Positions 1-46,856 of a stretch of 46,856 bases of DNA are shown piece after piece. The position numbers and the translations under genes were made by a program. Location of the stretch: contig NZ_WPCC01000026.1 in assembly GCF_009741925.1 (NCBI RefSeq), positions 1 through 46,856 of the forward strand, read 5' to 3'. Origin of the DNA: Natronomonas sp. CBA1123 (lineage in GTDB: Archaea > Halobacteriota > Halobacteria > Halobacteriales > Haloarculaceae). The notes under the pieces were generated by a model. The model was given only the letters and a program-made list of their open reading frames with translations. It did no database searches and was not told the origin of the DNA. Numbering within the stretch: the first letter of the stretch is position 1; each line of letters begins with the position of its first letter.

Positions 1-1
1 C

Positions 2-883
2 CCCCGCGACGACGACCGCCTCCGCGTGCAGGCCAAGGACCTGACGCTCGACGGCTTCACGGTGACGTGGGGCGGCGACGCCGACGACCGACCGGACGTG
101 AACGTTCCGACGCCGCTCGTGGAGGCGGCGATGGGCTACATCGATGGCGCCGTCGAACAGGCCCGAGAGGTCGCCGACGCGCCCGAAACGGGCTTCGACA
201 TCACCGTCGAGAGCGACATTCCGCTCGGTGCCGGATTGGGGTCCTCTGCTGCCGTCGTCGTCGCCGGCATCGACGCTGCGACGCGGGCGCTGGGGACCGA
301 CCTCGCTCCCGAGGAACTGGCAGACCGTGCCTATCAAGTCGAACACGAGGTACAGGACGGCGAAGCCTCCCGTGCCGACACGTTCTGTTCGGCGATGGGC
401 GGGGCCGTCCGCGTGCAGGGCGACGACTGCCGACGGCTGGAGGACCCACCCAATCTCCCCTTCGTCATCGGCTACGACGGCGGAACCGGTGACACCGGCG
501 AACTCGTCGCCGGCGTCCGGGCCCTCAAAGAGGAGTACGGCTTCGCCGCCGACACGGTCGAGGCCATCGGCGACATCGTTCGGAACGGCGAGGGCGCGCT
601 CCGGAACGGCGACATCGAGGAACTCGGTCGACTGATGGACTTCAACCACGGTCTACTGTCGGCACTCGGCGTCTCGGCACGGACGCTGGACACGATGGTG
701 TGGGCCGCACGAGAGGCCGATGCTCTCGGAGCGAAACTCACGGGCGCCGGTGGCGGTGGCTGTATCGTTGCCCTGGACCGCACCGAACAGACCCACACCG
801 CCCTCGAGTACACCCCTGGCTGTGAGGAGGCGTTCCGGGCGGAGTTGGACACCGAAGGTGTCAGAGCGGAACCCGAATCATGA
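2..883 (+). CDS. mvk: mevalonate kinase, 5' end outside window
   Basis: Phosphorylates mevalonate in the archaeal mevalonate pathway to isoprenoid lipids. The frame is open from base 2, so the N-terminus lies upstream; 293 residues are visible. The GHMP-kinase ATP loop is seen as PLGAGLGSSAAV, and the C-terminal GHMP motif as KLTGAGGGGC near the end. The stop overlaps the ATG of the next gene (ATGA at 880-883), so the two are translationally coupled. The neighbour (isopentenyl phosphate kinase) supports mevalonate kinase over other GHMP kinases. The assignment of family is firm; the substrate is inferred from motif and context. Confidence 0.93.
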   Translation, partial: PRDDDRLRVQAKDLTLDGFTVTWGGDADDRPDVNVPTPLVEAAMGYIDGAVEQAREVADAPETGFDITVESDIPLGAGLGSSAAVVVAGIDAATRALGTDLAPEELADRAYQVEHEVQDGEASRADTFCSAMGGAVRVQGDDCRRLEDPPNLPFVIGYDGGTGDTGELVAGVRALKEEYGFAADTVEAIGDIVRNGEGALRNGDIEELGRLMDFNHGLLSALGVSARTLDTMVWAAREADALGAKLTGAGGGGCIVALDRTEQTHTALEYTPGCEEAFRAELDTEGVRAEPES

Positions 884-1608
884 CCACGGTACTGAAACTC
901 GGCGGGAGCGTCATCACCGAAAAGGACGGCACGGAAGCCGTCGACGTGGCGAACCTCGGCGTCGCCGTCGAGGCCCTCGCGGGACGGGAAGACATCGTCG
1001 TCGTCCACGGCGGGGGGAGTTTCGGCCACCATCACGCCGCCGAACACGGCGTCTCGACGACCGACGGGACGCACGACGACGAAGCGGTTCGAGCCATCCA
1101 CGGGGCGATGAAGCGGCTGAACGCGGCCGTCGTGGAAGGTCTCTCGGGGGAGGGGACGCCCGCACTACCGGTACATCCGTTATCGGTCGCCTCACGGGAC
1201 GCCAACGGGCGCCTTGATGCACCCACGGGCCACGTCGAAACGATGCTCGCGGAAGGGTTCGTCCCGGTTCTCCACGGCGATGTCATCGCCCATGACGAGA
1301 AAGGGGCGACCATCCTCTCGGGTGACGAACTGGTCGTCGCTCTTGCCTCTGCGCTCGATGCCGACCGCGTCGGCGTGTGTTCGGCGGTGCCGGGCGTCTA
1401 CGACGAATCCGGCGAGGTCATCGCACACATCGACTCGTTCGAAGCCGTTGCCGACGCCCTCGGCGGGAGCGACGAGACGGACGTGACCGGCGGTATGGCC
1501 GGAAAAGTCCGCCAACTGCTCGAACTCGACGCCGAGGCCTACGTCTTCGGCATCGACGGTCTCGAGGCGTTCCTCGACGGACGGCAACCGGGCACTCGAA
1601 TCGGCTGA
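880..1608 (+). CDS. ipk: isopentenyl phosphate kinase
   Basis: Makes isopentenyl diphosphate from isopentenyl phosphate, the last step of the archaeal alternative mevalonate route. The 242-residue amino-acid-kinase fold begins with LKLGGSVIT and shows VVHGGGSFGHHHA, whose histidines are typical of IPK, and a late GGMAGKV nucleotide-binding segment. The start codon overlaps the mvk stop by four bases, so both belong to one operon. A T5 run directly follows the stop. Length and motifs match the family well. Confidence 0.93.
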   Translation: MTTVLKLGGSVITEKDGTEAVDVANLGVAVEALAGREDIVVVHGGGSFGHHHAAEHGVSTTDGTHDDEAVRAIHGAMKRLNAAVVEGLSGEGTPALPVHPLSVASRDANGRLDAPTGHVETMLAEGFVPVLHGDVIAHDEKGATILSGDELVVALASALDADRVGVCSAVPGVYDESGEVIAHIDSFEAVADALGGSDETDVTGGMAGKVRQLLELDAEAYVFGIDGLEAFLDGRQPGTRIG

Positions 1609-1610
1609 AG

Positions 1611-1717
1611 GTTTTTATTCGAAGCCGGTACCAAACGCCCCGTGCCCGAGTGAACGGCCCCGGCGCCGTCGGATACCGTGCGGTGTGGCGTCGGGGAGCG
1701 GCGACACCGCCTGTTAG
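1611..1717. terminator. spacer between convergent genes with T-run and hairpin
   Basis: The 109-base gap between convergent ipk and the acyl-CoA ligase holds a T5 run at 1612-1616, right after the ipk stop, which fits an archaeal oligo-T terminator. A perfect 7-bp inverted repeat lies at 1680-1686 and 1704-1710 (GCGGTGT/ACACCGC, 17-base loop), close to the ligase stop. No coding potential is seen. The terminator role is inferred. Confidence 0.35.
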
Positions 1718-3217
1718 CTATCCAAACCGTTCGGCCAGTTCCGTCTTGTCGATTTTCTGGCTTCCGGTCCGCGGGAAGGAGTCGACGAACTCGATGCGTC
1801 GTGGCTTCTCGTAGCCGGCGAGTCCCGGGTGGTCGTCACAGAAGGACTCGACGGCGTCGGCTGTCAGTTCGTCGCCCCCGACGATTGCAGCGGTCACGGC
1901 TTCACCGAGGCGTTCGTCCGGCGTGCCTAACACGGCGACGGCGTCGATGGTGTCCATCTCGGAGAGGACGCTCTCGACGCGGGAGGGTGCGACCTTCTCC
2001 CCGCCCGAAAGGACGATATCGTCGAGACGGTCGACGAAGTACAGTGTCCCGTCTTCCCGTCGGACCACGTCGCCGGAGCGGAACCACTCGCCGTCGAAGG
2101 CCCGGTCGGTCCGGTTGGGAGCCTCCCAGTAGCGCGGCATGACGCTGTCGCCGCGGAGCCACAGCTCGCCGTCCTCGCCCTCGTCACAGTCCTCGCCGGT
2201 TTCGGGGTCGACCACCCGTGTCTCGACGGTCGGGACCGGCCGTCCGAGTGCGCCCTCTGTCCGAGGCGTCTCGGGTGTCCCTGCGACGGTCAGGCCCGCT
2301 GCCTCGGTCTGGCCGTAGTAGTTCAGCAGTTCGTCGACGCCGAAGGCCGACTCGAACTCTTGCAGCGTCGCTTCGGCGGCGGGGCTCCCGCCGTAGAAAC
2401 ACATCCGAAGCGACGAGGTGTCGTGTTCGCGGGCGGACTCGTCGCCGAGTGCGTCGACCATCATCGCCGGTACCAGCCCCGAGATGGTCGCTTCGCTTTC
2501 CGCGACGAGCCGTGCCCACTCGGCGGCGCCCCACGCCGGATGGATGACGACGGACCCACCGGTGAACAGCCCCATCAGCGTCGCGCCGTGGAACCCGCCG
2601 ACGTGGAACAGCGGCACGGAGACGACGGCGGTGTCATCGGGCGTCACGTCGTACGTCGAGATGCCGGCGTCGACCTGCGCACCGACGTTGCGGTGGGTCT
2701 GGACGACGCCCTTCGGGTCGCCCGTCGTGCCCGAGGTGTGCATGACGATGGCGGTGTCGTCGTCCAGCCGCGTCGTCGGGTCGGGGGCGTCTTCGGGGGC
2801 ACCGAACGCTTCGGAGCGGAACGCACCGGCGTGACCCTGCAGGACGGTCGGTTCGACGGTGGCGGCTTCCAGAGCGTCCTCGGCCGTGCTGGCGAAGACG
2901 GCGTCGTGGACGACGATTTCCGGAGCCACGTCGTCGAGGACGTACGCCACCTCCTCCGCCCCGAAGCGGTAGTTGGCCGGCGTGAACACACAGCCGGCGC
3001 GCCACGCTCCGAGCGCGACAGCGACGACCGTCGGATTGTCGAGCATGTAGGCTGCCACGCGGTCGCCGGGTTCCGTCCGACTATCGAGAAACGCGGCGAC
3101 GGACTTGGCCCGTTCGTCGAGGGCAGCGTAGGTGATGTCCTCGCCGTCTGGGTCGACGACCGCGGAGACGTTGGGGTTGCTTCGTGCCTGTCGTGCGAAG
3201 CGCTCGTAGAGGTTCAT
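1718..3217 (-). CDS. acyl-CoA ligase (MenE-like AMP-forming synthetase)
   Basis: A 499-residue class I adenylate-forming enzyme that would join a carboxylic acid to CoA via an acyl-AMP. The AMP-binding P-loop reads HTSGTTGDPKG, followed later by YGQTEAAG, the hinge motif with RSGDVVRREDG and a late lysine in GSQKIDKTEL. I start it at MNLYERFARQ (complement 3217), not at the upstream in-frame Met, because a TATA-like CTTATG lies about 25 bases before that codon. It resembles o-succinylbenzoate-CoA ligases in sequence, but no other menaquinone gene is nearby and the surroundings concern fatty-acid oxidation, so the substrate is left open. Confidence 0.88.
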   Translation of the reverse strand: MNLYERFARQARSNPNVSAVVDPDGEDITYAALDERAKSVAAFLDSRTEPGDRVAAYMLDNPTVVAVALGAWRAGCVFTPANYRFGAEEVAYVLDDVAPEIVVHDAVFASTAEDALEAATVEPTVLQGHAGAFRSEAFGAPEDAPDPTTRLDDDTAIVMHTSGTTGDPKGVVQTHRNVGAQVDAGISTYDVTPDDTAVVSVPLFHVGGFHGATLMGLFTGGSVVIHPAWGAAEWARLVAESEATISGLVPAMMVDALGDESAREHDTSSLRMCFYGGSPAAEATLQEFESAFGVDELLNYYGQTEAAGLTVAGTPETPRTEGALGRPVPTVETRVVDPETGEDCDEGEDGELWLRGDSVMPRYWEAPNRTDRAFDGEWFRSGDVVRREDGTLYFVDRLDDIVLSGGEKVAPSRVESVLSEMDTIDAVAVLGTPDERLGEAVTAAIVGGDELTADAVESFCDDHPGLAGYEKPRRIEFVDSFPRTGSQKIDKTELAERFG

Positions 3218-3300
3218 AGCCGTTGCTGTGTGCGCCTCGGCATAAGTGTGGGTCCCGATACCAGAGAGCACTTTTCGGTCCCGGCGCCGTTGACCGGACG

Positions 3301-4206
3301 ATGGAGTACGAACGCTTCGAGTTCACACAACCGCTGTACGGCGGGGTCAACGTCCTCCGAATCGGCAATACGCTCGTCGACACCGGCCACGTCGACCCCG
3401 TCTCGCGAGAGGCCGTCGTCGCCGCCCTCGACGACGAACTGGCCGGTATCGAGCGCGTGTTGATTACACATCCCCACATCGACCACGTCGGGGGCTCCCA
3501 GACCATCGACGCGCTGTCGGAGTTGCCTCACATAGTCCCCGAAGAGTCGGTCGATATCCTCCACGACTACGCCGGCTACCTGGAGCGTGCCCGCGAGGAG
3601 ATGACGCGACTGCTCGGTGGATTCGATGCCGACGATTCGACGTGGGATGTGTACTTTCCAATCCGCGACGACTACGCTGAGGAACGGATTCGCGTCGAAC
3701 GCCGACTGAGCGACGGCGACACGGTACGCTGTGGCGACTACGAACTGACGGCCGTCTCGACGCCGGGCCACGCCGACCCACACCTCGCCTTTCATCACGA
3801 GCCGAGCGGAACGCTGTTTTCGGGGGACCTCGTCGACCCCGACGGCCGCTTCCAGTACGGTCCGCTGTTGGGTGACGTAGGCGACTACAAGCAGTCGCTA
3901 CGGCGGATTCGGGACCTCGACCCCGAAACGCTGGTGCCGATGCACGGCCCACCGATGGACGACCCGGTGGCGCGAATCGAAGCCTCGCTTTCGAACGCCG
4001 AGGCGACAGAACGCCGACTGCTCGATTTTCTCGACGGGCATGGCCCGTGTTACGCACGGGAGTTCGTCGCCCGAGAACTCGGTGTCGACGGGGCGCGGGC
4101 GCCGTTCTTGACGCTCGTCGTCTACGAGTACCTGCGACACCTGGAAGCGGAGGGACGAGTCAGTATCGACGTGACGGTGGAGGGAATCGAGATGTCTGCC
4201 GCGTGA
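3301..4206 (+). CDS. MBL-fold metallo-hydrolase
   Basis: A 301-residue metallo-beta-lactamase-fold protein with the metal signature HPHIDHVGG, a later TPGHADPHLAFHH and FSGDLVDPDG, and the late MHGPP histidine, so the binuclear metal site looks complete. The C-terminal 60 residues form a winged-helix-like extension of the kind seen in LACTB2-type proteins. I start at ATG 3301; an earlier in-frame start would cross the divergent promoter region. It abuts the convergent acyl-CoA dehydrogenase with no spacer (stops at 4204-4206 and 4207-4209). The substrate is unknown; a thioesterase-like role beside acyl-CoA genes is only a guess. Confidence 0.85.
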   Translation: MEYERFEFTQPLYGGVNVLRIGNTLVDTGHVDPVSREAVVAALDDELAGIERVLITHPHIDHVGGSQTIDALSELPHIVPEESVDILHDYAGYLERAREEMTRLLGGFDADDSTWDVYFPIRDDYAEERIRVERRLSDGDTVRCGDYELTAVSTPGHADPHLAFHHEPSGTLFSGDLVDPDGRFQYGPLLGDVGDYKQSLRRIRDLDPETLVPMHGPPMDDPVARIEASLSNAEATERRLLDFLDGHGPCYAREFVARELGVDGARAPFLTLVVYEYLRHLEAEGRVSIDVTVEGIEMSAA

Positions 4207-5343
4207 CTACAAGTCGAGCAGTTCCTTGGCGATGATGTTGCGCTGAATCTCGCTTGCACCCTCGCCGATTTGGTAGATTTTCGTGTGCCGATAGTGGCGT
4301 TCGACCGGATAGTCGGTCGTGTAGCCGTTGCCGCCGTGGAGTTGGATGGCGTCGCTGGCGACTTCTTCGGCGATTTCGCTGGCGTACAGTTTCGCCATCG
4401 AGGCGAGTTTGGTCGGCTTCTCGCCGTCGTCGACGCGCTGGGCGGCGTCGTAGACGAGCCGACGAGCGAGTTCGACTTTCATCCCCATGTCAGCGACCTT
4501 ATGCTGGACGGCCTGGAACTCCCGGAGTTCGCGGTCGAACTGTTCGCGCTGGGAGACGTAATCGATGGTCTCCTCGAGACAGCCCTGTGCGATACCGAGG
4601 GCCTGTGCGGCGATGCCGACGCGCTCCTCCTCGAAGAATTCCATGAGTTGGTAGAACCCGGCGTCCTCGTAGCCGACGAGGTTCTCCTCTGGGACGCGCA
4701 CGCCGTCGTAGCGGAGTTGCGCCGTCTCGCTCGCGTTCCAGCCGAGTTTGTGAATCTCGCTTTCGACCTCGAAACCGTCGCGGTCGGTCTCGACGATGAA
4801 CGCCGAGATGCCGCCGTGGCTCTCACCACCAGTACGGGCCATCGTCAACACGTAGTCCGCGATGGTGCCGTGAGTGATGAACGTCTTCACGCCGTCGATG
4901 ACGTACTCGTCTCCATCCTTCTCGGCGGTGGTTTCGATGCCGGCGGCGTTCGAGCCGTGGTTCGGTTCGGTGTTGCCGAGCGCGCCGATGAGGTCGCCCT
5001 CGGCGACGCCGCGGAGAATCCACTCCTTCTGCTCGTCGGTGCCGTACTCCCGAATCATCCGGGTGCCGAACTCCGTGCCGATGGCAGCGAGCATGCCCGC
5101 GTCGACGCGGCAAATCTCCTCCATGAACAGACACGTCTCGACCTGCGAGAGGCCGGCACCACCGTACTCCTCCGGGATGGTGCCACCGACGAGTCCCGCA
5201 TCGACCGCCTTCTCCCAGACCTCCTCGGGCCACTCGCCGGTCTCCTCGTGGTGACGTGCGACGGGGGCAATCTCGTTCTCGGCGAACTCGCGGGCGGTCT
5301 GCCTGACGGCGCGTTCCTGTTCGGAAAAGCCGAAGTTAACCAT
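4207..5343 (-). CDS. acd: acyl-CoA dehydrogenase
   Basis: A 378-residue flavoprotein that introduces the alpha-beta double bond in acyl-CoA and passes electrons to ETF. The N-terminal helical domain, [12 protein letters not shown] middle segment and C-terminal [19 protein letters not shown] are typical. The catalytic base glutamate is present in GEGASEIQR. The likely electron acceptor, EtfAB plus ETF:quinone oxidoreductase, is encoded about 10 kb away in this window. The upstream region holds a TTAAAC box on the minus strand about 25 bases before the start. The chain-length preference cannot be read from the sequence. Confidence 0.93.
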
Positions 5344-5450
5344 GAAACTACCAACGAGTATTAGAGTTTAATCCTGCCGACGTTCGCAGGTACTGCCGGA
5401 AGATGTGGTGGCGTAACACTAATCAATAATGATGTATACTAGCACACAGC
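5344..5450. promoter_or_regulatory. divergent promoter region, acyl-CoA dehydrogenase / acyl-CoA ligase
   Basis: The 107-base gap between divergent acd and the acyl-CoA ligase is AT-richer than its flanks. It carries GTATTAGAGTTTAATCC near 5358-5374, which resembles two half-sites of the GTATTAATCC repeat found before the dienoyl-CoA-reductase-like gene (6959-6997). TATACTA lies near 5433 on the plus strand. A shared regulator of the oxidation genes is possible but unproven. Confidence 0.4.
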
Positions 5451-6953
5451 ATGAATTTTGCCACCCACGTCGATGCGATAGCTCGCAGTGCACCCGACCG
5501 ACTGGCGATGACCGACCACACGCGGGAAGTCACCTACGCGGAGTTGGCCGGAGAAACCAATGCCTTCGCGAACGCCTTAGAATCGCTCGGCGTCGAGGCG
5601 GGCGACCGGGTCGCGCTGTACCTGCCGAACAGTATCGGCTTCATGACCGCGTATCTGGGCGCGATGAAACGCGGTGCGATTCCGTTCCCCATCAACATGC
5701 GCTTTCAGGGCGAGGAGATACAGTACGTACTGGAGGATTCGGGGGCGGTCGCGGCGGTGACACACGGCCAGTTCGAGGACGTGCTCGCCGGATTGGACGT
5801 GCCGTCGCTGGAACACCTCATCGTCGCCGACGGCGAACAGGGTCACAGTTACCGCGAACTCGTCGGAGCCGCCGACACCGAGTACGACGCCTATCCGCGG
5901 AAGGAGGACGAACTCGCGGAGTTGATGTACACCAGCGGAACGACCGGTCGGCCGAAGGGCGTCAAACACACCCACCGGAACCTCGGAACGAACGCCCGCG
6001 GCCTCGTCGAGGCGATGGGGTGGTCGAAGGACACGACGACGCTGACGGTGTGTCCGCTGTTCCACGTCTCGGGGCTGAACGTCTCGACGACGCCGCTTTT
6101 GACCGTCGGCGCGGAGAACCACTTCCTGCCGGAGTGGGACCCCGACGCCGCCCTCGCGACGATGGCCGAACACGACGCCACCTACGCCTTCTTCATTCCG
6201 ACGATGGTCATCGACTTACTGGAGCGGGACGTGTCCAACTACGACCTCTCTTCGCTGGAATTGATTGGCGTCGGCGGGTCGCCGATGCCGAAAGAGCGCA
6301 TCGAGACCGTCGAGGAGACCTTCGGCGTGACGCTCTTGGAGGGGTACGGCATGACCGAAACGACACCGCTGGCAGCTATCAACCGACCCGGACAAGACGT
6401 TCGGAAAGCAGGCAGCATCGGCCCGCCGGCGACGGAGGTCGTCGACGTACGCATCGAGAACCCCGAGACGGGCGAGGCCGTCGGCACCGACGAGAAGGGC
6501 GAACTGCTGTGGCACGGCGACACCGTCACGCCGGGGTACTTCCGGATGCCCGAAAAGAACGAGGAGGCCTTCGTTCGGCGGGAGGGCAAACGGTGGCTCC
6601 GCTCGGGCGACATCGCCCGGATGGACGAGGACGGCCACCTCTTCGTCGAGGACCGCATCGACGACATGATTATCACCGGCGGCGAGAACGTCTATCCCCG
6701 CGAAATCGAGGACGTAATCTACGAACTCGACGGCGTCGTCGAGGTAGCCGTCATCGGGACGCCACACGACCGACTCGGCGAGACGGTCACCGCCGTCGTC
6801 GTCGGGGACGGACTCTCGGCCGACGATGTCGAAGAGCACTGTCGTGGCCGGTTGACCGACTACAAGGTCCCCCGCCGCATCGAGTTCGTCGAGGCGTTGC
6901 CGAAGACCTCCACGCGGAAAATCGACAAGGTGTCGCTTCGGGACGATTTCTGA
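5451..6953 (+). CDS. long-chain-type acyl-CoA ligase
   Basis: A 500-residue AMP-forming acyl-CoA synthetase that would activate a fatty acid before beta-oxidation. The P-loop LMYTSGTTGRPKG, the GYGMTETTP motif, LRSGDIARMDEDGH and the late catalytic lysine in STRKIDKVSL are all present. ATG 5451 gives the family-standard N-terminus MNFATHVDAIARSAP; a longer frame upstream has no such similarity. It is divergent from the acyl-CoA dehydrogenase and followed by an SDR after 68 bases, which supports a fatty-acid substrate. Confidence 0.9.
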   Translation: MNFATHVDAIARSAPDRLAMTDHTREVTYAELAGETNAFANALESLGVEAGDRVALYLPNSIGFMTAYLGAMKRGAIPFPINMRFQGEEIQYVLEDSGAVAAVTHGQFEDVLAGLDVPSLEHLIVADGEQGHSYRELVGAADTEYDAYPRKEDELAELMYTSGTTGRPKGVKHTHRNLGTNARGLVEAMGWSKDTTTLTVCPLFHVSGLNVSTTPLLTVGAENHFLPEWDPDAALATMAEHDATYAFFIPTMVIDLLERDVSNYDLSSLELIGVGGSPMPKERIETVEETFGVTLLEGYGMTETTPLAAINRPGQDVRKAGSIGPPATEVVDVRIENPETGEAVGTDEKGELLWHGDTVTPGYFRMPEKNEEAFVRREGKRWLRSGDIARMDEDGHLFVEDRIDDMIITGGENVYPREIEDVIYELDGVVEVAVIGTPHDRLGETVTAVVVGDGLSADDVEEHCRGRLTDYKVPRRIEFVEALPKTSTRKIDKVSLRDDF

Positions 6954-6958
6954 CGCCC

Positions 6959-6997
6959 GTATTAATCCCCCGGTAGTGGGAGACGACGGATTAATAC
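6959..6997. promoter_or_regulatory. perfect 10-bp inverted repeat in the SDR promoter
   Basis: GTATTAATCC at 6959-6968 is mirrored exactly by GGATTAATAC at 6988-6997 with a 19-base spacer. The right arm supplies the ATTAATA TATA-like box about 25 bases before the ATG at 7022. A dimeric regulator bound here would cover the promoter. The repeat itself is certain; its role is inferred. Confidence 0.5.
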
Positions 6998-7021
6998 TGG
7001 CTCCCTGCGGGGGTTGTTCGC

Positions 7022-7831
7022 ATGCCGAACGATTGGCCGGAGACGCCACCGAGTACCGACATCTTCGCTGACGACTTGCTGGACGGAGAGACCGCGCTCA
7101 TCACGGGCGGCGGAACCGGTATCGGCGAGGAGATGGCGCTGGCCTTCGCCGACCACGGCGCCGACGTGGCCGTCGCCTCTCGGGACATGGACCACCTCGA
7201 ACCCGTCGCCGAAGCCGTCGAGGAGAAGGGCCAGAACGCCTGTGCGACGACCGTCGACATCCGCGAGAAAGACGAGGTCGACGCGATGCGTGATACGGTT
7301 CTCGACGAACTGGGCGACATCTCGATTCTCGTCAACAACGCCGGCGCGAACTTCCTGACGCCACTTGAGGACCTCTCGGCGAACGGGTGGCGGGCCGTCG
7401 TCGGCACCATCCTCGACGGGACGGCCTACTGTACGATGAGCGTCGGCGATTACATGATAGACAACGGCGGCGGCTCCATCATCGCGATGGGGGCGACGAA
7501 CTCCGTCCACGGCGCGCCGTTCCACGGCCACTCCGGGGCCGGGAAGGCCGGCGTCCACAACCTGATGCAGACGGTCGCGAGCGAATGGGCGAAGTACAAC
7601 GTCCGCGCGAACACCATCGCACCGGGTATCATCGAGACGGAGGGCGTCACCGAAGCGGCCGGCGGCGCGCTCCCGGAGCAGATACTCGACACCGTCCCGG
7701 CCGACCGCTTCGGGACCGCGGGCGACTGCGTACCGCTCGCGGTGTTCCTCGCGTCGGATGCCTCGGCGTACGTCACCGGCAGTTACTATGCCGTCGACGG
7801 CGGGCACCTGCTGTTGCCGTCGCCGTACTAG
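7022..7831 (+). CDS. SDR oxidoreductase, 2,4-dienoyl-CoA reductase-like
   Basis: A 269-residue short-chain dehydrogenase with the cofactor motif GGGTGIGEEM and NNAG. It matches the 2,4-dienoyl-CoA reductase subgroup better than ordinary SDRs: LDGTAYCT in the middle, SGAGKAGV where ordinary family members have YxxxK, and APGIIETEGV afterwards. The position of the usual catalytic tyrosine holds serine, as in mitochondrial DECR1, but the tyrosine that DECR1 supplies 11 residues earlier is not seen here. It would process unsaturated acyl-CoA, in line with its acyl-CoA ligase and dehydrogenase neighbours. The family is sure, the exact reaction probable. Confidence 0.85.
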   Translation: MPNDWPETPPSTDIFADDLLDGETALITGGGTGIGEEMALAFADHGADVAVASRDMDHLEPVAEAVEEKGQNACATTVDIREKDEVDAMRDTVLDELGDISILVNNAGANFLTPLEDLSANGWRAVVGTILDGTAYCTMSVGDYMIDNGGGSIIAMGATNSVHGAPFHGHSGAGKAGVHNLMQTVASEWAKYNVRANTIAPGIIETEGVTEAAGGALPEQILDTVPADRFGTAGDCVPLAVFLASDASAYVTGSYYAVDGGHLLLPSPY

Positions 7832-7890
7832 GGTTTGATTTCCCTCCCGCTCCGACCGCCATCTATGCCCTCCATCCGTGGTGGTTCGGC

Positions 7891-8679
7891 GTGAGCCTCG
7901 TCGTCGGTGTTCTCGGCTCGCTGTTGTTCGCCGTGGGCGTTCTCGGCGTCGGATACGGCTGGCGCCGGCGCCGACAGCGAAGCGTCATCGCGGGCACCGA
8001 GACGACGGACGTGTTGCGGTTGACTCCAGGGCCGGCCGAAGTGGTCGGGACTGCAGAACGGAGCGACGATGGCCCGCTCCCGGCACCGTTTTCCGAGGAA
8101 TCGTGTCTCCTCGCCGAGTGGGAAATCGAGGAGTGGGACGAGTCGGGGAAACACTCCAGTTGGCGAACCGAGGGACAGGGGACCGTGACGACGCCCTTCT
8201 ACGTCGACGACGGCACCGACCGCGTGTTGGTTCGACCGGGCGAGGCGACGGTCGAACTCTCCGGTCCTCGTGGGACAACTCACGTTGGCGTCGACGAGAA
8301 TCCACCCGAGGCGATACAGCGGTTTCTCGACCTCGATTCGACGCCCGGTGACCCCGACGAGGCACTCATCAAGGCCCTCGACTGGGGAACGCAGGTCGGT
8401 GACCGAAAATATCATCAACGACTCCTGAACCCCGGCGACGAAGTGTACGTCCACGGAACTGCGACCCGAGTCGGCGCGGAGACGTTCGGAGCCAACGACT
8501 TCGAGTTGGTCGAGTCGGCCGACGACGGCCACCCCGACGCGGAGCTGTTCCTCGTCGCCGACAGCACCGAGTCGGAGCTCGTCGCGGATAGACGGGATTG
8601 GCTGCTGTACGCCGGGGCAGGCGGACTCGTCGCCCTCGTCGGTCTCGGAGTGGTGGCAGCGACGGCGCTTCCACCGTAA
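7891..8679 (+). CDS. membrane protein with GIDE-like architecture
   Basis: A hypothetical 262-residue protein with one membrane segment at each end (SLVVGVLGSLLFAVGVLGVG and LLYAGAGGLVALVGLGVVAA) around an acidic middle domain containing CLLAEWEIEEWDESGKHSSW. The layout, and a middle segment with a Cys-x4-Trp and a later PGDEVYVHG, recall GIDE-domain membrane proteins, though no RING domain is present. No in-frame ATG exists between the SDR stop and the first membrane segment, so GTG 7891 is chosen; this start is uncertain. It lies 59 bases downstream of the SDR and could share its transcript. Confidence 0.65.
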   Translation: MSLVVGVLGSLLFAVGVLGVGYGWRRRRQRSVIAGTETTDVLRLTPGPAEVVGTAERSDDGPLPAPFSEESCLLAEWEIEEWDESGKHSSWRTEGQGTVTTPFYVDDGTDRVLVRPGEATVELSGPRGTTHVGVDENPPEAIQRFLDLDSTPGDPDEALIKALDWGTQVGDRKYHQRLLNPGDEVYVHGTATRVGAETFGANDFELVESADDGHPDAELFLVADSTESELVADRRDWLLYAGAGGLVALVGLGVVAATALPP

Positions 8680-8975
8680 TCGCCGGCGGAGAGACGCTAC
8701 AGCGTGAGTTCGTCCGACCCACGTACTTTTTAACCCCAGAGATAGAAGCTTCGGATAACCGAGCAACGGTCGCCCCGGACACGTATGGGCGACCGGCAGA
8801 CGCTGGCGGGAGACGGTCGACTGGGCAGGAACGTGGCGGCGTTGCCGCGACGGTTGCCTCGTCGGTTCCGACCGCCGGCCCACCGAATCGGTCGGTGTCG
8901 CGTCCGTCATAGACGGCCCTGCGGAAGCCGGTCGCTCGTTCGTGAGTCCGGAGAGCGGTCTCTCGGCTCTCAACT
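8680..8975. other. 296-base gap: rnj promoter and long structured leader
   Basis: TTTTTAA at 8727-8733 is the only strong TATA-like box before rnj, which predicts a transcript start near 8757 and a leader of about 220 bases. Just before the start codon, GAGAG (8951-8955) can pair with CTCTC (8960-8964), or GAGAGC (8951-8956) with GCTCTC (8966-8971); these are alternative hairpins. A 66-codon frame at 8785-8985 overlaps rnj and has Arg-rich, noncoding-like composition, so I do not call it. No SRP or RNase P RNA signature was found. Confidence 0.4.
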
Positions 8976-10322
8976 ATGGAAGTAGAAATCGCGACAATCG
9001 GCGGCTACGAGGAAGTCGGACGACAGATGACGGCGGTACGGGCAGGCGACAACGTGGTCATCTTCGACATGGGTCTGAACCTCTCGAAGGTGCTCATCCA
9101 CGACAACGTCGAGACCGAACGGATGCACAGTCTGGACCTCATCGACATGGGGGCCATCCCGGACGACCGCGTGATGAGCGACATCGAGGGCGACGTACAG
9201 GCCATTGTACCGACCCACGGCCACCTCGACCACATCGGCGCCATCTCGAAGCTCGCCCACCGCTACGACGCACCTATCGTCGCCACGCCGTTCACTATCG
9301 CACTGGTCGAACAGCAAATCGAGAGCGAGGAGAAGTTCGGCGTCCAGAACGACCTCGTCGAGATGGAAGCCGGCAGCACGATGTCCATCGGCGAGAAGTG
9401 CGAACTCGAGTTCGTCAACGTCACCCACTCCATCATCGACGCCATCAACCCCGTGCTCCACACGCCGGAGGGCGCGGTCGTCTACGGTCTCGACAAGCGG
9501 ATGGACCACTCGCCCGTGTTGGGCGACCCCATCGACATGAAGCGGTTCCGGGAAATCGGTCGCGAGGGCGAGGGCGTCCTCTGTTACATCGAGGACTGTA
9601 CCAACGCCGGCAAGAAGGGCAAGACGCCCTCCGAGTCCGTCGCCCGCGAGCAACTGAAGGACGTGCTGTACTCCCTCGAGGACTACGACGGCGGCATCGT
9701 CGCCACCACGTTCAGTTCCCACATCGCACGCGTGAAGTCCCTCGTCGAGTTCGCCGAGGACATCGGCCGCCAACCGGTTCTGTTGGGCCGCTCGATGGAG
9801 AAGTACTCCGGGACTGCCGAACGGCTGGACTTCGTGGACTTCCCGAGTGACCTCGGGATGTACGGCCACCGGAAGTCCGTCGACCGAACGTTCAAGCGCA
9901 TCATGAACGAGGGCAAGGAGAACTACCTCCCCGTCGTGACGGGCCACCAGGGCGAACCACGAGCGATGCTCACCCGGATGGCCCGCGGCGAGACGCCGTA
10001 CGAACTGGACAACGGCGACAAAGTCGTCTTCTCGGCACGGGTCATCCCCGAGCCGACCAACGAAGGCCAGCGCTACCAGGCCGAGAAACTGCTCGGCATG
10101 CAGGGCGCCCGCATCTACGACGACATCCACGTCTCCGGGCACCTCAACACCGAGGGCCACTTCCAGATGCTCGAAGCGCTCCAGCCCCAGAACATCATCC
10201 CGGCCCACCAAGACATGAAGGGCTTCTCGCCGTACGTCGACCTCGCGCGGAATCAGGGCTACAGCGTCGGTCGAGACCTCCACATCACCGAGAACGGGAA
10301 CACGATTCAGCTGACGGAATGA
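8976..10322 (+). CDS. rnj: ribonuclease J (beta-CASP MBL family)
   Basis: A 448-residue archaeal RNase J, expected to act as a 5'-3' exoribonuclease in RNA decay and maturation. The metal motif [10 protein letters not shown], the following [16 protein letters not shown], and beta-CASP motifs including [32 protein letters not shown] and [10 protein letters not shown] are in family order. The stop overlaps the ATG of the prenyl synthase (10319-10322), so the two are co-translated. A long leader precedes it. Confidence 0.94.
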
Positions 10323-11344
10323 GCTCTTCAGACCGCGTCGAATCGGCGATTGCGGAGCGACGAGAAATCGTCAACGAGGCGATTACCGAGCAGTTGCCGG
10401 TTCAAAAACCCGAGCGACTGTACGCCGCTTCCCGATACCTGCTGGACGCGGGCGGAAAGCGACTCCGGCCGACCATCTTACTGCTCACTGCTGAGGCCAT
10501 CTCCGGCGTGGAACCGTTCGACGCCGAGTACCGCGAGTTCCCGTCGCCCGCCGGTGAGGAAGTGGACGTACTTTCAGCAGCCGTATCCATCGAGGTCATC
10601 CAGTCGTTCACCCTCATCCACGACGACATCATGGACGACGACGACCTTCGGCGCGGTGTCCCCGCGGTCCACCGCGAGTACGACCTCGAAACCGCAATCC
10701 TCGCCGGGGACACGCTGTATTCGAAGGCCTTCGAATACATGCTCGACACCGGTGCACCGGCCGAGCGGAGCGTCGAGGCGCTCGACGAACTCGCCACCAC
10801 CTGTACCGAAATCTGTGAGGGGCAGGCGCTGGACGTTGACTTCGAGAACCGTGGGGACGTGACGACAGATGAGTACCTCGAGATGGTGGAGTTCAAAACC
10901 GCCGTCCTCTATGCGGCGGCGGCGTCGATACCCGCCATTCTGTTGGGTTCCGACGACGAGACTGTCGACGCGCTCCACGGCTACGGCCTCGACATCGGTC
11001 GGGCGTTCCAGATTCAGGACGACCTCCTCGATTTGACCGTCCCCAGCGACACGTTGGGGAAACAGCGTGGGTCGGACCTCATCGAGGGCAAGCGGACGAT
11101 TATCACGCTGCACGCTCGCGACCAGGGCATCGACGTGGAGAGCCTCGTTTCCGAGGACCCGACCGAGGCCGAAATCGAAGCCGCCGTCGAGACGCTGGAA
11201 AACGCCGGCAGCATCGACTTCGCCCGCGATATGGCACAGGACCTCGTCGAGAGCGGCAAGGAGCGACTCGAAGTGCTTCCCGACGGTGAGTCCCGCGAAC
11301 TGCTCGAATCCATCGCGGATTACCTCGTCGAGCGCGGGTACTAA
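10319..11344 (+). CDS. idsA: polyprenyl diphosphate synthase (GGPP/GFPP type)
   Basis: Condenses isopentenyl diphosphate onto allylic diphosphates to give the C20/C25 chains of archaeal lipids. The 341-residue protein has the first Asp-rich motif in [15 protein letters not shown] and the second in [10 protein letters not shown], plus GGKRLRP near the N-terminus. Its start overlaps the rnj stop. Together with mvk and ipk upstream it completes an isoprenoid set, although a block of fatty-acid genes separates them here. Product chain length cannot be settled from the sequence. Confidence 0.93.
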
Positions 11345-11600
11345 GACCCCTTTTTCCACGGTTGCTCACCGACGGTGACTCTCGAACCACCTCGATGAAA
11401 AAGACACGCCGCCCGACTTTTTATAAAAGATAGCGCGACCAGAGGGCCCATGCCCTGACGATTCGCCGGCTATCCGCCGAGACGGGAGTGTGGAATACGG
11501 ATAGTCGAAAGGGTGCGGTTCGTTCCGCCTGTTCGCCATCTGCTGACAGGTTCGTGACAAGAGCTTTGAGGTTCGTGATTGATATTGACCGACAAGGCTC
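11345..11600. promoter_or_regulatory. 256-base gap with direct repeat before acyl-CoA ligase
   Basis: A TATA-like TTTTTATAAAAG sits near 11419-11430. AGGTTCGTGA occurs twice, at 11548-11557 and 11569-11578, exactly 21 bases (two helical turns) apart and just before a second TATA-like TGATATTGA near 11580. This fits a tandem operator over the ligase promoter. A 94-codon frame on the minus strand (11366-11650) runs through these sites and has no family features, so it is not called. Confidence 0.45.
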
Positions 11601-13202
11601 ATGAAGCGAGAGATGCGCACCACGGACTTCCTAGACCGGGCCGTCGACATCTACGACGACGTGACTGGAGTCGTCGCTCACGACGGGAGCGAATACACCT
11701 ACGCGGAGGTCAACGACCGCGTCAACCGGTTGGCCCACGCCCTCGAGGAGCGCGGAGTCGAAAAGGGCGACCGTGTGGCGCTTTTGGCGCCGAACACCCA
11801 CTACTTCATCGAGACGCTCTACGCGACGAACAAACTCGGCGGCGTCTTCGTCCCGATGAATTACCGGCTGACCGCCGGCGAACTGGAGTACATCCTCAAC
11901 GACTGTGCGGCCGACGTCGTCATCGCGGATTACGACTTCGCCGAGGAGGTCGAACCCATCCGTGAGGACGTAGCCGCCGACCACTTCATCGGCTACGAGG
12001 CCGGCCGCATCGACGGGGAGTGGGACGACTACGAGGACCAACTCTCGGGGCAACCGACCGCCGAACCCGACCGCCCGGATATCGCCGAGGACGACGACGC
12101 GAGCATCAACTACACCTCGGGTACCACCGGCGACCCGAAGGGCGTCGTTCGGACCCACCGGACCGAACACTGGCATGCACTGGTCCTCAACCAGCACATG
12201 GAGATTCGCGACGACGACACCTACCTGTGGACGCTGCCGATGTTCCACTGCAACGGCTGGGGCCACACCTACGCCATCACGGGCACCGGCGGGACCCACG
12301 TCTGCCAGCGCACCTTCGACGCCGCCGACACCTTCCATCGCATCCAGGAGTACGACGTTAGCTTCCTCTGTGGGGCGCCGACGGTGCTGAACAACCTCAT
12401 CCAGTTTCACGAGGACAACGACGGGGATGTCGTGACGACCGGTGACCGTGACGTGCGCATCGCGACGGCCGGGAGCGCCCCCGCGACGGCGACCATAGAG
12501 ACCGTCGAAGACGAGTTCGGCTGGCGCATCATCCACATCTACGGCCTCACCGAGACCGCGCCCATCATCACGACCAGCAACTCGCCCCGACGGCTGGCCG
12601 AACGCGGTCGTGACCTGAAGGTCAAACAGGGCTCGGAGACCCTCTGTACCGATGTTCGGGTCGTCGACGAGGACGGCAACGACGTCCCCCGAGACGGGAC
12701 GACCATCGGCGAAATCGTCGTCAACGGCAACCAGGTCATGGACCGCTATCTCAACAAGCCCGAAGCGACGGAGCAGGCGTTCAGCGACCGCATCGAGGGG
12801 TATTTTCACACCGGCGACCTCGCGACCATCGACGAGGACGGCATGGTCGCCATCCAGGACCGCCGCAAGGACATAATCATCTCCGGCGGCGAGAACATCT
12901 CCTCCATCGAAGTCGAGGACGCCCTCTACGACCACGAGGACGTGATGAAGGCCGCCGTCATCCCCGTCCCCAGCGAGAAGTGGGGCGAGACGCCGAAAGC
13001 CATCGTCGTCGAACGACCCGGAGCCGACCTGGCCGAAGACGGGCTCATCGATTTCGTCAAGGAGCGGTTGGCGAACTACAAGGCGCCGACCAGCGTCGAT
13101 TTCGTCGACGACTTCCCGGAGACGGCGACCGGCAAGGTCCAGAAGTACGAACTCCGAGAGCGGTACTGGGACGACGAGGAGCGTCGGGTCGGCCAGGAGT
13201 AG
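11601..13202 (+). CDS. medium/long-chain acyl-CoA ligase
   Basis: A 533-residue AMP-forming ligase, the third in the window. The P-loop INYTSGTTGDPKG, IYGLTETAPI, FHTGDLATIDEDGMV and the late lysine in TATGKVQKYEL are present. MFHCNGWGHT is typical of the AlkK-like medium-chain fatty-acid ligases. The start is either ATG 11601 or ATG 11613 (MRTTDFLDRAV); family alignments usually begin near the second, and the nearest TATA-like box fits it. It stands alone between idsA and gltX and has its own probable operator, so it is likely controlled separately from the first fatty-acid set. Confidence 0.9.
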   Translation: MKREMRTTDFLDRAVDIYDDVTGVVAHDGSEYTYAEVNDRVNRLAHALEERGVEKGDRVALLAPNTHYFIETLYATNKLGGVFVPMNYRLTAGELEYILNDCAADVVIADYDFAEEVEPIREDVAADHFIGYEAGRIDGEWDDYEDQLSGQPTAEPDRPDIAEDDDASINYTSGTTGDPKGVVRTHRTEHWHALVLNQHMEIRDDDTYLWTLPMFHCNGWGHTYAITGTGGTHVCQRTFDAADTFHRIQEYDVSFLCGAPTVLNNLIQFHEDNDGDVVTTGDRDVRIATAGSAPATATIETVEDEFGWRIIHIYGLTETAPIITTSNSPRRLAERGRDLKVKQGSETLCTDVRVVDEDGNDVPRDGTTIGEIVVNGNQVMDRYLNKPEATEQAFSDRIEGYFHTGDLATIDEDGMVAIQDRRKDIIISGGENISSIEVEDALYDHEDVMKAAVIPVPSEKWGETPKAIVVERPGADLAEDGLIDFVKERLANYKAPTSVDFVDDFPETATGKVQKYELRERYWDDEERRVGQE

Positions 13203-13277
13203 TCGACGGCCTGCCCCGACCGCTCCCCCCGGTCGGAATCCACGATGTTTTGGTGCTGCCCGGGGAAGTCGTCGTCA

Positions 13278-14993
13278 ATGGACGACGACCTCCGAGAGCG
13301 GGTCGAACGCGAGGCCGAGACGGCCGCGCTGTTCAACGCGCTCAAACACGACAGCGACGCACAGGTCGGCGCGATAATGGGGCCGCTGATGGGCGAGAAC
13401 CCCGAGTTCCGTGAACACAGCGACGAGATTCCCGGCGTCATCGCACCCGTCATAGAGCGGGTCAACGGCCGCTCGACCGAGGAGCAACGCGAGCGACTCG
13501 CCGAACTCGCTCCCGAACGGCTCGAGGAACTCGATGCCGACGACGAGGAAGACGACCAGCCGTTGCCGGACCTGCCGAACGTCGAAGCGTACGACGAAGT
13601 CAGGATGCGGCTGGCGCCGAACCCGAACGGTCCGTGGCATCTCGGTAGCGCCCGGATGCCCGCCGTCATCGGGACCTACAAGGAGATGTACGACGGCTGG
13701 ATGCTGTGTCGCTTCGACGATACCGACCCCGAGACGAAGCGACCGGACCTCGACGCCTACGACGAGATTCTCGACGCCATCGACTACCTCGGCTTCGAAC
13801 CCGACGAGGTCGTCAAAGCCTCCGACCGCGTCGAAACGTACTACGACTACGCGCGGGACCTCATCGACGAAGGAGGCGCCTACACCTGCAGTTGCAGCGG
13901 CGAGACGTTCTCGGAGTTGAAAAACGACGCCGAGGCGTGTCCCCACCGCGAGAAGGACGCCGAGACGACCCACGAGGAGTTCGAGGCGATGATAGACGGC
14001 GAGTACGCCGCCGGCGAGATGGTCCTCCGCGTTCGGACCGACATCGAACACAAGAACCCGGCGCTGCGCGACTGGGTCGCCTTCCGGATGGTCGATACGC
14101 CGCACCCGCGAGAAGAAGCGTCGGAGTACCGCTGTTGGCCGATGCTGGACTTCCAGTCCGGCATCGACGACCACCTCTTCGGCATCACCCACATCATCCG
14201 GGGAATCGACCTGCAGGACTCGGCGAAGCGACAGGGGTTCGTCTACGACTACTTCGACTGGGAGTACCCCGAGGTGCTTCACTGGGGACACGTCCAGATA
14301 GACGCCTACGACGTGCAGATGTCGACGTCGACCATCAAGGAACTCGTCGATTCGGGCGAACTCGACGGCTGGGACGACCCCCGGGCGCCGACCGTCGCGA
14401 GTTTACGGCGGCGCGGCATCCGCGGTGAGGCCATCGTCGCGGCGATGACGGAACTCGGCACGTCCACCTCGAACGTCGACCTCGCGATGTCGTCGGTGTA
14501 CGCGAAGAACCGCGAGCTGATAGACGACGAATCCGACCGTGCCTTCTTCGTCCGCGACGGCGTCGAAAAGACAGTCCTCGGCGGCCCCGATGTCGGCGAA
14601 CCGCCGATTCATCCCGACCACGAGGACCGCGGGAACCGGTCGATTCCGGTCGGCGGCGCCGTCCTCGTCGAACCGGAGGACGTGCCGCCGAACGGCAAGC
14701 GAGTCTGGCTGAAGGGGCTCGGTCCGGTCCGTCACACTCGCGACGCCTTCGAGTTCACCGGCGAGGACCTCGATATCGTCCGGGAGGAGGGCGTCGACGT
14801 GGTCCACTGGGTGCCGGCCGACGAGAACGTCCCGCTCCGACTGCGGACGATGGAGGGCGACGAGACCGGCCACGCCGAACCCGGGCTCGCCGACTACGAC
14901 ACGGACGACGTCGTCCAGTTCGAGCGCATCGGCTTCGCGCGAGTGGACGACCATGCCGACGAGGAGACCGTCGCCTACTTCGCACATCCCTGA
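13278..14993 (+). CDS. gltX: glutamyl-tRNA synthetase (archaeal type)
   Basis: Charges tRNA-Glu, and in archaea usually also tRNA-Gln, for later amidation. The 571-residue protein shows the class I HIGH-like motif NPNGPWHLGSARMPAV, a C-x-C zinc-like TCSCSGETF, and the KMSKS counterpart MSTSTIK, followed by the archaeal/eukaryal-type beta-barrel anticodon domain. I start at ATG 13278 (MDDDLRERVE); the longer frame would add 11 unrelated residues. A 110-residue N-terminal extension before the catalytic core is normal in this family. Confidence 0.94.
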   Translation: MDDDLRERVEREAETAALFNALKHDSDAQVGAIMGPLMGENPEFREHSDEIPGVIAPVIERVNGRSTEEQRERLAELAPERLEELDADDEEDDQPLPDLPNVEAYDEVRMRLAPNPNGPWHLGSARMPAVIGTYKEMYDGWMLCRFDDTDPETKRPDLDAYDEILDAIDYLGFEPDEVVKASDRVETYYDYARDLIDEGGAYTCSCSGETFSELKNDAEACPHREKDAETTHEEFEAMIDGEYAAGEMVLRVRTDIEHKNPALRDWVAFRMVDTPHPREEASEYRCWPMLDFQSGIDDHLFGITHIIRGIDLQDSAKRQGFVYDYFDWEYPEVLHWGHVQIDAYDVQMSTSTIKELVDSGELDGWDDPRAPTVASLRRRGIRGEAIVAAMTELGTSTSNVDLAMSSVYAKNRELIDDESDRAFFVRDGVEKTVLGGPDVGEPPIHPDHEDRGNRSIPVGGAVLVEPEDVPPNGKRVWLKGLGPVRHTRDAFEFTGEDLDIVREEGVDVVHWVPADENVPLRLRTMEGDETGHAEPGLADYDTDDVVQFERIGFARVDDHADEETVAYFAHP

Positions 14994-14997
14994 ACGT

Positions 14998-15016
14998 CGG
15001 GAACGTTTAAGTCCCG
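14998..15016 (+). promoter_or_regulatory. ferredoxin promoter with small inverted repeat
   Basis: A TATA-like ACGTTTAAG lies 25-35 bases before the ATG at 15040 and is framed exactly by CGGGA (14998-15002) and TCCCG (15012-15016). The short arms may be chance. Confidence 0.35.
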
Positions 15017-15039
15017 CCCAGTGTTGGTGATAGGTAGCA

Positions 15040-15369
15040 ATGGCCATCGACCCGAACTTCGAGCAAAATCGAGAAAACGAGGGGCAGGAACACGACGTCG
15101 ACGTGTGGGGGCCGACCGACCCGCCTGAGCAGTTGGGGATTCGGGGCACGCACGTCGCCGTCGATTTCGACATCTGCATCGCCGACGGCGCCTGCCTCGA
15201 GGACTGTCCAGTCGACGTATTCGAGTGGGTCGACTCCCCGGACCACCCCGAGAGCGAAATCAAGGCCAATCCGACCAACGAGGACCAGTGTATCGACTGC
15301 ATGCTGTGTGTCGACGTCTGTCCGGTCGACGCCATCGACGTCGACCCCGGTCGTGCAGGCCGAACCTGA
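15040..15369 (+). CDS. fer: 7Fe/8Fe dicluster ferredoxin
   Basis: A 109-residue ferredoxin of the archaeal zinc-containing or N-extended type. Cluster I region reads CIADGACLEDCPVDVFEW, in which the second-position residue of the CxxCxxC pattern is Asp rather than Cys, so a [3Fe-4S] cluster or an Asp-ligated cluster is likely; cluster II reads CIDCMLCVDVCPVDAI and has all four cysteines. It is read in the same direction as the ETF genes that begin 123 bases later, so it may exchange electrons with them. It might equally serve 2-oxoacid oxidoreductases elsewhere. Confidence 0.9.
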   Translation: MAIDPNFEQNRENEGQEHDVDVWGPTDPPEQLGIRGTHVAVDFDICIADGACLEDCPVDVFEWVDSPDHPESEIKANPTNEDQCIDCMLCVDVCPVDAIDVDPGRAGRT

Positions 15370-15492
15370 TAGCCTCGCCGCACTCCTCGGGTAGCCCCTC
15401 TCTATAGCCTTCTATCGCGTTTTTCGCTTCCGTTCCGCACTAACAACTATTAGGGAGCGGTAGCAGTATTTGCCACAGGTGATGAGGTACCA
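15370..15492 (+). promoter_or_regulatory. promoter and ribosome-binding site of the ETF operon
   Basis: The 123-base spacer has a TATA-like CTATTAG near 15448 and, unlike most genes here, a Shine-Dalgarno-like GATGAGGT (15481-15488) a few bases before the ATG at 15493. The operon is therefore probably transcribed with a short leader and separately from the ferredoxin. Confidence 0.45.
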
Positions 15493-16347
15493 ATGAACAC
15501 ACTCGTGTTGACGAAAGGCGTTCCCGACTTCCGGGAAGGGCAAGTGTCCTTCGACGAGGACGGCCACCTCGAACGAGGGAAGACGCCGACGGTGATGAAT
15601 CCGAACGACAAGTTCGCGCTGCGGGCGGCACTACAGACGAAGGTACGTCACGGCGGGACGGTCTCGCTTATGAGCATGGGCCCGCCGGGCTACAAGGAAA
15701 TCCTCCAGGAGGGGATGCGGGACGTGTACGCCGACGACCTGTATCTGCTCTCCGACCGCGAGATGGGCGCCGCCGACACGTGGGCGACGGCCATGACCGT
15801 CGCGACCGGCATCGAGAAACTCGAGGAGACGCCGGACCTAGTGTTCGCGGGTTTCAAGAGTGCCGACGGGGAGACCGGCCACACCGGCCCCCAGACGAAC
15901 TGGTGTCTCGGCTGGCCGCTTGTCACCCACGTCATCGCTCTAGACATCGACGAGGAGGCAGGTCGGCTCCGGGCGAAGCGACTGGTCAAGGGTGACGTCG
16001 AGGAGATAGAGACCGTCGAAGCCGACCTCCCGGCGTTCGTCGTCACCGACCCGGAGTTCGAGCCGACTTATCGGAAGGCCGAACACCGGCTCAAACACAA
16101 GGAACTCCGCGAGAAGACCCAACGGCGCGCGGAGGACTACGAGGACATCGTGACGGTGTGGGACCACGAGGACCTCAATCTCGACCCCGACTACATCGGA
16201 CTCGATGGCTCGCCGACTATCGTCTCCGGCGTCGACCCGATTCCGAAGGCACCCTCCGAACGCGAGGCGACGACGGTCACACCGGACGACGAGGAAGGTA
16301 TGCGAAACGTACTCGAGGAGATGGAGCCGTTCGCGGCAGGTGACTGA
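15493..16347 (+). CDS. etfB: electron transfer flavoprotein beta subunit
   Basis: The 284-residue beta (FixA-type) subunit of ETF, which takes electrons from acyl-CoA dehydrogenases. It begins MNTLVLTKGVPDF and carries MNPNDKFALRAAL, GPPGYKEILQEGMRDVYADD and FAGFKSADGETGHTGPQ, all typical positions of the family. The C-terminal tail is longer than in mitochondrial ETF-beta. It is two bases upstream of etfA, and the order etfB-etfA-fixC is the conserved one. Whether it is of the bifurcating (FixAB) class cannot be settled by reading alone. Confidence 0.92.
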   Translation: MNTLVLTKGVPDFREGQVSFDEDGHLERGKTPTVMNPNDKFALRAALQTKVRHGGTVSLMSMGPPGYKEILQEGMRDVYADDLYLLSDREMGAADTWATAMTVATGIEKLEETPDLVFAGFKSADGETGHTGPQTNWCLGWPLVTHVIALDIDEEAGRLRAKRLVKGDVEEIETVEADLPAFVVTDPEFEPTYRKAEHRLKHKELREKTQRRAEDYEDIVTVWDHEDLNLDPDYIGLDGSPTIVSGVDPIPKAPSEREATTVTPDDEEGMRNVLEEMEPFAAGD

Positions 16348-16349
16348 CC

Positions 16350-17978
16350 ATGGTATCTGTAGACCCGACCGAACACGAAATCGCGGAACTGGGACCGAAA
16401 ATCAAGGACGTCGAGGACCTCGATGAGTTGGAGGAGATGCTCGAACTCGAAGAAGGCGGGGAGGACCGCGACCCGGTGAAGACGCTCATCGAGGGCCGAA
16501 TCGAGAAACTCTCGGCGGACGACGAGGAGCCCGACCCGAGCGAGGCTGATTTGACCGAACTGACCGTCGCGGACATCGCGAACCTCGTTCGAGGCATCGA
16601 AGACGTCGACGTTCTCGAGGACATCTTGGAACGCGAACGGGACGGAAAGGAACGGAAATCCGCCATCTCTCAAATCGAGAATCGAATCGAGGACCTGACA
16701 CAGGACGACGACGGCGAGGCGGCGGAAGTCGAGTACGTCCCGCCGGAGGAGAAGTACCCCGAACTCGACCACCCCACGTCGGAAAAGCGGTGGGTCGAGG
16801 GAACCGTCGACGGCGACTACCGGGATATGTGGGTGTACTGTGAGACCCAACAGGGCGAGTTGATAGACGCCTCCAAGGAGATTCTCGGGAAGGCCAGCGA
16901 ACTGATGGCCGGCTACAACGAGGAGTACGACGAAGACGAGGCCGTCGTCGCGGTACTCATCGGCGAAGACGTCTCGGAGTTGGCCGAAGAGGCCGTCGCC
17001 TACGGCGCCGACCGCGTCGTCTATCAAGAGGACGAACGTCTCGAACGGTTCCGACACAAGCCCTACACCGAGATTTTCTGTTCGATGTGTCGGGACAGCG
17101 ACTTCGAGTGGCGCGACTATCACGAACCGCGATACACCGTCTTCCCGGCGACGAACAACGGCCGGGACCTCTCGGCGTTGGTGCAGGCCGAACTCGATTC
17201 GGGGCTGGCATCGGACTGCTCGGACCTCTACATCGATTCGGCCACCATCTCGAATCCGGCGAAGACGGGGACGCCGGGCGACAACAAGGTGTTCGAGCGC
17301 GTCCTCCACATGCCGCGACCGGACTTCTCGGGCTTCGAGTACTCGACGATTCTCTGTATCGACAAACCCCACCGGGACTTCCACCCACAGGGTGCGAGCG
17401 TCATTCCCGGAACGTTCGATTTGCCCGACCCCGACCCGGAACGGGAGGGCGAAATAGTCGAACACGAACTCGAGTTGTCCGAGGAATGGTTCCACGTCGA
17501 GGTGACGGATTACGACCAACTGGAGGGCGGTGTCGACCTGACGGGCAACGAGGTCGTCGTCGCACTCGGCCGCGGCATCGGCGAGGACCCGACGAAGGGA
17601 ATGGAGCTGGGTCTCGAACTCGCCGACGCCTTCGAGGAAGCCGACCTCGGTCTCTCCCGAGGGGTCATCACGGCCTCCTATCAGTTCGACGGCCACGTCG
17701 AGGACTACGTCGCCGAGGAACGGCAAATCGGCGAGTCCGGACAGGTCGTCGAACCCGACCTCTACATCGCCGCCGGCATCTCCGGAGCGGTCCAGCACAA
17801 GGTCGGCATGGACGAATCCGACACCATCGTGGCCATCAACACCGACCCCGACGCCGACATCCGAGGGTTCTCCGATTACTACATCGAGGGCGACCTCTTC
17901 GAGGTGTTACCGCGGCTGACAGAGGCACTCAAGGAGGGCGAGTTCTCCCGTGCGGTCGCGGAGGTGAGCGATGACTGA
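16350..17978 (+). CDS. etfA: electron transfer flavoprotein alpha subunit with duplicated N-terminal extension
   Basis: The 542-residue alpha (FixB-type) subunit is some 200 residues longer than a classical ETF-alpha. The FAD-binding C-terminus is canonical: GRGIGEDPTKGMELGLELA, QIGESGQVVEPDLYIA, GISGAVQHKVGM and AINTDPDADI. Residues 1-120 are a very acidic helical extension made of two related segments, roughly 18-55 and 83-117, each reading I-x-DV(x)nLEExLE...I(E)xRIExL. The segment 130-160 leads into the ETF fold. The stop overlaps the fixC start. The role of the extension is unknown. Confidence 0.92.
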   Translation: MVSVDPTEHEIAELGPKIKDVEDLDELEEMLELEEGGEDRDPVKTLIEGRIEKLSADDEEPDPSEADLTELTVADIANLVRGIEDVDVLEDILERERDGKERKSAISQIENRIEDLTQDDDGEAAEVEYVPPEEKYPELDHPTSEKRWVEGTVDGDYRDMWVYCETQQGELIDASKEILGKASELMAGYNEEYDEDEAVVAVLIGEDVSELAEEAVAYGADRVVYQEDERLERFRHKPYTEIFCSMCRDSDFEWRDYHEPRYTVFPATNNGRDLSALVQAELDSGLASDCSDLYIDSATISNPAKTGTPGDNKVFERVLHMPRPDFSGFEYSTILCIDKPHRDFHPQGASVIPGTFDLPDPDPEREGEIVEHELELSEEWFHVEVTDYDQLEGGVDLTGNEVVVALGRGIGEDPTKGMELGLELADAFEEADLGLSRGVITASYQFDGHVEDYVAEERQIGESGQVVEPDLYIAAGISGAVQHKVGMDESDTIVAINTDPDADIRGFSDYYIEGDLFEVLPRLTEALKEGEFSRAVAEVSDD

Positions 17979-19632
17979 CGACTACGAGCACTTCGAGGCG
18001 GTCGTCGTCGGTGCCGGCCCCGGCGGAGCGGCGGCAGCGGCGACGCTGGCCGAAGCAGGCGTCGAAACGCTCGTCCTCGAACGCGGCGTCGACGCCGGGT
18101 CGAAGAACGTCTCGGGCGGCCTCATCTACGCCGAGGAATCGGCGCCCTACACCATCGACAGCATCTTCGATGGGTTCCGCGAGGAAGCCGCCGAGCGACC
18201 CATCTCGGAGTACTACATTCACAACCTCGCCGGCGAGAAGGTCAAGACGTTCGACCTCTCGGATATCCACCACCACGACACCGAGTGGTGTGACGCGGTA
18301 CTCCGACGGCAGATGGACTCGTGGCTCGCCGAACGCGTCCACGAGAAGTGCCGAGACACCGGTGGTGGACTGTTGACCGAGGTGCGGGTCAACGGGCTGC
18401 TCCGAGAGGAGGGAGAAATCGTCGGCGTCACCTGCGACGAAATCGACCCGATTACGGCCGATGTCATCATCGCGGCCGACGGCGTCAACTCCGAGTTGGC
18501 ACGCGACGCCGGCTTGATGGACTGGGAGGAACCCGACGAGTGGTTCCAGGGCGTCAAGGCCGTCGTCGATATGGACCCCGGAGCCGTCAACGACCGGTTC
18601 GGTGTCGAATCGGACGACGGCGTCGCCCACCTGTTTTCGGGGGACCTCTTCCAGGGCGTCCGCGGCGGTGGCTTCCTCTATACGAACGAGGATTCGCTGT
18701 CCATCGGGACGGTGTTCCACCTCGATTCGCTGACCGAGGAGGAGGCCGAACCGCACGAACTGCTCGATTCGCTGCTCACACATCCGCTGTTGGACCAGTG
18801 GCTCGACGGCGAGTACCACGAGCGGGAGTACTCCGCGAAACTGGTCCCGGACTCGAAGAAGGCGGCCAACCCCTCGCCGCATCAGGGTCGGCTACTGCTG
18901 GTCGGTGACGCCGCCGGACAGATGCAGGCACAGGGCCCGATAATCAAGGGAATGAACCACGCGGTCACCGCCGGCGGCTTGGCCGCCGAAGCGTTCGCGG
19001 AGGCGAAATCCCGTGGCAATCCCGACAGTGCGGGCGACCTCTACGAGAAGAAACTCGTCGACGAGGGCGTGATGGCCAAGCTCCGCCCCCAGCGGTACCG
19101 GATGACTCGAACCCTCTCGGAGAGCGACCTGGTGACGAAAGTAGCCGGCGGAGTCCTCGACTCGGCGGTCGGCCGGGCCGGCGTGAAACTCTTCGACGGC
19201 GCCATCGAGCGGGCGTTCAACTCCCCGTTCCTGTTGGGGATGATACCGGACACCCGGACCTCCTACGTGACGGTTCCGCGGGTGGTAGGGGAGGTGCTCG
19301 GGGAACGCATCGACGCCGAAAACACCATCGAACCGCCGGAACTCGACGACCGAATCGGCGATTTGACCTACGACGTCGGGGACCCCCACATCGAGTTGGT
19401 CGACAACAGTTTCGCGGCCAGCGGCGCCGCCGTGGCCGCCTGTCCGGTCAGCGCGAAGGACTTCGGCGGCGGCTGTTACCGTGAGGAGACCGTCAAGACC
19501 AACGGCAGCGAGGAGAAGGTCGTCAGCCTCGACACCCAACCCTGCGTCGAGTGCGGTACCTGCGCGGTCGTCGCCGACACGGAGTGGGAACACCCGGCCG
19601 GCGGCAAGGGCGTGGAGTTCAAGGACGGATAG
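17971..19632 (+). CDS. fixC: ETF:quinone oxidoreductase, FixC with fused FixX-like domain
   Basis: Passes electrons from ETF to the membrane quinone pool. The 553-residue protein starts with the FAD-binding VVVGAGPGGAAAAATLAEAG and contains VIIADGVNS-like IIAADGVNSELARDAG and LLVGDAAGQMQAQGP. The last 80 residues form a FixX-like ferredoxin module: CPVSAKDFGGGC, then CVECGTC and EHPAGGKGVEFKDG. The four cysteines expected to bind one [4Fe-4S] cluster are present, as in mitochondrial ETF-QO. It overlaps etfA by eight bases and is followed directly by a small hypothetical gene. It is probably a peripheral protein on the inner side of the membrane. Confidence 0.93.
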   Translation: MTDDYEHFEAVVVGAGPGGAAAAATLAEAGVETLVLERGVDAGSKNVSGGLIYAEESAPYTIDSIFDGFREEAAERPISEYYIHNLAGEKVKTFDLSDIHHHDTEWCDAVLRRQMDSWLAERVHEKCRDTGGGLLTEVRVNGLLREEGEIVGVTCDEIDPITADVIIAADGVNSELARDAGLMDWEEPDEWFQGVKAVVDMDPGAVNDRFGVESDDGVAHLFSGDLFQGVRGGGFLYTNEDSLSIGTVFHLDSLTEEEAEPHELLDSLLTHPLLDQWLDGEYHEREYSAKLVPDSKKAANPSPHQGRLLLVGDAAGQMQAQGPIIKGMNHAVTAGGLAAEAFAEAKSRGNPDSAGDLYEKKLVDEGVMAKLRPQRYRMTRTLSESDLVTKVAGGVLDSAVGRAGVKLFDGAIERAFNSPFLLGMIPDTRTSYVTVPRVVGEVLGERIDAENTIEPPELDDRIGDLTYDVGDPHIELVDNSFAASGAAVAACPVSAKDFGGGCYREETVKTNGSEEKVVSLDTQPCVECGTCAVVADTEWEHPAGGKGVEFKDG

Positions 19633-20037
19633 ATGGACGACCTCAGCGACCGCATCGCCGAACTGTCCGAGCGGGCCAGACGGGACCGCGAGTCGTTCGA
19701 ACCGCCGGTAGACCCGCCCGACGAGGAGACCGCACTCGAGTACCTCGTCGACGGCGTCGGCGATGTCGTGGGGCTGTACATCGAAGCCCGGACCGGCGAG
19801 CTGGTCCGATTCGACGACGCCGAGTTCGCCATGCTGGAGCGGGCGCTCAACGACTGGCTCGACCTGTATGCGGCCTGCTACGGCGTCGACCTCGAGGCGT
19901 CGTTCACCGTCCGAGAGGCCGCAGAACTGGTCGTCGACACCCACAGCATCCGTGAAACCGCGATACTGCTGACGAACGTCCCGGACAGAGACCGCAGAAA
20001 GCCGTGGTCACAGAGCGCATCGAAAACCGACATATAA
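19633..20037 (+). CDS. hypothetical acidic protein at end of ETF operon
   Basis: A 134-residue protein I do not recognise. Its ATG follows the fixC stop with no spacer, so it is surely in the same operon. It is rich in Asp, Glu and Leu, begins MDDLSDRIAELSERARRD (a probable helix), and has a central VVGLYIEARTGELVRFDD that may be a beta hairpin. There are no membrane segments, and only one cysteine. Its constant proximity to FixC suggests a partner or regulator of ETF oxidation, but that is inference. Confidence 0.7.
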   Translation: MDDLSDRIAELSERARRDRESFEPPVDPPDEETALEYLVDGVGDVVGLYIEARTGELVRFDDAEFAMLERALNDWLDLYAACYGVDLEASFTVREAAELVVDTHSIRETAILLTNVPDRDRRKPWSQSASKTDI

Positions 20038-20058
20038 CTAGTTCGACTCCGGCAACAA

Positions 20059-20066
20059 TTTTATAT
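20059..20066 (+). promoter_or_regulatory. TATA box of the HTH-GNAT gene
   Basis: TTTTATAT ends 24 bases before the ATG at 20090, which predicts a leaderless transcript and decides the start of the following gene in favour of MQFSDELEF. Confidence 0.6.
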
Positions 20067-20089
20067 GCTGGTTCGTGCTACCAACCCTC

Positions 20090-20827
20090 ATGCAGTTCTC
20101 CGACGAGCTCGAATTCAGCCACCGGGACCGCAAGGACATCTACGAGTACGTCGAGCGGTACGGGACGGCCGACTACGACGAGACGCGTCGGGCACTGAAC
20201 ATGAGTCCGGAGGCGTTCGGCCACCACATCGCCGTCCTTCGGCGTGACGGCATCGTTTCCAAAACTGACGAGGGCGACCTTCGAATCGCCTTCGAGGACG
20301 ACAGCGAGGAGACCTACGTCGACGATGGACTCGAAGTCACCATCCGAGCGGCCCGCGAGGACGACCTGACCGGGTTGGTCGGCGCGATTCGAGAGGCGCT
20401 GGGCGATAAGACCTACATCGAGGGCGAGACGGTCGCCGACGTGGTCGAAAGCGAAGACGTCCTGTTGCGACACAACGAACTCCAAAAACGGATGTTCTTC
20501 GTCGCGACCGTCCACGGTGACGTGGTCGGGTGGGTCCACCTCAACGCCCCCGAACTGGAGAAACTCGAGCACACCGCGCAGTTGACCGTCGGCGTCATCG
20601 ACGAGTACCGCGGCCACGGCATCGGGACGAAACTGCTCGACCACGGCGTCGACTGGGCGCTCGACAACGGCTTCGAGAAACTGTACAACAGCGTCCCTTC
20701 CTCGAACGAGGCCGCCATCGATTTCCTCGAGGCTCGCGGGTGGGAGACGGAGGCAATCCGGAAGAAACACTACAAAATCGACGACGAGTACCTCGACGAA
20801 GTGATGATGGCGAAACTGCTGGCGTAA
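20090..20827 (+). CDS. GNAT acetyltransferase with N-terminal winged-helix domain
   Basis: A 245-residue fusion. Residues 1-75 look like a winged-helix DNA-binding domain (IYEYVERYGTADYDETRRAL, then HHIAVLRRDGIV). Residues 85-245 are a GNAT domain with the acetyl-CoA loop VIDEYRGHGIGTKLLDHG and a late FLEARGWETEAIRKKHY. It could be an acetyltransferase with built-in operator binding or an autoregulator. The start follows from a TATA box 24 bases before ATG 20090. The substrate is unknown. Confidence 0.88.
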   Translation: MQFSDELEFSHRDRKDIYEYVERYGTADYDETRRALNMSPEAFGHHIAVLRRDGIVSKTDEGDLRIAFEDDSEETYVDDGLEVTIRAAREDDLTGLVGAIREALGDKTYIEGETVADVVESEDVLLRHNELQKRMFFVATVHGDVVGWVHLNAPELEKLEHTAQLTVGVIDEYRGHGIGTKLLDHGVDWALDNGFEKLYNSVPSSNEAAIDFLEARGWETEAIRKKHYKIDDEYLDEVMMAKLLA

Positions 20828-20898
20828 CGGTAGTGGAGGCCACAGCGACCGCCGTTTTTGCCGATACCGTATTACACCCTCTGCCCAAACAATCGCGT

Positions 20899-21342
20899 AT
20901 GAGCGAGAGCGGCCTGCGACTTCGAGGCGCCGACGCCGAGGCACTCGAGTATGTCGAAACCCTGCTGACAGCGGCTGACCTGCCGGTCGAGGACGTTCGG
21001 TCGAACCAGGAGTGGTTCTACGTCGCTTTCGACGGCGACGACCGAGTCGGAGTCGGCGGCATCGAATCAGCCGGCGACGACGCCCTCCTTCGGTCGGTCG
21101 TCGTCGAAACGAGCGTTCGAGGACGGGGCTACGGCGAGGCGCTCCGGGCGGCGTTGGAGGCGAAGGCCCGCGCCGACGGCGTCGACACGCTGTACCTGCT
21201 CACGACGACCGCCGCCGACTTCTTCGCCGAAGGAGGCTACACGAAAATCGACCGCGAATCGGCGCCCGATGCCGTCCGAAAGACACGCGAGTTCGAGGAG
21301 TTCTGTCCCTCGACGGCTACCTGCATGAAGAAGTCGCTGTAG
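20899..21342 (+). CDS. GNAT acetyltransferase, ArsN2-like
   Basis: A 147-residue single-domain GNAT protein. The acetyl-CoA loop is VRGRGYGEAL, and the end reads APDAVRKTREFEEFCPSTATCM, which matches the C-terminus of ArsN2-type acetyltransferases associated with arsenic resistance. No arsenic gene is nearby, so an arsenic role is not supported by context. ATG 20899 gives the family-length protein. Confidence 0.82.
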   Translation: MSESGLRLRGADAEALEYVETLLTAADLPVEDVRSNQEWFYVAFDGDDRVGVGGIESAGDDALLRSVVVETSVRGRGYGEALRAALEAKARADGVDTLYLLTTTAADFFAEGGYTKIDRESAPDAVRKTREFEEFCPSTATCMKKSL

Positions 21343-21355
21343 CGACACCAATCGG

Positions 21356-21523
21356 TCAGGGCCACTCGTCGCCGGCGTCCGGCAGCGGGTCTGCGACGAC
21401 GCCGTCCTGCCGGGCGAGAACGCGGGCGTGTCCCGGACACACCACCCTGTTTTCGGCCCACGGGATGTGGAGCTCGACGGCTGCCGTCTCCTCACAGTCC
21501 GGTTCCGTACACTCCATGCCCAT
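21356..21523 (-). CDS. 55-residue zinc-finger protein
   Basis: Reading the minus strand from ATG (complement 21521-21523) gives MGMECTEPDCEETAAVELHI, then PWAENRVVCPGHARVLARQ and a stop at 21356. The pattern C-x4-C then C-P-x-H is a probable single zinc site. Codon third positions are GC-rich as in neighbours, and the protein is acidic, so the frame looks real although short. Translation could begin at the second Met (21517). It belongs to the abundant class of haloarchaeal zinc-finger microproteins; function unknown. Confidence 0.72.
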   Translation of the reverse strand: MGMECTEPDCEETAAVELHIPWAENRVVCPGHARVLARQDGVVADPLPDAGDEWP

Positions 21524-21554
21524 CGTAGGACCCCCCGGCTAACAGCCGTTGTGG

Positions 21555-22034
21555 TCAGACGAACACGGCGAGGAGGAATCCGACGAGGACGACCCCGGAC
21601 AACAGCGCCTGCATCACTGACGAGGCGAGCATCCCGACCGTGGCGTACGCCGCCGTCCGAAGTCCACGCTCGACGTCGCCGTGCCGGTAGTACTCGGCGA
21701 CGAAGACGGTGCCGCCGACGCCCACGACGACGCCGAGCGGGCCGAGGACGAACAGCAACAGGAACCCGGTGACGGCGGCGATGGCCGTCGTCCGAAGTGA
21801 GGCGCCGCCGTATCGGGCCGACAGCGCCCCGGCCAGCCAGTCGACGGCGAGCGTCAGCAGGCCGATTGAGACGAGGAGTGCGACGACGAGGAGGTTCGGC
21901 TCGCCGGTGGCGTACCAGTAGTAGCCGACGCCGGCGATAGAGAGCGCGCCGCCGGGGACGAAGGGGACGAAACTGGCGGCGACGGCTGCAACGAGCAGCA
22001 CGACGGCGACGTACAGCGGGTCGACGGGGAGCAC
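21555..22034 (-). CDS. DUF456 family membrane protein
   Basis: A 159-residue integral membrane protein with about five hydrophobic segments, beginning VDPLYVAVVLLVAAVAASFV and containing VPGGALSIAGVGYYWYATG, DWLAGALSARYGGAS and GPLGVVVGVGGTVFVAEYYR. The P-G-x-x-L-x2-A-G and the later G-P-x-G-x2-x-G pattern are those of DUF456 proteins. The function of the family is unknown. It is flanked by unrelated genes on the same strand. Confidence 0.85.
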   Translation of the reverse strand: MLPVDPLYVAVVLLVAAVAASFVPFVPGGALSIAGVGYYWYATGEPNLLVVALLVSIGLLTLAVDWLAGALSARYGGASLRTTAIAAVTGFLLLFVLGPLGVVVGVGGTVFVAEYYRHGDVERGLRTAAYATVGMLASSVMQALLSGVVLVGFLLAVFV

Positions 22035-22076
22035 GTTCGGATGTTTGGCGGCGAGTGGATAACGCTACTGGGCCGA

Positions 22077-22490
22077 TTACTCGGGGGCGACGACTTCGAG
22101 CTTTACGCCCTCCGGTCCCTCACAGTACAGCGCGTAGTAGCCGCCGGCGAAGGGATGGCGGTCCTCGTACAGTACCGTCGCGTCCTCGCGGTCCCGGACG
22201 GCCTCGGTGAGTGCATCGACCCGCTCGCGGGAGGCGGCATGGAAGGCGAGGTGGTTCAGTCCGGGCGTAGTCCGGTCGAAAGGGTGGTTGTCGGTGTCGG
22301 CCGACACGAGAACGATGTACGTCGGGTCGTTTTTCCACGAACGGCCGTCCGCCCAGTCGTTCTTCAGTTCGTAGCCGAGTTCGCCGAGGAACCACTCCCA
22401 GAAATCGACGGCGGCGTCGAAATCGGCCGCGTACAGTTCGACGTGGTGGAGTTGGCCCGCGCTGTCGGGGTCGGCGTGGTCGTGCTCCAT
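22077..22490 (-). CDS. VOC (glyoxalase/bleomycin-resistance) family protein
   Basis: A 137-residue vicinal-oxygen-chelate protein with paired beta-alpha-beta-beta-beta modules. Candidate metal ligands are the His in LHHVELYAADF, the His in LNHLAFHA and the Glu in GVKLEVVAPE. I start at MEHDHADPDSAG (complement 22490) because the longer frame enters the end of tmcA. Many such proteins are lyases, isomerases or dioxygenases, and nothing here fixes the substrate. Confidence 0.85.
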   Translation of the reverse strand: MEHDHADPDSAGQLHHVELYAADFDAAVDFWEWFLGELGYELKNDWADGRSWKNDPTYIVLVSADTDNHPFDRTTPGLNHLAFHAASRERVDALTEAVRDREDATVLYEDRHPFAGGYYALYCEGPEGVKLEVVAPE

Positions 22491-22521
22491 CGGTCGAGTG
22501 TCGGTTCGCCAGTTGAAAAAG

Positions 22522-24783
22522 TCACTCCCGGTAGCGGTCGGCCTCCTCGCGGGCGGCCGCGGTGCCGTAGCGGTCGACGAGCGGCCGGTAGGCGTCACCC
22601 AACGCGCGCATACACTCCCGACGGGAGACGTAGCCGAGGCGGTCGGCCGTCTGCTCCCACGGCGTCGCTTGCAGGACTTTCACGACGAGGAGTCGCTCGG
22701 CGTCGGGGTCCTCGAGTGCCCCGTCGACGAGCGCCCGGAGTGCCACCTGTCGGAAGGGACCGGGAGCCACGTCGTACAGTCCCGGCCCGTAGGCGGCGCT
22801 TGCGAGGACGCGCCACTCGGTGTCGGTCAGTTCCAATCGGACGGGTCCCGACGCCGCGGCGAGGGCGCCGCGGACGACATCGGGGTCGGTGTCGTCGAGT
22901 GCGTCCGCGAGAACGTCGGAGATGCGACGCCGGAACCACCCCCCGTGTCGGTCGGCAAGGGATTTGCCGGAGTCCGACAGCGGGCGAACCATCAGCGCCG
23001 AGTACTCGCCGCTCGTGTCGTTGCGGGTCGTCGAGAGGTGGACCGTCCTGTAGCCGTTGTCGTCCCAGAACGACAGCAACTCCGGCGTCGCGCCGTAGCC
23101 GACGCCGAGGTAGTCGACGGCCTCGAATCGGCCCGAGAGAGGCCGGTCGCCCTCGGCGTCGAACTCGGCCTCGATTGCCGACAGCAGCCGTGAACCGAAC
23201 CCACGGGAGCGGACGGCGTGATGTGTCGCGATTCGCATCACGCGCAATCCGACCGGGCGGGCGGCCTCGATGTCCCGGAGTTGACTCGTAAGCACGTCGG
23301 GGAGCATGTTCCCGCGGACGCGGGCCCCCTCGTACATCTCGCGTCTGGTCTCCGCTGAGAGGTCCCCTTCGCGAGCGAGCAGTGCGACCGCGACGACGTG
23401 GCTGTCGACGGTCAGCGCCCGCAACGCGATGTTCGGCGCGTCGAGCAGGCGAGCGAGGTCGTCGGGTTCGGTGCGGTAGTGGGCGTTGACGAGGAGGCCG
23501 AACGTCTCCCGGAGGCGATTCTCGTCGTCGGCCAATGCCACGGGGTCGAGGCGTTCGTAGGTCGCGTCGTCGGGCGTTGCATCGGCGACGAGTGGCTCCA
23601 CCGCGGGTCGGGCGTCGAGCAACAGCGCCCGGAACAGCCACACCTCGATTGGGTCGGCCGCGGCGTAGCGAATCGGGTCCCCGAGCGTCACAGTGTCGAC
23701 CGCCCGCTCGTCGTCGAGGGTATCCCGGAAGCGAACGTCGAAGCCACGGCCGGCGCCCTCGTAGCCGTGAACCGTCGTCGCGAAGCAGACGCTCGGGGCG
23801 ACCGACAGCAGGGATTCGAGCACGCGAACAGGGAGTGCCGCAGCCTCATCGACGACGAGTACGTCGGCTGTCTCCGTTTTGGCGTCGGTAGGTGGGGCGA
23901 ACCGAACCCGGCCGCCGCCCTCGGCCCGGAGTTCGTGGGCGGCGTCATCGCTTCGACCGTCGGAGACGAGGGCGTTGAGTTCTCCCAGCATCTCGGCGGC
24001 GCGGTCGAACAGTTCGGCAGCGTTGCGGTAGTTCGGCGCCGTCACGAGTACGTCCCGGCCGTCGGCGGCGAGGGCGGCGGCCGCCAGTCCAGCGGCGCTG
24101 GATTTCCCGCGGCCGCGGTCGGCCTCGAGGACGACCGCCTTGCCCGGTTCGGAGAGCGCCTCACAGGCCAGGACGGCGTCGCGCTGGTCGGCTGTGAGAC
24201 AGGCCTCGTAAACGGACTTCGGGAAGGCGGCGTCATCGGGTGGCGAAAACGGGGCTTCGGCAAACTTCGGCGAGGGGTCGGTTCGTCCGTCGGCTTCGAC
24301 CGTTCCGGCGTCGACATCGACGATAGCGATGCCGCGGTGTTCTCGGAGCGTCCGGACGAGTCGGCGGCGGAACGTTCCGGCCACGTCGTCGAGGCCGAAC
24401 GGGGGGACGGCGAGGGTTTCGTCGAACCCGTCGCGTTCGTCGGGCCAGCGGTCGAGCGGCGGCACCACGAGGACGAGCAGTCCACTGCCGTCGACTGCGC
24501 CGGCGGCGCGGCCGAGGGCGTTCGGCCGGCAGGCGTCGTGGCAGTCGACGACGACGCAGTCGTGGGTCTCCCCGAGGAGTTCGTCGGCGCGAGCGGGGGA
24601 GAGTCGACGACCGACGATATCGCGTTCCGACAGCGCGATGGTGTCGAGGTCGGCCGCTTCACAAGCGGCTTGGGCGGCGGTGTAGCCGGCCTCACGGCTG
24701 CCGGTACAGACGAGCAGCCGTCGCTCTTTGGTCGCTTCGGCCTCCGAGCGCAGGGCGAGGACCGTCTCTCGAACCGCGTCCAT
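22522..24783 (-). CDS. tmcA: tRNA(Met) cytidine acetyltransferase
   Basis: Makes N4-acetylcytidine in RNA using ATP and acetyl-CoA; in archaea TmcA-type enzymes can modify many RNAs. The 753-residue protein has the N-terminal DUF1726-like domain, a RecD-like ATPase domain with Walker A in EADRGRGKSSAAGLA and Walker B in VLVVDEAAALP, a GNAT domain (IATHHAVRSRGFGSRLL) and a C-terminal tRNA-binding tail with YGTAAAREEADRYRE. I start at complement 24783 (MDAVRETVLALR); the extra upstream residues would overlap the divergent promoter. Confidence 0.93.
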   Translation of the reverse strand: MDAVRETVLALRSEAEATKERRLLVCTGSREAGYTAAQAACEAADLDTIALSERDIVGRRLSPARADELLGETHDCVVVDCHDACRPNALGRAAGAVDGSGLLVLVVPPLDRWPDERDGFDETLAVPPFGLDDVAGTFRRRLVRTLREHRGIAIVDVDAGTVEADGRTDPSPKFAEAPFSPPDDAAFPKSVYEACLTADQRDAVLACEALSEPGKAVVLEADRGRGKSSAAGLAAAALAADGRDVLVTAPNYRNAAELFDRAAEMLGELNALVSDGRSDDAAHELRAEGGGRVRFAPPTDAKTETADVLVVDEAAALPVRVLESLLSVAPSVCFATTVHGYEGAGRGFDVRFRDTLDDERAVDTVTLGDPIRYAAADPIEVWLFRALLLDARPAVEPLVADATPDDATYERLDPVALADDENRLRETFGLLVNAHYRTEPDDLARLLDAPNIALRALTVDSHVVAVALLAREGDLSAETRREMYEGARVRGNMLPDVLTSQLRDIEAARPVGLRVMRIATHHAVRSRGFGSRLLSAIEAEFDAEGDRPLSGRFEAVDYLGVGYGATPELLSFWDDNGYRTVHLSTTRNDTSGEYSALMVRPLSDSGKSLADRHGGWFRRRISDVLADALDDTDPDVVRGALAAASGPVRLELTDTEWRVLASAAYGPGLYDVAPGPFRQVALRALVDGALEDPDAERLLVVKVLQATPWEQTADRLGYVSRRECMRALGDAYRPLVDRYGTAAAREEADRYRE

Positions 24784-24861
24784 GCCCGGCGGAAGGGGAC
24801 GGTACCGGAAGGCTCCACCGGTTGGGCGAAACCCTTTCACCGGTGGGGCTGACCTCCGAGC
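24784..24861. promoter_or_regulatory. tmcA/oxidoreductase divergent promoter with inverted repeat
   Basis: CCACCGG (24815-24821) is mirrored by CCGGTGG (24840-24846) with 18 bases between; CACCGGT also recurs directly 22 bases apart. The element sits midway between the two divergent starts and could be a shared operator. Confidence 0.4.
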
Positions 24862-25875
<1,014 letters not shown>

Positions 25876-25876
25876 G

Positions 25877-26485
25877 ATGCCCACGTGGGACGAACGGTTC
25901 GCCGCCGGCGAGTATCCCCAGAACCCAGAGCCATCGGCGGTGTTGCGTGAGTACGTCTCGTCGTTTCCCGACGGTCGCGCCCTCGACGTGGCGACCGGAA
26001 CGGGTCGGAACGCGGTGTTCCTCGCGGAATCCGGATACGAGGTCGACGCCCTCGACCAGTCCCGGGAGGGGCTGAAGGTTACTCGCGAAAACGCCGCCGA
26101 GGCGGGCGTCGAGAAGCGAATCGAGCCGATTCAGGCGGACGCGGACACCTACGAGTTCCCCGCGGACCGATACGCCGTCATCACCATCAGCTACTACCGA
26201 GTTCTCGACCGGTTTCCGGACATCAAGGAAGCGCTCGTCGACGGCGGCGTCCTGTTCGTCGAACACCACCTGCGGTCGACGGACGGTCCGCTTTCGGGGC
26301 CGAGTACGGACCGCTACCGGTTCGCCTCGAACGAACTCCTCCACGCCTGTCTCGACATGACGGTGTTGTACTACGACGAGACAACGACGCCTCACGAGGG
26401 GAAACACAGCGCGACGGCGCGCATCGTCGCCCGAAACACGACCGGAGGGCGACAGTCCTATCCCGCCGTCGAACGAGGCGACTGA
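25877..26485 (+). CDS. class I SAM-dependent methyltransferase
   Basis: A 202-residue methyltransferase with the SAM motif [20 protein letters not shown], an acidic VDALDQS after strand 2, and [15 protein letters not shown] as motif IV region. The N-terminus [20 protein letters not shown] is typical of TehB-like and thiol-methyltransferase-like archaeal proteins. It follows the MDR gene with a one-base gap. The acceptor is unknown. Confidence 0.86.
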
Positions 26486-26550
26486 CGGCCCGTCGGCGGG
26501 GGCGAACGCGCTTGATAAGGGTTAAATGTCGCCGCGCCGGACCAGTTGAT

Positions 26551-26733
26551 ATGAGTAGCGAGAGTACCCAACGGAGGGAACGGAAGTGCATCTCCTGTGG
26601 GATAAACATCTCCGGGACGAGCGCGGCGAAGTTCGACTGCCCCGACTGTGGGCACCAGATTTACCGCTGCTCGAAGTGTCGCAAGCAGAGCAACCTCTAC
26701 GAATGCCCGGATTGTGGGTTCATGGGGCCGTAA
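26551..26733 (+). CDS. small double zinc-ribbon protein, HVO_2753 family
   Basis: A 60-residue protein with four C-x2-C knuckles: CISCG, CPDCG, CSKC and CPDCG. It matches the small haloarchaeal zinc-finger protein HVO_2753, which is known to affect swarming and biofilm formation in Haloferax and lies beside the EF-1beta gene as here. A TATA-like GGTTAAAT about 25 bases before ATG 26551 supports this start and a leaderless mRNA. The stop is two bases before the EF-1beta start, so the pair is an operon. Confidence 0.9.
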
Positions 26734-26735
26734 CG

Positions 26736-27002
26736 ATGGGGAAAGTCGCAGCCAAGATGAAGGTCATGCCGCAGAGCCCCGAGGTGGACCTCGACGAACT
26801 GCAGGACCGCCTCGAGAACTCCCTGCCCGAGGGCGCGAAAATCAGCCGCGTCGACCGCGAGGACGTGGCGTTCGGACTCATCGCGCTGTTCCCGACCGTT
26901 CTCATCCCCGACGAGGCCGGCGGCACCGACGCCGTCGAGGAGGCCTTCGGCGGCGTCGAGGGCGTCGAGAGCGTCGACGTCGACGAAGTCGGACGAATAT
27001 AG
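26736..27002 (+). CDS. ef1B: translation elongation factor EF-1 beta
   Basis: The nucleotide exchange factor for EF-1alpha. The 88-residue single-domain protein has the family segments [33 protein letters not shown] and the final [15 protein letters not shown]. It is read directly after the zinc-ribbon gene with no promoter of its own. Confidence 0.93.
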
Positions 27003-27086
27003 TCGGTCGTTTCTCTCCGATTTCGACGCACCACCGAGACGAATCGCCGACCGTCGGGCGACCGACTGGGCGTCGCCGGAACGCAC

Positions 27087-27094
27087 GTTTTATG
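27087..27094 (+). promoter_or_regulatory. TATA box of the L21e operon
   Basis: GTTTTATG ends 28 bases before the L21e ATG at 27123, in an otherwise noncoding 120-base spacer. It would drive rpl21e, rpoF and perhaps later genes. Confidence 0.55.
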
Positions 27095-27122
27095 TGTCGG
27101 AGTTGATTAGGACTCATCAACA

Positions 27123-27416
27123 ATGCCGAGTTCCAACGGTCCGCGGAAGGCGACCCGAAACAAGCTGAAGAACAAACCCCGAGAGCGCGGGGCATCCCCG
27201 CCGCAGCGCTCCGTCGAAGAGTACGAAAACGGCGAGAAGGTCCACCTCAAGGTTGACCCCTCGGTGCCGAAAGGCCAGTTCCACCCCCGATTCAACGGCC
27301 GAACCGGAACGGTCGCCGGCAAGCAGGGCCGTGCGTTCAAGGTCGAAATCAAGGACGGCAGCGTCACGAAGACGCTCATCGTCGCGCCGGCCCACCTCCA
27401 ACGCCAGCAGGAATGA
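27123..27416 (+). CDS. rpl21e: 50S ribosomal protein L21e
   Basis: A 97-residue basic ribosomal protein, clearly unlike the acidic genes around it. The start [20 protein letters not shown] and the core [20 protein letters not shown] are typical of archaeal L21e. The stop overlaps the start of rpoF (ATGA 27413-27416). Confidence 0.95.
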
Positions 27417-27769
27417 CGATCTTCAAGGAGGTCGTCGACGAGGAGTTCCTCACCGTCTCCGAGGCGAAGGAACTGCTCGCCGACATCGAAGCCGAACGCG
27501 CACTCGACGAGGACCGCGAGATGCGCTACGAGTTGGCGCGCGCCATCGAGCACGTCAACCGTTTCGCGGTCCTCGACGCCGAGGAGTCCCGCGAACTCGT
27601 CGCGGAGCTGACCGAACTGGAGAAGGTCGACGAGGCGACGGCGTACAAAATCGCCGACCTCCTTCCGCAGGACCGCAACGAACTCCGCTCGGTGTTCTCA
27701 CAGGGGCGGTACACGATGTCCGGTGACGAACTCGACGACGTGCTCGACATCGTCGTCAAGTACGCCTGA
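27413..27769 (+). CDS. rpoF: RNA polymerase subunit Rpo4 (RpoF)
   Basis: The 118-residue Rpb4-type stalk subunit of archaeal RNA polymerase, partner of Rpo7. The start [20 protein letters not shown] and the C-terminal HRDC-like helices with [18 protein letters not shown] match the family. The order L21e-Rpo4-DUF655-RsmA is a conserved archaeal arrangement. Confidence 0.93.
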
Positions 27770-27785
27770 TACGGACCGGCACCTG

Positions 27786-27794
27786 TTTTAAATA
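27786..27794 (+). promoter_or_regulatory. TATA box of the DUF655 gene
   Basis: TTTTAAATA ends 21 bases before ATG 27816, so the DUF655-rsmA-mscS-methyltransferase block can be transcribed leaderless from its own promoter. Confidence 0.6.
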
Positions 27795-27815
27795 TCGCCT
27801 CCCCGTACCGTATGT

Positions 27816-28394
27816 ATGAGCGACAGCGACGCCGGAGACCCCACTACCGCAGTCGTCTTGGATTTCCTACCCCGAGGCCGTCCCGACGACGACCGGCCAC
27901 AGTATCAGAAGTCGCCGGTCGCCTACGCCCTCGGCGAGTCGGATTTCCGGCTGGTCGAACTCGCCCTCACCGACGACGCGGGCGTCAACATCGGTGACCG
28001 GGTCGAAATCGACCCGCCCGGCGAGAACGTCAAGGACTGTCGAGCGATAGCGTACGGTGACCTCTCCAGTACGGCCGAATCCGAACTGGAGTACGCCCTC
28101 AACGAAATCATCGACGCGAACGAGAAGCGCTTCGTCGACTTCTACAACGACGCCCAGCCGATTACGACTCGGCTGCACGTGCTCAATCTGCTGCCCGGTA
28201 TCGGGAAGAAACTCCGCAACAACATCCTCGATGCGCGCAAGCGCAAGCCCTTCGAGAGCTTCGAGGATATCGAACAGCGCGTCTCGGGACTGCACGACCC
28301 CCGAGGCGTCCTCCTGGAACGAATCGAGGAGGAACTCGGCGAAGAGGACCTCAAGTACCGTATCTTCGCCCGGCGGGAGAGCGACGAGGAGTAA
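27816..28394 (+). CDS. DUF655 protein with helix-hairpin-helix
   Basis: A 192-residue archaeal DUF655 protein, a predicted RNA-binding protein. The N-terminal half is an OB-like fold (AVVLDFLPRGRP ... IGDRVEIDPPG) and the C-terminal half has a helix-hairpin-helix: LHVLNLLPGIGKKLRNNIL. It is always found near rsmA and rpl21e, which suggests a part in ribosome biogenesis; that is inference from context. Confidence 0.9.
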   Translation: MSDSDAGDPTTAVVLDFLPRGRPDDDRPQYQKSPVAYALGESDFRLVELALTDDAGVNIGDRVEIDPPGENVKDCRAIAYGDLSSTAESELEYALNEIIDANEKRFVDFYNDAQPITTRLHVLNLLPGIGKKLRNNILDARKRKPFESFEDIEQRVSGLHDPRGVLLERIEEELGEEDLKYRIFARRESDEE

Positions 28395-28452
28395 CCGCTC
28401 GCGACGCCAAAGAGTGAACGATATACGGGGCGCGGGCATACGGCGGGACAAC

Positions 28453-29289
28453 ATGCGGGACCCCGACGCGCTTATCGCTCGTGCTGGCGTCCGCGGCGAC
28501 CCCGACCGCGACCAGCACTTCCTCGTCGACGACCGCGTCCTCGACAGACTCCCAGGCTACCTCCCCGAGGACGCCGACACGACCCACATTCTTGAGGTCG
28601 GCGGCGGAACTGGCGCGCTCACCGACCGGCTCCTCGCCGTCGCAGACCACGTGACGGTCGTCGAGCGCGACCCGGAACTCGCGTCGTTTCTGCGCGAGGA
28701 GTTCGAGACCGAAATCGCCGACGGTGACCTCACGGTCATCGAGGGCGACGCGTTGGAGGTCGAGTTACCCGAGTTCACCGCCTCGGTGTCGAATCTCCCC
28801 TACGGCGTCTCCTCGGAAATCACGTTCCGACTCCTCCCGGAGAAGCGGCCGACGGTGTTGATGTTCCAGAAGGAGTTCGCCGAGCGGATGGCCGCGGAAC
28901 CGGGGACCGACGCCTACGGCCGGCTATCGGTGACTGCGGGCCACTACGCCGACATCGAGGTCGTCGAACCGGTTCCGAAGGAGGCGTTCTCGCCGGCGCC
29001 GGCCGTCGAGAGCGCGGTCGTCCGGACGACGCCACGGGAGCCGACGTACGAAGTGCCCGACGACGAGCAGTTCATGTCGCTGGTTCGGGCGGTGTTCACC
29101 CAGCGTCGGAAGACGATGCGGAACGCGGTCCGGAACACGACACACATCTCGGGTATCGACGACGCCGACGCCGTCGTCGAGGCGGCCGGTGAGGAACTGA
29201 TGAGCAAGCGGGCCGGGAACGTGCCGCCGGAGGCGTTCGCCCGACTGGCCCGAATCGCAGACGAGACCGGCGGAGGTGACGGCGGATGA
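28453..29289 (+). CDS. rsmA: 16S rRNA adenine dimethyltransferase
   Basis: Dimethylates the two adenines of the 3' terminal hairpin of 16S rRNA (KsgA/Dim1). The 278-residue protein has the SAM motif LEVGGGTGALTDRLL, motif IV SNLPYGVSSEI and FSPAPAVESAVV. ATG 28453 (MRDPDALIARAGVRG) is chosen; the longer open frame upstream overlaps the DUF655 gene. The stop overlaps the mscS start (29286-29289). Confidence 0.94.
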   Translation: MRDPDALIARAGVRGDPDRDQHFLVDDRVLDRLPGYLPEDADTTHILEVGGGTGALTDRLLAVADHVTVVERDPELASFLREEFETEIADGDLTVIEGDALEVELPEFTASVSNLPYGVSSEITFRLLPEKRPTVLMFQKEFAERMAAEPGTDAYGRLSVTAGHYADIEVVEPVPKEAFSPAPAVESAVVRTTPREPTYEVPDDEQFMSLVRAVFTQRRKTMRNAVRNTTHISGIDDADAVVEAAGEELMSKRAGNVPPEAFARLARIADETGGGDGG

Positions 29290-30728
29290 AATCGATCGTC
29301 CTCCAGAGCCTTCCGTGGTGGACCGACCTCCAGTTCGAGTTCTACCGGACGTTCTCGACGACCGAACGGTACTACCTGACGGCGCTCGCACTCGGGGTGT
29401 TCGGTCTCCTGATGGCGATAGCGTACTTCAGCGGGAAGCTGCTGAAACGGCGGGTTCGGAGCGACGCGGTACAGGCCATACAGGGGGTGTTCGTGACGGT
29501 CGGCAGCATCGTCCTCAGTGGATTGCTCGTCGTCGTCTGGGGACTCACCGGGACGGTCGTCCAGTCGCTGTCGTTCCTCGCCATCGGCCCCGAAGTAGGA
29601 GTGAAACTCCTGTTGACGTTCATCGTCTTCGCGGGCGCGTTCACCGTCACGCGGCTGACGAAACGCTCAATCAAGTTCGGCGCGGGCCGGAACGTCATCA
29701 CGGCCCACCAGCGCGAGGTCGCCCACCACATCGTCCAGTTGGCCGTCTTCATCCCGGCGATACTGTTCACCATCGCGCTGTGGGGGGTCCCGGTCCAGAG
29801 CCTCTTTCTCGGCGCCGGTGCACTCGGCATCGTCCTCGGGTTCGCCGCGAGACAGACCCTCTCGGGGGCGCTGTCGGGCTTCGTCATCCTCTTCGCCCGA
29901 CCCTTCGAGGTCGGCGACTGGATTTCGGTCCACGACCGGCAGGGCATCGTCACCGACATCACGCTGTACAACACTCAGATTCGGACCTTCGACGAGGAAC
30001 ACGTTCTCGTCCCCAACGACCAGGTGACCGGCAGCGAGATAATCAACTACTCCAAGACCGACCGGCTTCGCATCACGACCGACGTTGGCATCGACTACGA
30101 CGCAGACGTGGCGACGGCGGCGAGCGTCGCCAGGGACGCGATGGAACGCTGTGAGTCGGTGTCCGACTCCCCGTCACCGGACGTCGTCCGGACGGCCTTC
30201 GACGATTCCGCCGTCGCGCTTCGGCTCCGCTACTGGATAGACAAGCCGACCATACAGCACAAGTGGCGCGCCCAAAACGAAGTCATCGAGGCGGTGAAAG
30301 GGGCCTTCGAATCCGAGGGCATCAAGATACCGTTCCCACAGCGGGAGTTGATGGGACGCGAAGAGACCGGCGGCTTACAGGTCGCCGAAGCCGAGCGGGA
30401 ACGGCTCTCCGCCGACAAACGGACCGTCGCGAACCGGGGTTCGGACGACCGAGACAGTCGTTCTCAGGGGCGTTCCGCGACCGACGTGTCCGAACCGGTC
30501 GAGGAGGATTACGGCGGCGACCCCTCCGGGGACCCCGTCGACGAGGACGAAACCGAGAGCGGGGGCGAAGAGACGGCGAGCGAGGAACCGGCCGACGTGA
30601 GCGAACCCGTCAGCGAGGAACACAGCCACGACCCCGACGACCCGATGGCCGTCGACGGCTTCGAGCGCGACCCCGACCCGGTGCGTGACGGCCCAGAGAA
30701 CGAGGACGAGGAGAGGGACGACGAATGA
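29286..30728 (+). CDS. mscS: MscS-type mechanosensitive channel with acidic tail
   Basis: A 480-residue small-conductance mechanosensitive channel. Three or four membrane segments precede the pore helix region LGAGALGIVLGFAARQTLSG, and the beta domain follows with RPFEVGDWISV and LVPNDQVTGSEIINYSK. Residues from about 355 to the end are a highly acidic, Ser/Pro-poor disordered tail of about 125 residues that ordinary MscS lacks. It overlaps rsmA and the next methyltransferase by four bases each, so it is cotranscribed with ribosome-related genes. Confidence 0.93.
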   Translation: MKSIVLQSLPWWTDLQFEFYRTFSTTERYYLTALALGVFGLLMAIAYFSGKLLKRRVRSDAVQAIQGVFVTVGSIVLSGLLVVVWGLTGTVVQSLSFLAIGPEVGVKLLLTFIVFAGAFTVTRLTKRSIKFGAGRNVITAHQREVAHHIVQLAVFIPAILFTIALWGVPVQSLFLGAGALGIVLGFAARQTLSGALSGFVILFARPFEVGDWISVHDRQGIVTDITLYNTQIRTFDEEHVLVPNDQVTGSEIINYSKTDRLRITTDVGIDYDADVATAASVARDAMERCESVSDSPSPDVVRTAFDDSAVALRLRYWIDKPTIQHKWRAQNEVIEAVKGAFESEGIKIPFPQRELMGREETGGLQVAEAERERLSADKRTVANRGSDDRDSRSQGRSATDVSEPVEEDYGGDPSGDPVDEDETESGGEETASEEPADVSEPVSEEHSHDPDDPMAVDGFERDPDPVRDGPENEDEERDDE

Positions 30729-31306
30729 CGCTTTCGGACCGTCGGGAGATGCCGACGGTGTACGAGGCCGCCGAGGACTCGCGACTGCTTGCCGAAACGG
30801 CCGTCGAGACGGTGGACGATGCGGATTTCGTCCTCGAAGTCGGAACCGGGTCGGGACACGTCGCCGAGTATGTCGCCGAGGAGACGGGTGCCCGGGTCGT
30901 CGGCAGCGACATCAACCCGGAGGCCTGCCGACAGGCCCGCGAGCGCGGCGTGCCAGCCGTCCGCGGGAACCTGACCGACCCCTTCGGCGCCGATACCTTC
31001 GATTGGGTGCTGTTCAATCCGCCCTACCTCCCGACGCCCCCCGAACGGGAGTGGGACGACCCGCTGGAACACGCGCTCTCGGGCGGCGAAGACGGCCGCC
31101 GCGTGATTCGACCGTTCCTCGCGGACGTTGCCCGAGTGCTCGCTCCCGGCGGCGGAGTCCTGCTGTTGGTCTCCTCGCTGACCGATATCGAGGCCGTGAC
31201 CGACCTCGCCGCCGACGCCGGATTGACGAGTCGAGAGGTCGCCGAGGAGGCGTTCCCCTTCGAGCGGTTGGTCGTGTTGGAATTACTCTTAGACATACGT
31301 GAGTAG
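30725..31306 (+). CDS. HemK2/Mtq2-like protein N5-glutamine methyltransferase
   Basis: A 193-residue methyltransferase with SAM motif LEVGTGSGHVAEYVA and the substrate motif NPPYLPTP that marks enzymes methylating amide or amino nitrogens. In archaea and eukaryotes this family (Mtq2/HemK2) modifies the GGQ glutamine of the release factor, so a role in translation termination is likely. Its start overlaps the mscS stop. Confidence 0.88.
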   Translation: MTLSDRREMPTVYEAAEDSRLLAETAVETVDDADFVLEVGTGSGHVAEYVAEETGARVVGSDINPEACRQARERGVPAVRGNLTDPFGADTFDWVLFNPPYLPTPPEREWDDPLEHALSGGEDGRRVIRPFLADVARVLAPGGGVLLLVSSLTDIEAVTDLAADAGLTSREVAEEAFPFERLVVLELLLDIRE

Positions 31307-31308
31307 GA

Positions 31309-31348
31309 AATATTAAACGCCGTCATTACGTAGCGCCGGTAATGACGG
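31309..31348 (+). promoter_or_regulatory. metE promoter with 10-bp perfect inverted repeat over the start codon
   Basis: The TATA-like AATATTAAA (31309-31317) predicts transcription starting at about 31340. CCGTCATTAC (31320-31329) is mirrored exactly by GTAATGACGG (31339-31348) around a 9-base loop. The ATG at 31342 lies inside the right arm. The element is well placed for a repressor site at the transcription start; in a leaderless mRNA it cannot form a full RNA hairpin. Confidence 0.6.
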
Positions 31349-32319
31349 AGGTAATCGCTACGACACCGGGACTGTTCCCGCTGCCCGACTGGGCGAAGGA
31401 CGACCTCTCGGATTTGAAGGGTCACCAGAAGGACGACCTCATTTCCGGCGACGAGGGCGACGACGTCCTCGAGGCCTACGAGCGCGCACGGACGGAGGTC
31501 ATCGACCGACAACTCGAGGCCGGAATCGACGGCGTCGTCGAGGGGCAACTCCGCTGGGACGACATGCTCGCCCACCCGCTGTGTGTCCACGACAGCGTCG
31601 ACACCCGCGGTATCGTCCGCTACTACGACAACAACAACTTCTATCGGGAGCCGGTCGTCACCGGCGACCTCGACTTCGACGGCGACGTGGCCGAGGAGTT
31701 GGCCGGCCAACCGGACGTGAATCAGGCCGTCCTCCCCGGTCCCTACTCGCTTGCTGACCTCGCGACCGACGAACACTACGGCGACGACGCCGCGTTCCTC
31801 GACGCCATCGCCGAGTTCCTCGCCGGCGAAGCCGCCGAGTTCGACACCGAGACGCTGTTCCTTCTAGAACCGTCGCTCGTCGAGAACGCCCCCGACGATG
31901 GCGAAGACGAACGCGCAAGCGAGGCCATCGACCGCGTGGCGACGGCAGTCGACGCCGACGTGGTGGTTCACACCTACTGGGGGGCGATTCCCGAGAAGCC
32001 CTACGCTCACCTGATGGACGCCGACATCGACGCCGTCGGCTTCGACTTCGTCTCCGACCACGAGCAGAACGTCTACAACATCCAGGAGTACGGCACGAAA
32101 GACAGCATCGCGTTGGGTGTCGTCGACGGCCAGAACACCCTCGTCGAGACGCCCGAGGAAATCGCCGAGCGTATCGAGTGGGTCGACGACAGCGTTCCCG
32201 CCCAGACGTTCGACACCGTCTACGCGACGAGCAACACCGAACTGTTCTACCTCCCACAGAACAAGTTCGAGGCCAAACTGGACGCTCTTGCCGACGGCGT
32301 CGAGGAGGTGTCCCTATGA
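31342..32319 (+). CDS. MetE-like methionine synthase paralogue without zinc ligands
   Basis: A 325-residue TIM-barrel protein of the cobalamin-independent methionine synthase superfamily. Family segments include VEGQLRWDDMLAHPL and LPGPYSLADLA. The zinc site is not intact: where MetE has H-x-C there is VVHTYWG, and the late conserved cysteine (PDCG) is missing, the end reading YATSNTELFYLPQNKF. It may thus be a substrate-binding partner of the next gene. Its stop overlaps the next start (ATGA at 32316-32319). Confidence 0.85.
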   Translation: MTEVIATTPGLFPLPDWAKDDLSDLKGHQKDDLISGDEGDDVLEAYERARTEVIDRQLEAGIDGVVEGQLRWDDMLAHPLCVHDSVDTRGIVRYYDNNNFYREPVVTGDLDFDGDVAEELAGQPDVNQAVLPGPYSLADLATDEHYGDDAAFLDAIAEFLAGEAAEFDTETLFLLEPSLVENAPDDGEDERASEAIDRVATAVDADVVVHTYWGAIPEKPYAHLMDADIDAVGFDFVSDHEQNVYNIQEYGTKDSIALGVVDGQNTLVETPEEIAERIEWVDDSVPAQTFDTVYATSNTELFYLPQNKFEAKLDALADGVEEVSL

Positions 32320-33386
32320 GCCCCACGAACCAGACCAACACCCGCGAGCAGTTCCGCCCCGAGGACCACCCGACCGAACACTTCCTGCTGACGACCGTCG
32401 TCGGCTCGTATCCCAAGCCCAAGTGGCTCAACCGCGCGAAGGAACTCCACGAGGACGACGACCGCGATTTCGACGAGGAGAACCTCCAGGAGGCCCTCGA
32501 CGACGCCGCCCGCCTCATCACCCACGAACACGAGCGTTCGGGCCTCGACGTGGTGTGTGACGGCGAGATGCGGCGCAACGAGATGGTCGAGTACTTCGCC
32601 GACCGCATCGACGGCTACGAGTTCAACGGCCCCGTGAAGGTGTGGGGACACAACTACTTCGACAAGCCCTCGGTCGCCGACGAGGTGGCCTACGACGAAC
32701 CGTGGCTCGTCGACGAGTTCGAGTTCACCGCCGGCGCGACGACCCGGCCCGTGAAGGTTCCCATCACCGGCCCCTACACGCTGGCGTCGTGGTCGTTCAA
32801 CGAACACTACGACAGCGAGGCGGAGCTGGCCTACGAACTCGCCGGCCTCGTCAACGAGGAAATCGAGCGCCTCGTCGACGCTGGCTGTCGATACATCCAA
32901 ATCGACGAACCTGCCCTCGCGACGACGCCCGACGACCACGCCATCGTCGGCGAGTGTCTCGAACACATCGCCGACGGCATCCCGGAGCACGTCCGACTCG
33001 GCCTCCACGTCTGCTACGGAGACTACTCGCGCATCTACCCCGAAATCCTCGACATGCCCGTCCACGAGTACGACCTCGAACTCGCCAACGGCGACTACGA
33101 GCAGTTGGACGTGTTCACCGCCGACGAGTTCACCAAAGACCTCGCGCTGGGCGTCGTCGACGTCCACACGACCGACGTGGAATCCGTCGAGGAAATCAAG
33201 GAGAACATCAAGAAGGGCTTCGAAATCGTTCCGCCGGAGCGCCTGACGGTCTCGCCGGACTGTGGCGTCAAACTCCTACCGCGCGAGGTGGCCTACCAGA
33301 AGATGGAGAACATGGTGCAGGCCGCTCGCGAGGTCGAGGCCGAACTCGACGCCGGCGAAGTCGACGCGGCCTACGTCGGCGACTAA
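32316..33386 (+). CDS. metE: methionine synthase, cobalamin-independent catalytic type
   Basis: A 356-residue archaeal-type MetE core that transfers a methyl group to homocysteine. The zinc ligands look complete: LHVCYGDYSR (H-x-C), a Glu in YDLELANGD and the final cysteine in VSPDCGVKLLPRE. The start region VVGSYPKPKWLN is typical. It is shorter than bacterial MetE because archaeal proteins lack the duplicated N-terminal barrel; here the preceding gene may replace it. ATG 32316 is the translationally coupled start. The methyl donor in archaea may not be the folate of bacteria. Confidence 0.9.
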   Translation: MSPTNQTNTREQFRPEDHPTEHFLLTTVVGSYPKPKWLNRAKELHEDDDRDFDEENLQEALDDAARLITHEHERSGLDVVCDGEMRRNEMVEYFADRIDGYEFNGPVKVWGHNYFDKPSVADEVAYDEPWLVDEFEFTAGATTRPVKVPITGPYTLASWSFNEHYDSEAELAYELAGLVNEEIERLVDAGCRYIQIDEPALATTPDDHAIVGECLEHIADGIPEHVRLGLHVCYGDYSRIYPEILDMPVHEYDLELANGDYEQLDVFTADEFTKDLALGVVDVHTTDVESVEEIKENIKKGFEIVPPERLTVSPDCGVKLLPREVAYQKMENMVQAAREVEAELDAGEVDAAYVGD

Positions 33387-33565
33387 AACACAGTCGTCCA
33401 CAACAGCCCGACCACGAACAGCGCGACGGCCGCTATCGTGCCCCAGTCACTCCACCGCGTCTCTTTGCCCGTACCGTCATCGGACTGCGTCAACACGTAG
33501 GCGTAGCCGGCGATTGCGACCAGCGCGATGACGACCCCGTACACGACGTTCAATGCACTTGCCAT
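33383..33565 (-). CDS. small two-helix membrane protein
   Basis: A 60-residue protein with two hydrophobic segments, VVYGVVIALVAIAGYAYVL and GTIAAVALFVVGLLW, joined by an acidic loop. Its stop overlaps the metE stop by four bases on the opposite strand. A TATA-like GTTTTATG on the minus strand about 25 bases before the ATG supports expression. Function unknown. Confidence 0.72.
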   Translation of the reverse strand: MASALNVVYGVVIALVAIAGYAYVLTQSDDGTGKETRWSDWGTIAAVALFVVGLLWTTVF

Positions 33566-33642
33566 ATGTTACCATACTTCTCGATTGCATAAAAACGTTG
33601 GCGGCACAACCGTCTTTACTGGTCCAACCGATACAGTGACCC

Positions 33643-34044
33643 ATGCGAATCGAGTTGCGGGTGTGCAAGCACTGCCACGAGGGAGACCACGGGAACCAAC
33701 AGAAAACGGCGGTGACGAGGGACATGGTGGACTGCGCCGAGCGCGTCCGCGAGTACAAGGACCTCATCGGTCTCGACTCCGTCTACATCACCAAAGTCGA
33801 AGAGGGCGACCCCGGGGGCGCCGAGGCGCTTCCGGCCATCGTCGCCAGCATCGAAAACGACCAGGTGACCCTCTCGGACACCCAGTTGGTCATGGAGGAC
33901 GAAGACGGCAACATGCTGGTGTATCCGGAGCCGAAGGACATCCTCGAAGTGCTCACGCGCAACATCGACCAGATTCAAGAGCAGACTCGACAGGACGTCA
34001 CCGTCGAGTTATCCGAGGAAGGAGCAAAACTGCTAACGGCCTGA
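33643..34044 (+). CDS. hypothetical protein with C-x2-C-x5-H motif
   Basis: A 133-residue acidic protein not recognised. The N-terminus MRIELRVCKHCHEGDHGNQQ has two Cys and two His that could bind a metal or be redox active; a third Cys is in MVDCAERV. It ends in an amphipathic helical part. It is convergent with the formate-dehydrogenase-type operon (17-base gap) and divergent from the small membrane protein. No signal peptide or membrane segment is seen. Confidence 0.75.
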   Translation: MRIELRVCKHCHEGDHGNQQKTAVTRDMVDCAERVREYKDLIGLDSVYITKVEEGDPGGAEALPAIVASIENDQVTLSDTQLVMEDEDGNMLVYPEPKDILEVLTRNIDQIQEQTRQDVTVELSEEGAKLLTA

Positions 34045-34061
34045 ATACGAAATCGGAGGCC

Positions 34062-35075
34062 TCAGTCGTCGGTCTGTGGCTCCCCGCCGTCGGCGACCGT
34101 CTCGCCCTCGCGTTGCCGCTGTTGCATCTCCTTCTCCCAGCGGACCCGCATGACGTTGCCGTACATCGAGAGGACGATACCGACGAACAGCACGAACATC
34201 CCGATGTTGATGCCGATGGTGAGAAGCAAATTGGTCACGTCGCCGCTGACGACCAACTCCCTCGGGACGGGATACCCCTCCCGAACGATGCTTCCCATCA
34301 GCACCGACACGATTCCAACCACGACGAGCGAGCCGAATATCGTCGACACGGAGTGCCAACTCGGCGCGAGTTCCAGCGCCTCGATGCCGGTTCCCTCGTG
34401 GTCGTCGTCTTCGCCGTGGGACTCCGGAATCATGCTCCGGGGAATGAACGCCTTCGTCTCTACCGGGTAGAACGCCGGGTGCATCCCGTGTTCGAAGATG
34501 TGGAACATTACCCCCATGACCATGATGACCCCCAACAGACCGTGGAAGATGACGAACGCCATCGCCGCGGTCCGCGTCGCGAAGTACTGCATCAGTCCGG
34601 TTTTCGACCAGATGAGCAGCCCCGAGATGGTGAGCAACAGCAGTTCGACGGCGAAGATGAAGACGACCCCCTTGCCGACGTAGGACAGAAGCGGCACCTC
34701 GTCGGACTCGTAGCCGGCGAACTGCCGGGCGTGGGGATGACGTTCGTCCGTCCGCCCGAGCATGAACTGGACGTCCTGCAGGAACGCGTCGACGTCCGCT
34801 TTCCGCGGGAGGATTTCACGGAAGTTGCTTCGGCCGGTCGGACTGATGACCATCAGCACCATCCAGAAGACGATGAGCGCGACGAGTCCGAGCCCCGCGG
34901 CGCGGTGGAGTGCGGTGACGCCGGTCGCACCGCCCATCAGCGTCACCATCCACCACAACTCGGAGTTGAACATGATGGCGTAGCCGGTGAAGAACAACAG
35001 GAACACGTCCAGCGCCAGAAGCGAATGGAACAGCGTCGTCACCCGCGTAAACTTCCCGTGGTCGAGATTGGTCAT
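34062..35075 (-). CDS. fdnI: cytochrome b-type subunit of formate-dehydrogenase-like enzyme
   Basis: A 337-residue membrane protein resembling the gamma subunit of membrane-bound formate dehydrogenase. It begins with FTRVTTLFHSLLALDVFLLF and has at least five hydrophobic segments. Candidate haem ligands are the histidines in TLFHSLL, TALHRAAG, VIFHGLL and MFHIFEHGMHP. An extra C-terminal membrane segment (LLTIGINIGMFVLFVGIVLSM) and an acidic tail extend the usual form. It would carry electrons from the iron-sulfur subunit to quinone. It is the last gene of the leftward operon. Confidence 0.87.
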   Translation of the reverse strand: MTNLDHGKFTRVTTLFHSLLALDVFLLFFTGYAIMFNSELWWMVTLMGGATGVTALHRAAGLGLVALIVFWMVLMVISPTGRSNFREILPRKADVDAFLQDVQFMLGRTDERHPHARQFAGYESDEVPLLSYVGKGVVFIFAVELLLLTISGLLIWSKTGLMQYFATRTAAMAFVIFHGLLGVIMVMGVMFHIFEHGMHPAFYPVETKAFIPRSMIPESHGEDDDHEGTGIEALELAPSWHSVSTIFGSLVVVGIVSVLMGSIVREGYPVPRELVVSGDVTNLLLTIGINIGMFVLFVGIVLSMYGNVMRVRWEKEMQQRQREGETVADGGEPQTDD

Positions 35076-35109
35076 TCCGTCTCACCCCCCGAACCGGAGC
35101 CGTCGGCCA

Positions 35110-35460
35110 TCACGCTTCGCCCGACTCGCTCTCCTCGGGGTGACGCATCCGCGCGGCGAGGCGACGGAAACTCGCCCAGTGGAGGAACACCATAAACAGG
35201 ATGAACACCCCCATGATGACGTCTGCGGCGTGAACCAGCGCGATGAGGAAATCCAGCGAGGGGATGGTGTTGCCCGCGACCCAGTCGCTGCCGACGCCGC
35301 CGCCCTCGACGGTCGGGCTGACGCGGAACAGCGTCTCGTAGAACGGCCCGAAGCCGCTGGCCCACCACACCGACAGGAGCGCGACAGCAATCCCGACGAC
35401 CGCCGAGACGAGGACGGAAATCGGGGAGTAGCCGTCTACCTCCGGCGTCTCGTAGCTCAT
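35110..35460 (-). CDS. small membrane subunit of the formate-dehydrogenase-like operon
   Basis: A 116-residue protein with two long hydrophobic segments: ISVLVSAVVGIAVALLSVWW and VMGVFILFMVFLHWASF. It lies between the iron-sulfur and cytochrome b subunits, overlapping the former's stop by four bases, so it is probably an additional membrane anchor of the same complex. Histidines are present (HAADVIMG, LHWASF) but no haem motif is certain. I know no named family for it. Confidence 0.78.
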   Translation of the reverse strand: MSYETPEVDGYSPISVLVSAVVGIAVALLSVWWASGFGPFYETLFRVSPTVEGGGVGSDWVAGNTIPSLDFLIALVHAADVIMGVFILFMVFLHWASFRRLAARMRHPEESESGEA

Positions 35461-36113
35461 CGGAACTCACCGGCGTCCTCGCCGAAGACGATGTCCATCG
35501 CCACATCGTTGAAGAACGTACCCTCGTCGCGTTTGTCGAGTTCGTCCGCGATTTGGGAGGGTTGCCCGACGAGGATAGCGTCGGTCGAACACTCCTCGGC
35601 ACAGGCCGGCCCCTTCCCGATGTCCTGGCGTTCCTCACACATCGTACACTTGTCCATCGTGCCGCCGGTTCCGAACACCTGCGCGGCGCCGTCGTCGGAT
35701 TCGGGGAACTGCGGTGCGCCGAACGGACACGCCGACAAACAGTACTGACAGCCGACACAGAGGTCCTCACGGACGTCGACGAACTCCTCGTCGGTCTTGA
35801 TGAGGGAATCGGTCGGACACACCGAAACGCAGGGTGCGTTCTCGCAGTGGTAACACTGCATCGGGATGGACGTCTCGCCGGGGGATTCCCCCTGTGCGAG
35901 TGCGGCCGCGCCGGACATCCCGGACCCCTCTTGGCCCTCCAGCATCGTCGAGATGCTGATACGCTGTTCGTCCTGTGGGACGTCCCACGTGCGTTTGCAG
36001 GCGACGACACAGCCGCCACAGTCGATGCAGGCGCCGACGTCCGGGAAGATTCGCGTTCCCTCCCCGACGCTCATCACGCCGTCGCCCATTACCTCTTTGT
36101 TCGATTGGGACAT
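35457..36113 (-). CDS. fdhB: four-cluster ferredoxin subunit (FdnH/DmsB type)
   Basis: A 218-residue iron-sulfur subunit with four cysteine groups: CIDCGGCVVAC, CYHCENAPCVSVCP, CVGCQYCLSACP and CTMCEERQ with a later CAEEC, i.e. four [4Fe-4S] clusters like those of FdnH, DmsB or NrfC. It links the catalytic subunit to the membrane subunits. It has no signal peptide and would be exported together with the Tat-bearing catalytic subunit. It begins 11 bases after the catalytic gene. Confidence 0.9.
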   Translation of the reverse strand: MSQSNKEVMGDGVMSVGEGTRIFPDVGACIDCGGCVVACKRTWDVPQDEQRISISTMLEGQEGSGMSGAAALAQGESPGETSIPMQCYHCENAPCVSVCPTDSLIKTDEEFVDVREDLCVGCQYCLSACPFGAPQFPESDDGAAQVFGTGGTMDKCTMCEERQDIGKGPACAEECSTDAILVGQPSQIADELDKRDEGTFFNDVAMDIVFGEDAGEFR

Positions 36114-36124
36114 GGATTATCACC

Positions 36125-39100
36125 TCATTGAACTGTTTCGCTGTCACGGACGTCGAAGTTCTTCTGTGAACCGATGTCGTTGCGGTCCTGCGGGAACTCG
36201 AGGTCCGTGTCCATCCCGAGCTCCTCGAGTAGCTCCTGTGTCGCCGGTCGGACGGCGACCATCGACACCTTCGTCTCCTGCATCTGCGTCTCGACGTCGT
36301 AGCCGCGCGACGTAATCGCGTTCGCGGAGTCGCCGATGGCGTAGGGGACGGTCCCCTCCGGGTATTTGTCCTCCTGACTGTTCCCCTTAAACACGCCGCC
36401 CCAGTGGAACGGCAGGAACACCTCGCCGTCGTTCGGCCGGTCGGTCACGCGTGCCTTCACCAACACCGACCCCCGGTCCGTCGAGGAGACGACGACGAGG
36501 TCGCCGCCGTCGACGCCGAGTTCCTCTGCTTTCGCGGGCGTAATCTCGGCGTACATGTGGGGCTGGAGGTCGGCCGTATGGATGTTCGACCGCGTCTCCG
36601 AGCCGCCACCCTGGTGTTCGACCTGCCGGCCGGTCGTCATGATGGTGTCGAGCTCCGGCCCGTCGCTTTCGCCGTGGATGATGTCCATCGCCTGCTGTTG
36701 CTCGGTGGCGTTGTTCTGGTCGAGTCGGTAGAAGTTCTGCTGTTGACCGTTCGCCGGCCACTCCTCGACGAGGTCCGGCCGCGGACTCTCGATGGGTTCG
36801 CGGTGCACCGGCACCTTGTCGAGGAAGCTCCAGACCACCGCCCGCGCCCGCCCGCGACCGGTCGGGGCGTCGGGTTGGCTGTAGTCGTATTCCTCGTAGA
36901 ACGACGGGTCGACGTCCTTGGTCCGTTCGAGGTACTCGTCGAAGGTCGTACTTCCGGTGTTCGGGGAGTCAATCGCCTGTGCGGCGGTGTACACCGACTC
37001 TTGGCTGTCGAGTGCGTACTGCTGTGGAATCGTCAACTCGTCGGACTGCGTCGACTGCGTCGGGTCGATGAGGCTCCGTGGTGGCGTCGTCTTCCAGCCG
37101 GATACTCCGGAACGCCGTGTATCTGGCCGTCGTCGGCCAACTCCCTGTCGCTGGCCCAGTCGGGCACGTAGGGGTCCCGAATCAGACTCAGCGCGTCCTC
37201 CTGACTGTCGTATCTGTCGCCGACGGCGTCGACGGTTTCCTGGAGCGGGTAGTCCGCGTCGGTCGGCATCGCGTCCCACTCCTCCGGTGTCGGCGCCTGG
37301 ACGCCCCACCGGGTCCGGAAGTCCTGACCCCCATCGTTGGGGTTCATGTCGTCGTTCCAGATGATGGGTGTTCCCGGATGCCCCTCGCCCCAGCAGGGCC
37401 ACGGGAGCATCCAGTACTCGCCCTCGACAGGCGTTCCCTCGGCGCCTTTGAGGTCCTCACTGGAGAAGGCGTAGTCGTACTCCAGGTGCTGTTGGAGCCG
37501 TTCGGGCGTCTGGCGGTAGCCGATGGTGTTCGTTCCGAGGTTGAACTCCCGGATGACGTTCTCGTAGGACGATTTCCCGTTGTGCATCTCGGGGCCCGAG
37601 CCCCAGTCGAAGTGCTCGCCGAACCCGAGTGCGTCGGCGAGTTCCTGCATGATTCGCAGGTCGGGTCGGGAGTTGTGTGCGGGCTCTGCGACCGGTTCCG
37701 ACCACTGCACCGACCGGTTCGTGTTCGTCAGCGAGCGGTAGTGCTCGTACTGACTCGACGCCGGCAGCAACAGCACCGGCGGGCCATCCTCGTAGTCCGG
37801 AAGGACGCTCGCGACCGACGGGAACACGTCGATGACGACCAGCAGGTCGAGGTTCTCCATGCCCTCTTTCATCTGCTCCATCTCGCTGATGGAGTTCGCG
37901 GAGTGCCCCCAAAACACCGCGATTTTCACCTGGTCGGGTTGGTAAATCGGCGTCTCCTGATAGCGGTCCTCCTGGTCGAGAGCGCCTTCGAACCAGCGGG
38001 CCACCGTGAGCCCGTTCTGGAACATCATCGAGTTCTCGGCGGGTTCCTCCGGACTGTGTCCGGGGTCGTCCCGATTCGCCGGGAGGTCCGCCTCGTCGTT
38101 GCCTTCGTACACCGGATGCTGGCGGACGTACTTGTCCGGCGGCATCAACTCAAAGCGGTCGTACATGTCCGCGAACGAGGTCGAACCGCTGGTGTAGGGG
38201 TTCTTGTCCCAGATTTCGGCCCACCACGACCAGCCGCCGGGGGTGAGCCCGTAGTACCCCGGCAGGATGTGACTCGCCACCGCGAGGTCGGTCGCACCCT
38301 GGACGTTGGCGTGGCCGCGCATGACCTGCAGGCCGCCGCCGCTCCGGGCGGAACTCCCGGAAGCGAGGCTCAACGCGGCGTACGAGCGGATGTTCTGGGT
38401 GCCGTTGTTGTGCTGGGTGCCGCCCATCGCCCACTCGATTTGGACGTGGGGTCGGTTCTCATCGACCATCTCCGCGATGCGCTCGATGTCCTCCTCGGAG
38501 ACCCACGTGATGTCCGACACCGTCTCCTTGTCGTACTGGTCGAGTTCCACGTCGACGTCCTCCCAGCCCTGAACGCGGTCCGTAAGCATGTTCTGACCGC
38601 TGTCGTCGGCCTCCGGGTCCATCGCCAGCCCGTACTCGTCGCGGAGTTCCTTGATGACACCCATCATCAGCGCCACGTCGGTCCCGGGCCGGAACCGGAC
38701 GAACTCGTCGGCGTGGGCCGCGGTCTTCGTGAACCGCGGGTCTAAAACGAGTATGTCCCCGCCGCGTTTCTGCCCCTCGAGGATGTGTTGCATCGCGATG
38801 GGGTGGGCTTCGGCTGGGTTCTGCCCGACGATGATGTTCAACTCGAAGTTCCGGTAGTCCGGAACCGTGTTCGTCATCGCGCCGTAGCCCCAGGTGTTCG
38901 CCAGTCCTGCAACCGTCGTCGAGTGACAGATGCGCGCCTGATGGTCGATGTTGTTCGTCCCCATGAACGCCGCGAGCTTTCGGATGGCGTAGGACTCCTC
39001 GTTGGAGTGGTGGGCACTCCCGAGTAACATTACGCTCTCGCGGCTGTGTTCTTCGTCGACGTCGACCGCATCGCTCGGCGATACGTCCGAGTCGGGCCAC

Positions 39101-39513
39101 AGCGCCCGGATGTCGGTAGCGAGGCGGTCGTAGGCGGTGTCCCACGAGAGCTTCTGCCACTCGCCGTCTTCCCGAATCATCGGGTGTTTGAGGCGCTTTT
39201 CGGAGTGTTCGGTCTCGTAGATGCCCGCCCCTTTCGAGCAGAGCGAGCCGTTGTTTATCGGGTGGTCTTCCCACGGCTCCATGCCGACGAAGGAGTTACC
39301 CTTGCGCTCGCCGTGGAAGCCACAGCCGACCGAACAGTAGTTGCAGATGGTCTTTGTCAACTCACCTTCCGTGTCCTGTCCGTCGACCTCGTCGTCGTTT
39401 TGGGCGAGTACCTGCCCGGCCGTACCGCCACCGAGTGCCGCCACGCCTGCCAGCGCGCTCGCCTTCATGAACGACCGCCGGTCGAGGTCGAGGGAGACTG
39501 GTTCTGTGCTCAT
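36125..39513 (-). pseudogene. fdhA: formate-dehydrogenase-type catalytic subunit, frameshifted
   Basis: A Tat-exported molybdenum/tungsten bis-MGD oxidoreductase. The N-terminus has the twin-arginine signal DRRSFMKASALAG; cysteines 57, 60, 64 and 92 form the [4Fe-4S] site (CNYCSVGC ... LCSKG); the metal ligand is Cys196 followed by His197 in ARICHSTTVAGL, the Cys/Sec-His pair of formate dehydrogenases. The frame from 39513 loses meaning after VPEY at about 37102 and stops at 37033. The remaining 325 residues, including the MGD-binding domain (FLPFHWGGVFKGN), continue in another frame to 36125. One missing base near 37099-37105 would restore a protein of about 1130 residues. No further lesion is seen, so the break is recent or a sequencing error. 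Confidence 0.88.
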
Positions 39514-39713
39514 TCCATTAGTTGGCTCTCTGCCTCGTCTTTGCTTGCGATTCCCTAGCACGTTAGGAATCATCCTATATTAAAATACGGGGCCAGTCGT
39601 GGACATATTTTTAAATTAGTGGTCTGCTATCGAGAGTATTCAATCTATTTTCGTTTCTTTTCTGAAATGAATCGTCGCAAGGCATATATCCGTGGTAGCA
39701 TTGAACACACTCG
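39514..39713. promoter_or_regulatory. divergent promoter region, formate-dehydrogenase operon / polyferredoxin
   Basis: These 200 AT-rich bases drive two operons. On the minus strand TATATTAAAATA (39577-39588) predicts a start near 39550, covered by an imperfect inverted repeat GATTCC-N11-GGAATC (39549-39571). On the plus strand CATATAT (39683-39689) lies 24 bases before the polyferredoxin ATG at 39714. A further AT stretch, CATATTTTTAAATT, is near 39603-39616. Both transcripts could be controlled together. Confidence 0.55.
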
Positions 39714-41861
39714 ATGAATGTAGGGGCGTTCGTCTGCGGCTGTGGTGGAACGTGTGGTGTCGACCTCGAGGAGGTCCGCGAGGGCGTCCGCGACGTCGAT
39801 GTCGTCGCCTCCTCGGAGTTGCTCTGTGAGGGTGGCCTCGACGGCGTCGAGCACGTCATCGACGAGTACGACCTCGACCAACTCATCGTGACGGCCCCCG
39901 ACGACCGCTGTCGAAAGACGTTCCGTGAGGTACTCGACCGGAAGGGGCTACACCCGGAGGCCGCGGCGTTCGTCGACCACAGGGAACGCAACGCGTGGGT
40001 CCACGACGATTCGGCCGCTACCGACAAGACCGCACGCCTGCTCAACGCGACCCACGCCGGTCTACAGGAAGAGGCCGTCTCGCGGACGGTCTCCCGAGAG
40101 GCCGGCGACGAGGTCGCCGTCATCGGCGACGTCGAGGCAGCGGCGGCCCTCGCCGACTCCGCCGACGTAACCCTCGTCGCCGACGGTAAGGAGTTCGCGA
40201 ACGTCGATGTCGACCTCGAAGCCGTCGATATCGCTCGCGGGGAGGTCGTCGGCGTCGATGGGTCGTTCGGCGAGTTCGAACTCACGCTCGGGTCGCGAGT
40301 CACCGACGCCTGCATCGACTGCATGGAGTGTGTTCGGGAGGGACCCGACAGCGTCACGGCCAGACCCGTACAGATTCCCGCCGACGCCCCAGACGGCGAG
40401 TGGACCGACGTGTGTCCCACCGACGCCATCGAGATGGAGGGAACGACCCGTCGAATCGTCGTCGACCAGGTTGTCTACCCGGACGCCGACCCCGACACCC
40501 GCGGCGGCCGCGTCGGCTACTACACCGGCCCCGTCGACGCCGCCACGATAGCGGCCGTCGAAACCCATCTCGGCGGCATCGAGAAGCCAGCCTTCCTCGA
40601 CCTCGAGATGGACGTGTGTGCCGCGGGGGAGTCCTCCCAACAGGGCTGTACCGCCTGTACCGACGCCTGTCCGCACGACGCGGTCCAGCGACCGACCATC
40701 GACTCCGTGGAGTTCGACGAGGTGGCCTGTCAGAACTGTGGCGCCTGCACGTCGGCGTGTCCCACGGGTGCGACGAAGCTTCGTGAACCCTCCAACCGAC
40801 GCATCGCCCGCGAAGTCGAGGCACTTCTCACCGCCGAGAACGACGACGGTGGCTGGCTGTTTGCCCGCGGGACCGGCGGCATCGAGCGACCCGTCGTCGC
40901 TTTCGTCTGCTCGGAGCGGGCCGCCGACCGCCTGCGGGAGTACGGCCGCCGGGCCGCACTCGATGAAGACGTTTCCTACCCGCCGGTGTTGCCCGTGGAG
41001 GTCAACTGCACCGACACGGTCGGCGAGGCCCACGCCCTTCACGCGCTGGCCGCCGGCGCCGACGGCGTCGCGGTCGTCGGCTGTGGAGAGGCCTGTCTCC
41101 ACTCCGGCCCCGACCCGAAGGCCGAACTCGTCGAGCGACTGAACCGCGCCAGTTCGGACCTCGGATTGGGCGAGCGCGTGACGTTTCTCGCACCGGGAGC
41201 CGACCATGAGACGTTCTGTGCGGAGTTGGAGTCGTTCGTCGACGGCCTCGACGAGTCGCCGGTTCCCACCGGCGAACACGAGGCGACGGGCACTATCGAC
41301 GGCGACATCGACCGTCCGGCCTTCGCCTCCCACGCGTGGACGCTCGAATCCGTTCGCGTGCTCCTCGAACACGTCGAGCCCGAGCGCGAAATCGTTCGTG
41401 GGCTGAAGGACTTCGGACGGATGGAGGTGTCGGATGCTTGCAACCTGACGCCGACGTGTACGAACCTCTGTCCAACCGACGCCATTCAGCGAACCAACGA
41501 CGGCGACCTACTGTTCAACCACGAGCGCTGTGTCAACTGTGGCCTCTGTGAGGAGGGCTGTCCGGAGACGGCGATTACGATGCAGGACGGGTTGGAGCTG
41601 TCGCTGTTGCCGGAACACCGCGAGGAACCCCCCGACGGCGTCCCGGAGGAACTCGGGACCGCGTGGACCCGCGTCTACGACGGCGAGATGCAGGAGTGTG
41701 TCCGCTGTGGCAAACCCTTTGCCTCCGCCGGGACCATCGAGACGGTTCGCGGGGAAGTCGGCGACGCCGTCGAAGGTATCGCTCCCGACTCCCCGCATTC
41801 GGTGTTCGAGTACTGCGGGGACTGCCGGACGCACCTGCTGTTCGAACGAGGTGAGAACTGA
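39714..41861 (+). CDS. HdrA/MvhD-like polyferredoxin
   Basis: A 715-residue protein built from pieces of heterodisulfide-reductase systems. Residues 1-95 match the HdrA N-terminus (VGAFVCGCGGTCGVDLEEV). Residues 131-195 keep only a shrunken Rossmann-like remnant (VAVIGDVEAAAALADSADV) in place of the HdrA FAD domain. Then come CIDCMEC with CP at 234, a group at 302-319 (CTACTDACP), CQNCGACTSACP at 339-350, an MvhD-like domain at about 392-505 with Cys 399, 432, 457 and 461, CNLTPTCTNLCP at 576, CVNCGLCEEGCP at 606, and a final C-x2-C pair twice (662/665 and 701/704), probably a zinc ribbon. No export signal is present, so it is probably cytoplasmic. It overlaps the TorD-like gene by one base. 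Confidence 0.85.
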   Translation: MNVGAFVCGCGGTCGVDLEEVREGVRDVDVVASSELLCEGGLDGVEHVIDEYDLDQLIVTAPDDRCRKTFREVLDRKGLHPEAAAFVDHRERNAWVHDDSAATDKTARLLNATHAGLQEEAVSRTVSREAGDEVAVIGDVEAAAALADSADVTLVADGKEFANVDVDLEAVDIARGEVVGVDGSFGEFELTLGSRVTDACIDCMECVREGPDSVTARPVQIPADAPDGEWTDVCPTDAIEMEGTTRRIVVDQVVYPDADPDTRGGRVGYYTGPVDAATIAAVETHLGGIEKPAFLDLEMDVCAAGESSQQGCTACTDACPHDAVQRPTIDSVEFDEVACQNCGACTSACPTGATKLREPSNRRIAREVEALLTAENDDGGWLFARGTGGIERPVVAFVCSERAADRLREYGRRAALDEDVSYPPVLPVEVNCTDTVGEAHALHALAAGADGVAVVGCGEACLHSGPDPKAELVERLNRASSDLGLGERVTFLAPGADHETFCAELESFVDGLDESPVPTGEHEATGTIDGDIDRPAFASHAWTLESVRVLLEHVEPEREIVRGLKDFGRMEVSDACNLTPTCTNLCPTDAIQRTNDGDLLFNHERCVNCGLCEEGCPETAITMQDGLELSLLPEHREEPPDGVPEELGTAWTRVYDGEMQECVRCGKPFASAGTIETVRGEVGDAVEGIAPDSPHSVFEYCGDCRTHLLFERGEN

Positions 41862-42508
41862 TGGACGATAACAGAATCTACGAGGCCCGACTGGAAGTGA
41901 TAGATTTCCTCGTCGAGGTGTTCTACGACGCCCCGAGCGAGGAGTTCCTCGGACGGCTGTTCTCCGGCGACGTGGCCGTCCCCGACGACGAAATCAACGA
42001 GCGGATGGACCGCGGCTTCGAGCGCCTCGAGGCGTTCATCGAGGCCAACCGGTCCCGTCCGGTCGAGGAAGTCGCCGACGAACTCCGGACGGAGTACACC
42101 CGGCTGTTCGTGGGGCCGCGACCGCCGGCGTTGCCCCACGAGACGTACTTCCGTGAGGACACCGAACTCATCGGCGAGGGACTGACGGCGCTCGAAGCCG
42201 CCTACTCCGCGGCCGAGTGGGCTCCGCCGGATGATTACCCCGAGGAAAACGACCACGTCGCCATCGAACTCGCGTTCCTTCGAAACCTCGTCGACCGCCA
42301 GCGCCGCGGCGAGAAGGCCGCCTTCAACTACGAACGCGTGTTCATCGACGAGCATCTCCGGACGTGGGACGAGCAGTTCCTCGAAACGATAGCGTCCGAA
42401 CTCGACGAAGGCGACGCCGAGACCGACCTCTTTCTCGCCGGCGCGGAAGTGCTCGTCGGGTTCGTCGACTTCGAGGACGAACTCGTCGCCCAGCAGGTGC
42501 CTACCTAG
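41861..42508 (+). CDS. TorD/DmsD-like molybdoenzyme chaperone
   Basis: A 215-residue all-helical acidic protein with EYTRLFVGPRPPALPHE, a TorD-family signature (the Y/L-F-x-G-P segment), and a C-terminal half of amphipathic helices. Such chaperones bind the Tat signal of molybdoenzymes until the cofactor is inserted. The Tat-bearing catalytic subunit encoded 2 kb away is the obvious client. It starts inside the stop of the polyferredoxin gene (TGATG), so that protein is made with it. Its 3' end overlaps the convergent small gene by eight bases. Confidence 0.88.
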   Translation: MDDNRIYEARLEVIDFLVEVFYDAPSEEFLGRLFSGDVAVPDDEINERMDRGFERLEAFIEANRSRPVEEVADELRTEYTRLFVGPRPPALPHETYFREDTELIGEGLTALEAAYSAAEWAPPDDYPEENDHVAIELAFLRNLVDRQRRGEKAAFNYERVFIDEHLRTWDEQFLETIASELDEGDAETDLFLAGAEVLVGFVDFEDELVAQQVPT

Positions 42509-42719
42509 CGCCGTAGACGACGACGAATCCCGACAGCAGAGCCAGCACCGCAAGGACCGCAGCGAGGGGCGCACCGGCCGCAATCGTCCGTTCCATCAGG
42601 AAGTAACTGCTCCAGACGCCCCGCCACTCGGCGAACAGCGAGACGACGCCGACGCCGGCGACCACCGCGAAGAGGGCACCGACCGCGGCCGTCAGCGCTG
42701 CGGTACTCATCTCACCCAT
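42501..42719 (-). CDS. small membrane protein, two segments (72 aa)
   Basis: A 72-residue protein with hydrophobic segments ALTAAVGALFAVVAGVGVVS and APLAAVLAVLALLSGFVVVY, and EWRGVWSSYFLMERT between. Translation may start at either of two Mets. It overlaps the preceding membrane-protein gene by eight bases and the convergent torD end by eight bases. It is the third member of a tiny-gene unit. Function unknown. Confidence 0.72.
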   Translation of the reverse strand: MGEMSTAALTAAVGALFAVVAGVGVVSLFAEWRGVWSSYFLMERTIAAGAPLAAVLAVLALLSGFVVVYGAR

Positions 42720-42990
42720 CGTACCACCGTCCGACGACGAGGACGCCGAACAACGGAACCAGCGCCGCGAGCAGATAGCTCACGAACGTCGACATGTATC
42801 TGATGGTCGATTCGAGGTGGATAGACCAGTGCCACGTTCCCTTCAGCCCGGCGATGATGGCGACGGTACCGACGACCAGAAGCGACAGTCCGATGAGCAC
42901 CGCGACTACGTAGACGGTCGCACGAACGTAGCTCAAAACCCGTTCGACACCGAACTCGGCCGTCGCGTCGGAATCCGTTTCGACGGCCAT
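42712..42990 (-). CDS. small membrane protein, two segments (92 aa)
   Basis: A 92-residue protein with an acidic N-terminus (MAVETDSDATAEFGVERVLS) and two hydrophobic segments (VYVVAVLIGLSLLVVGTVAI and FVSYLLAALVPLFGVLVVG) joined by GTWHWSIHLESTIRY. It shares the central aromatic-E/R loop pattern with the 72-residue protein, so the two may be diverged relatives. Start at complement 42990, two bases after the stop of the 44-residue gene. Confidence 0.74.
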   Translation of the reverse strand: MAVETDSDATAEFGVERVLSYVRATVYVVAVLIGLSLLVVGTVAIIAGLKGTWHWSIHLESTIRYMSTFVSYLLAALVPLFGVLVVGRWYDG

Positions 42991-42992
42991 CT

Positions 42993-43127
42993 TCAACACC
43001 AGTGTTCTCTGTAGGCGTCGTAGGCGACGACGGCGACGGCGACGAACCCGAGACCGAGAACGACGAACGAGGTCAACGACGCCTGAGGAGTCGTTCCGAG
43101 GTGTGCGATACCATTGACCATGGGCAT
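42993..43127 (-). CDS. 44-residue single-helix membrane protein
   Basis: Reading the minus strand gives MPMVNGIAHLGTTPQASLTS, then FVVLGLGFVAVAVVAYDAYR and EHWC before the stop: one hydrophobic segment and a short C-terminal tail with His, Trp and Cys. A TATA-like GGTTTAGAC on the minus strand about 20 bases before the ATG supports a start of transcription here. It leads the three-gene unit of small membrane proteins. The second Met (43121) is an alternative start. Confidence 0.6.
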   Translation of the reverse strand: MPMVNGIAHLGTTPQASLTSFVVLGLGFVAVAVVAYDAYREHWC

Positions 43128-43245
43128 AGTTGTGAATCACCAGTCTAAACCCTTGTGGAACCCCAATCGTTTCTGTCACGAAGTGGGTCGAACAGGTCAT
43201 CGAGCCGCGAAAAACGCTTTTGACTGTCCAGACGTACTCCAGCGC

Positions 43246-44478
43246 ATGCCCTCGCGACGCGGCCTCCTCGGACGGCTGGTGGCGCTCGGCGCCGCGACGA
43301 TTCCGGGGTGTTCGGCGGTGCTGTCGCGGCGCCGTAACTCGCCGGTGTCGCTCCCGCCGAACCCTCACGAGGTGCCCGACCGCCAGCACGCGTGGGACGC
43401 CGTGTTGCACACCGACGAACACGGCAACCGCCACCCGCCGCGTCATCACCGCGTGCTCCTCTTGGAGTTGGATGTCGAGCCCTCGGTCGAGGCCGCCGAC
43501 ACCGTCGAGACGGCGATGCGCGAGGTGGAGGCCACCTACGAATGGTCGCCGGAGGGACTCCTCCACGCGCTGGCGTGGGGGACCGACTACTTCGAGCGAA
43601 TCGACGAGTTGGACACCTCGCCGATTCGCAAGCCGGAGGTGCTGTCGCGGACGGACGACCCCGACCTCCTCTCCTATGACGCCGCCCTCGTCCTCGCCAC
43701 CGACGTGCCCTCACATCTGGTCCGCACGGAGACGGCGCTGTTCTCGGAGTCCGACCCACTCGAAGGCCGGGACCTCGACGCCCGATTCGGCGAGGTGTTC
43801 TCGATTGCCGCCCGTCGAACCGGGTTCCACGGGGCAGGGCTTCCAGCCGAACACACCGACGCCGAGGGCGTTCCGAACGATATTCCCCAGGACGCACCCA
43901 TGTTCACCGGGTTCATGTCGATGCGCCGAGGCACACAACCGAGCGAGGACCGCATCACCATCGACGGCGGGGCCCTCGACGACAGCCGCTTCGACGGTGG
44001 CACGACGATGCATCTCTCACATCTCTCGGAGTCACTCGACGACTGGTGGGCGATGGCCGACGAAGAGCGCGTCGCTCGGATGTTCTCACCCGACTTCTCC
44101 CCCTCGGACGTGGACTCACTGACCGACACCGTGCCGTTTGCCGACAGCGCCTTCGACCACGCCGCGGAGTTCGGCGTCGTCGGCCACCACGAGAAGGTTG
44201 CTCGGACGCGTGAGGACGGCCAGCCGGTCATCCTGCGCCGGGACTTCAACACGACGGACGGCGGCCGGGCTGGCGTCCACTTCCTGTCGTTTCAGGCGTC
44301 GCTCGACGACTTCGTCGCCACGCGGAAGGCGATGAACGGGTGGTTCCTGCGGAACGAACACGAGCAAGTGACCGACAGGAAAAACAACGGCCTGCTGAAC
44401 TTCATCGAGGTGGAGTCGCGGGCGAACTTCTACGTGCCGCCGCGTTCCGACCGGGCGTTTCCGGCGTTCTCGCCGTAG
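43246..44478 (+). CDS. Tat/lipobox secreted DyP-peroxidase-like protein
   Basis: A 410-residue exported protein. The N-terminus MPSRRGLLGRLVALGAATIP followed by GC combines a twin arginine with a lipobox-like Cys, i.e. a Tat lipoprotein. The body shows the ferredoxin-like duplication of DyP-type peroxidases, ending with GVVGHHEKVARTREDGQPVI, GVHFLSFQASLDDFV and FYVPPRSDRAFPAF, similar in order to EfeB. The haem-ligand His may be one of those in GHHEK, but the catalytic GxxDG of DyP is not clearly seen, so it may not be a peroxidase. I start at ATG 43246 because the longer frame hides the signal peptide. Confidence 0.75.
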   Translation: MPSRRGLLGRLVALGAATIPGCSAVLSRRRNSPVSLPPNPHEVPDRQHAWDAVLHTDEHGNRHPPRHHRVLLLELDVEPSVEAADTVETAMREVEATYEWSPEGLLHALAWGTDYFERIDELDTSPIRKPEVLSRTDDPDLLSYDAALVLATDVPSHLVRTETALFSESDPLEGRDLDARFGEVFSIAARRTGFHGAGLPAEHTDAEGVPNDIPQDAPMFTGFMSMRRGTQPSEDRITIDGGALDDSRFDGGTTMHLSHLSESLDDWWAMADEERVARMFSPDFSPSDVDSLTDTVPFADSAFDHAAEFGVVGHHEKVARTREDGQPVILRRDFNTTDGGRAGVHFLSFQASLDDFVATRKAMNGWFLRNEHEQVTDRKNNGLLNFIEVESRANFYVPPRSDRAFPAFSP

Positions 44479-44481
44479 CCA

Positions 44482-44619
44482 TTACTCCTCGAGGGAAACG
44501 TCGCCGTCGACTTCGCCGGTGGGGAGTTCGTTCGGCCAGACCCCGTGGTCCCACACCTCGAAGCCGTTGAACGTCTCGGTTGCGCCTTTGGGACGCCATT
44601 CGCCGTCCTTGTGTGCCAT
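44482..44619 (-). CDS. 45-residue Trp-rich small protein
   Basis: Minus-strand reading gives MAHKDGEWRPKGATETFNGF, then EVWDHGVWPNELPTGEVDGD and a short acidic end. It has three tryptophans. A TATA-like ACTTAATA on the minus strand (about 44643-44650) lies 24 bases before the ATG, and codon usage fits coding DNA. It converges on the DyP-like gene with a three-base gap. Function unknown. Confidence 0.65.
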   Translation of the reverse strand: MAHKDGEWRPKGATETFNGFEVWDHGVWPNELPTGEVDGDVSLEE

Positions 44620-44673
44620 ATCGTGACATACTCCTGAGACGGTATTAAGTTTTGTGCGGTGTCCTCTCGAGGG

Positions 44674-45009
44674 CTACCCGGTCGGCGGTGCGTTGGACGG
44701 TCGGTCGGCCTCGTCGAGGAACACCCGCGCGAACAGGTCGACGTACATCGCGAGTACGTCCGACGCCTCGATGTCGGCCGAGGCGGCCTGCGTTTCGAGG
44801 AACGCCGCCAATTCGTCGGTCGGTTCGTGGTGGACGGTTCTGCCCTCGAGTTCGAACGTCACCTCGTGGGCCCCCGAGACGAGGTGTTCGACCTCCAGCA
44901 GCGCCTGTTCGACCTTGGTCTCGAGGGCGTCGTCGATATCCTCCAGACGTGCCTCACCCCACTGTTCGGCGGCGTCGTACAGCCGGTCGCTGACCTCGAA
45001 GGATATCAA
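44674..45009 (-). CDS. hypothetical acidic protein (111 aa)
   Basis: Not recognised. It starts MISFEVSDRLYDAAEQWGEA and is mostly acidic helix with one beta-like stretch (HEVTFELEGRTVHH). No cysteines, signal or membrane segments. The ATG overlaps the stop of the zinc-ribbon gene upstream (45006-45009), so it is in the operon that begins with the AOR-like gene or with the membrane protein at 45403. Confidence 0.72.
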   Translation of the reverse strand: MISFEVSDRLYDAAEQWGEARLEDIDDALETKVEQALLEVEHLVSGAHEVTFELEGRTVHHEPTDELAAFLETQAASADIEASDVLAMYVDLFARVFLDEADRPSNAPPTG

Positions 45010-45152
45010 AACGACGCTCCCTCCTCGGCCTCGAAGGCGGTCGTCCAGACGGTCTCCTCCTCACACACCGGACACTGCTGGCGGAGTTCCGACCGCTCCA
45101 TCCGGGCGAAGTTGCCCATCTGCCCGCAGTCGGTACACTCGAAGTACGTCAT
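45006..45152 (-). CDS. 48-residue zinc-ribbon protein
   Basis: Starts MTYFECTDCGQMGNFARMER and continues with RQQCPVCEEETVW: two C-x2-C knuckles forming one rubredoxin-like zinc ribbon. The start (complement 45152) overlaps the stop of the membrane protein gene by four bases and its stop overlaps the next start, which supports reality despite its size. Confidence 0.78.
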   Translation of the reverse strand: MTYFECTDCGQMGNFARMERSELRQQCPVCEEETVWTTAFEAEEGASF

Positions 45153-45403
45153 TCGGGTGGCCAACTCTCCGGCGACGGCTCTTCTTCGCCCAGTTCGCCG
45201 AACAGGGCGACGAGCAACGCGAGGAAGGCCGCGAGGACGACCAACCCGACGACCCCACTGGGGGCGGACCGGCCGATGTAGTCCATCGACGCCCACTGTA
45301 TCGACCCGAACACCTCGAACCAGACGACGACCGACCAAATCGCGACTGCGAGCGCCGCGAACGTTATCCACCGCGTCCGTTGAAGCGCAGTTCTGAGACC
45401 CAT
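45149..45403 (-). CDS. small membrane protein (84 aa)
   Basis: An 84-residue protein with two hydrophobic segments (ITFAALAVAIWSVVVWFEVF and GVVGLVVLAAFLALLVALFG) and an acidic Pro-rich tail EEEPSPESWPPE. It is four bases overlapped with the zinc-ribbon gene and follows the frameshifted gene by 43 bases. Function unknown. Confidence 0.74.
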   Translation of the reverse strand: MGLRTALQRTRWITFAALAVAIWSVVVWFEVFGSIQWASMDYIGRSAPSGVVGLVVLAAFLALLVALFGELGEEEPSPESWPPE

Positions 45404-45446
45404 GGTAACTCACCACACGACTGTTGTGGGGCCGAGGATGAAAAGG

Positions 45447-46152
45447 TTACTCCACCTGCCACTCTGCTTTCTCCGCGGCGTCCTCCAGCGGGAGGAACTC
45501 CCAGCCATCCGGTGCCCACCCCGCCTCCTCGGGGACGCCGACGAGGACGAATCGCTCGGCGTAGAACATCGAGTGGCGGTCTATCTCCGCGAGACGTTCG
45601 GTGGGTCCGGTCCCGCTTCCGCTGAAGAAATCCACGTCTATGGTGTGCTCTCGCTGGAATCGGTTGATGACGTGAGCCGGTACCTCGCCGACCAGACCGA
45701 GCCAGTCGGCCCACTCCGCCGCGTCCGCGAAGACGTAGGCGGGGTTCGCCAGCCGTTTCGCGGCTTCGTAGGTGAGCGCGAGCGTCATGTCGTCGGCGTC
45801 GCCGCCGTGTGGACCGGACGCCTGCTGGCCGTCGGCCTCCGACGCCTCCGGTTGCGCGGACTCGGAGTCCGCACTCCGGCCGGCACCGCCCCCCGGAACC
45901 GCCGCCTTCGACGGGAATGCCCGCCGGCCTGTCTTTATTCTCGTGAGGGACGTGTGGGACCGCCCCGGAACCACCGTCAGCGACGTTTCCGTCCTCCGGG
46001 TCCGCGCTCCGAGCGGCCCCGGTATCGGCTTCCGCGGAGTCTTGCTCCGGCGGGGACTGGTCGGTATCGTCACGCCAGAGCCAGTCACCGTCGTTTCCGG
46101 GCTCCGATTCGGATTCGGTCTCGATGTCGTCGAGGTCGATTTCGTCAGTCAT
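45447..46152 (-). pseudogene. two-part acidic protein, frameshifted at a C6 run
   Basis: The frame from 46152 encodes an acidic disordered leader (MTDEIDLDDIETESESEP ...) that makes sense until about 45894 and then turns Arg-rich. The frame one base over carries the sensible rest, with EWADWLGLVGEVPAHVINRF and GVPEEAGWAPDGWEFLPLED. The switch is at six C residues (45889-45894, G6 in the gene). One fewer base gives a protein of 234 residues. The C-terminal 113 residues could also be made alone from an internal ATG (complement 45788). The start overlaps the AOR-like stop by eight bases. Domain function unknown. Confidence 0.72.
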
Positions 46153-46856
46153 CGTCGAGAGTCAGTGGTGTCGACGCCACGGGCGTCTCCTCGTCGACCG
46201 CTTCGAGCAGGTCCAGCCGGTCGAGCGTCTCTCGGGCCGGGATGCCGGCTTCGCTCCAGCCACGGGCCGCATAGTAGCGGTCGAGCGTCGCCTCGAACTC
46301 GACCGACAACTCCTCGGAATCGACGACCTCGGGAAGCGCGTCGTCGGTGCGGTCGAACCCCTCTCGGACGTTGAACAGCCGAACGAGGTTCCAGATGCGT
46401 TCGCCCGTTCGGTCGAGGTCGTCGTACGGGGCGCCGACCGAGTCGAGCCACTCGGCGCCGTCGTCGGCCAGCACCTCGCCGACGAAGTCGTCGGCGACGA
46501 GCGACCACCGCACCGAGCGGGTGTCCTGTGCTGCGGCGACCGACCGAACGACACGGTCGGGACTCCACGGGCCGTCGAAGGCTTCCTCCTCTACGGGGCG
46601 GGCTCGGCGGTGACACCCGCCGCGGTCGCTCGTCGCGTAGGCCAGCGCCATGCTCGCCGCGCCGCGGGGGTCGTAGGCCGGAAGCTCCATGTCCTTGACC
46701 GTCGGCACCAACTCGTCGCCGCCGTACTCGCGGGCCGCGGCGTCGACACCATCTGCCAGGGCGTCACCGAGTGGCGTCGAACGGGTCGCCACGGCTTCCA
46801 GTAGCTCTCGGGCACCTGCCGCGTCGCCGAAACGCACGTCGGCGTCCACCAACCCC
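46145..46856 (-). CDS. aldehyde:ferredoxin oxidoreductase-like protein, C-terminal part
   Basis: The C-terminal 236 residues of a tungsten-pterin AOR-family protein (usual length about 600); the N-terminus lies beyond the window. MELPAYDPRGAASMALAYAT followed by SDRGGCHRRA is the family hallmark of domain 2/3, and WNLVRLFNVREGFDR is also typical. Family enzymes oxidise aldehydes and reduce ferredoxin. In the segment equivalent to D-S-L-x2-C, which supplies the last cluster cysteine in AOR, this protein reads RWSLVADDF, so the Asp and Cys are absent. It may be a diverged paralogue. Confidence 0.85.
   Translation of the reverse strand, partial: GLVDADVRFGDAAGARELLEAVATRSTPLGDALADGVDAAAREYGGDELVPTVKDMELPAYDPRGAASMALAYATSDRGGCHRRARPVEEEAFDGPWSPDRVVRSVAAAQDTRSVRWSLVADDFVGEVLADDGAEWLDSVGAPYDDLDRTGERIWNLVRLFNVREGFDRTDDALPEVVDSEELSVEFEATLDRYYAARGWSEAGIPARETLDRLDLLEAVDEETPVASTPLTLDDD

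Follow-up and report, generated by a model that had tools for sequence, protein, structure and literature searches.

Bacterial clusters for formate dehydrogenases of the FDH3 type comprise fdhABC, a small Tat protein, TorD, DUF3306, DUF3305, a 4Fe-4S protein, DUF6494, and Mrp/ApbC. In the haloarchaeon Halodesulfurarchaeum formicicum, a membrane-bound formate dehydrogenase (FDH; HTSR_1573-1576) oxidises formate (PMC5437934). FdhD, the bacterial FDH sulfurtransferase, usually accompanies FDH, with known exceptions in archaea; some FDH-expressing organisms lack fdhD, and how FDH is loaded and sulfurated without it is a recognised gap in knowledge (Magalon 2023, PMC10609526). Within the AOR/WOR family, which includes P. 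furiosus AOR, E. coli YdhV, and BamB, a 2026 survey of >4,000 proteins found that the cluster and active-site residues vary very little (PMC13328260), and the importance of Glu313 is taken here from the same survey. Our literature search returned nothing direct on accessory polyferredoxins, FdhD in haloarchaea, or cluster-less AORs.

Here we analyzed a window consisting of one whole Natronomonas contig (C67; 46,856 nucleotides), which carries an FDH island of ~15 genes. The island shares FdhA, FdhB, cytochrome b, TorD, an HDR-type polyferredoxin, and uncharacterised small accessory genes with FDH3 clusters, but its small genes differ, AOR-like and DUF7124 genes are added, and its gamma subunit is accompanied by m116, with no detectable homology to bacterial gamma. 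Like the H. formicicum enzyme, its FDH is haloarchaeal and Tat-exported. In two Halobacteria genomes (g10), probably Halodesulfurarchaeum, FdhABC is likewise found with TorD and an HDR homologue (31% identity), and a small membrane protein, cytochrome b, TorD, and this homologue follow the FDH; however, FdhA there is only ~45–49% identical to the island FdhA, and p133, W45, a111, Zn48, and m84 were not found in these genomes.

Gene organization of the island

The window showed 95.2% identity to N. gomsonensis YCN60 (L075) across 15.9 kb, and all genes named in the original prediction were present where it had placed them (Table 1). The dense small genes to which it had drawn attention are conserved proteins rather than chance ORFs, with frame, order, and strand kept in 33–36 other loci from several families. 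Defining type-1 FDH as FdhA-FdhB-m116-cytochrome b, the prevailing order in most of the 36 type-1 loci was p133>cytb<m116<FdhB<FdhA<HDR>TorD>..W45<a111<(Zn<)m84<D7124<AOR. Overlaps were found between TorD and m72 (42501–42508), m72 and m91 (42712–42719), a111 and Zn48 (45006–45009), and Zn48 and m84 (45149–45152). The upstream gene m60 was 73–82% identical in three related loci, 43% identical in two, and missing from most.

Table 1. Features of the island in the window
Feature	Position	Strand	Description	Remark
m60	33383..33565	-	small membrane protein upstream of p133	some islands only
p133	33643..34044	+	conserved CxxC protein, predicted thioredoxin-like fold	
cytochrome b	34062..35075	-	cytochrome b subunit, FDH gamma-like	PF01292 E 1e-19; TIGR01583 below cut-off
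m116	35110..35460	-	extra membrane subunit	two invariant His
FdhB	35457..36113	-	4Fe-4S subunit	best model FDH3_beta E 1e-40, below model's cut-off
FdhA	36125..39513	-	catalytic subunit of a predicted molybdopterin formate dehydrogenase, Tat-exported	frameshift near 37,098
HDR	39714..41861	+	polyferredoxin: HdrA-N + ferredoxins + FlpD + C-terminal CxxC/CxxC	without flavin domain
TorD	41861..42508	+	TorD/NarJ-family chaperone	PF02613 E 4e-25
m72	42501..42719	-	membrane protein, optional module	weak similarity to m91
m91	42712..42990	-	membrane protein, optional module	21/145 genomes, all HDR+
m45	42993..43127	-	single-TM protein, optional module	
DUF7405	43246..44478	+	exported (DyP-like) protein, optional module	E 2e-116
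W45	44482..44619	-	Trp-rich small soluble protein	E 5e-26 in window
a111	44674..45009	-	acidic protein	model: two beta-alpha-alpha units
Zn48	45006..45152	-	zinc-ribbon-like, 48 aa	four invariant Cys
m84	45149..45403	-	hydrophobic small protein	conserved PAPExWPP tail
DUF7124	45447..46152	-	island paralogue	1-base indel in window
AOR-like	46145..46856	-	cluster-less AOR-like protein, C-terminal part	rest lost to contig end

Formate dehydrogenase block

The best PDB match of FdhA was 9vap_A, an FdhA (E 2e-210), and alignment with it located the catalytic Cys-His pair (RICHSTT) and the catalytic Arg (RGHANVQGATD, matching RGxxNVQG). The features of a respiratory FDH were all found: a Tat signal on FdhA (motif RRSFMK), a 4Fe-4S FdhB, and a cytochrome b with conserved haem-type His, eight of which (6, 17, 57, 113, 178, 192, 196, and 199; L031 numbering) were invariant in 36/36. 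The m116 protein carries two invariant His (77 and 94; L031 numbering) within a hydrophobic segment, at a spacing of 17 residues, a pair that could bind haem. A sequence search of the PDB found no relative of m116 or cytochrome b, and hhalign probabilities of 3–4% left m116 unsupported both as a split-off N-terminus of bacterial FDH gamma and as homologous to L072's small membrane protein. Type-2 FDH loci have a different membrane subunit and lack both m116 and m84. Judged from sequence, FdhA-FdhB-cytochrome b is best read as a respiratory molybdo-formate dehydrogenase with predicted formate oxidation. The multi-component respiratory system that had been proposed is borne out as a formate dehydrogenase unit with small genes that track the enzyme.

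Co-occurrence and mobility

Presence and absence were scored in 145 Halobacteria genomes, 36 of which carried type-1 FDH. Both m116 and a111 occurred in exactly these 36 and nowhere else, W45 in 35 of them (with chance-level matches elsewhere), and m84 in all 36 plus one more (G082), which looks like a deletion scar. Small genes kept in synteny without the enzyme, the pattern named in the original prediction as counting against it, were looked for in the 145 genomes and not found. HDR orthologues were present in 40/145 genomes, and a DUF7124 paralogue scoring >220 bits in exactly those 40. The chance of a111 landing only in HDR-positive genomes was nominally 2e-27, or 1e-11 by genus, neither value being kinship-corrected. 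When pairwise identities were compared with those of HDR, the rank correlation was positive for all genes (0.33–0.80), a measure that cannot tell co-inheritance from common ancestry. HDR, TorD, m116, W45, a111, and m84 are co-inherited with the FDH block, and the block is one evolutionary unit.

The island was present in some members and absent in others of single genera (Natronomonas, g15, g16, g17, g23, g37, and g44), and four Natronomonas show an empty site, with MetE near the L7Ae/S28e operon and no insert there. Islands from Halopenitus, a member of another family, were closer to the window than those of Haloarcula in nearly every gene, the small ones included. The best explanation is that the island is horizontally mobile and carried by part of the haloarchaea, which would make formate respiration genes mobile among otherwise aerobic haloarchaea.

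Polyferredoxin and TorD

HDR is homologous along its full length to the 4Fe-4S protein that neighbours TorD in the FDH3 clusters of bacteria (27% identity, E 9e-35), and HDR and TorD thus form an accessory pair of a known kind; an HDR homologue, TorD, and FdhABC also occur together on Rhodobacterales plasmids. The earlier description of HDR as an HdrA/MvhD fusion holds for the HdrA N-terminal domain, the ferredoxin pairs, and the FlpD/MvhD domain, but not for the FAD-binding domain, which is absent: ~160 residues stand where HdrA has ~420, and only the N-domain and ferredoxin regions align. HDR further differs in carrying additional ferredoxins and a C-terminal CxxC/CxxC, and neither HdrB nor HdrC was seen near it. 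HDR was also found with a non-FDH molybdoenzyme (PhsA/Arr-like), which suggests an accessory of several molybdoenzymes rather than an FDH subunit.

AOR-like protein and absence of FdhD

The AOR-like protein showed whole-length homology to 1aor (E 8e-71), as predicted, and an AOR fold. For tungstopterin binding the picture is mixed: several pterin motifs and residues R76, G95, G96, D343, Y427, and H448 are kept, whereas N93Y and D489W are changes. The protein differs from the AOR/WOR family in that all four [4Fe-4S] Cys ligands are lost and Glu313 is replaced by Ala, Ser, or Gly, each in 78/78 full-length island copies, while Glu311 is invariantly Arg and C494 is Asp. The protein is therefore not a plausible redox enzyme, and the AOR/WOR family apparently gains a non-redox member. 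Since much of the tungstopterin fold is kept while these ligands and Glu313 are lost, the protein most likely binds or carries a pterin cofactor rather than oxidising aldehydes, although cofactor binding is not assured because pterin motif residue D489 is changed to W. MobA and YqeC adjoin the gene in many loci; it was not seen within the stretches read in ~5 genomes (G017, G098, G126, G135, and G144), where it may be dispensable or sited elsewhere.

FdhD was detected in 0/145 Halobacteria genomes, whereas the control search was positive in 8/14 genomes; because exceptions are known, its absence does not exclude FDH membership. Haloarchaea thus lack FdhD in every sampled genome yet carry an FDH with a fixed, uncharacterised gene set that includes a cluster-stripped relative of tungsten enzymes. 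Several Haloarcula species carry the island, and deleting its genes there would address directly how FDH is loaded and sulfurated without FdhD.

Small accessory proteins

The p133 protein was 71–91% identical among island orthologues, with C8, C11, and H16 invariant. Nearly all top structural neighbours of its AF2 model (pLDDT 90) had thioredoxin, GST, CLIC, or peroxiredoxin folds, but these matches were weak (Z <= 7.2); Foldseek returned no significant fold (E >= 0.05) and a PDB sequence search no relative. The families of p133 and DUF7124 extend beyond the island and include paralogues not linked to FDH: neighbourhoods of p133 paralogues (L151, L153, and L154) contained EF-1beta, SecDF, and other general genes and no Mo enzymes, and no metalloenzyme was seen in that of the universal DUF7124 paralogue (L158). 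A direct FdhD substitute was considered for p133, but this is weakened by its occurrence near the PhsA/Arr-like enzyme and its absence from the g10 genomes; as HDR and p133 both accompany a non-FDH Mo enzyme, p133 is not a simple substitute. For a111, the ribbon-helix-helix proteins TraY, Arc, AvtR, and DndE were among the top neighbours of the model, albeit weakly (Z <= 5.9), and the protein is possibly a tandem ribbon-helix-helix; no Foldseek fold was significant, and PDB sequence matches were at chance level.

Working model and alternatives

Our favoured reading, which we consider probable, is that a mobile island encodes an FDH that is exported by Tat and reduces quinone, along with a maturation set specific to haloarchaea. 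Formate would be oxidised outside the membrane, with FdhB handing the electrons to cytochrome b/m116 and these in turn to menaquinone. Maturation of the enzyme in the cytoplasm would fall to HDR and TorD, a role that their counterparts in bacterial FDH3 clusters probably share. The metal cofactor may be handled by the AOR-like protein, DUF7124, and p133 with its CxxC motif and predicted thioredoxin-like fold. Zn48, m84, and W45 are candidate assembly or anchoring proteins, and a111 may act as a DNA-binding regulator. A new and distinctly speculative idea, to which we assign a fairly low probability, is that without FdhD the cluster-less AOR paralogue serves haloarchaea as a molybdopterin carrier or insertase for FDH, together with DUF7124, p133, and the polyferredoxin. 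Such a route would load the cofactor, and possibly sulfurate it, in a manner distinct from FdhD and XdhC.

The small proteins might instead belong to the mature FDH itself, as its structural subunits or its membrane anchors within a larger supercomplex, which we regard as less likely than assembly factors but worth weighing. The hydrophobic m116 and m84, strictly tied to the cytochrome-b-type FDH, and the His pair of m116 favour this; W45, a111, Zn48, p133, and DUF7124 do not, showing by eye no signal or membrane segment while FdhA is Tat-exported, and p133 and DUF7124 also accompany type-2 FDH. Of the assembly or anchoring factors originally envisaged, assembly would fit the soluble genes better than anchoring. 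It is very improbable that the AOR-like protein works as a tungsten oxidoreductase and supplies the polyferredoxin with electrons, in the way that BamB supplies BamE/F in class II benzoyl-CoA reductase: the retained fold and residues and the joint occurrence of AOR and HdrA-like subunits in BamB-I (PMC13328260) are outweighed by the missing cluster ligands, Glu313, and flavin domain.

A dead, degenerating island in the window is likewise improbable, if somewhat less so. Two verified 1-base indels split FdhA (near 37,098) and DUF7124 (near 45,897), and the end of m116 is out of frame, a third apparent frameshift inside 13 kb. Both indels, however, lie in short C runs of a draft assembly of 89 contigs, FdhA is open in the other type-1 loci, and the 95% identical sibling L075 is intact, with FdhA of 1151 aa, DUF7124 of 237 aa, m116 of 129 aa, and a full AOR-like gene (579 aa).

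Optional module

DUF7405 and the three membrane genes m91, m72, and m45 form an optional insert that many islands lack, and the DyP-like protein and three-gene membrane unit accordingly drop out of the system as first proposed. The protein is an exported DUF7405 member, but its Dyp_perox_C score (19.4 bits) fell below the cut-off of 20, so that it does not classify as a Dyp-type peroxidase. The DUF7405 family was present in 128/145 genomes.

Co-occurrence of the small genes with formate dehydrogenase

A search for the polyferredoxin (HDR) in 145 Halobacteria genomes returned 43 matches, 40 of which were clear orthologues, and the 20-kb stretches around the matches were read for gene order. A single order was common to most of the 36 genomes with a type-1 formate dehydrogenase (FDH; FdhA-FdhB-m116-cytochrome b), while any FdhA match was present in 44 genomes, 36 of them type 1. 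Small-gene profiles run against the same genomes detected a111 in 36 (every one also carrying HDR), m116 in 36, m84 in 37 (those with a111 plus G082), and W45 in 35 of the 36 type-1 genomes, with chance-level matches in two further genomes. True matches (E down to 1e-53) were well separated in score from all else. The small genes track the FDH enzyme, and none was found in synteny without it, the outcome that would have refuted the original prediction, in this profile search of 145 genomes, whose profiles derive from HDR-carrying loci, so that very remote paralogues could escape. Both states, with and without the island, occurred in several genera, within which the small genes go with the enzyme. 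G082 (L156) has adjoining MobA, YqeC, cluster-less AOR-like, and m84 genes and lacks FDH and HDR; because these genes are kept together and its genus-mates carry the complete island, the locus appears to be a deletion scar.

Island composition

The window, which makes up all of contig C67 of a Natronomonas genome, was compared with its close named relative N. gomsonensis YCN60 (95.2% DNA identity across 15.9 kb). The frame breaks in FdhA and DUF7124 and at the m116 end reflect either assembly error or strain mutation or damage.

Features of the window and their N. gomsonensis YCN60 counterparts, in order
Feature	Window position	Window	N. gomsonensis
Two ETF genes, then FAD-dependent oxidoreductase	15493-19629	Ordinary electron-transfer flavoprotein cluster upstream of island	
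p133	from 33.6 kb	First island gene	
Cytochrome b			
m116	near 35,110	End out of frame	129 aa
FdhB			
FdhA	37,098	Frame broken by one base, short C run	Intact, 1151 aa
HDR			97% identity
TorD			
Three small membrane genes + DUF7405 protein			
W45			
a111			
Zn48			
m84			
DUF7124	45,897	Frame broken by one base, short C run	Intact, 237 aa
AOR-like	last in window	End part present; contig stops within island	Complete, 579 aa; then S28e + L7Ae

Three sub-modules were distinguished. The type-1 FDH block comprises FdhA, FdhB, m116, and cytochrome b with W45, a111, Zn48, and m84. A second module (p133, DUF7124, AOR-like) also accompanies HDR in four type-2 loci, where FdhA is ~42% identical and, in the one locus read gene by gene, the membrane subunit differs. 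The DyP-like protein and three-gene membrane unit of the original prediction belong to an optional insert (m45/m91/m72/DUF7405) sited between TorD and W45; m91 was detected in 21 of the 145 genomes, all with HDR, and the DUF7405 family in 128.

The confidently predicted p133 structure (pLDDT 90) is thioredoxin-like, helix 1 beginning at the CxxC, and its structural matches were weak. Paralogues of p133 (40-58% identical; L151, L153, L154), all with CxxC kept, lie near EF-1beta, SecDF, and other genes in Natrialbaceae-type and other genomes. The predicted a111 fold contains two beta-alpha-alpha units with weak likeness to TraY, Arc, AvtR, and DndE. A second DUF7124 paralogue was present in all 145 genomes (e.g., G000:C9:13847-14239).

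Enzyme subunits and polyferredoxin

Among solved structures, 9vap_A FdhA (E 2e-210) was the best relative of FdhA, whose Cys-His and Arg are in position; judged by sequence, FdhA is a predicted Tat-exported FDH. Cytochrome b has eight invariant His in 36/36 copies, and m116 has two. A system in which TorD and an accessory polyferredoxin accompany a respiratory FDH is of a known kind. What is new is the fixed haloarchaeal accessory set and the cluster-less AOR paralogue, for both of which we infer functions, and the class-wide FdhD absence.

The earlier description of HDR as an HdrA/MvhD fusion held for the HdrA N-domain, the ferredoxin regions, and FlpD; similarity to HdrA was confined to the first two, with the flavin region mostly absent. 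Rhodobacterales FDH clusters encode a 4Fe-4S protein homologous to HDR over its full length, adjoining fdhABC, TorD, DUF3305/3306, DUF6494, and Mrp/ApbC. On a Natronorubrum bangense plasmid (L166), HDR (54%) and TorD adjoin a PhsA/Arr-like molybdoenzyme with NrfD, and G029 (L071) has a similar set followed by Mrp, MobA, and MobB, with p133 further on (G029 products assigned by eye from sequence). HDR is therefore an accessory of several Mo enzymes and probably acts in their maturation. The N. bangense molybdoenzyme set is followed by arsDA and halo-CC-star genes.

AOR-like protein

The AOR-like protein is homologous to P. furiosus AOR over its whole length (E 8e-71). An alignment of 78 full-length island copies (587 columns) showed Cys288, Cys291, Cys295, and Cys494 all replaced in 78/78, as were Glu313 (by Ala/Ser/Gly), the adjacent Glu311 (by Arg), and Asp489 (by Trp); Arg76, Asp343, Tyr427, and His448 were retained. 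A non-island AOR (L074) retained Glu313 and the cysteine-rich motif, and cluster and active-site residues vary very little in a 2026 survey of >4,000 WOR proteins (PMC13328260). Since 173 of the 587 columns were at least 95% conserved, this is a maintained protein; we propose for it a cofactor-binding, non-redox role. MobA and YqeC adjoin the gene in many loci, and no AOR-like gene was found within the stretches read in five genomes.

FdhD and formate oxidation

The FDH sulfurtransferase FdhD (PF02634) was detected in 0/145 Halobacteria genomes; the control search did detect it in E. coli, two methanogens, Sulfolobus, and others. How FDH matures where fdhD is lacking has been described as an unsolved problem (PMC10609526). 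Haloarchaeal formate oxidation is documented in Halodesulfurarchaeum (PMC5437934), to which G001 and G007 (genus g10) probably belong, and in soda-lake natronoarchaea (PMC6176080). In G001 (L179, 6079-11548), a DUF7124 gene adjoins a MIP18-like protein and Tat molybdoenzyme operon.

Mobility

In four Natronomonas genomes that have no insert here, MetE and the L7Ae/S28e operon are close to each other; the island separates the two in the window and in N. gomsonensis, the window contig stopping short of L7Ae. Halopenitus islands, from another family, were nearer to the window than Haloarcula islands in nearly every gene, including small ones (HDR 84 vs 68%; m84 72-75 vs 37%). DUF7124 was the exception, with 58% identity to the window in Halopenitus and in Natronomonas G049, whose AOR-like gene was likewise 58% identical. 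This divergence (~58% identity), of the AOR-DUF7124 pair in G049 and of DUF7124 alone in Halopenitus, was far above that of the rest of the island (L157, L181-L182 vs the N. gomsonensis locus L075), and the pair seems to have been exchanged separately.

Follow-up and report, generated by a model that had tools for sequence, protein, structure and literature searches.

The window analyzed here, 46,856 nucleotides of contig NZ_WPCC01000026.1 from Natronomonas sp. CBA1123, encodes a 715-residue iron-sulfur protein, hereafter HDR, followed by a TorD-family chaperone. The layout of HDR was established from its open reading frame, Pfam and NCBIfam matches, profile comparisons and an AlphaFold2 model (pLDDT 88.7, pTM 0.86), as follows.

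39714..41861, + strand: HDR, a FAD-less polyferredoxin of the HdrA-MvhD-HycF type, 715 aa
39714..40088, + strand: HdrA N-terminal domain, aa 1-125, with Cys 8, 10, 14 and 38
40104..40301, + strand: first segment of a FAD/Rossmann remnant, aa 131-196, GxGxxG motif lost
40311..40445, + strand: inserted ferredoxin domain, reduced, aa 200-244, with one CxxCxxC...CP cluster
40446..40604, + strand: second segment of the FAD/Rossmann remnant, aa 245-297, where the HdrA equivalent has ~250 residues
40617..40769, + strand: HdrA C-terminal ferredoxin domain, aa 302-352, with two [4Fe-4S] clusters whose cysteines are invariant in all clades
40893..41249, + strand: MvhD/FlpD domain, aa 394-512, with four cysteines
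41409..41846, + strand: HycF-like ferredoxin and C-terminal zinc ribbon, aa 566-711
41861..42508, + strand: TorD/NarJ-family chaperone, 215 aa, its start overlapping the HDR stop by one base

HDR residues 2-140 match positions 2-142 of the NCBIfam HdrA model, which cover the N-terminal domain, and in a profile search against solved structures residues 2-217 aligned to HdrA 5-259 (chain E 6.9e-42). Against solved HdrA, a protein of ~650 residues, profile alignment was obtained over this region, the inserted ferredoxin and the C-terminal ferredoxin. The best NCBIfam HdrA scores, 75-113 bits, do not reach the curated cut-offs of 1100-1400 bits. The MvhD domain is a clear Pfam FlpD match (2.7e-14, 53.7 bits against a gathering score of 22.3) and the sole one in this genome, and residues 559-681 resemble formate hydrogenlyase subunit 6 (HycF), zinc-ribbon cysteine pairs included. 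Counted cluster by cluster, HDR has an N-terminal site of 3-4 cysteines, a mid [4Fe-4S] site (C200, C203, C206 and C234), two sites in Fd1 and two in Fd2, one of the latter with three cysteines in the haloarchaeal clade, where the cysteine at position 579 is absent from 24 of 24 main-clade proteins. The sequence-only reading had described an HdrA N-terminal domain, about five [4Fe-4S] motifs, an MvhD-like [2Fe-2S] domain and a C-terminal zinc ribbon; these searches bear out all four, and structure prediction with profile comparison, the check that it had proposed, recovered both the HdrA and the MvhD domain. Pfam gave no match of HDR to FdhD or to FdhE_N, and neither Pfam nor NCBIfam found a DNA-binding or signaling domain in it.

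The principal departure from HdrA lies in the flavin domain. In HdrA two long FAD segments flank the inserted ferredoxin, of which HDR keeps 68 + 58 residues; profile alignment shows a shortened first part and no counterpart to the thioredoxin-reductase part at HdrA ~340-584. The deleted stretch covers the positions numbered E356 and K409, residues named as marks of bifurcating HdrA (PMC12054007). The GxGxxG motif is gone from 24 of 24 haloarchaeal relatives, and just 2 of 21 relatives of the ANME-1/Methanocellales type still have it. That the FAD domain is almost deleted, as first read from the letters, is thus a fair description of function but not of fold: residues 131-289 of the model retain a thioredoxin-reductase Rossmann core (Z 9-10, ~107 residues aligned, rmsd 2.7-2.9). 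The N-terminal cluster of HdrA has as a ligand Cys197, donated by the partner's flavin domain (PMC9012536), and profile alignment matched no counterpart of the Cys197 loop in HDR. An extra cysteine, Cys14, is present in 22 of 24 haloarchaeal members and, judged from the alignment, may replace this ligand. We considered whether HDR is simply a degenerate copy of a flavoprotein and rejected this, as the FAD-less form is shared by most haloarchaeal relatives at ~50-86% identity and by other classes at ~30%; close relatives that keep a full FAD domain, which would have pointed to degeneration, were not found. Because one published HdrA survey reports FAD residues kept in all groups (PMC9012536) and another classifies HdrA on the basis of the TrxR domain (PMC12054007), the HDR family falls outside both. 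The best explanation is that HDR descended from an HdrA-MvhD-type protein, losing the bifurcating flavin and gaining a HycF-like ferredoxin and a zinc ribbon.

The 215-residue protein that follows starts within the HDR stop codon (TGATG), as had been read from the sequence, and matches Pfam Nitrate_red_del at 3.8e-25 (89 bits against a gathering score of 22.2); it lies below the TorD equivalog cut-off, which places it at family level only. On the other side of HDR, 140 bp away and divergent from it, lies the formate dehydrogenase (FDH) operon that the sequence-only reading had reported, and further genes in the window recur in related loci.

37033..39573, - strand: FdhA, the FDH catalytic subunit, N-terminal part with Tat signal, Cys-His and RGHxNxQG, running into a frameshift
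36125..37402, - strand: C-terminal part of FdhA, in a different reading frame, with the in-frame region starting near 37,100
35457..36113, - strand: FdhB, the FDH iron-sulfur subunit (Pfam/NCBIfam)
35110..35460, - strand: small conserved FDH-operon protein, 116 aa, with a membrane segment predicted from sequence
34062..35075, - strand: cytochrome b subunit of FDH, Ni_hydr_CYTB family
33643..34044, + strand: orf133, a conserved protein of 133 aa that has a CxxC at its N-terminus and matches no Pfam family, present in 52 surveyed loci
43114-44478: conserved protein with a twin-Arg/lipobox-like N-terminus and no NCBIfam match, a neighbor in 27 surveyed loci
46145..46852, - strand: C-terminal end of an AOR-like (aldehyde ferredoxin oxidoreductase) gene, cut by the contig end, a recurrent neighbor

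FdhA in the window carries the Tat motif DRRSFMK, the catalytic Cys-His motif ICHST and the Arg motif RGHANVQG. Its gene is shifted in frame by one base within a run of G at 37,090-37,110 on the minus strand, whereas the N. gomsonensis gene (L152) has an intact frame of 1153 codons; the shift may be a sequencing error or mark a recent pseudogene, so that the system in this particular assembly may be either mis-sequenced or recently broken. At another locus (L095, in genome G351) the FdhA beside an intact HDR is likewise interrupted, and the same genome holds a second, intact FdhA at L113.

Searches of 391 Halobacteria genomes recovered HDR homologues in 111, mostly full length and FAD-less, the closest named relative being that of N. 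gomsonensis YCN60 with an HDR 97% identical; further named relatives include Halorubrum, Natrinema and Halobaculum. Profile searches also found full-length relatives in further classes of the phylum, in Methanophagales/ANME-1 and in Methanocellales or Methanosarcinales MAGs (taxon names taken from named loci), and shorter forms of 557-572 aa in another family. Across all four HDR groups the cysteines of Fd1, most of those of Fd2 and those of the zinc ribbon are conserved; those of the MvhD and N-terminal domains are not. The four MvhD cysteines are kept in 24 of 24 haloarchaeal relatives, are absent in a distant haloarchaeal clade and are incomplete in many ANME-1/Methanocellales members.

We then compared gene neighborhoods, with counts that rest on a crude ORF caller, which missed TorD in several type I loci, for example, supplemented by tblastn and profile searches. 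Of 171 loci, 142 have TorD directly adjoining HDR in the same orientation, and in 89 stop and start overlap or touch. Among 155 FdhA-like neighbors, an RR Tat-type motif is present in 152, the Cys-His motif in 138 and the Arg motif in 134, the last two not in PhsA/Psr-type proteins. In the window and most other loci (type I), FdhA-FdhB-small protein-CytB is divergent from HDR-TorD. Type II loci (L059, L062, L063 and L066) have orf133 immediately upstream of HDR, then FdhA-FdhB-NrfD-TorD. In the four type III loci (L060, L070, L074 and L076) the partner is of a second type, an exported molybdoenzyme of PhsA/Psr-like character, in the order PhsA/Psr-like complex-TorD-HDR-ApbC-MobA, with MobB also identified in L060. 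The distant haloarchaeal type reads FdhA-FdhB-CytB-TorD-HDR, followed in several cases by AOR (L077-L082). In other classes HDR-TorD stands beside FdhA-FdhB, often with MobA near, as in the order FdhA-FdhB-CytB-MobA-HDR-TorD-SufS-FdhD of L146. Over all these arrangements the membrane subunits beside HDR vary (cytochrome b, NrfD, DmsC-like and others), and the cofactor genes found around HDR in other lineages comprise MobA, MobB, ApbC, cysteine desulfurase and FdhD. The link to a molybdoenzyme drawn from the single locus therefore extends to the homologues, which are mostly adjacent to such genes rather than far from them.

The AOR-like neighbors themselves are unusual, as 48 of 52 proteins examined lack CxxCxxxC, the [4Fe-4S] motif found in aldehyde ferredoxin oxidoreductases. 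A gene for a YqeC-family selenium-cofactor protein (TIGR03172) lies beside the AOR-like gene and MobA at L095 (18436-19326) and at 24 more haloarchaeal loci. A tungsten-enzyme relative that lacks Fe-S and is encoded next to FDH, MobA and YqeC may have a cofactor-handling function of its own.

Co-occurrence also ties HDR tightly to FDH. In the 391 Halobacteria genomes, HDR and FdhA were both found in 107, HDR only in 4, FdhA only in 1 and neither in 279, so that HDR is found in 107 of the 108 FDH-bearing genomes (Fisher value 3e-90, by a test that ignores phylogeny). Judged by genus labels, at least 14 genera hold both members with HDR and FDH and members with neither, and one genus (g56) is discordant, so the two were gained or lost jointly many times. 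Individual genomes depart from the usual pattern: G129 has FDH and TorD without detectable HDR, G297 carries its FDH-TorD locus and HDR at separate sites, and G359 has a distant-type FDH operon without the usual HDR and a main-type HDR elsewhere. HDR is thus retained though unlinked to FDH in G297, G359 and G377. HDR probably acts in trans, as the arrangements in G297 and G359 indicate, and either HDR type seems able to replace the other.

A 2023 review noted that halobacteria often encode formate dehydrogenases without fdhD and named the proteins of cofactor insertion and sulfuration as a gap (PMC10609526). Consistent with this, FdhD was found in 0 of 391 Halobacteria genomes (8 of 14 controls positive), and by a second model in 0 of 25. 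FdhE was found in 0 of 62 genomes, a weaker negative as only 1 of 14 controls was positive. The source genome has neither FdhD nor FdhE. Outside Halobacteria, HDR and FdhD coexist in 20 of 20 genomes, which weakens the idea that HDR simply replaces FdhD; any role in sulfuration would therefore either supplement FdhD or be confined to Halobacteria. In the literature searched we found no published description of the HDR family, nothing on TorD together with MvhD and no relevant description of haloarchaeal FDH with FdhD or TorD.

Taken together, these data lead us to favor, with moderate confidence, the reading that HDR acts in the cytoplasm as a factor dedicated to maturing Tat-exported molybdo/tungsto-enzymes, chiefly the membrane-bound FDH. 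Two regularities speak for maturation: a Tat-exported Mo/W enzyme, TorD and a cytoplasmic HDR stay constant while the membrane electron acceptor varies, and genes of cofactor and Fe-S assembly recur beside HDR. In such a scheme TorD would hold the FdhA(B) precursor via its Tat signal, HDR would dock on the TorD-held precursor and pass on low-potential electrons or [4Fe-4S] clusters, the precursor's Fe-S/bis-MGD site would thereby be built, sulfurated or reductively activated, and the completed FDH complex would be exported after assembly. The physical interaction, the transfer of electrons or clusters and the step served are all inferred. A protein acting in the cytoplasm before Tat export would also dissolve a puzzle of topology raised earlier, that the enzyme is exported and HDR is not. 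FDH sulfuration without FdhD proceeds in vitro given sulfide and a strong reductant (PMC12140954), a precedent which suggests, by analogy, that a low-potential polyferredoxin could supply the reductant. We regard it as possible, but rather doubtful, that HDR-TorD is the missing FdhD-independent route to a sulfurated Mo/W-bisMGD site, with HDR driving reductive sulfuration or Fe-S loading before export. Several points count against maturation. HDR coexists with FdhD outside Halobacteria, G129 has FDH and TorD without detectable HDR, up to six cluster sites and a [2Fe-2S] domain exceed the needs of a chaperone, and the AOR-like gene directly after HDR in one haloarchaeal clade would fit electron transfer.

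Co-occurrence and neighborhood are compatible with electron transfer both during assembly and during catalysis; in the latter case HDR would be a non-bifurcating electron wire, joining either the quinone pool or the membrane subunit of FDH to an acceptor such as cytoplasmic ferredoxin. HdrA, MvhD and HycF each conduct electrons in known complexes, and the retention of modules from all three would suit such a wire, as would the conservation of ferredoxin-domain cysteines across clades and the near-perfect co-occurrence with FDH. We nevertheless consider it unlikely, since the membrane partners are of unrelated types while HDR is constant and is repeatedly found next to TorD and Mo-cofactor genes; moreover, HDR also accompanies the PhsA/Psr-like enzyme, the MvhD cysteines are not kept in the distant clade or in many ANME-1/Methanocellales members, and HdrB scored over cut-off in 0 of 20 genomes (two controls did). 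Partnership with the neighboring aldehyde/tungsten oxidoreductase, with the FDH link secondary, appears improbable. An AOR-like gene lies near HDR in 51 surveyed haloarchaeal loci, directly downstream in the distant clade, and close AOR relatives occur in 37 of 40 genomes with HDR. However, they also occur in 15 of 40 genomes without it, which weakens AOR as an obligate partner, none was called beside HDR in PhsA-type loci, most AOR-like neighbors are missing the cluster motif, and the link of HDR to FDH is much tighter. Iron-sulfur proteins can sense redox state and the gene order in the window is divergent, so that HDR could be imagined as a redox or oxygen sensor regulating the FDH locus; this we hold very improbable, as HDR has no recognizable DNA-binding or signaling domain and is conserved beside TorD and cofactor genes, not regulators. 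Of the roles first entertained for HDR, then, maturation is favored by context, the FAD-less wire is weakened and sensing found no specific support.

HDR-TorD is therefore a testable candidate for the haloarchaeal FDH maturation gap of PMC10609526. If the maturation reading is true, the scaffold of a bifurcating enzyme has lost its flavin and taken on a new use in enzyme assembly, and the pair may aid heterologous FDH production for CO2 reduction.

Among known systems, HdrA and HdrA2 (an HdrA-MvhD fusion) share with HDR the N-terminal domain, the inserted and C-terminal ferredoxins and the fused MvhD in the same order. They differ in that HDR has a reduced FAD domain without GxGxxG, an added HycF-like module and a TorD partner, and in that the genomes tested gave no HdrB score above the cut-off. 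HDR residues 559-711 resemble HycF in joining a ferredoxin and a zinc ribbon, but form a module of a larger protein, and no group-4 hydrogenase genes were noticed nearby. FdhD and FdhE are, like the proposed HDR, FDH accessory proteins, FdhE being needed only for exported FDHs and binding iron via CxxC motifs (PMC10609526), but HDR matches neither family and coexists with FdhD outside Halobacteria. NapF is cytoplasmic, as HDR is, carries multiple [4Fe-4S] clusters and is encoded with a Tat-exported bis-MGD enzyme; in R. sphaeroides the exported NapA depends on this four-cluster protein for its Fe-S assembly, and NapF is proposed to act before export (PMC10609526). NapF is small and has no HdrA, MvhD or zinc-ribbon parts, and HDR matches it at the ferredoxin level only, but by analogy it appears to be the best functional precedent for HDR.
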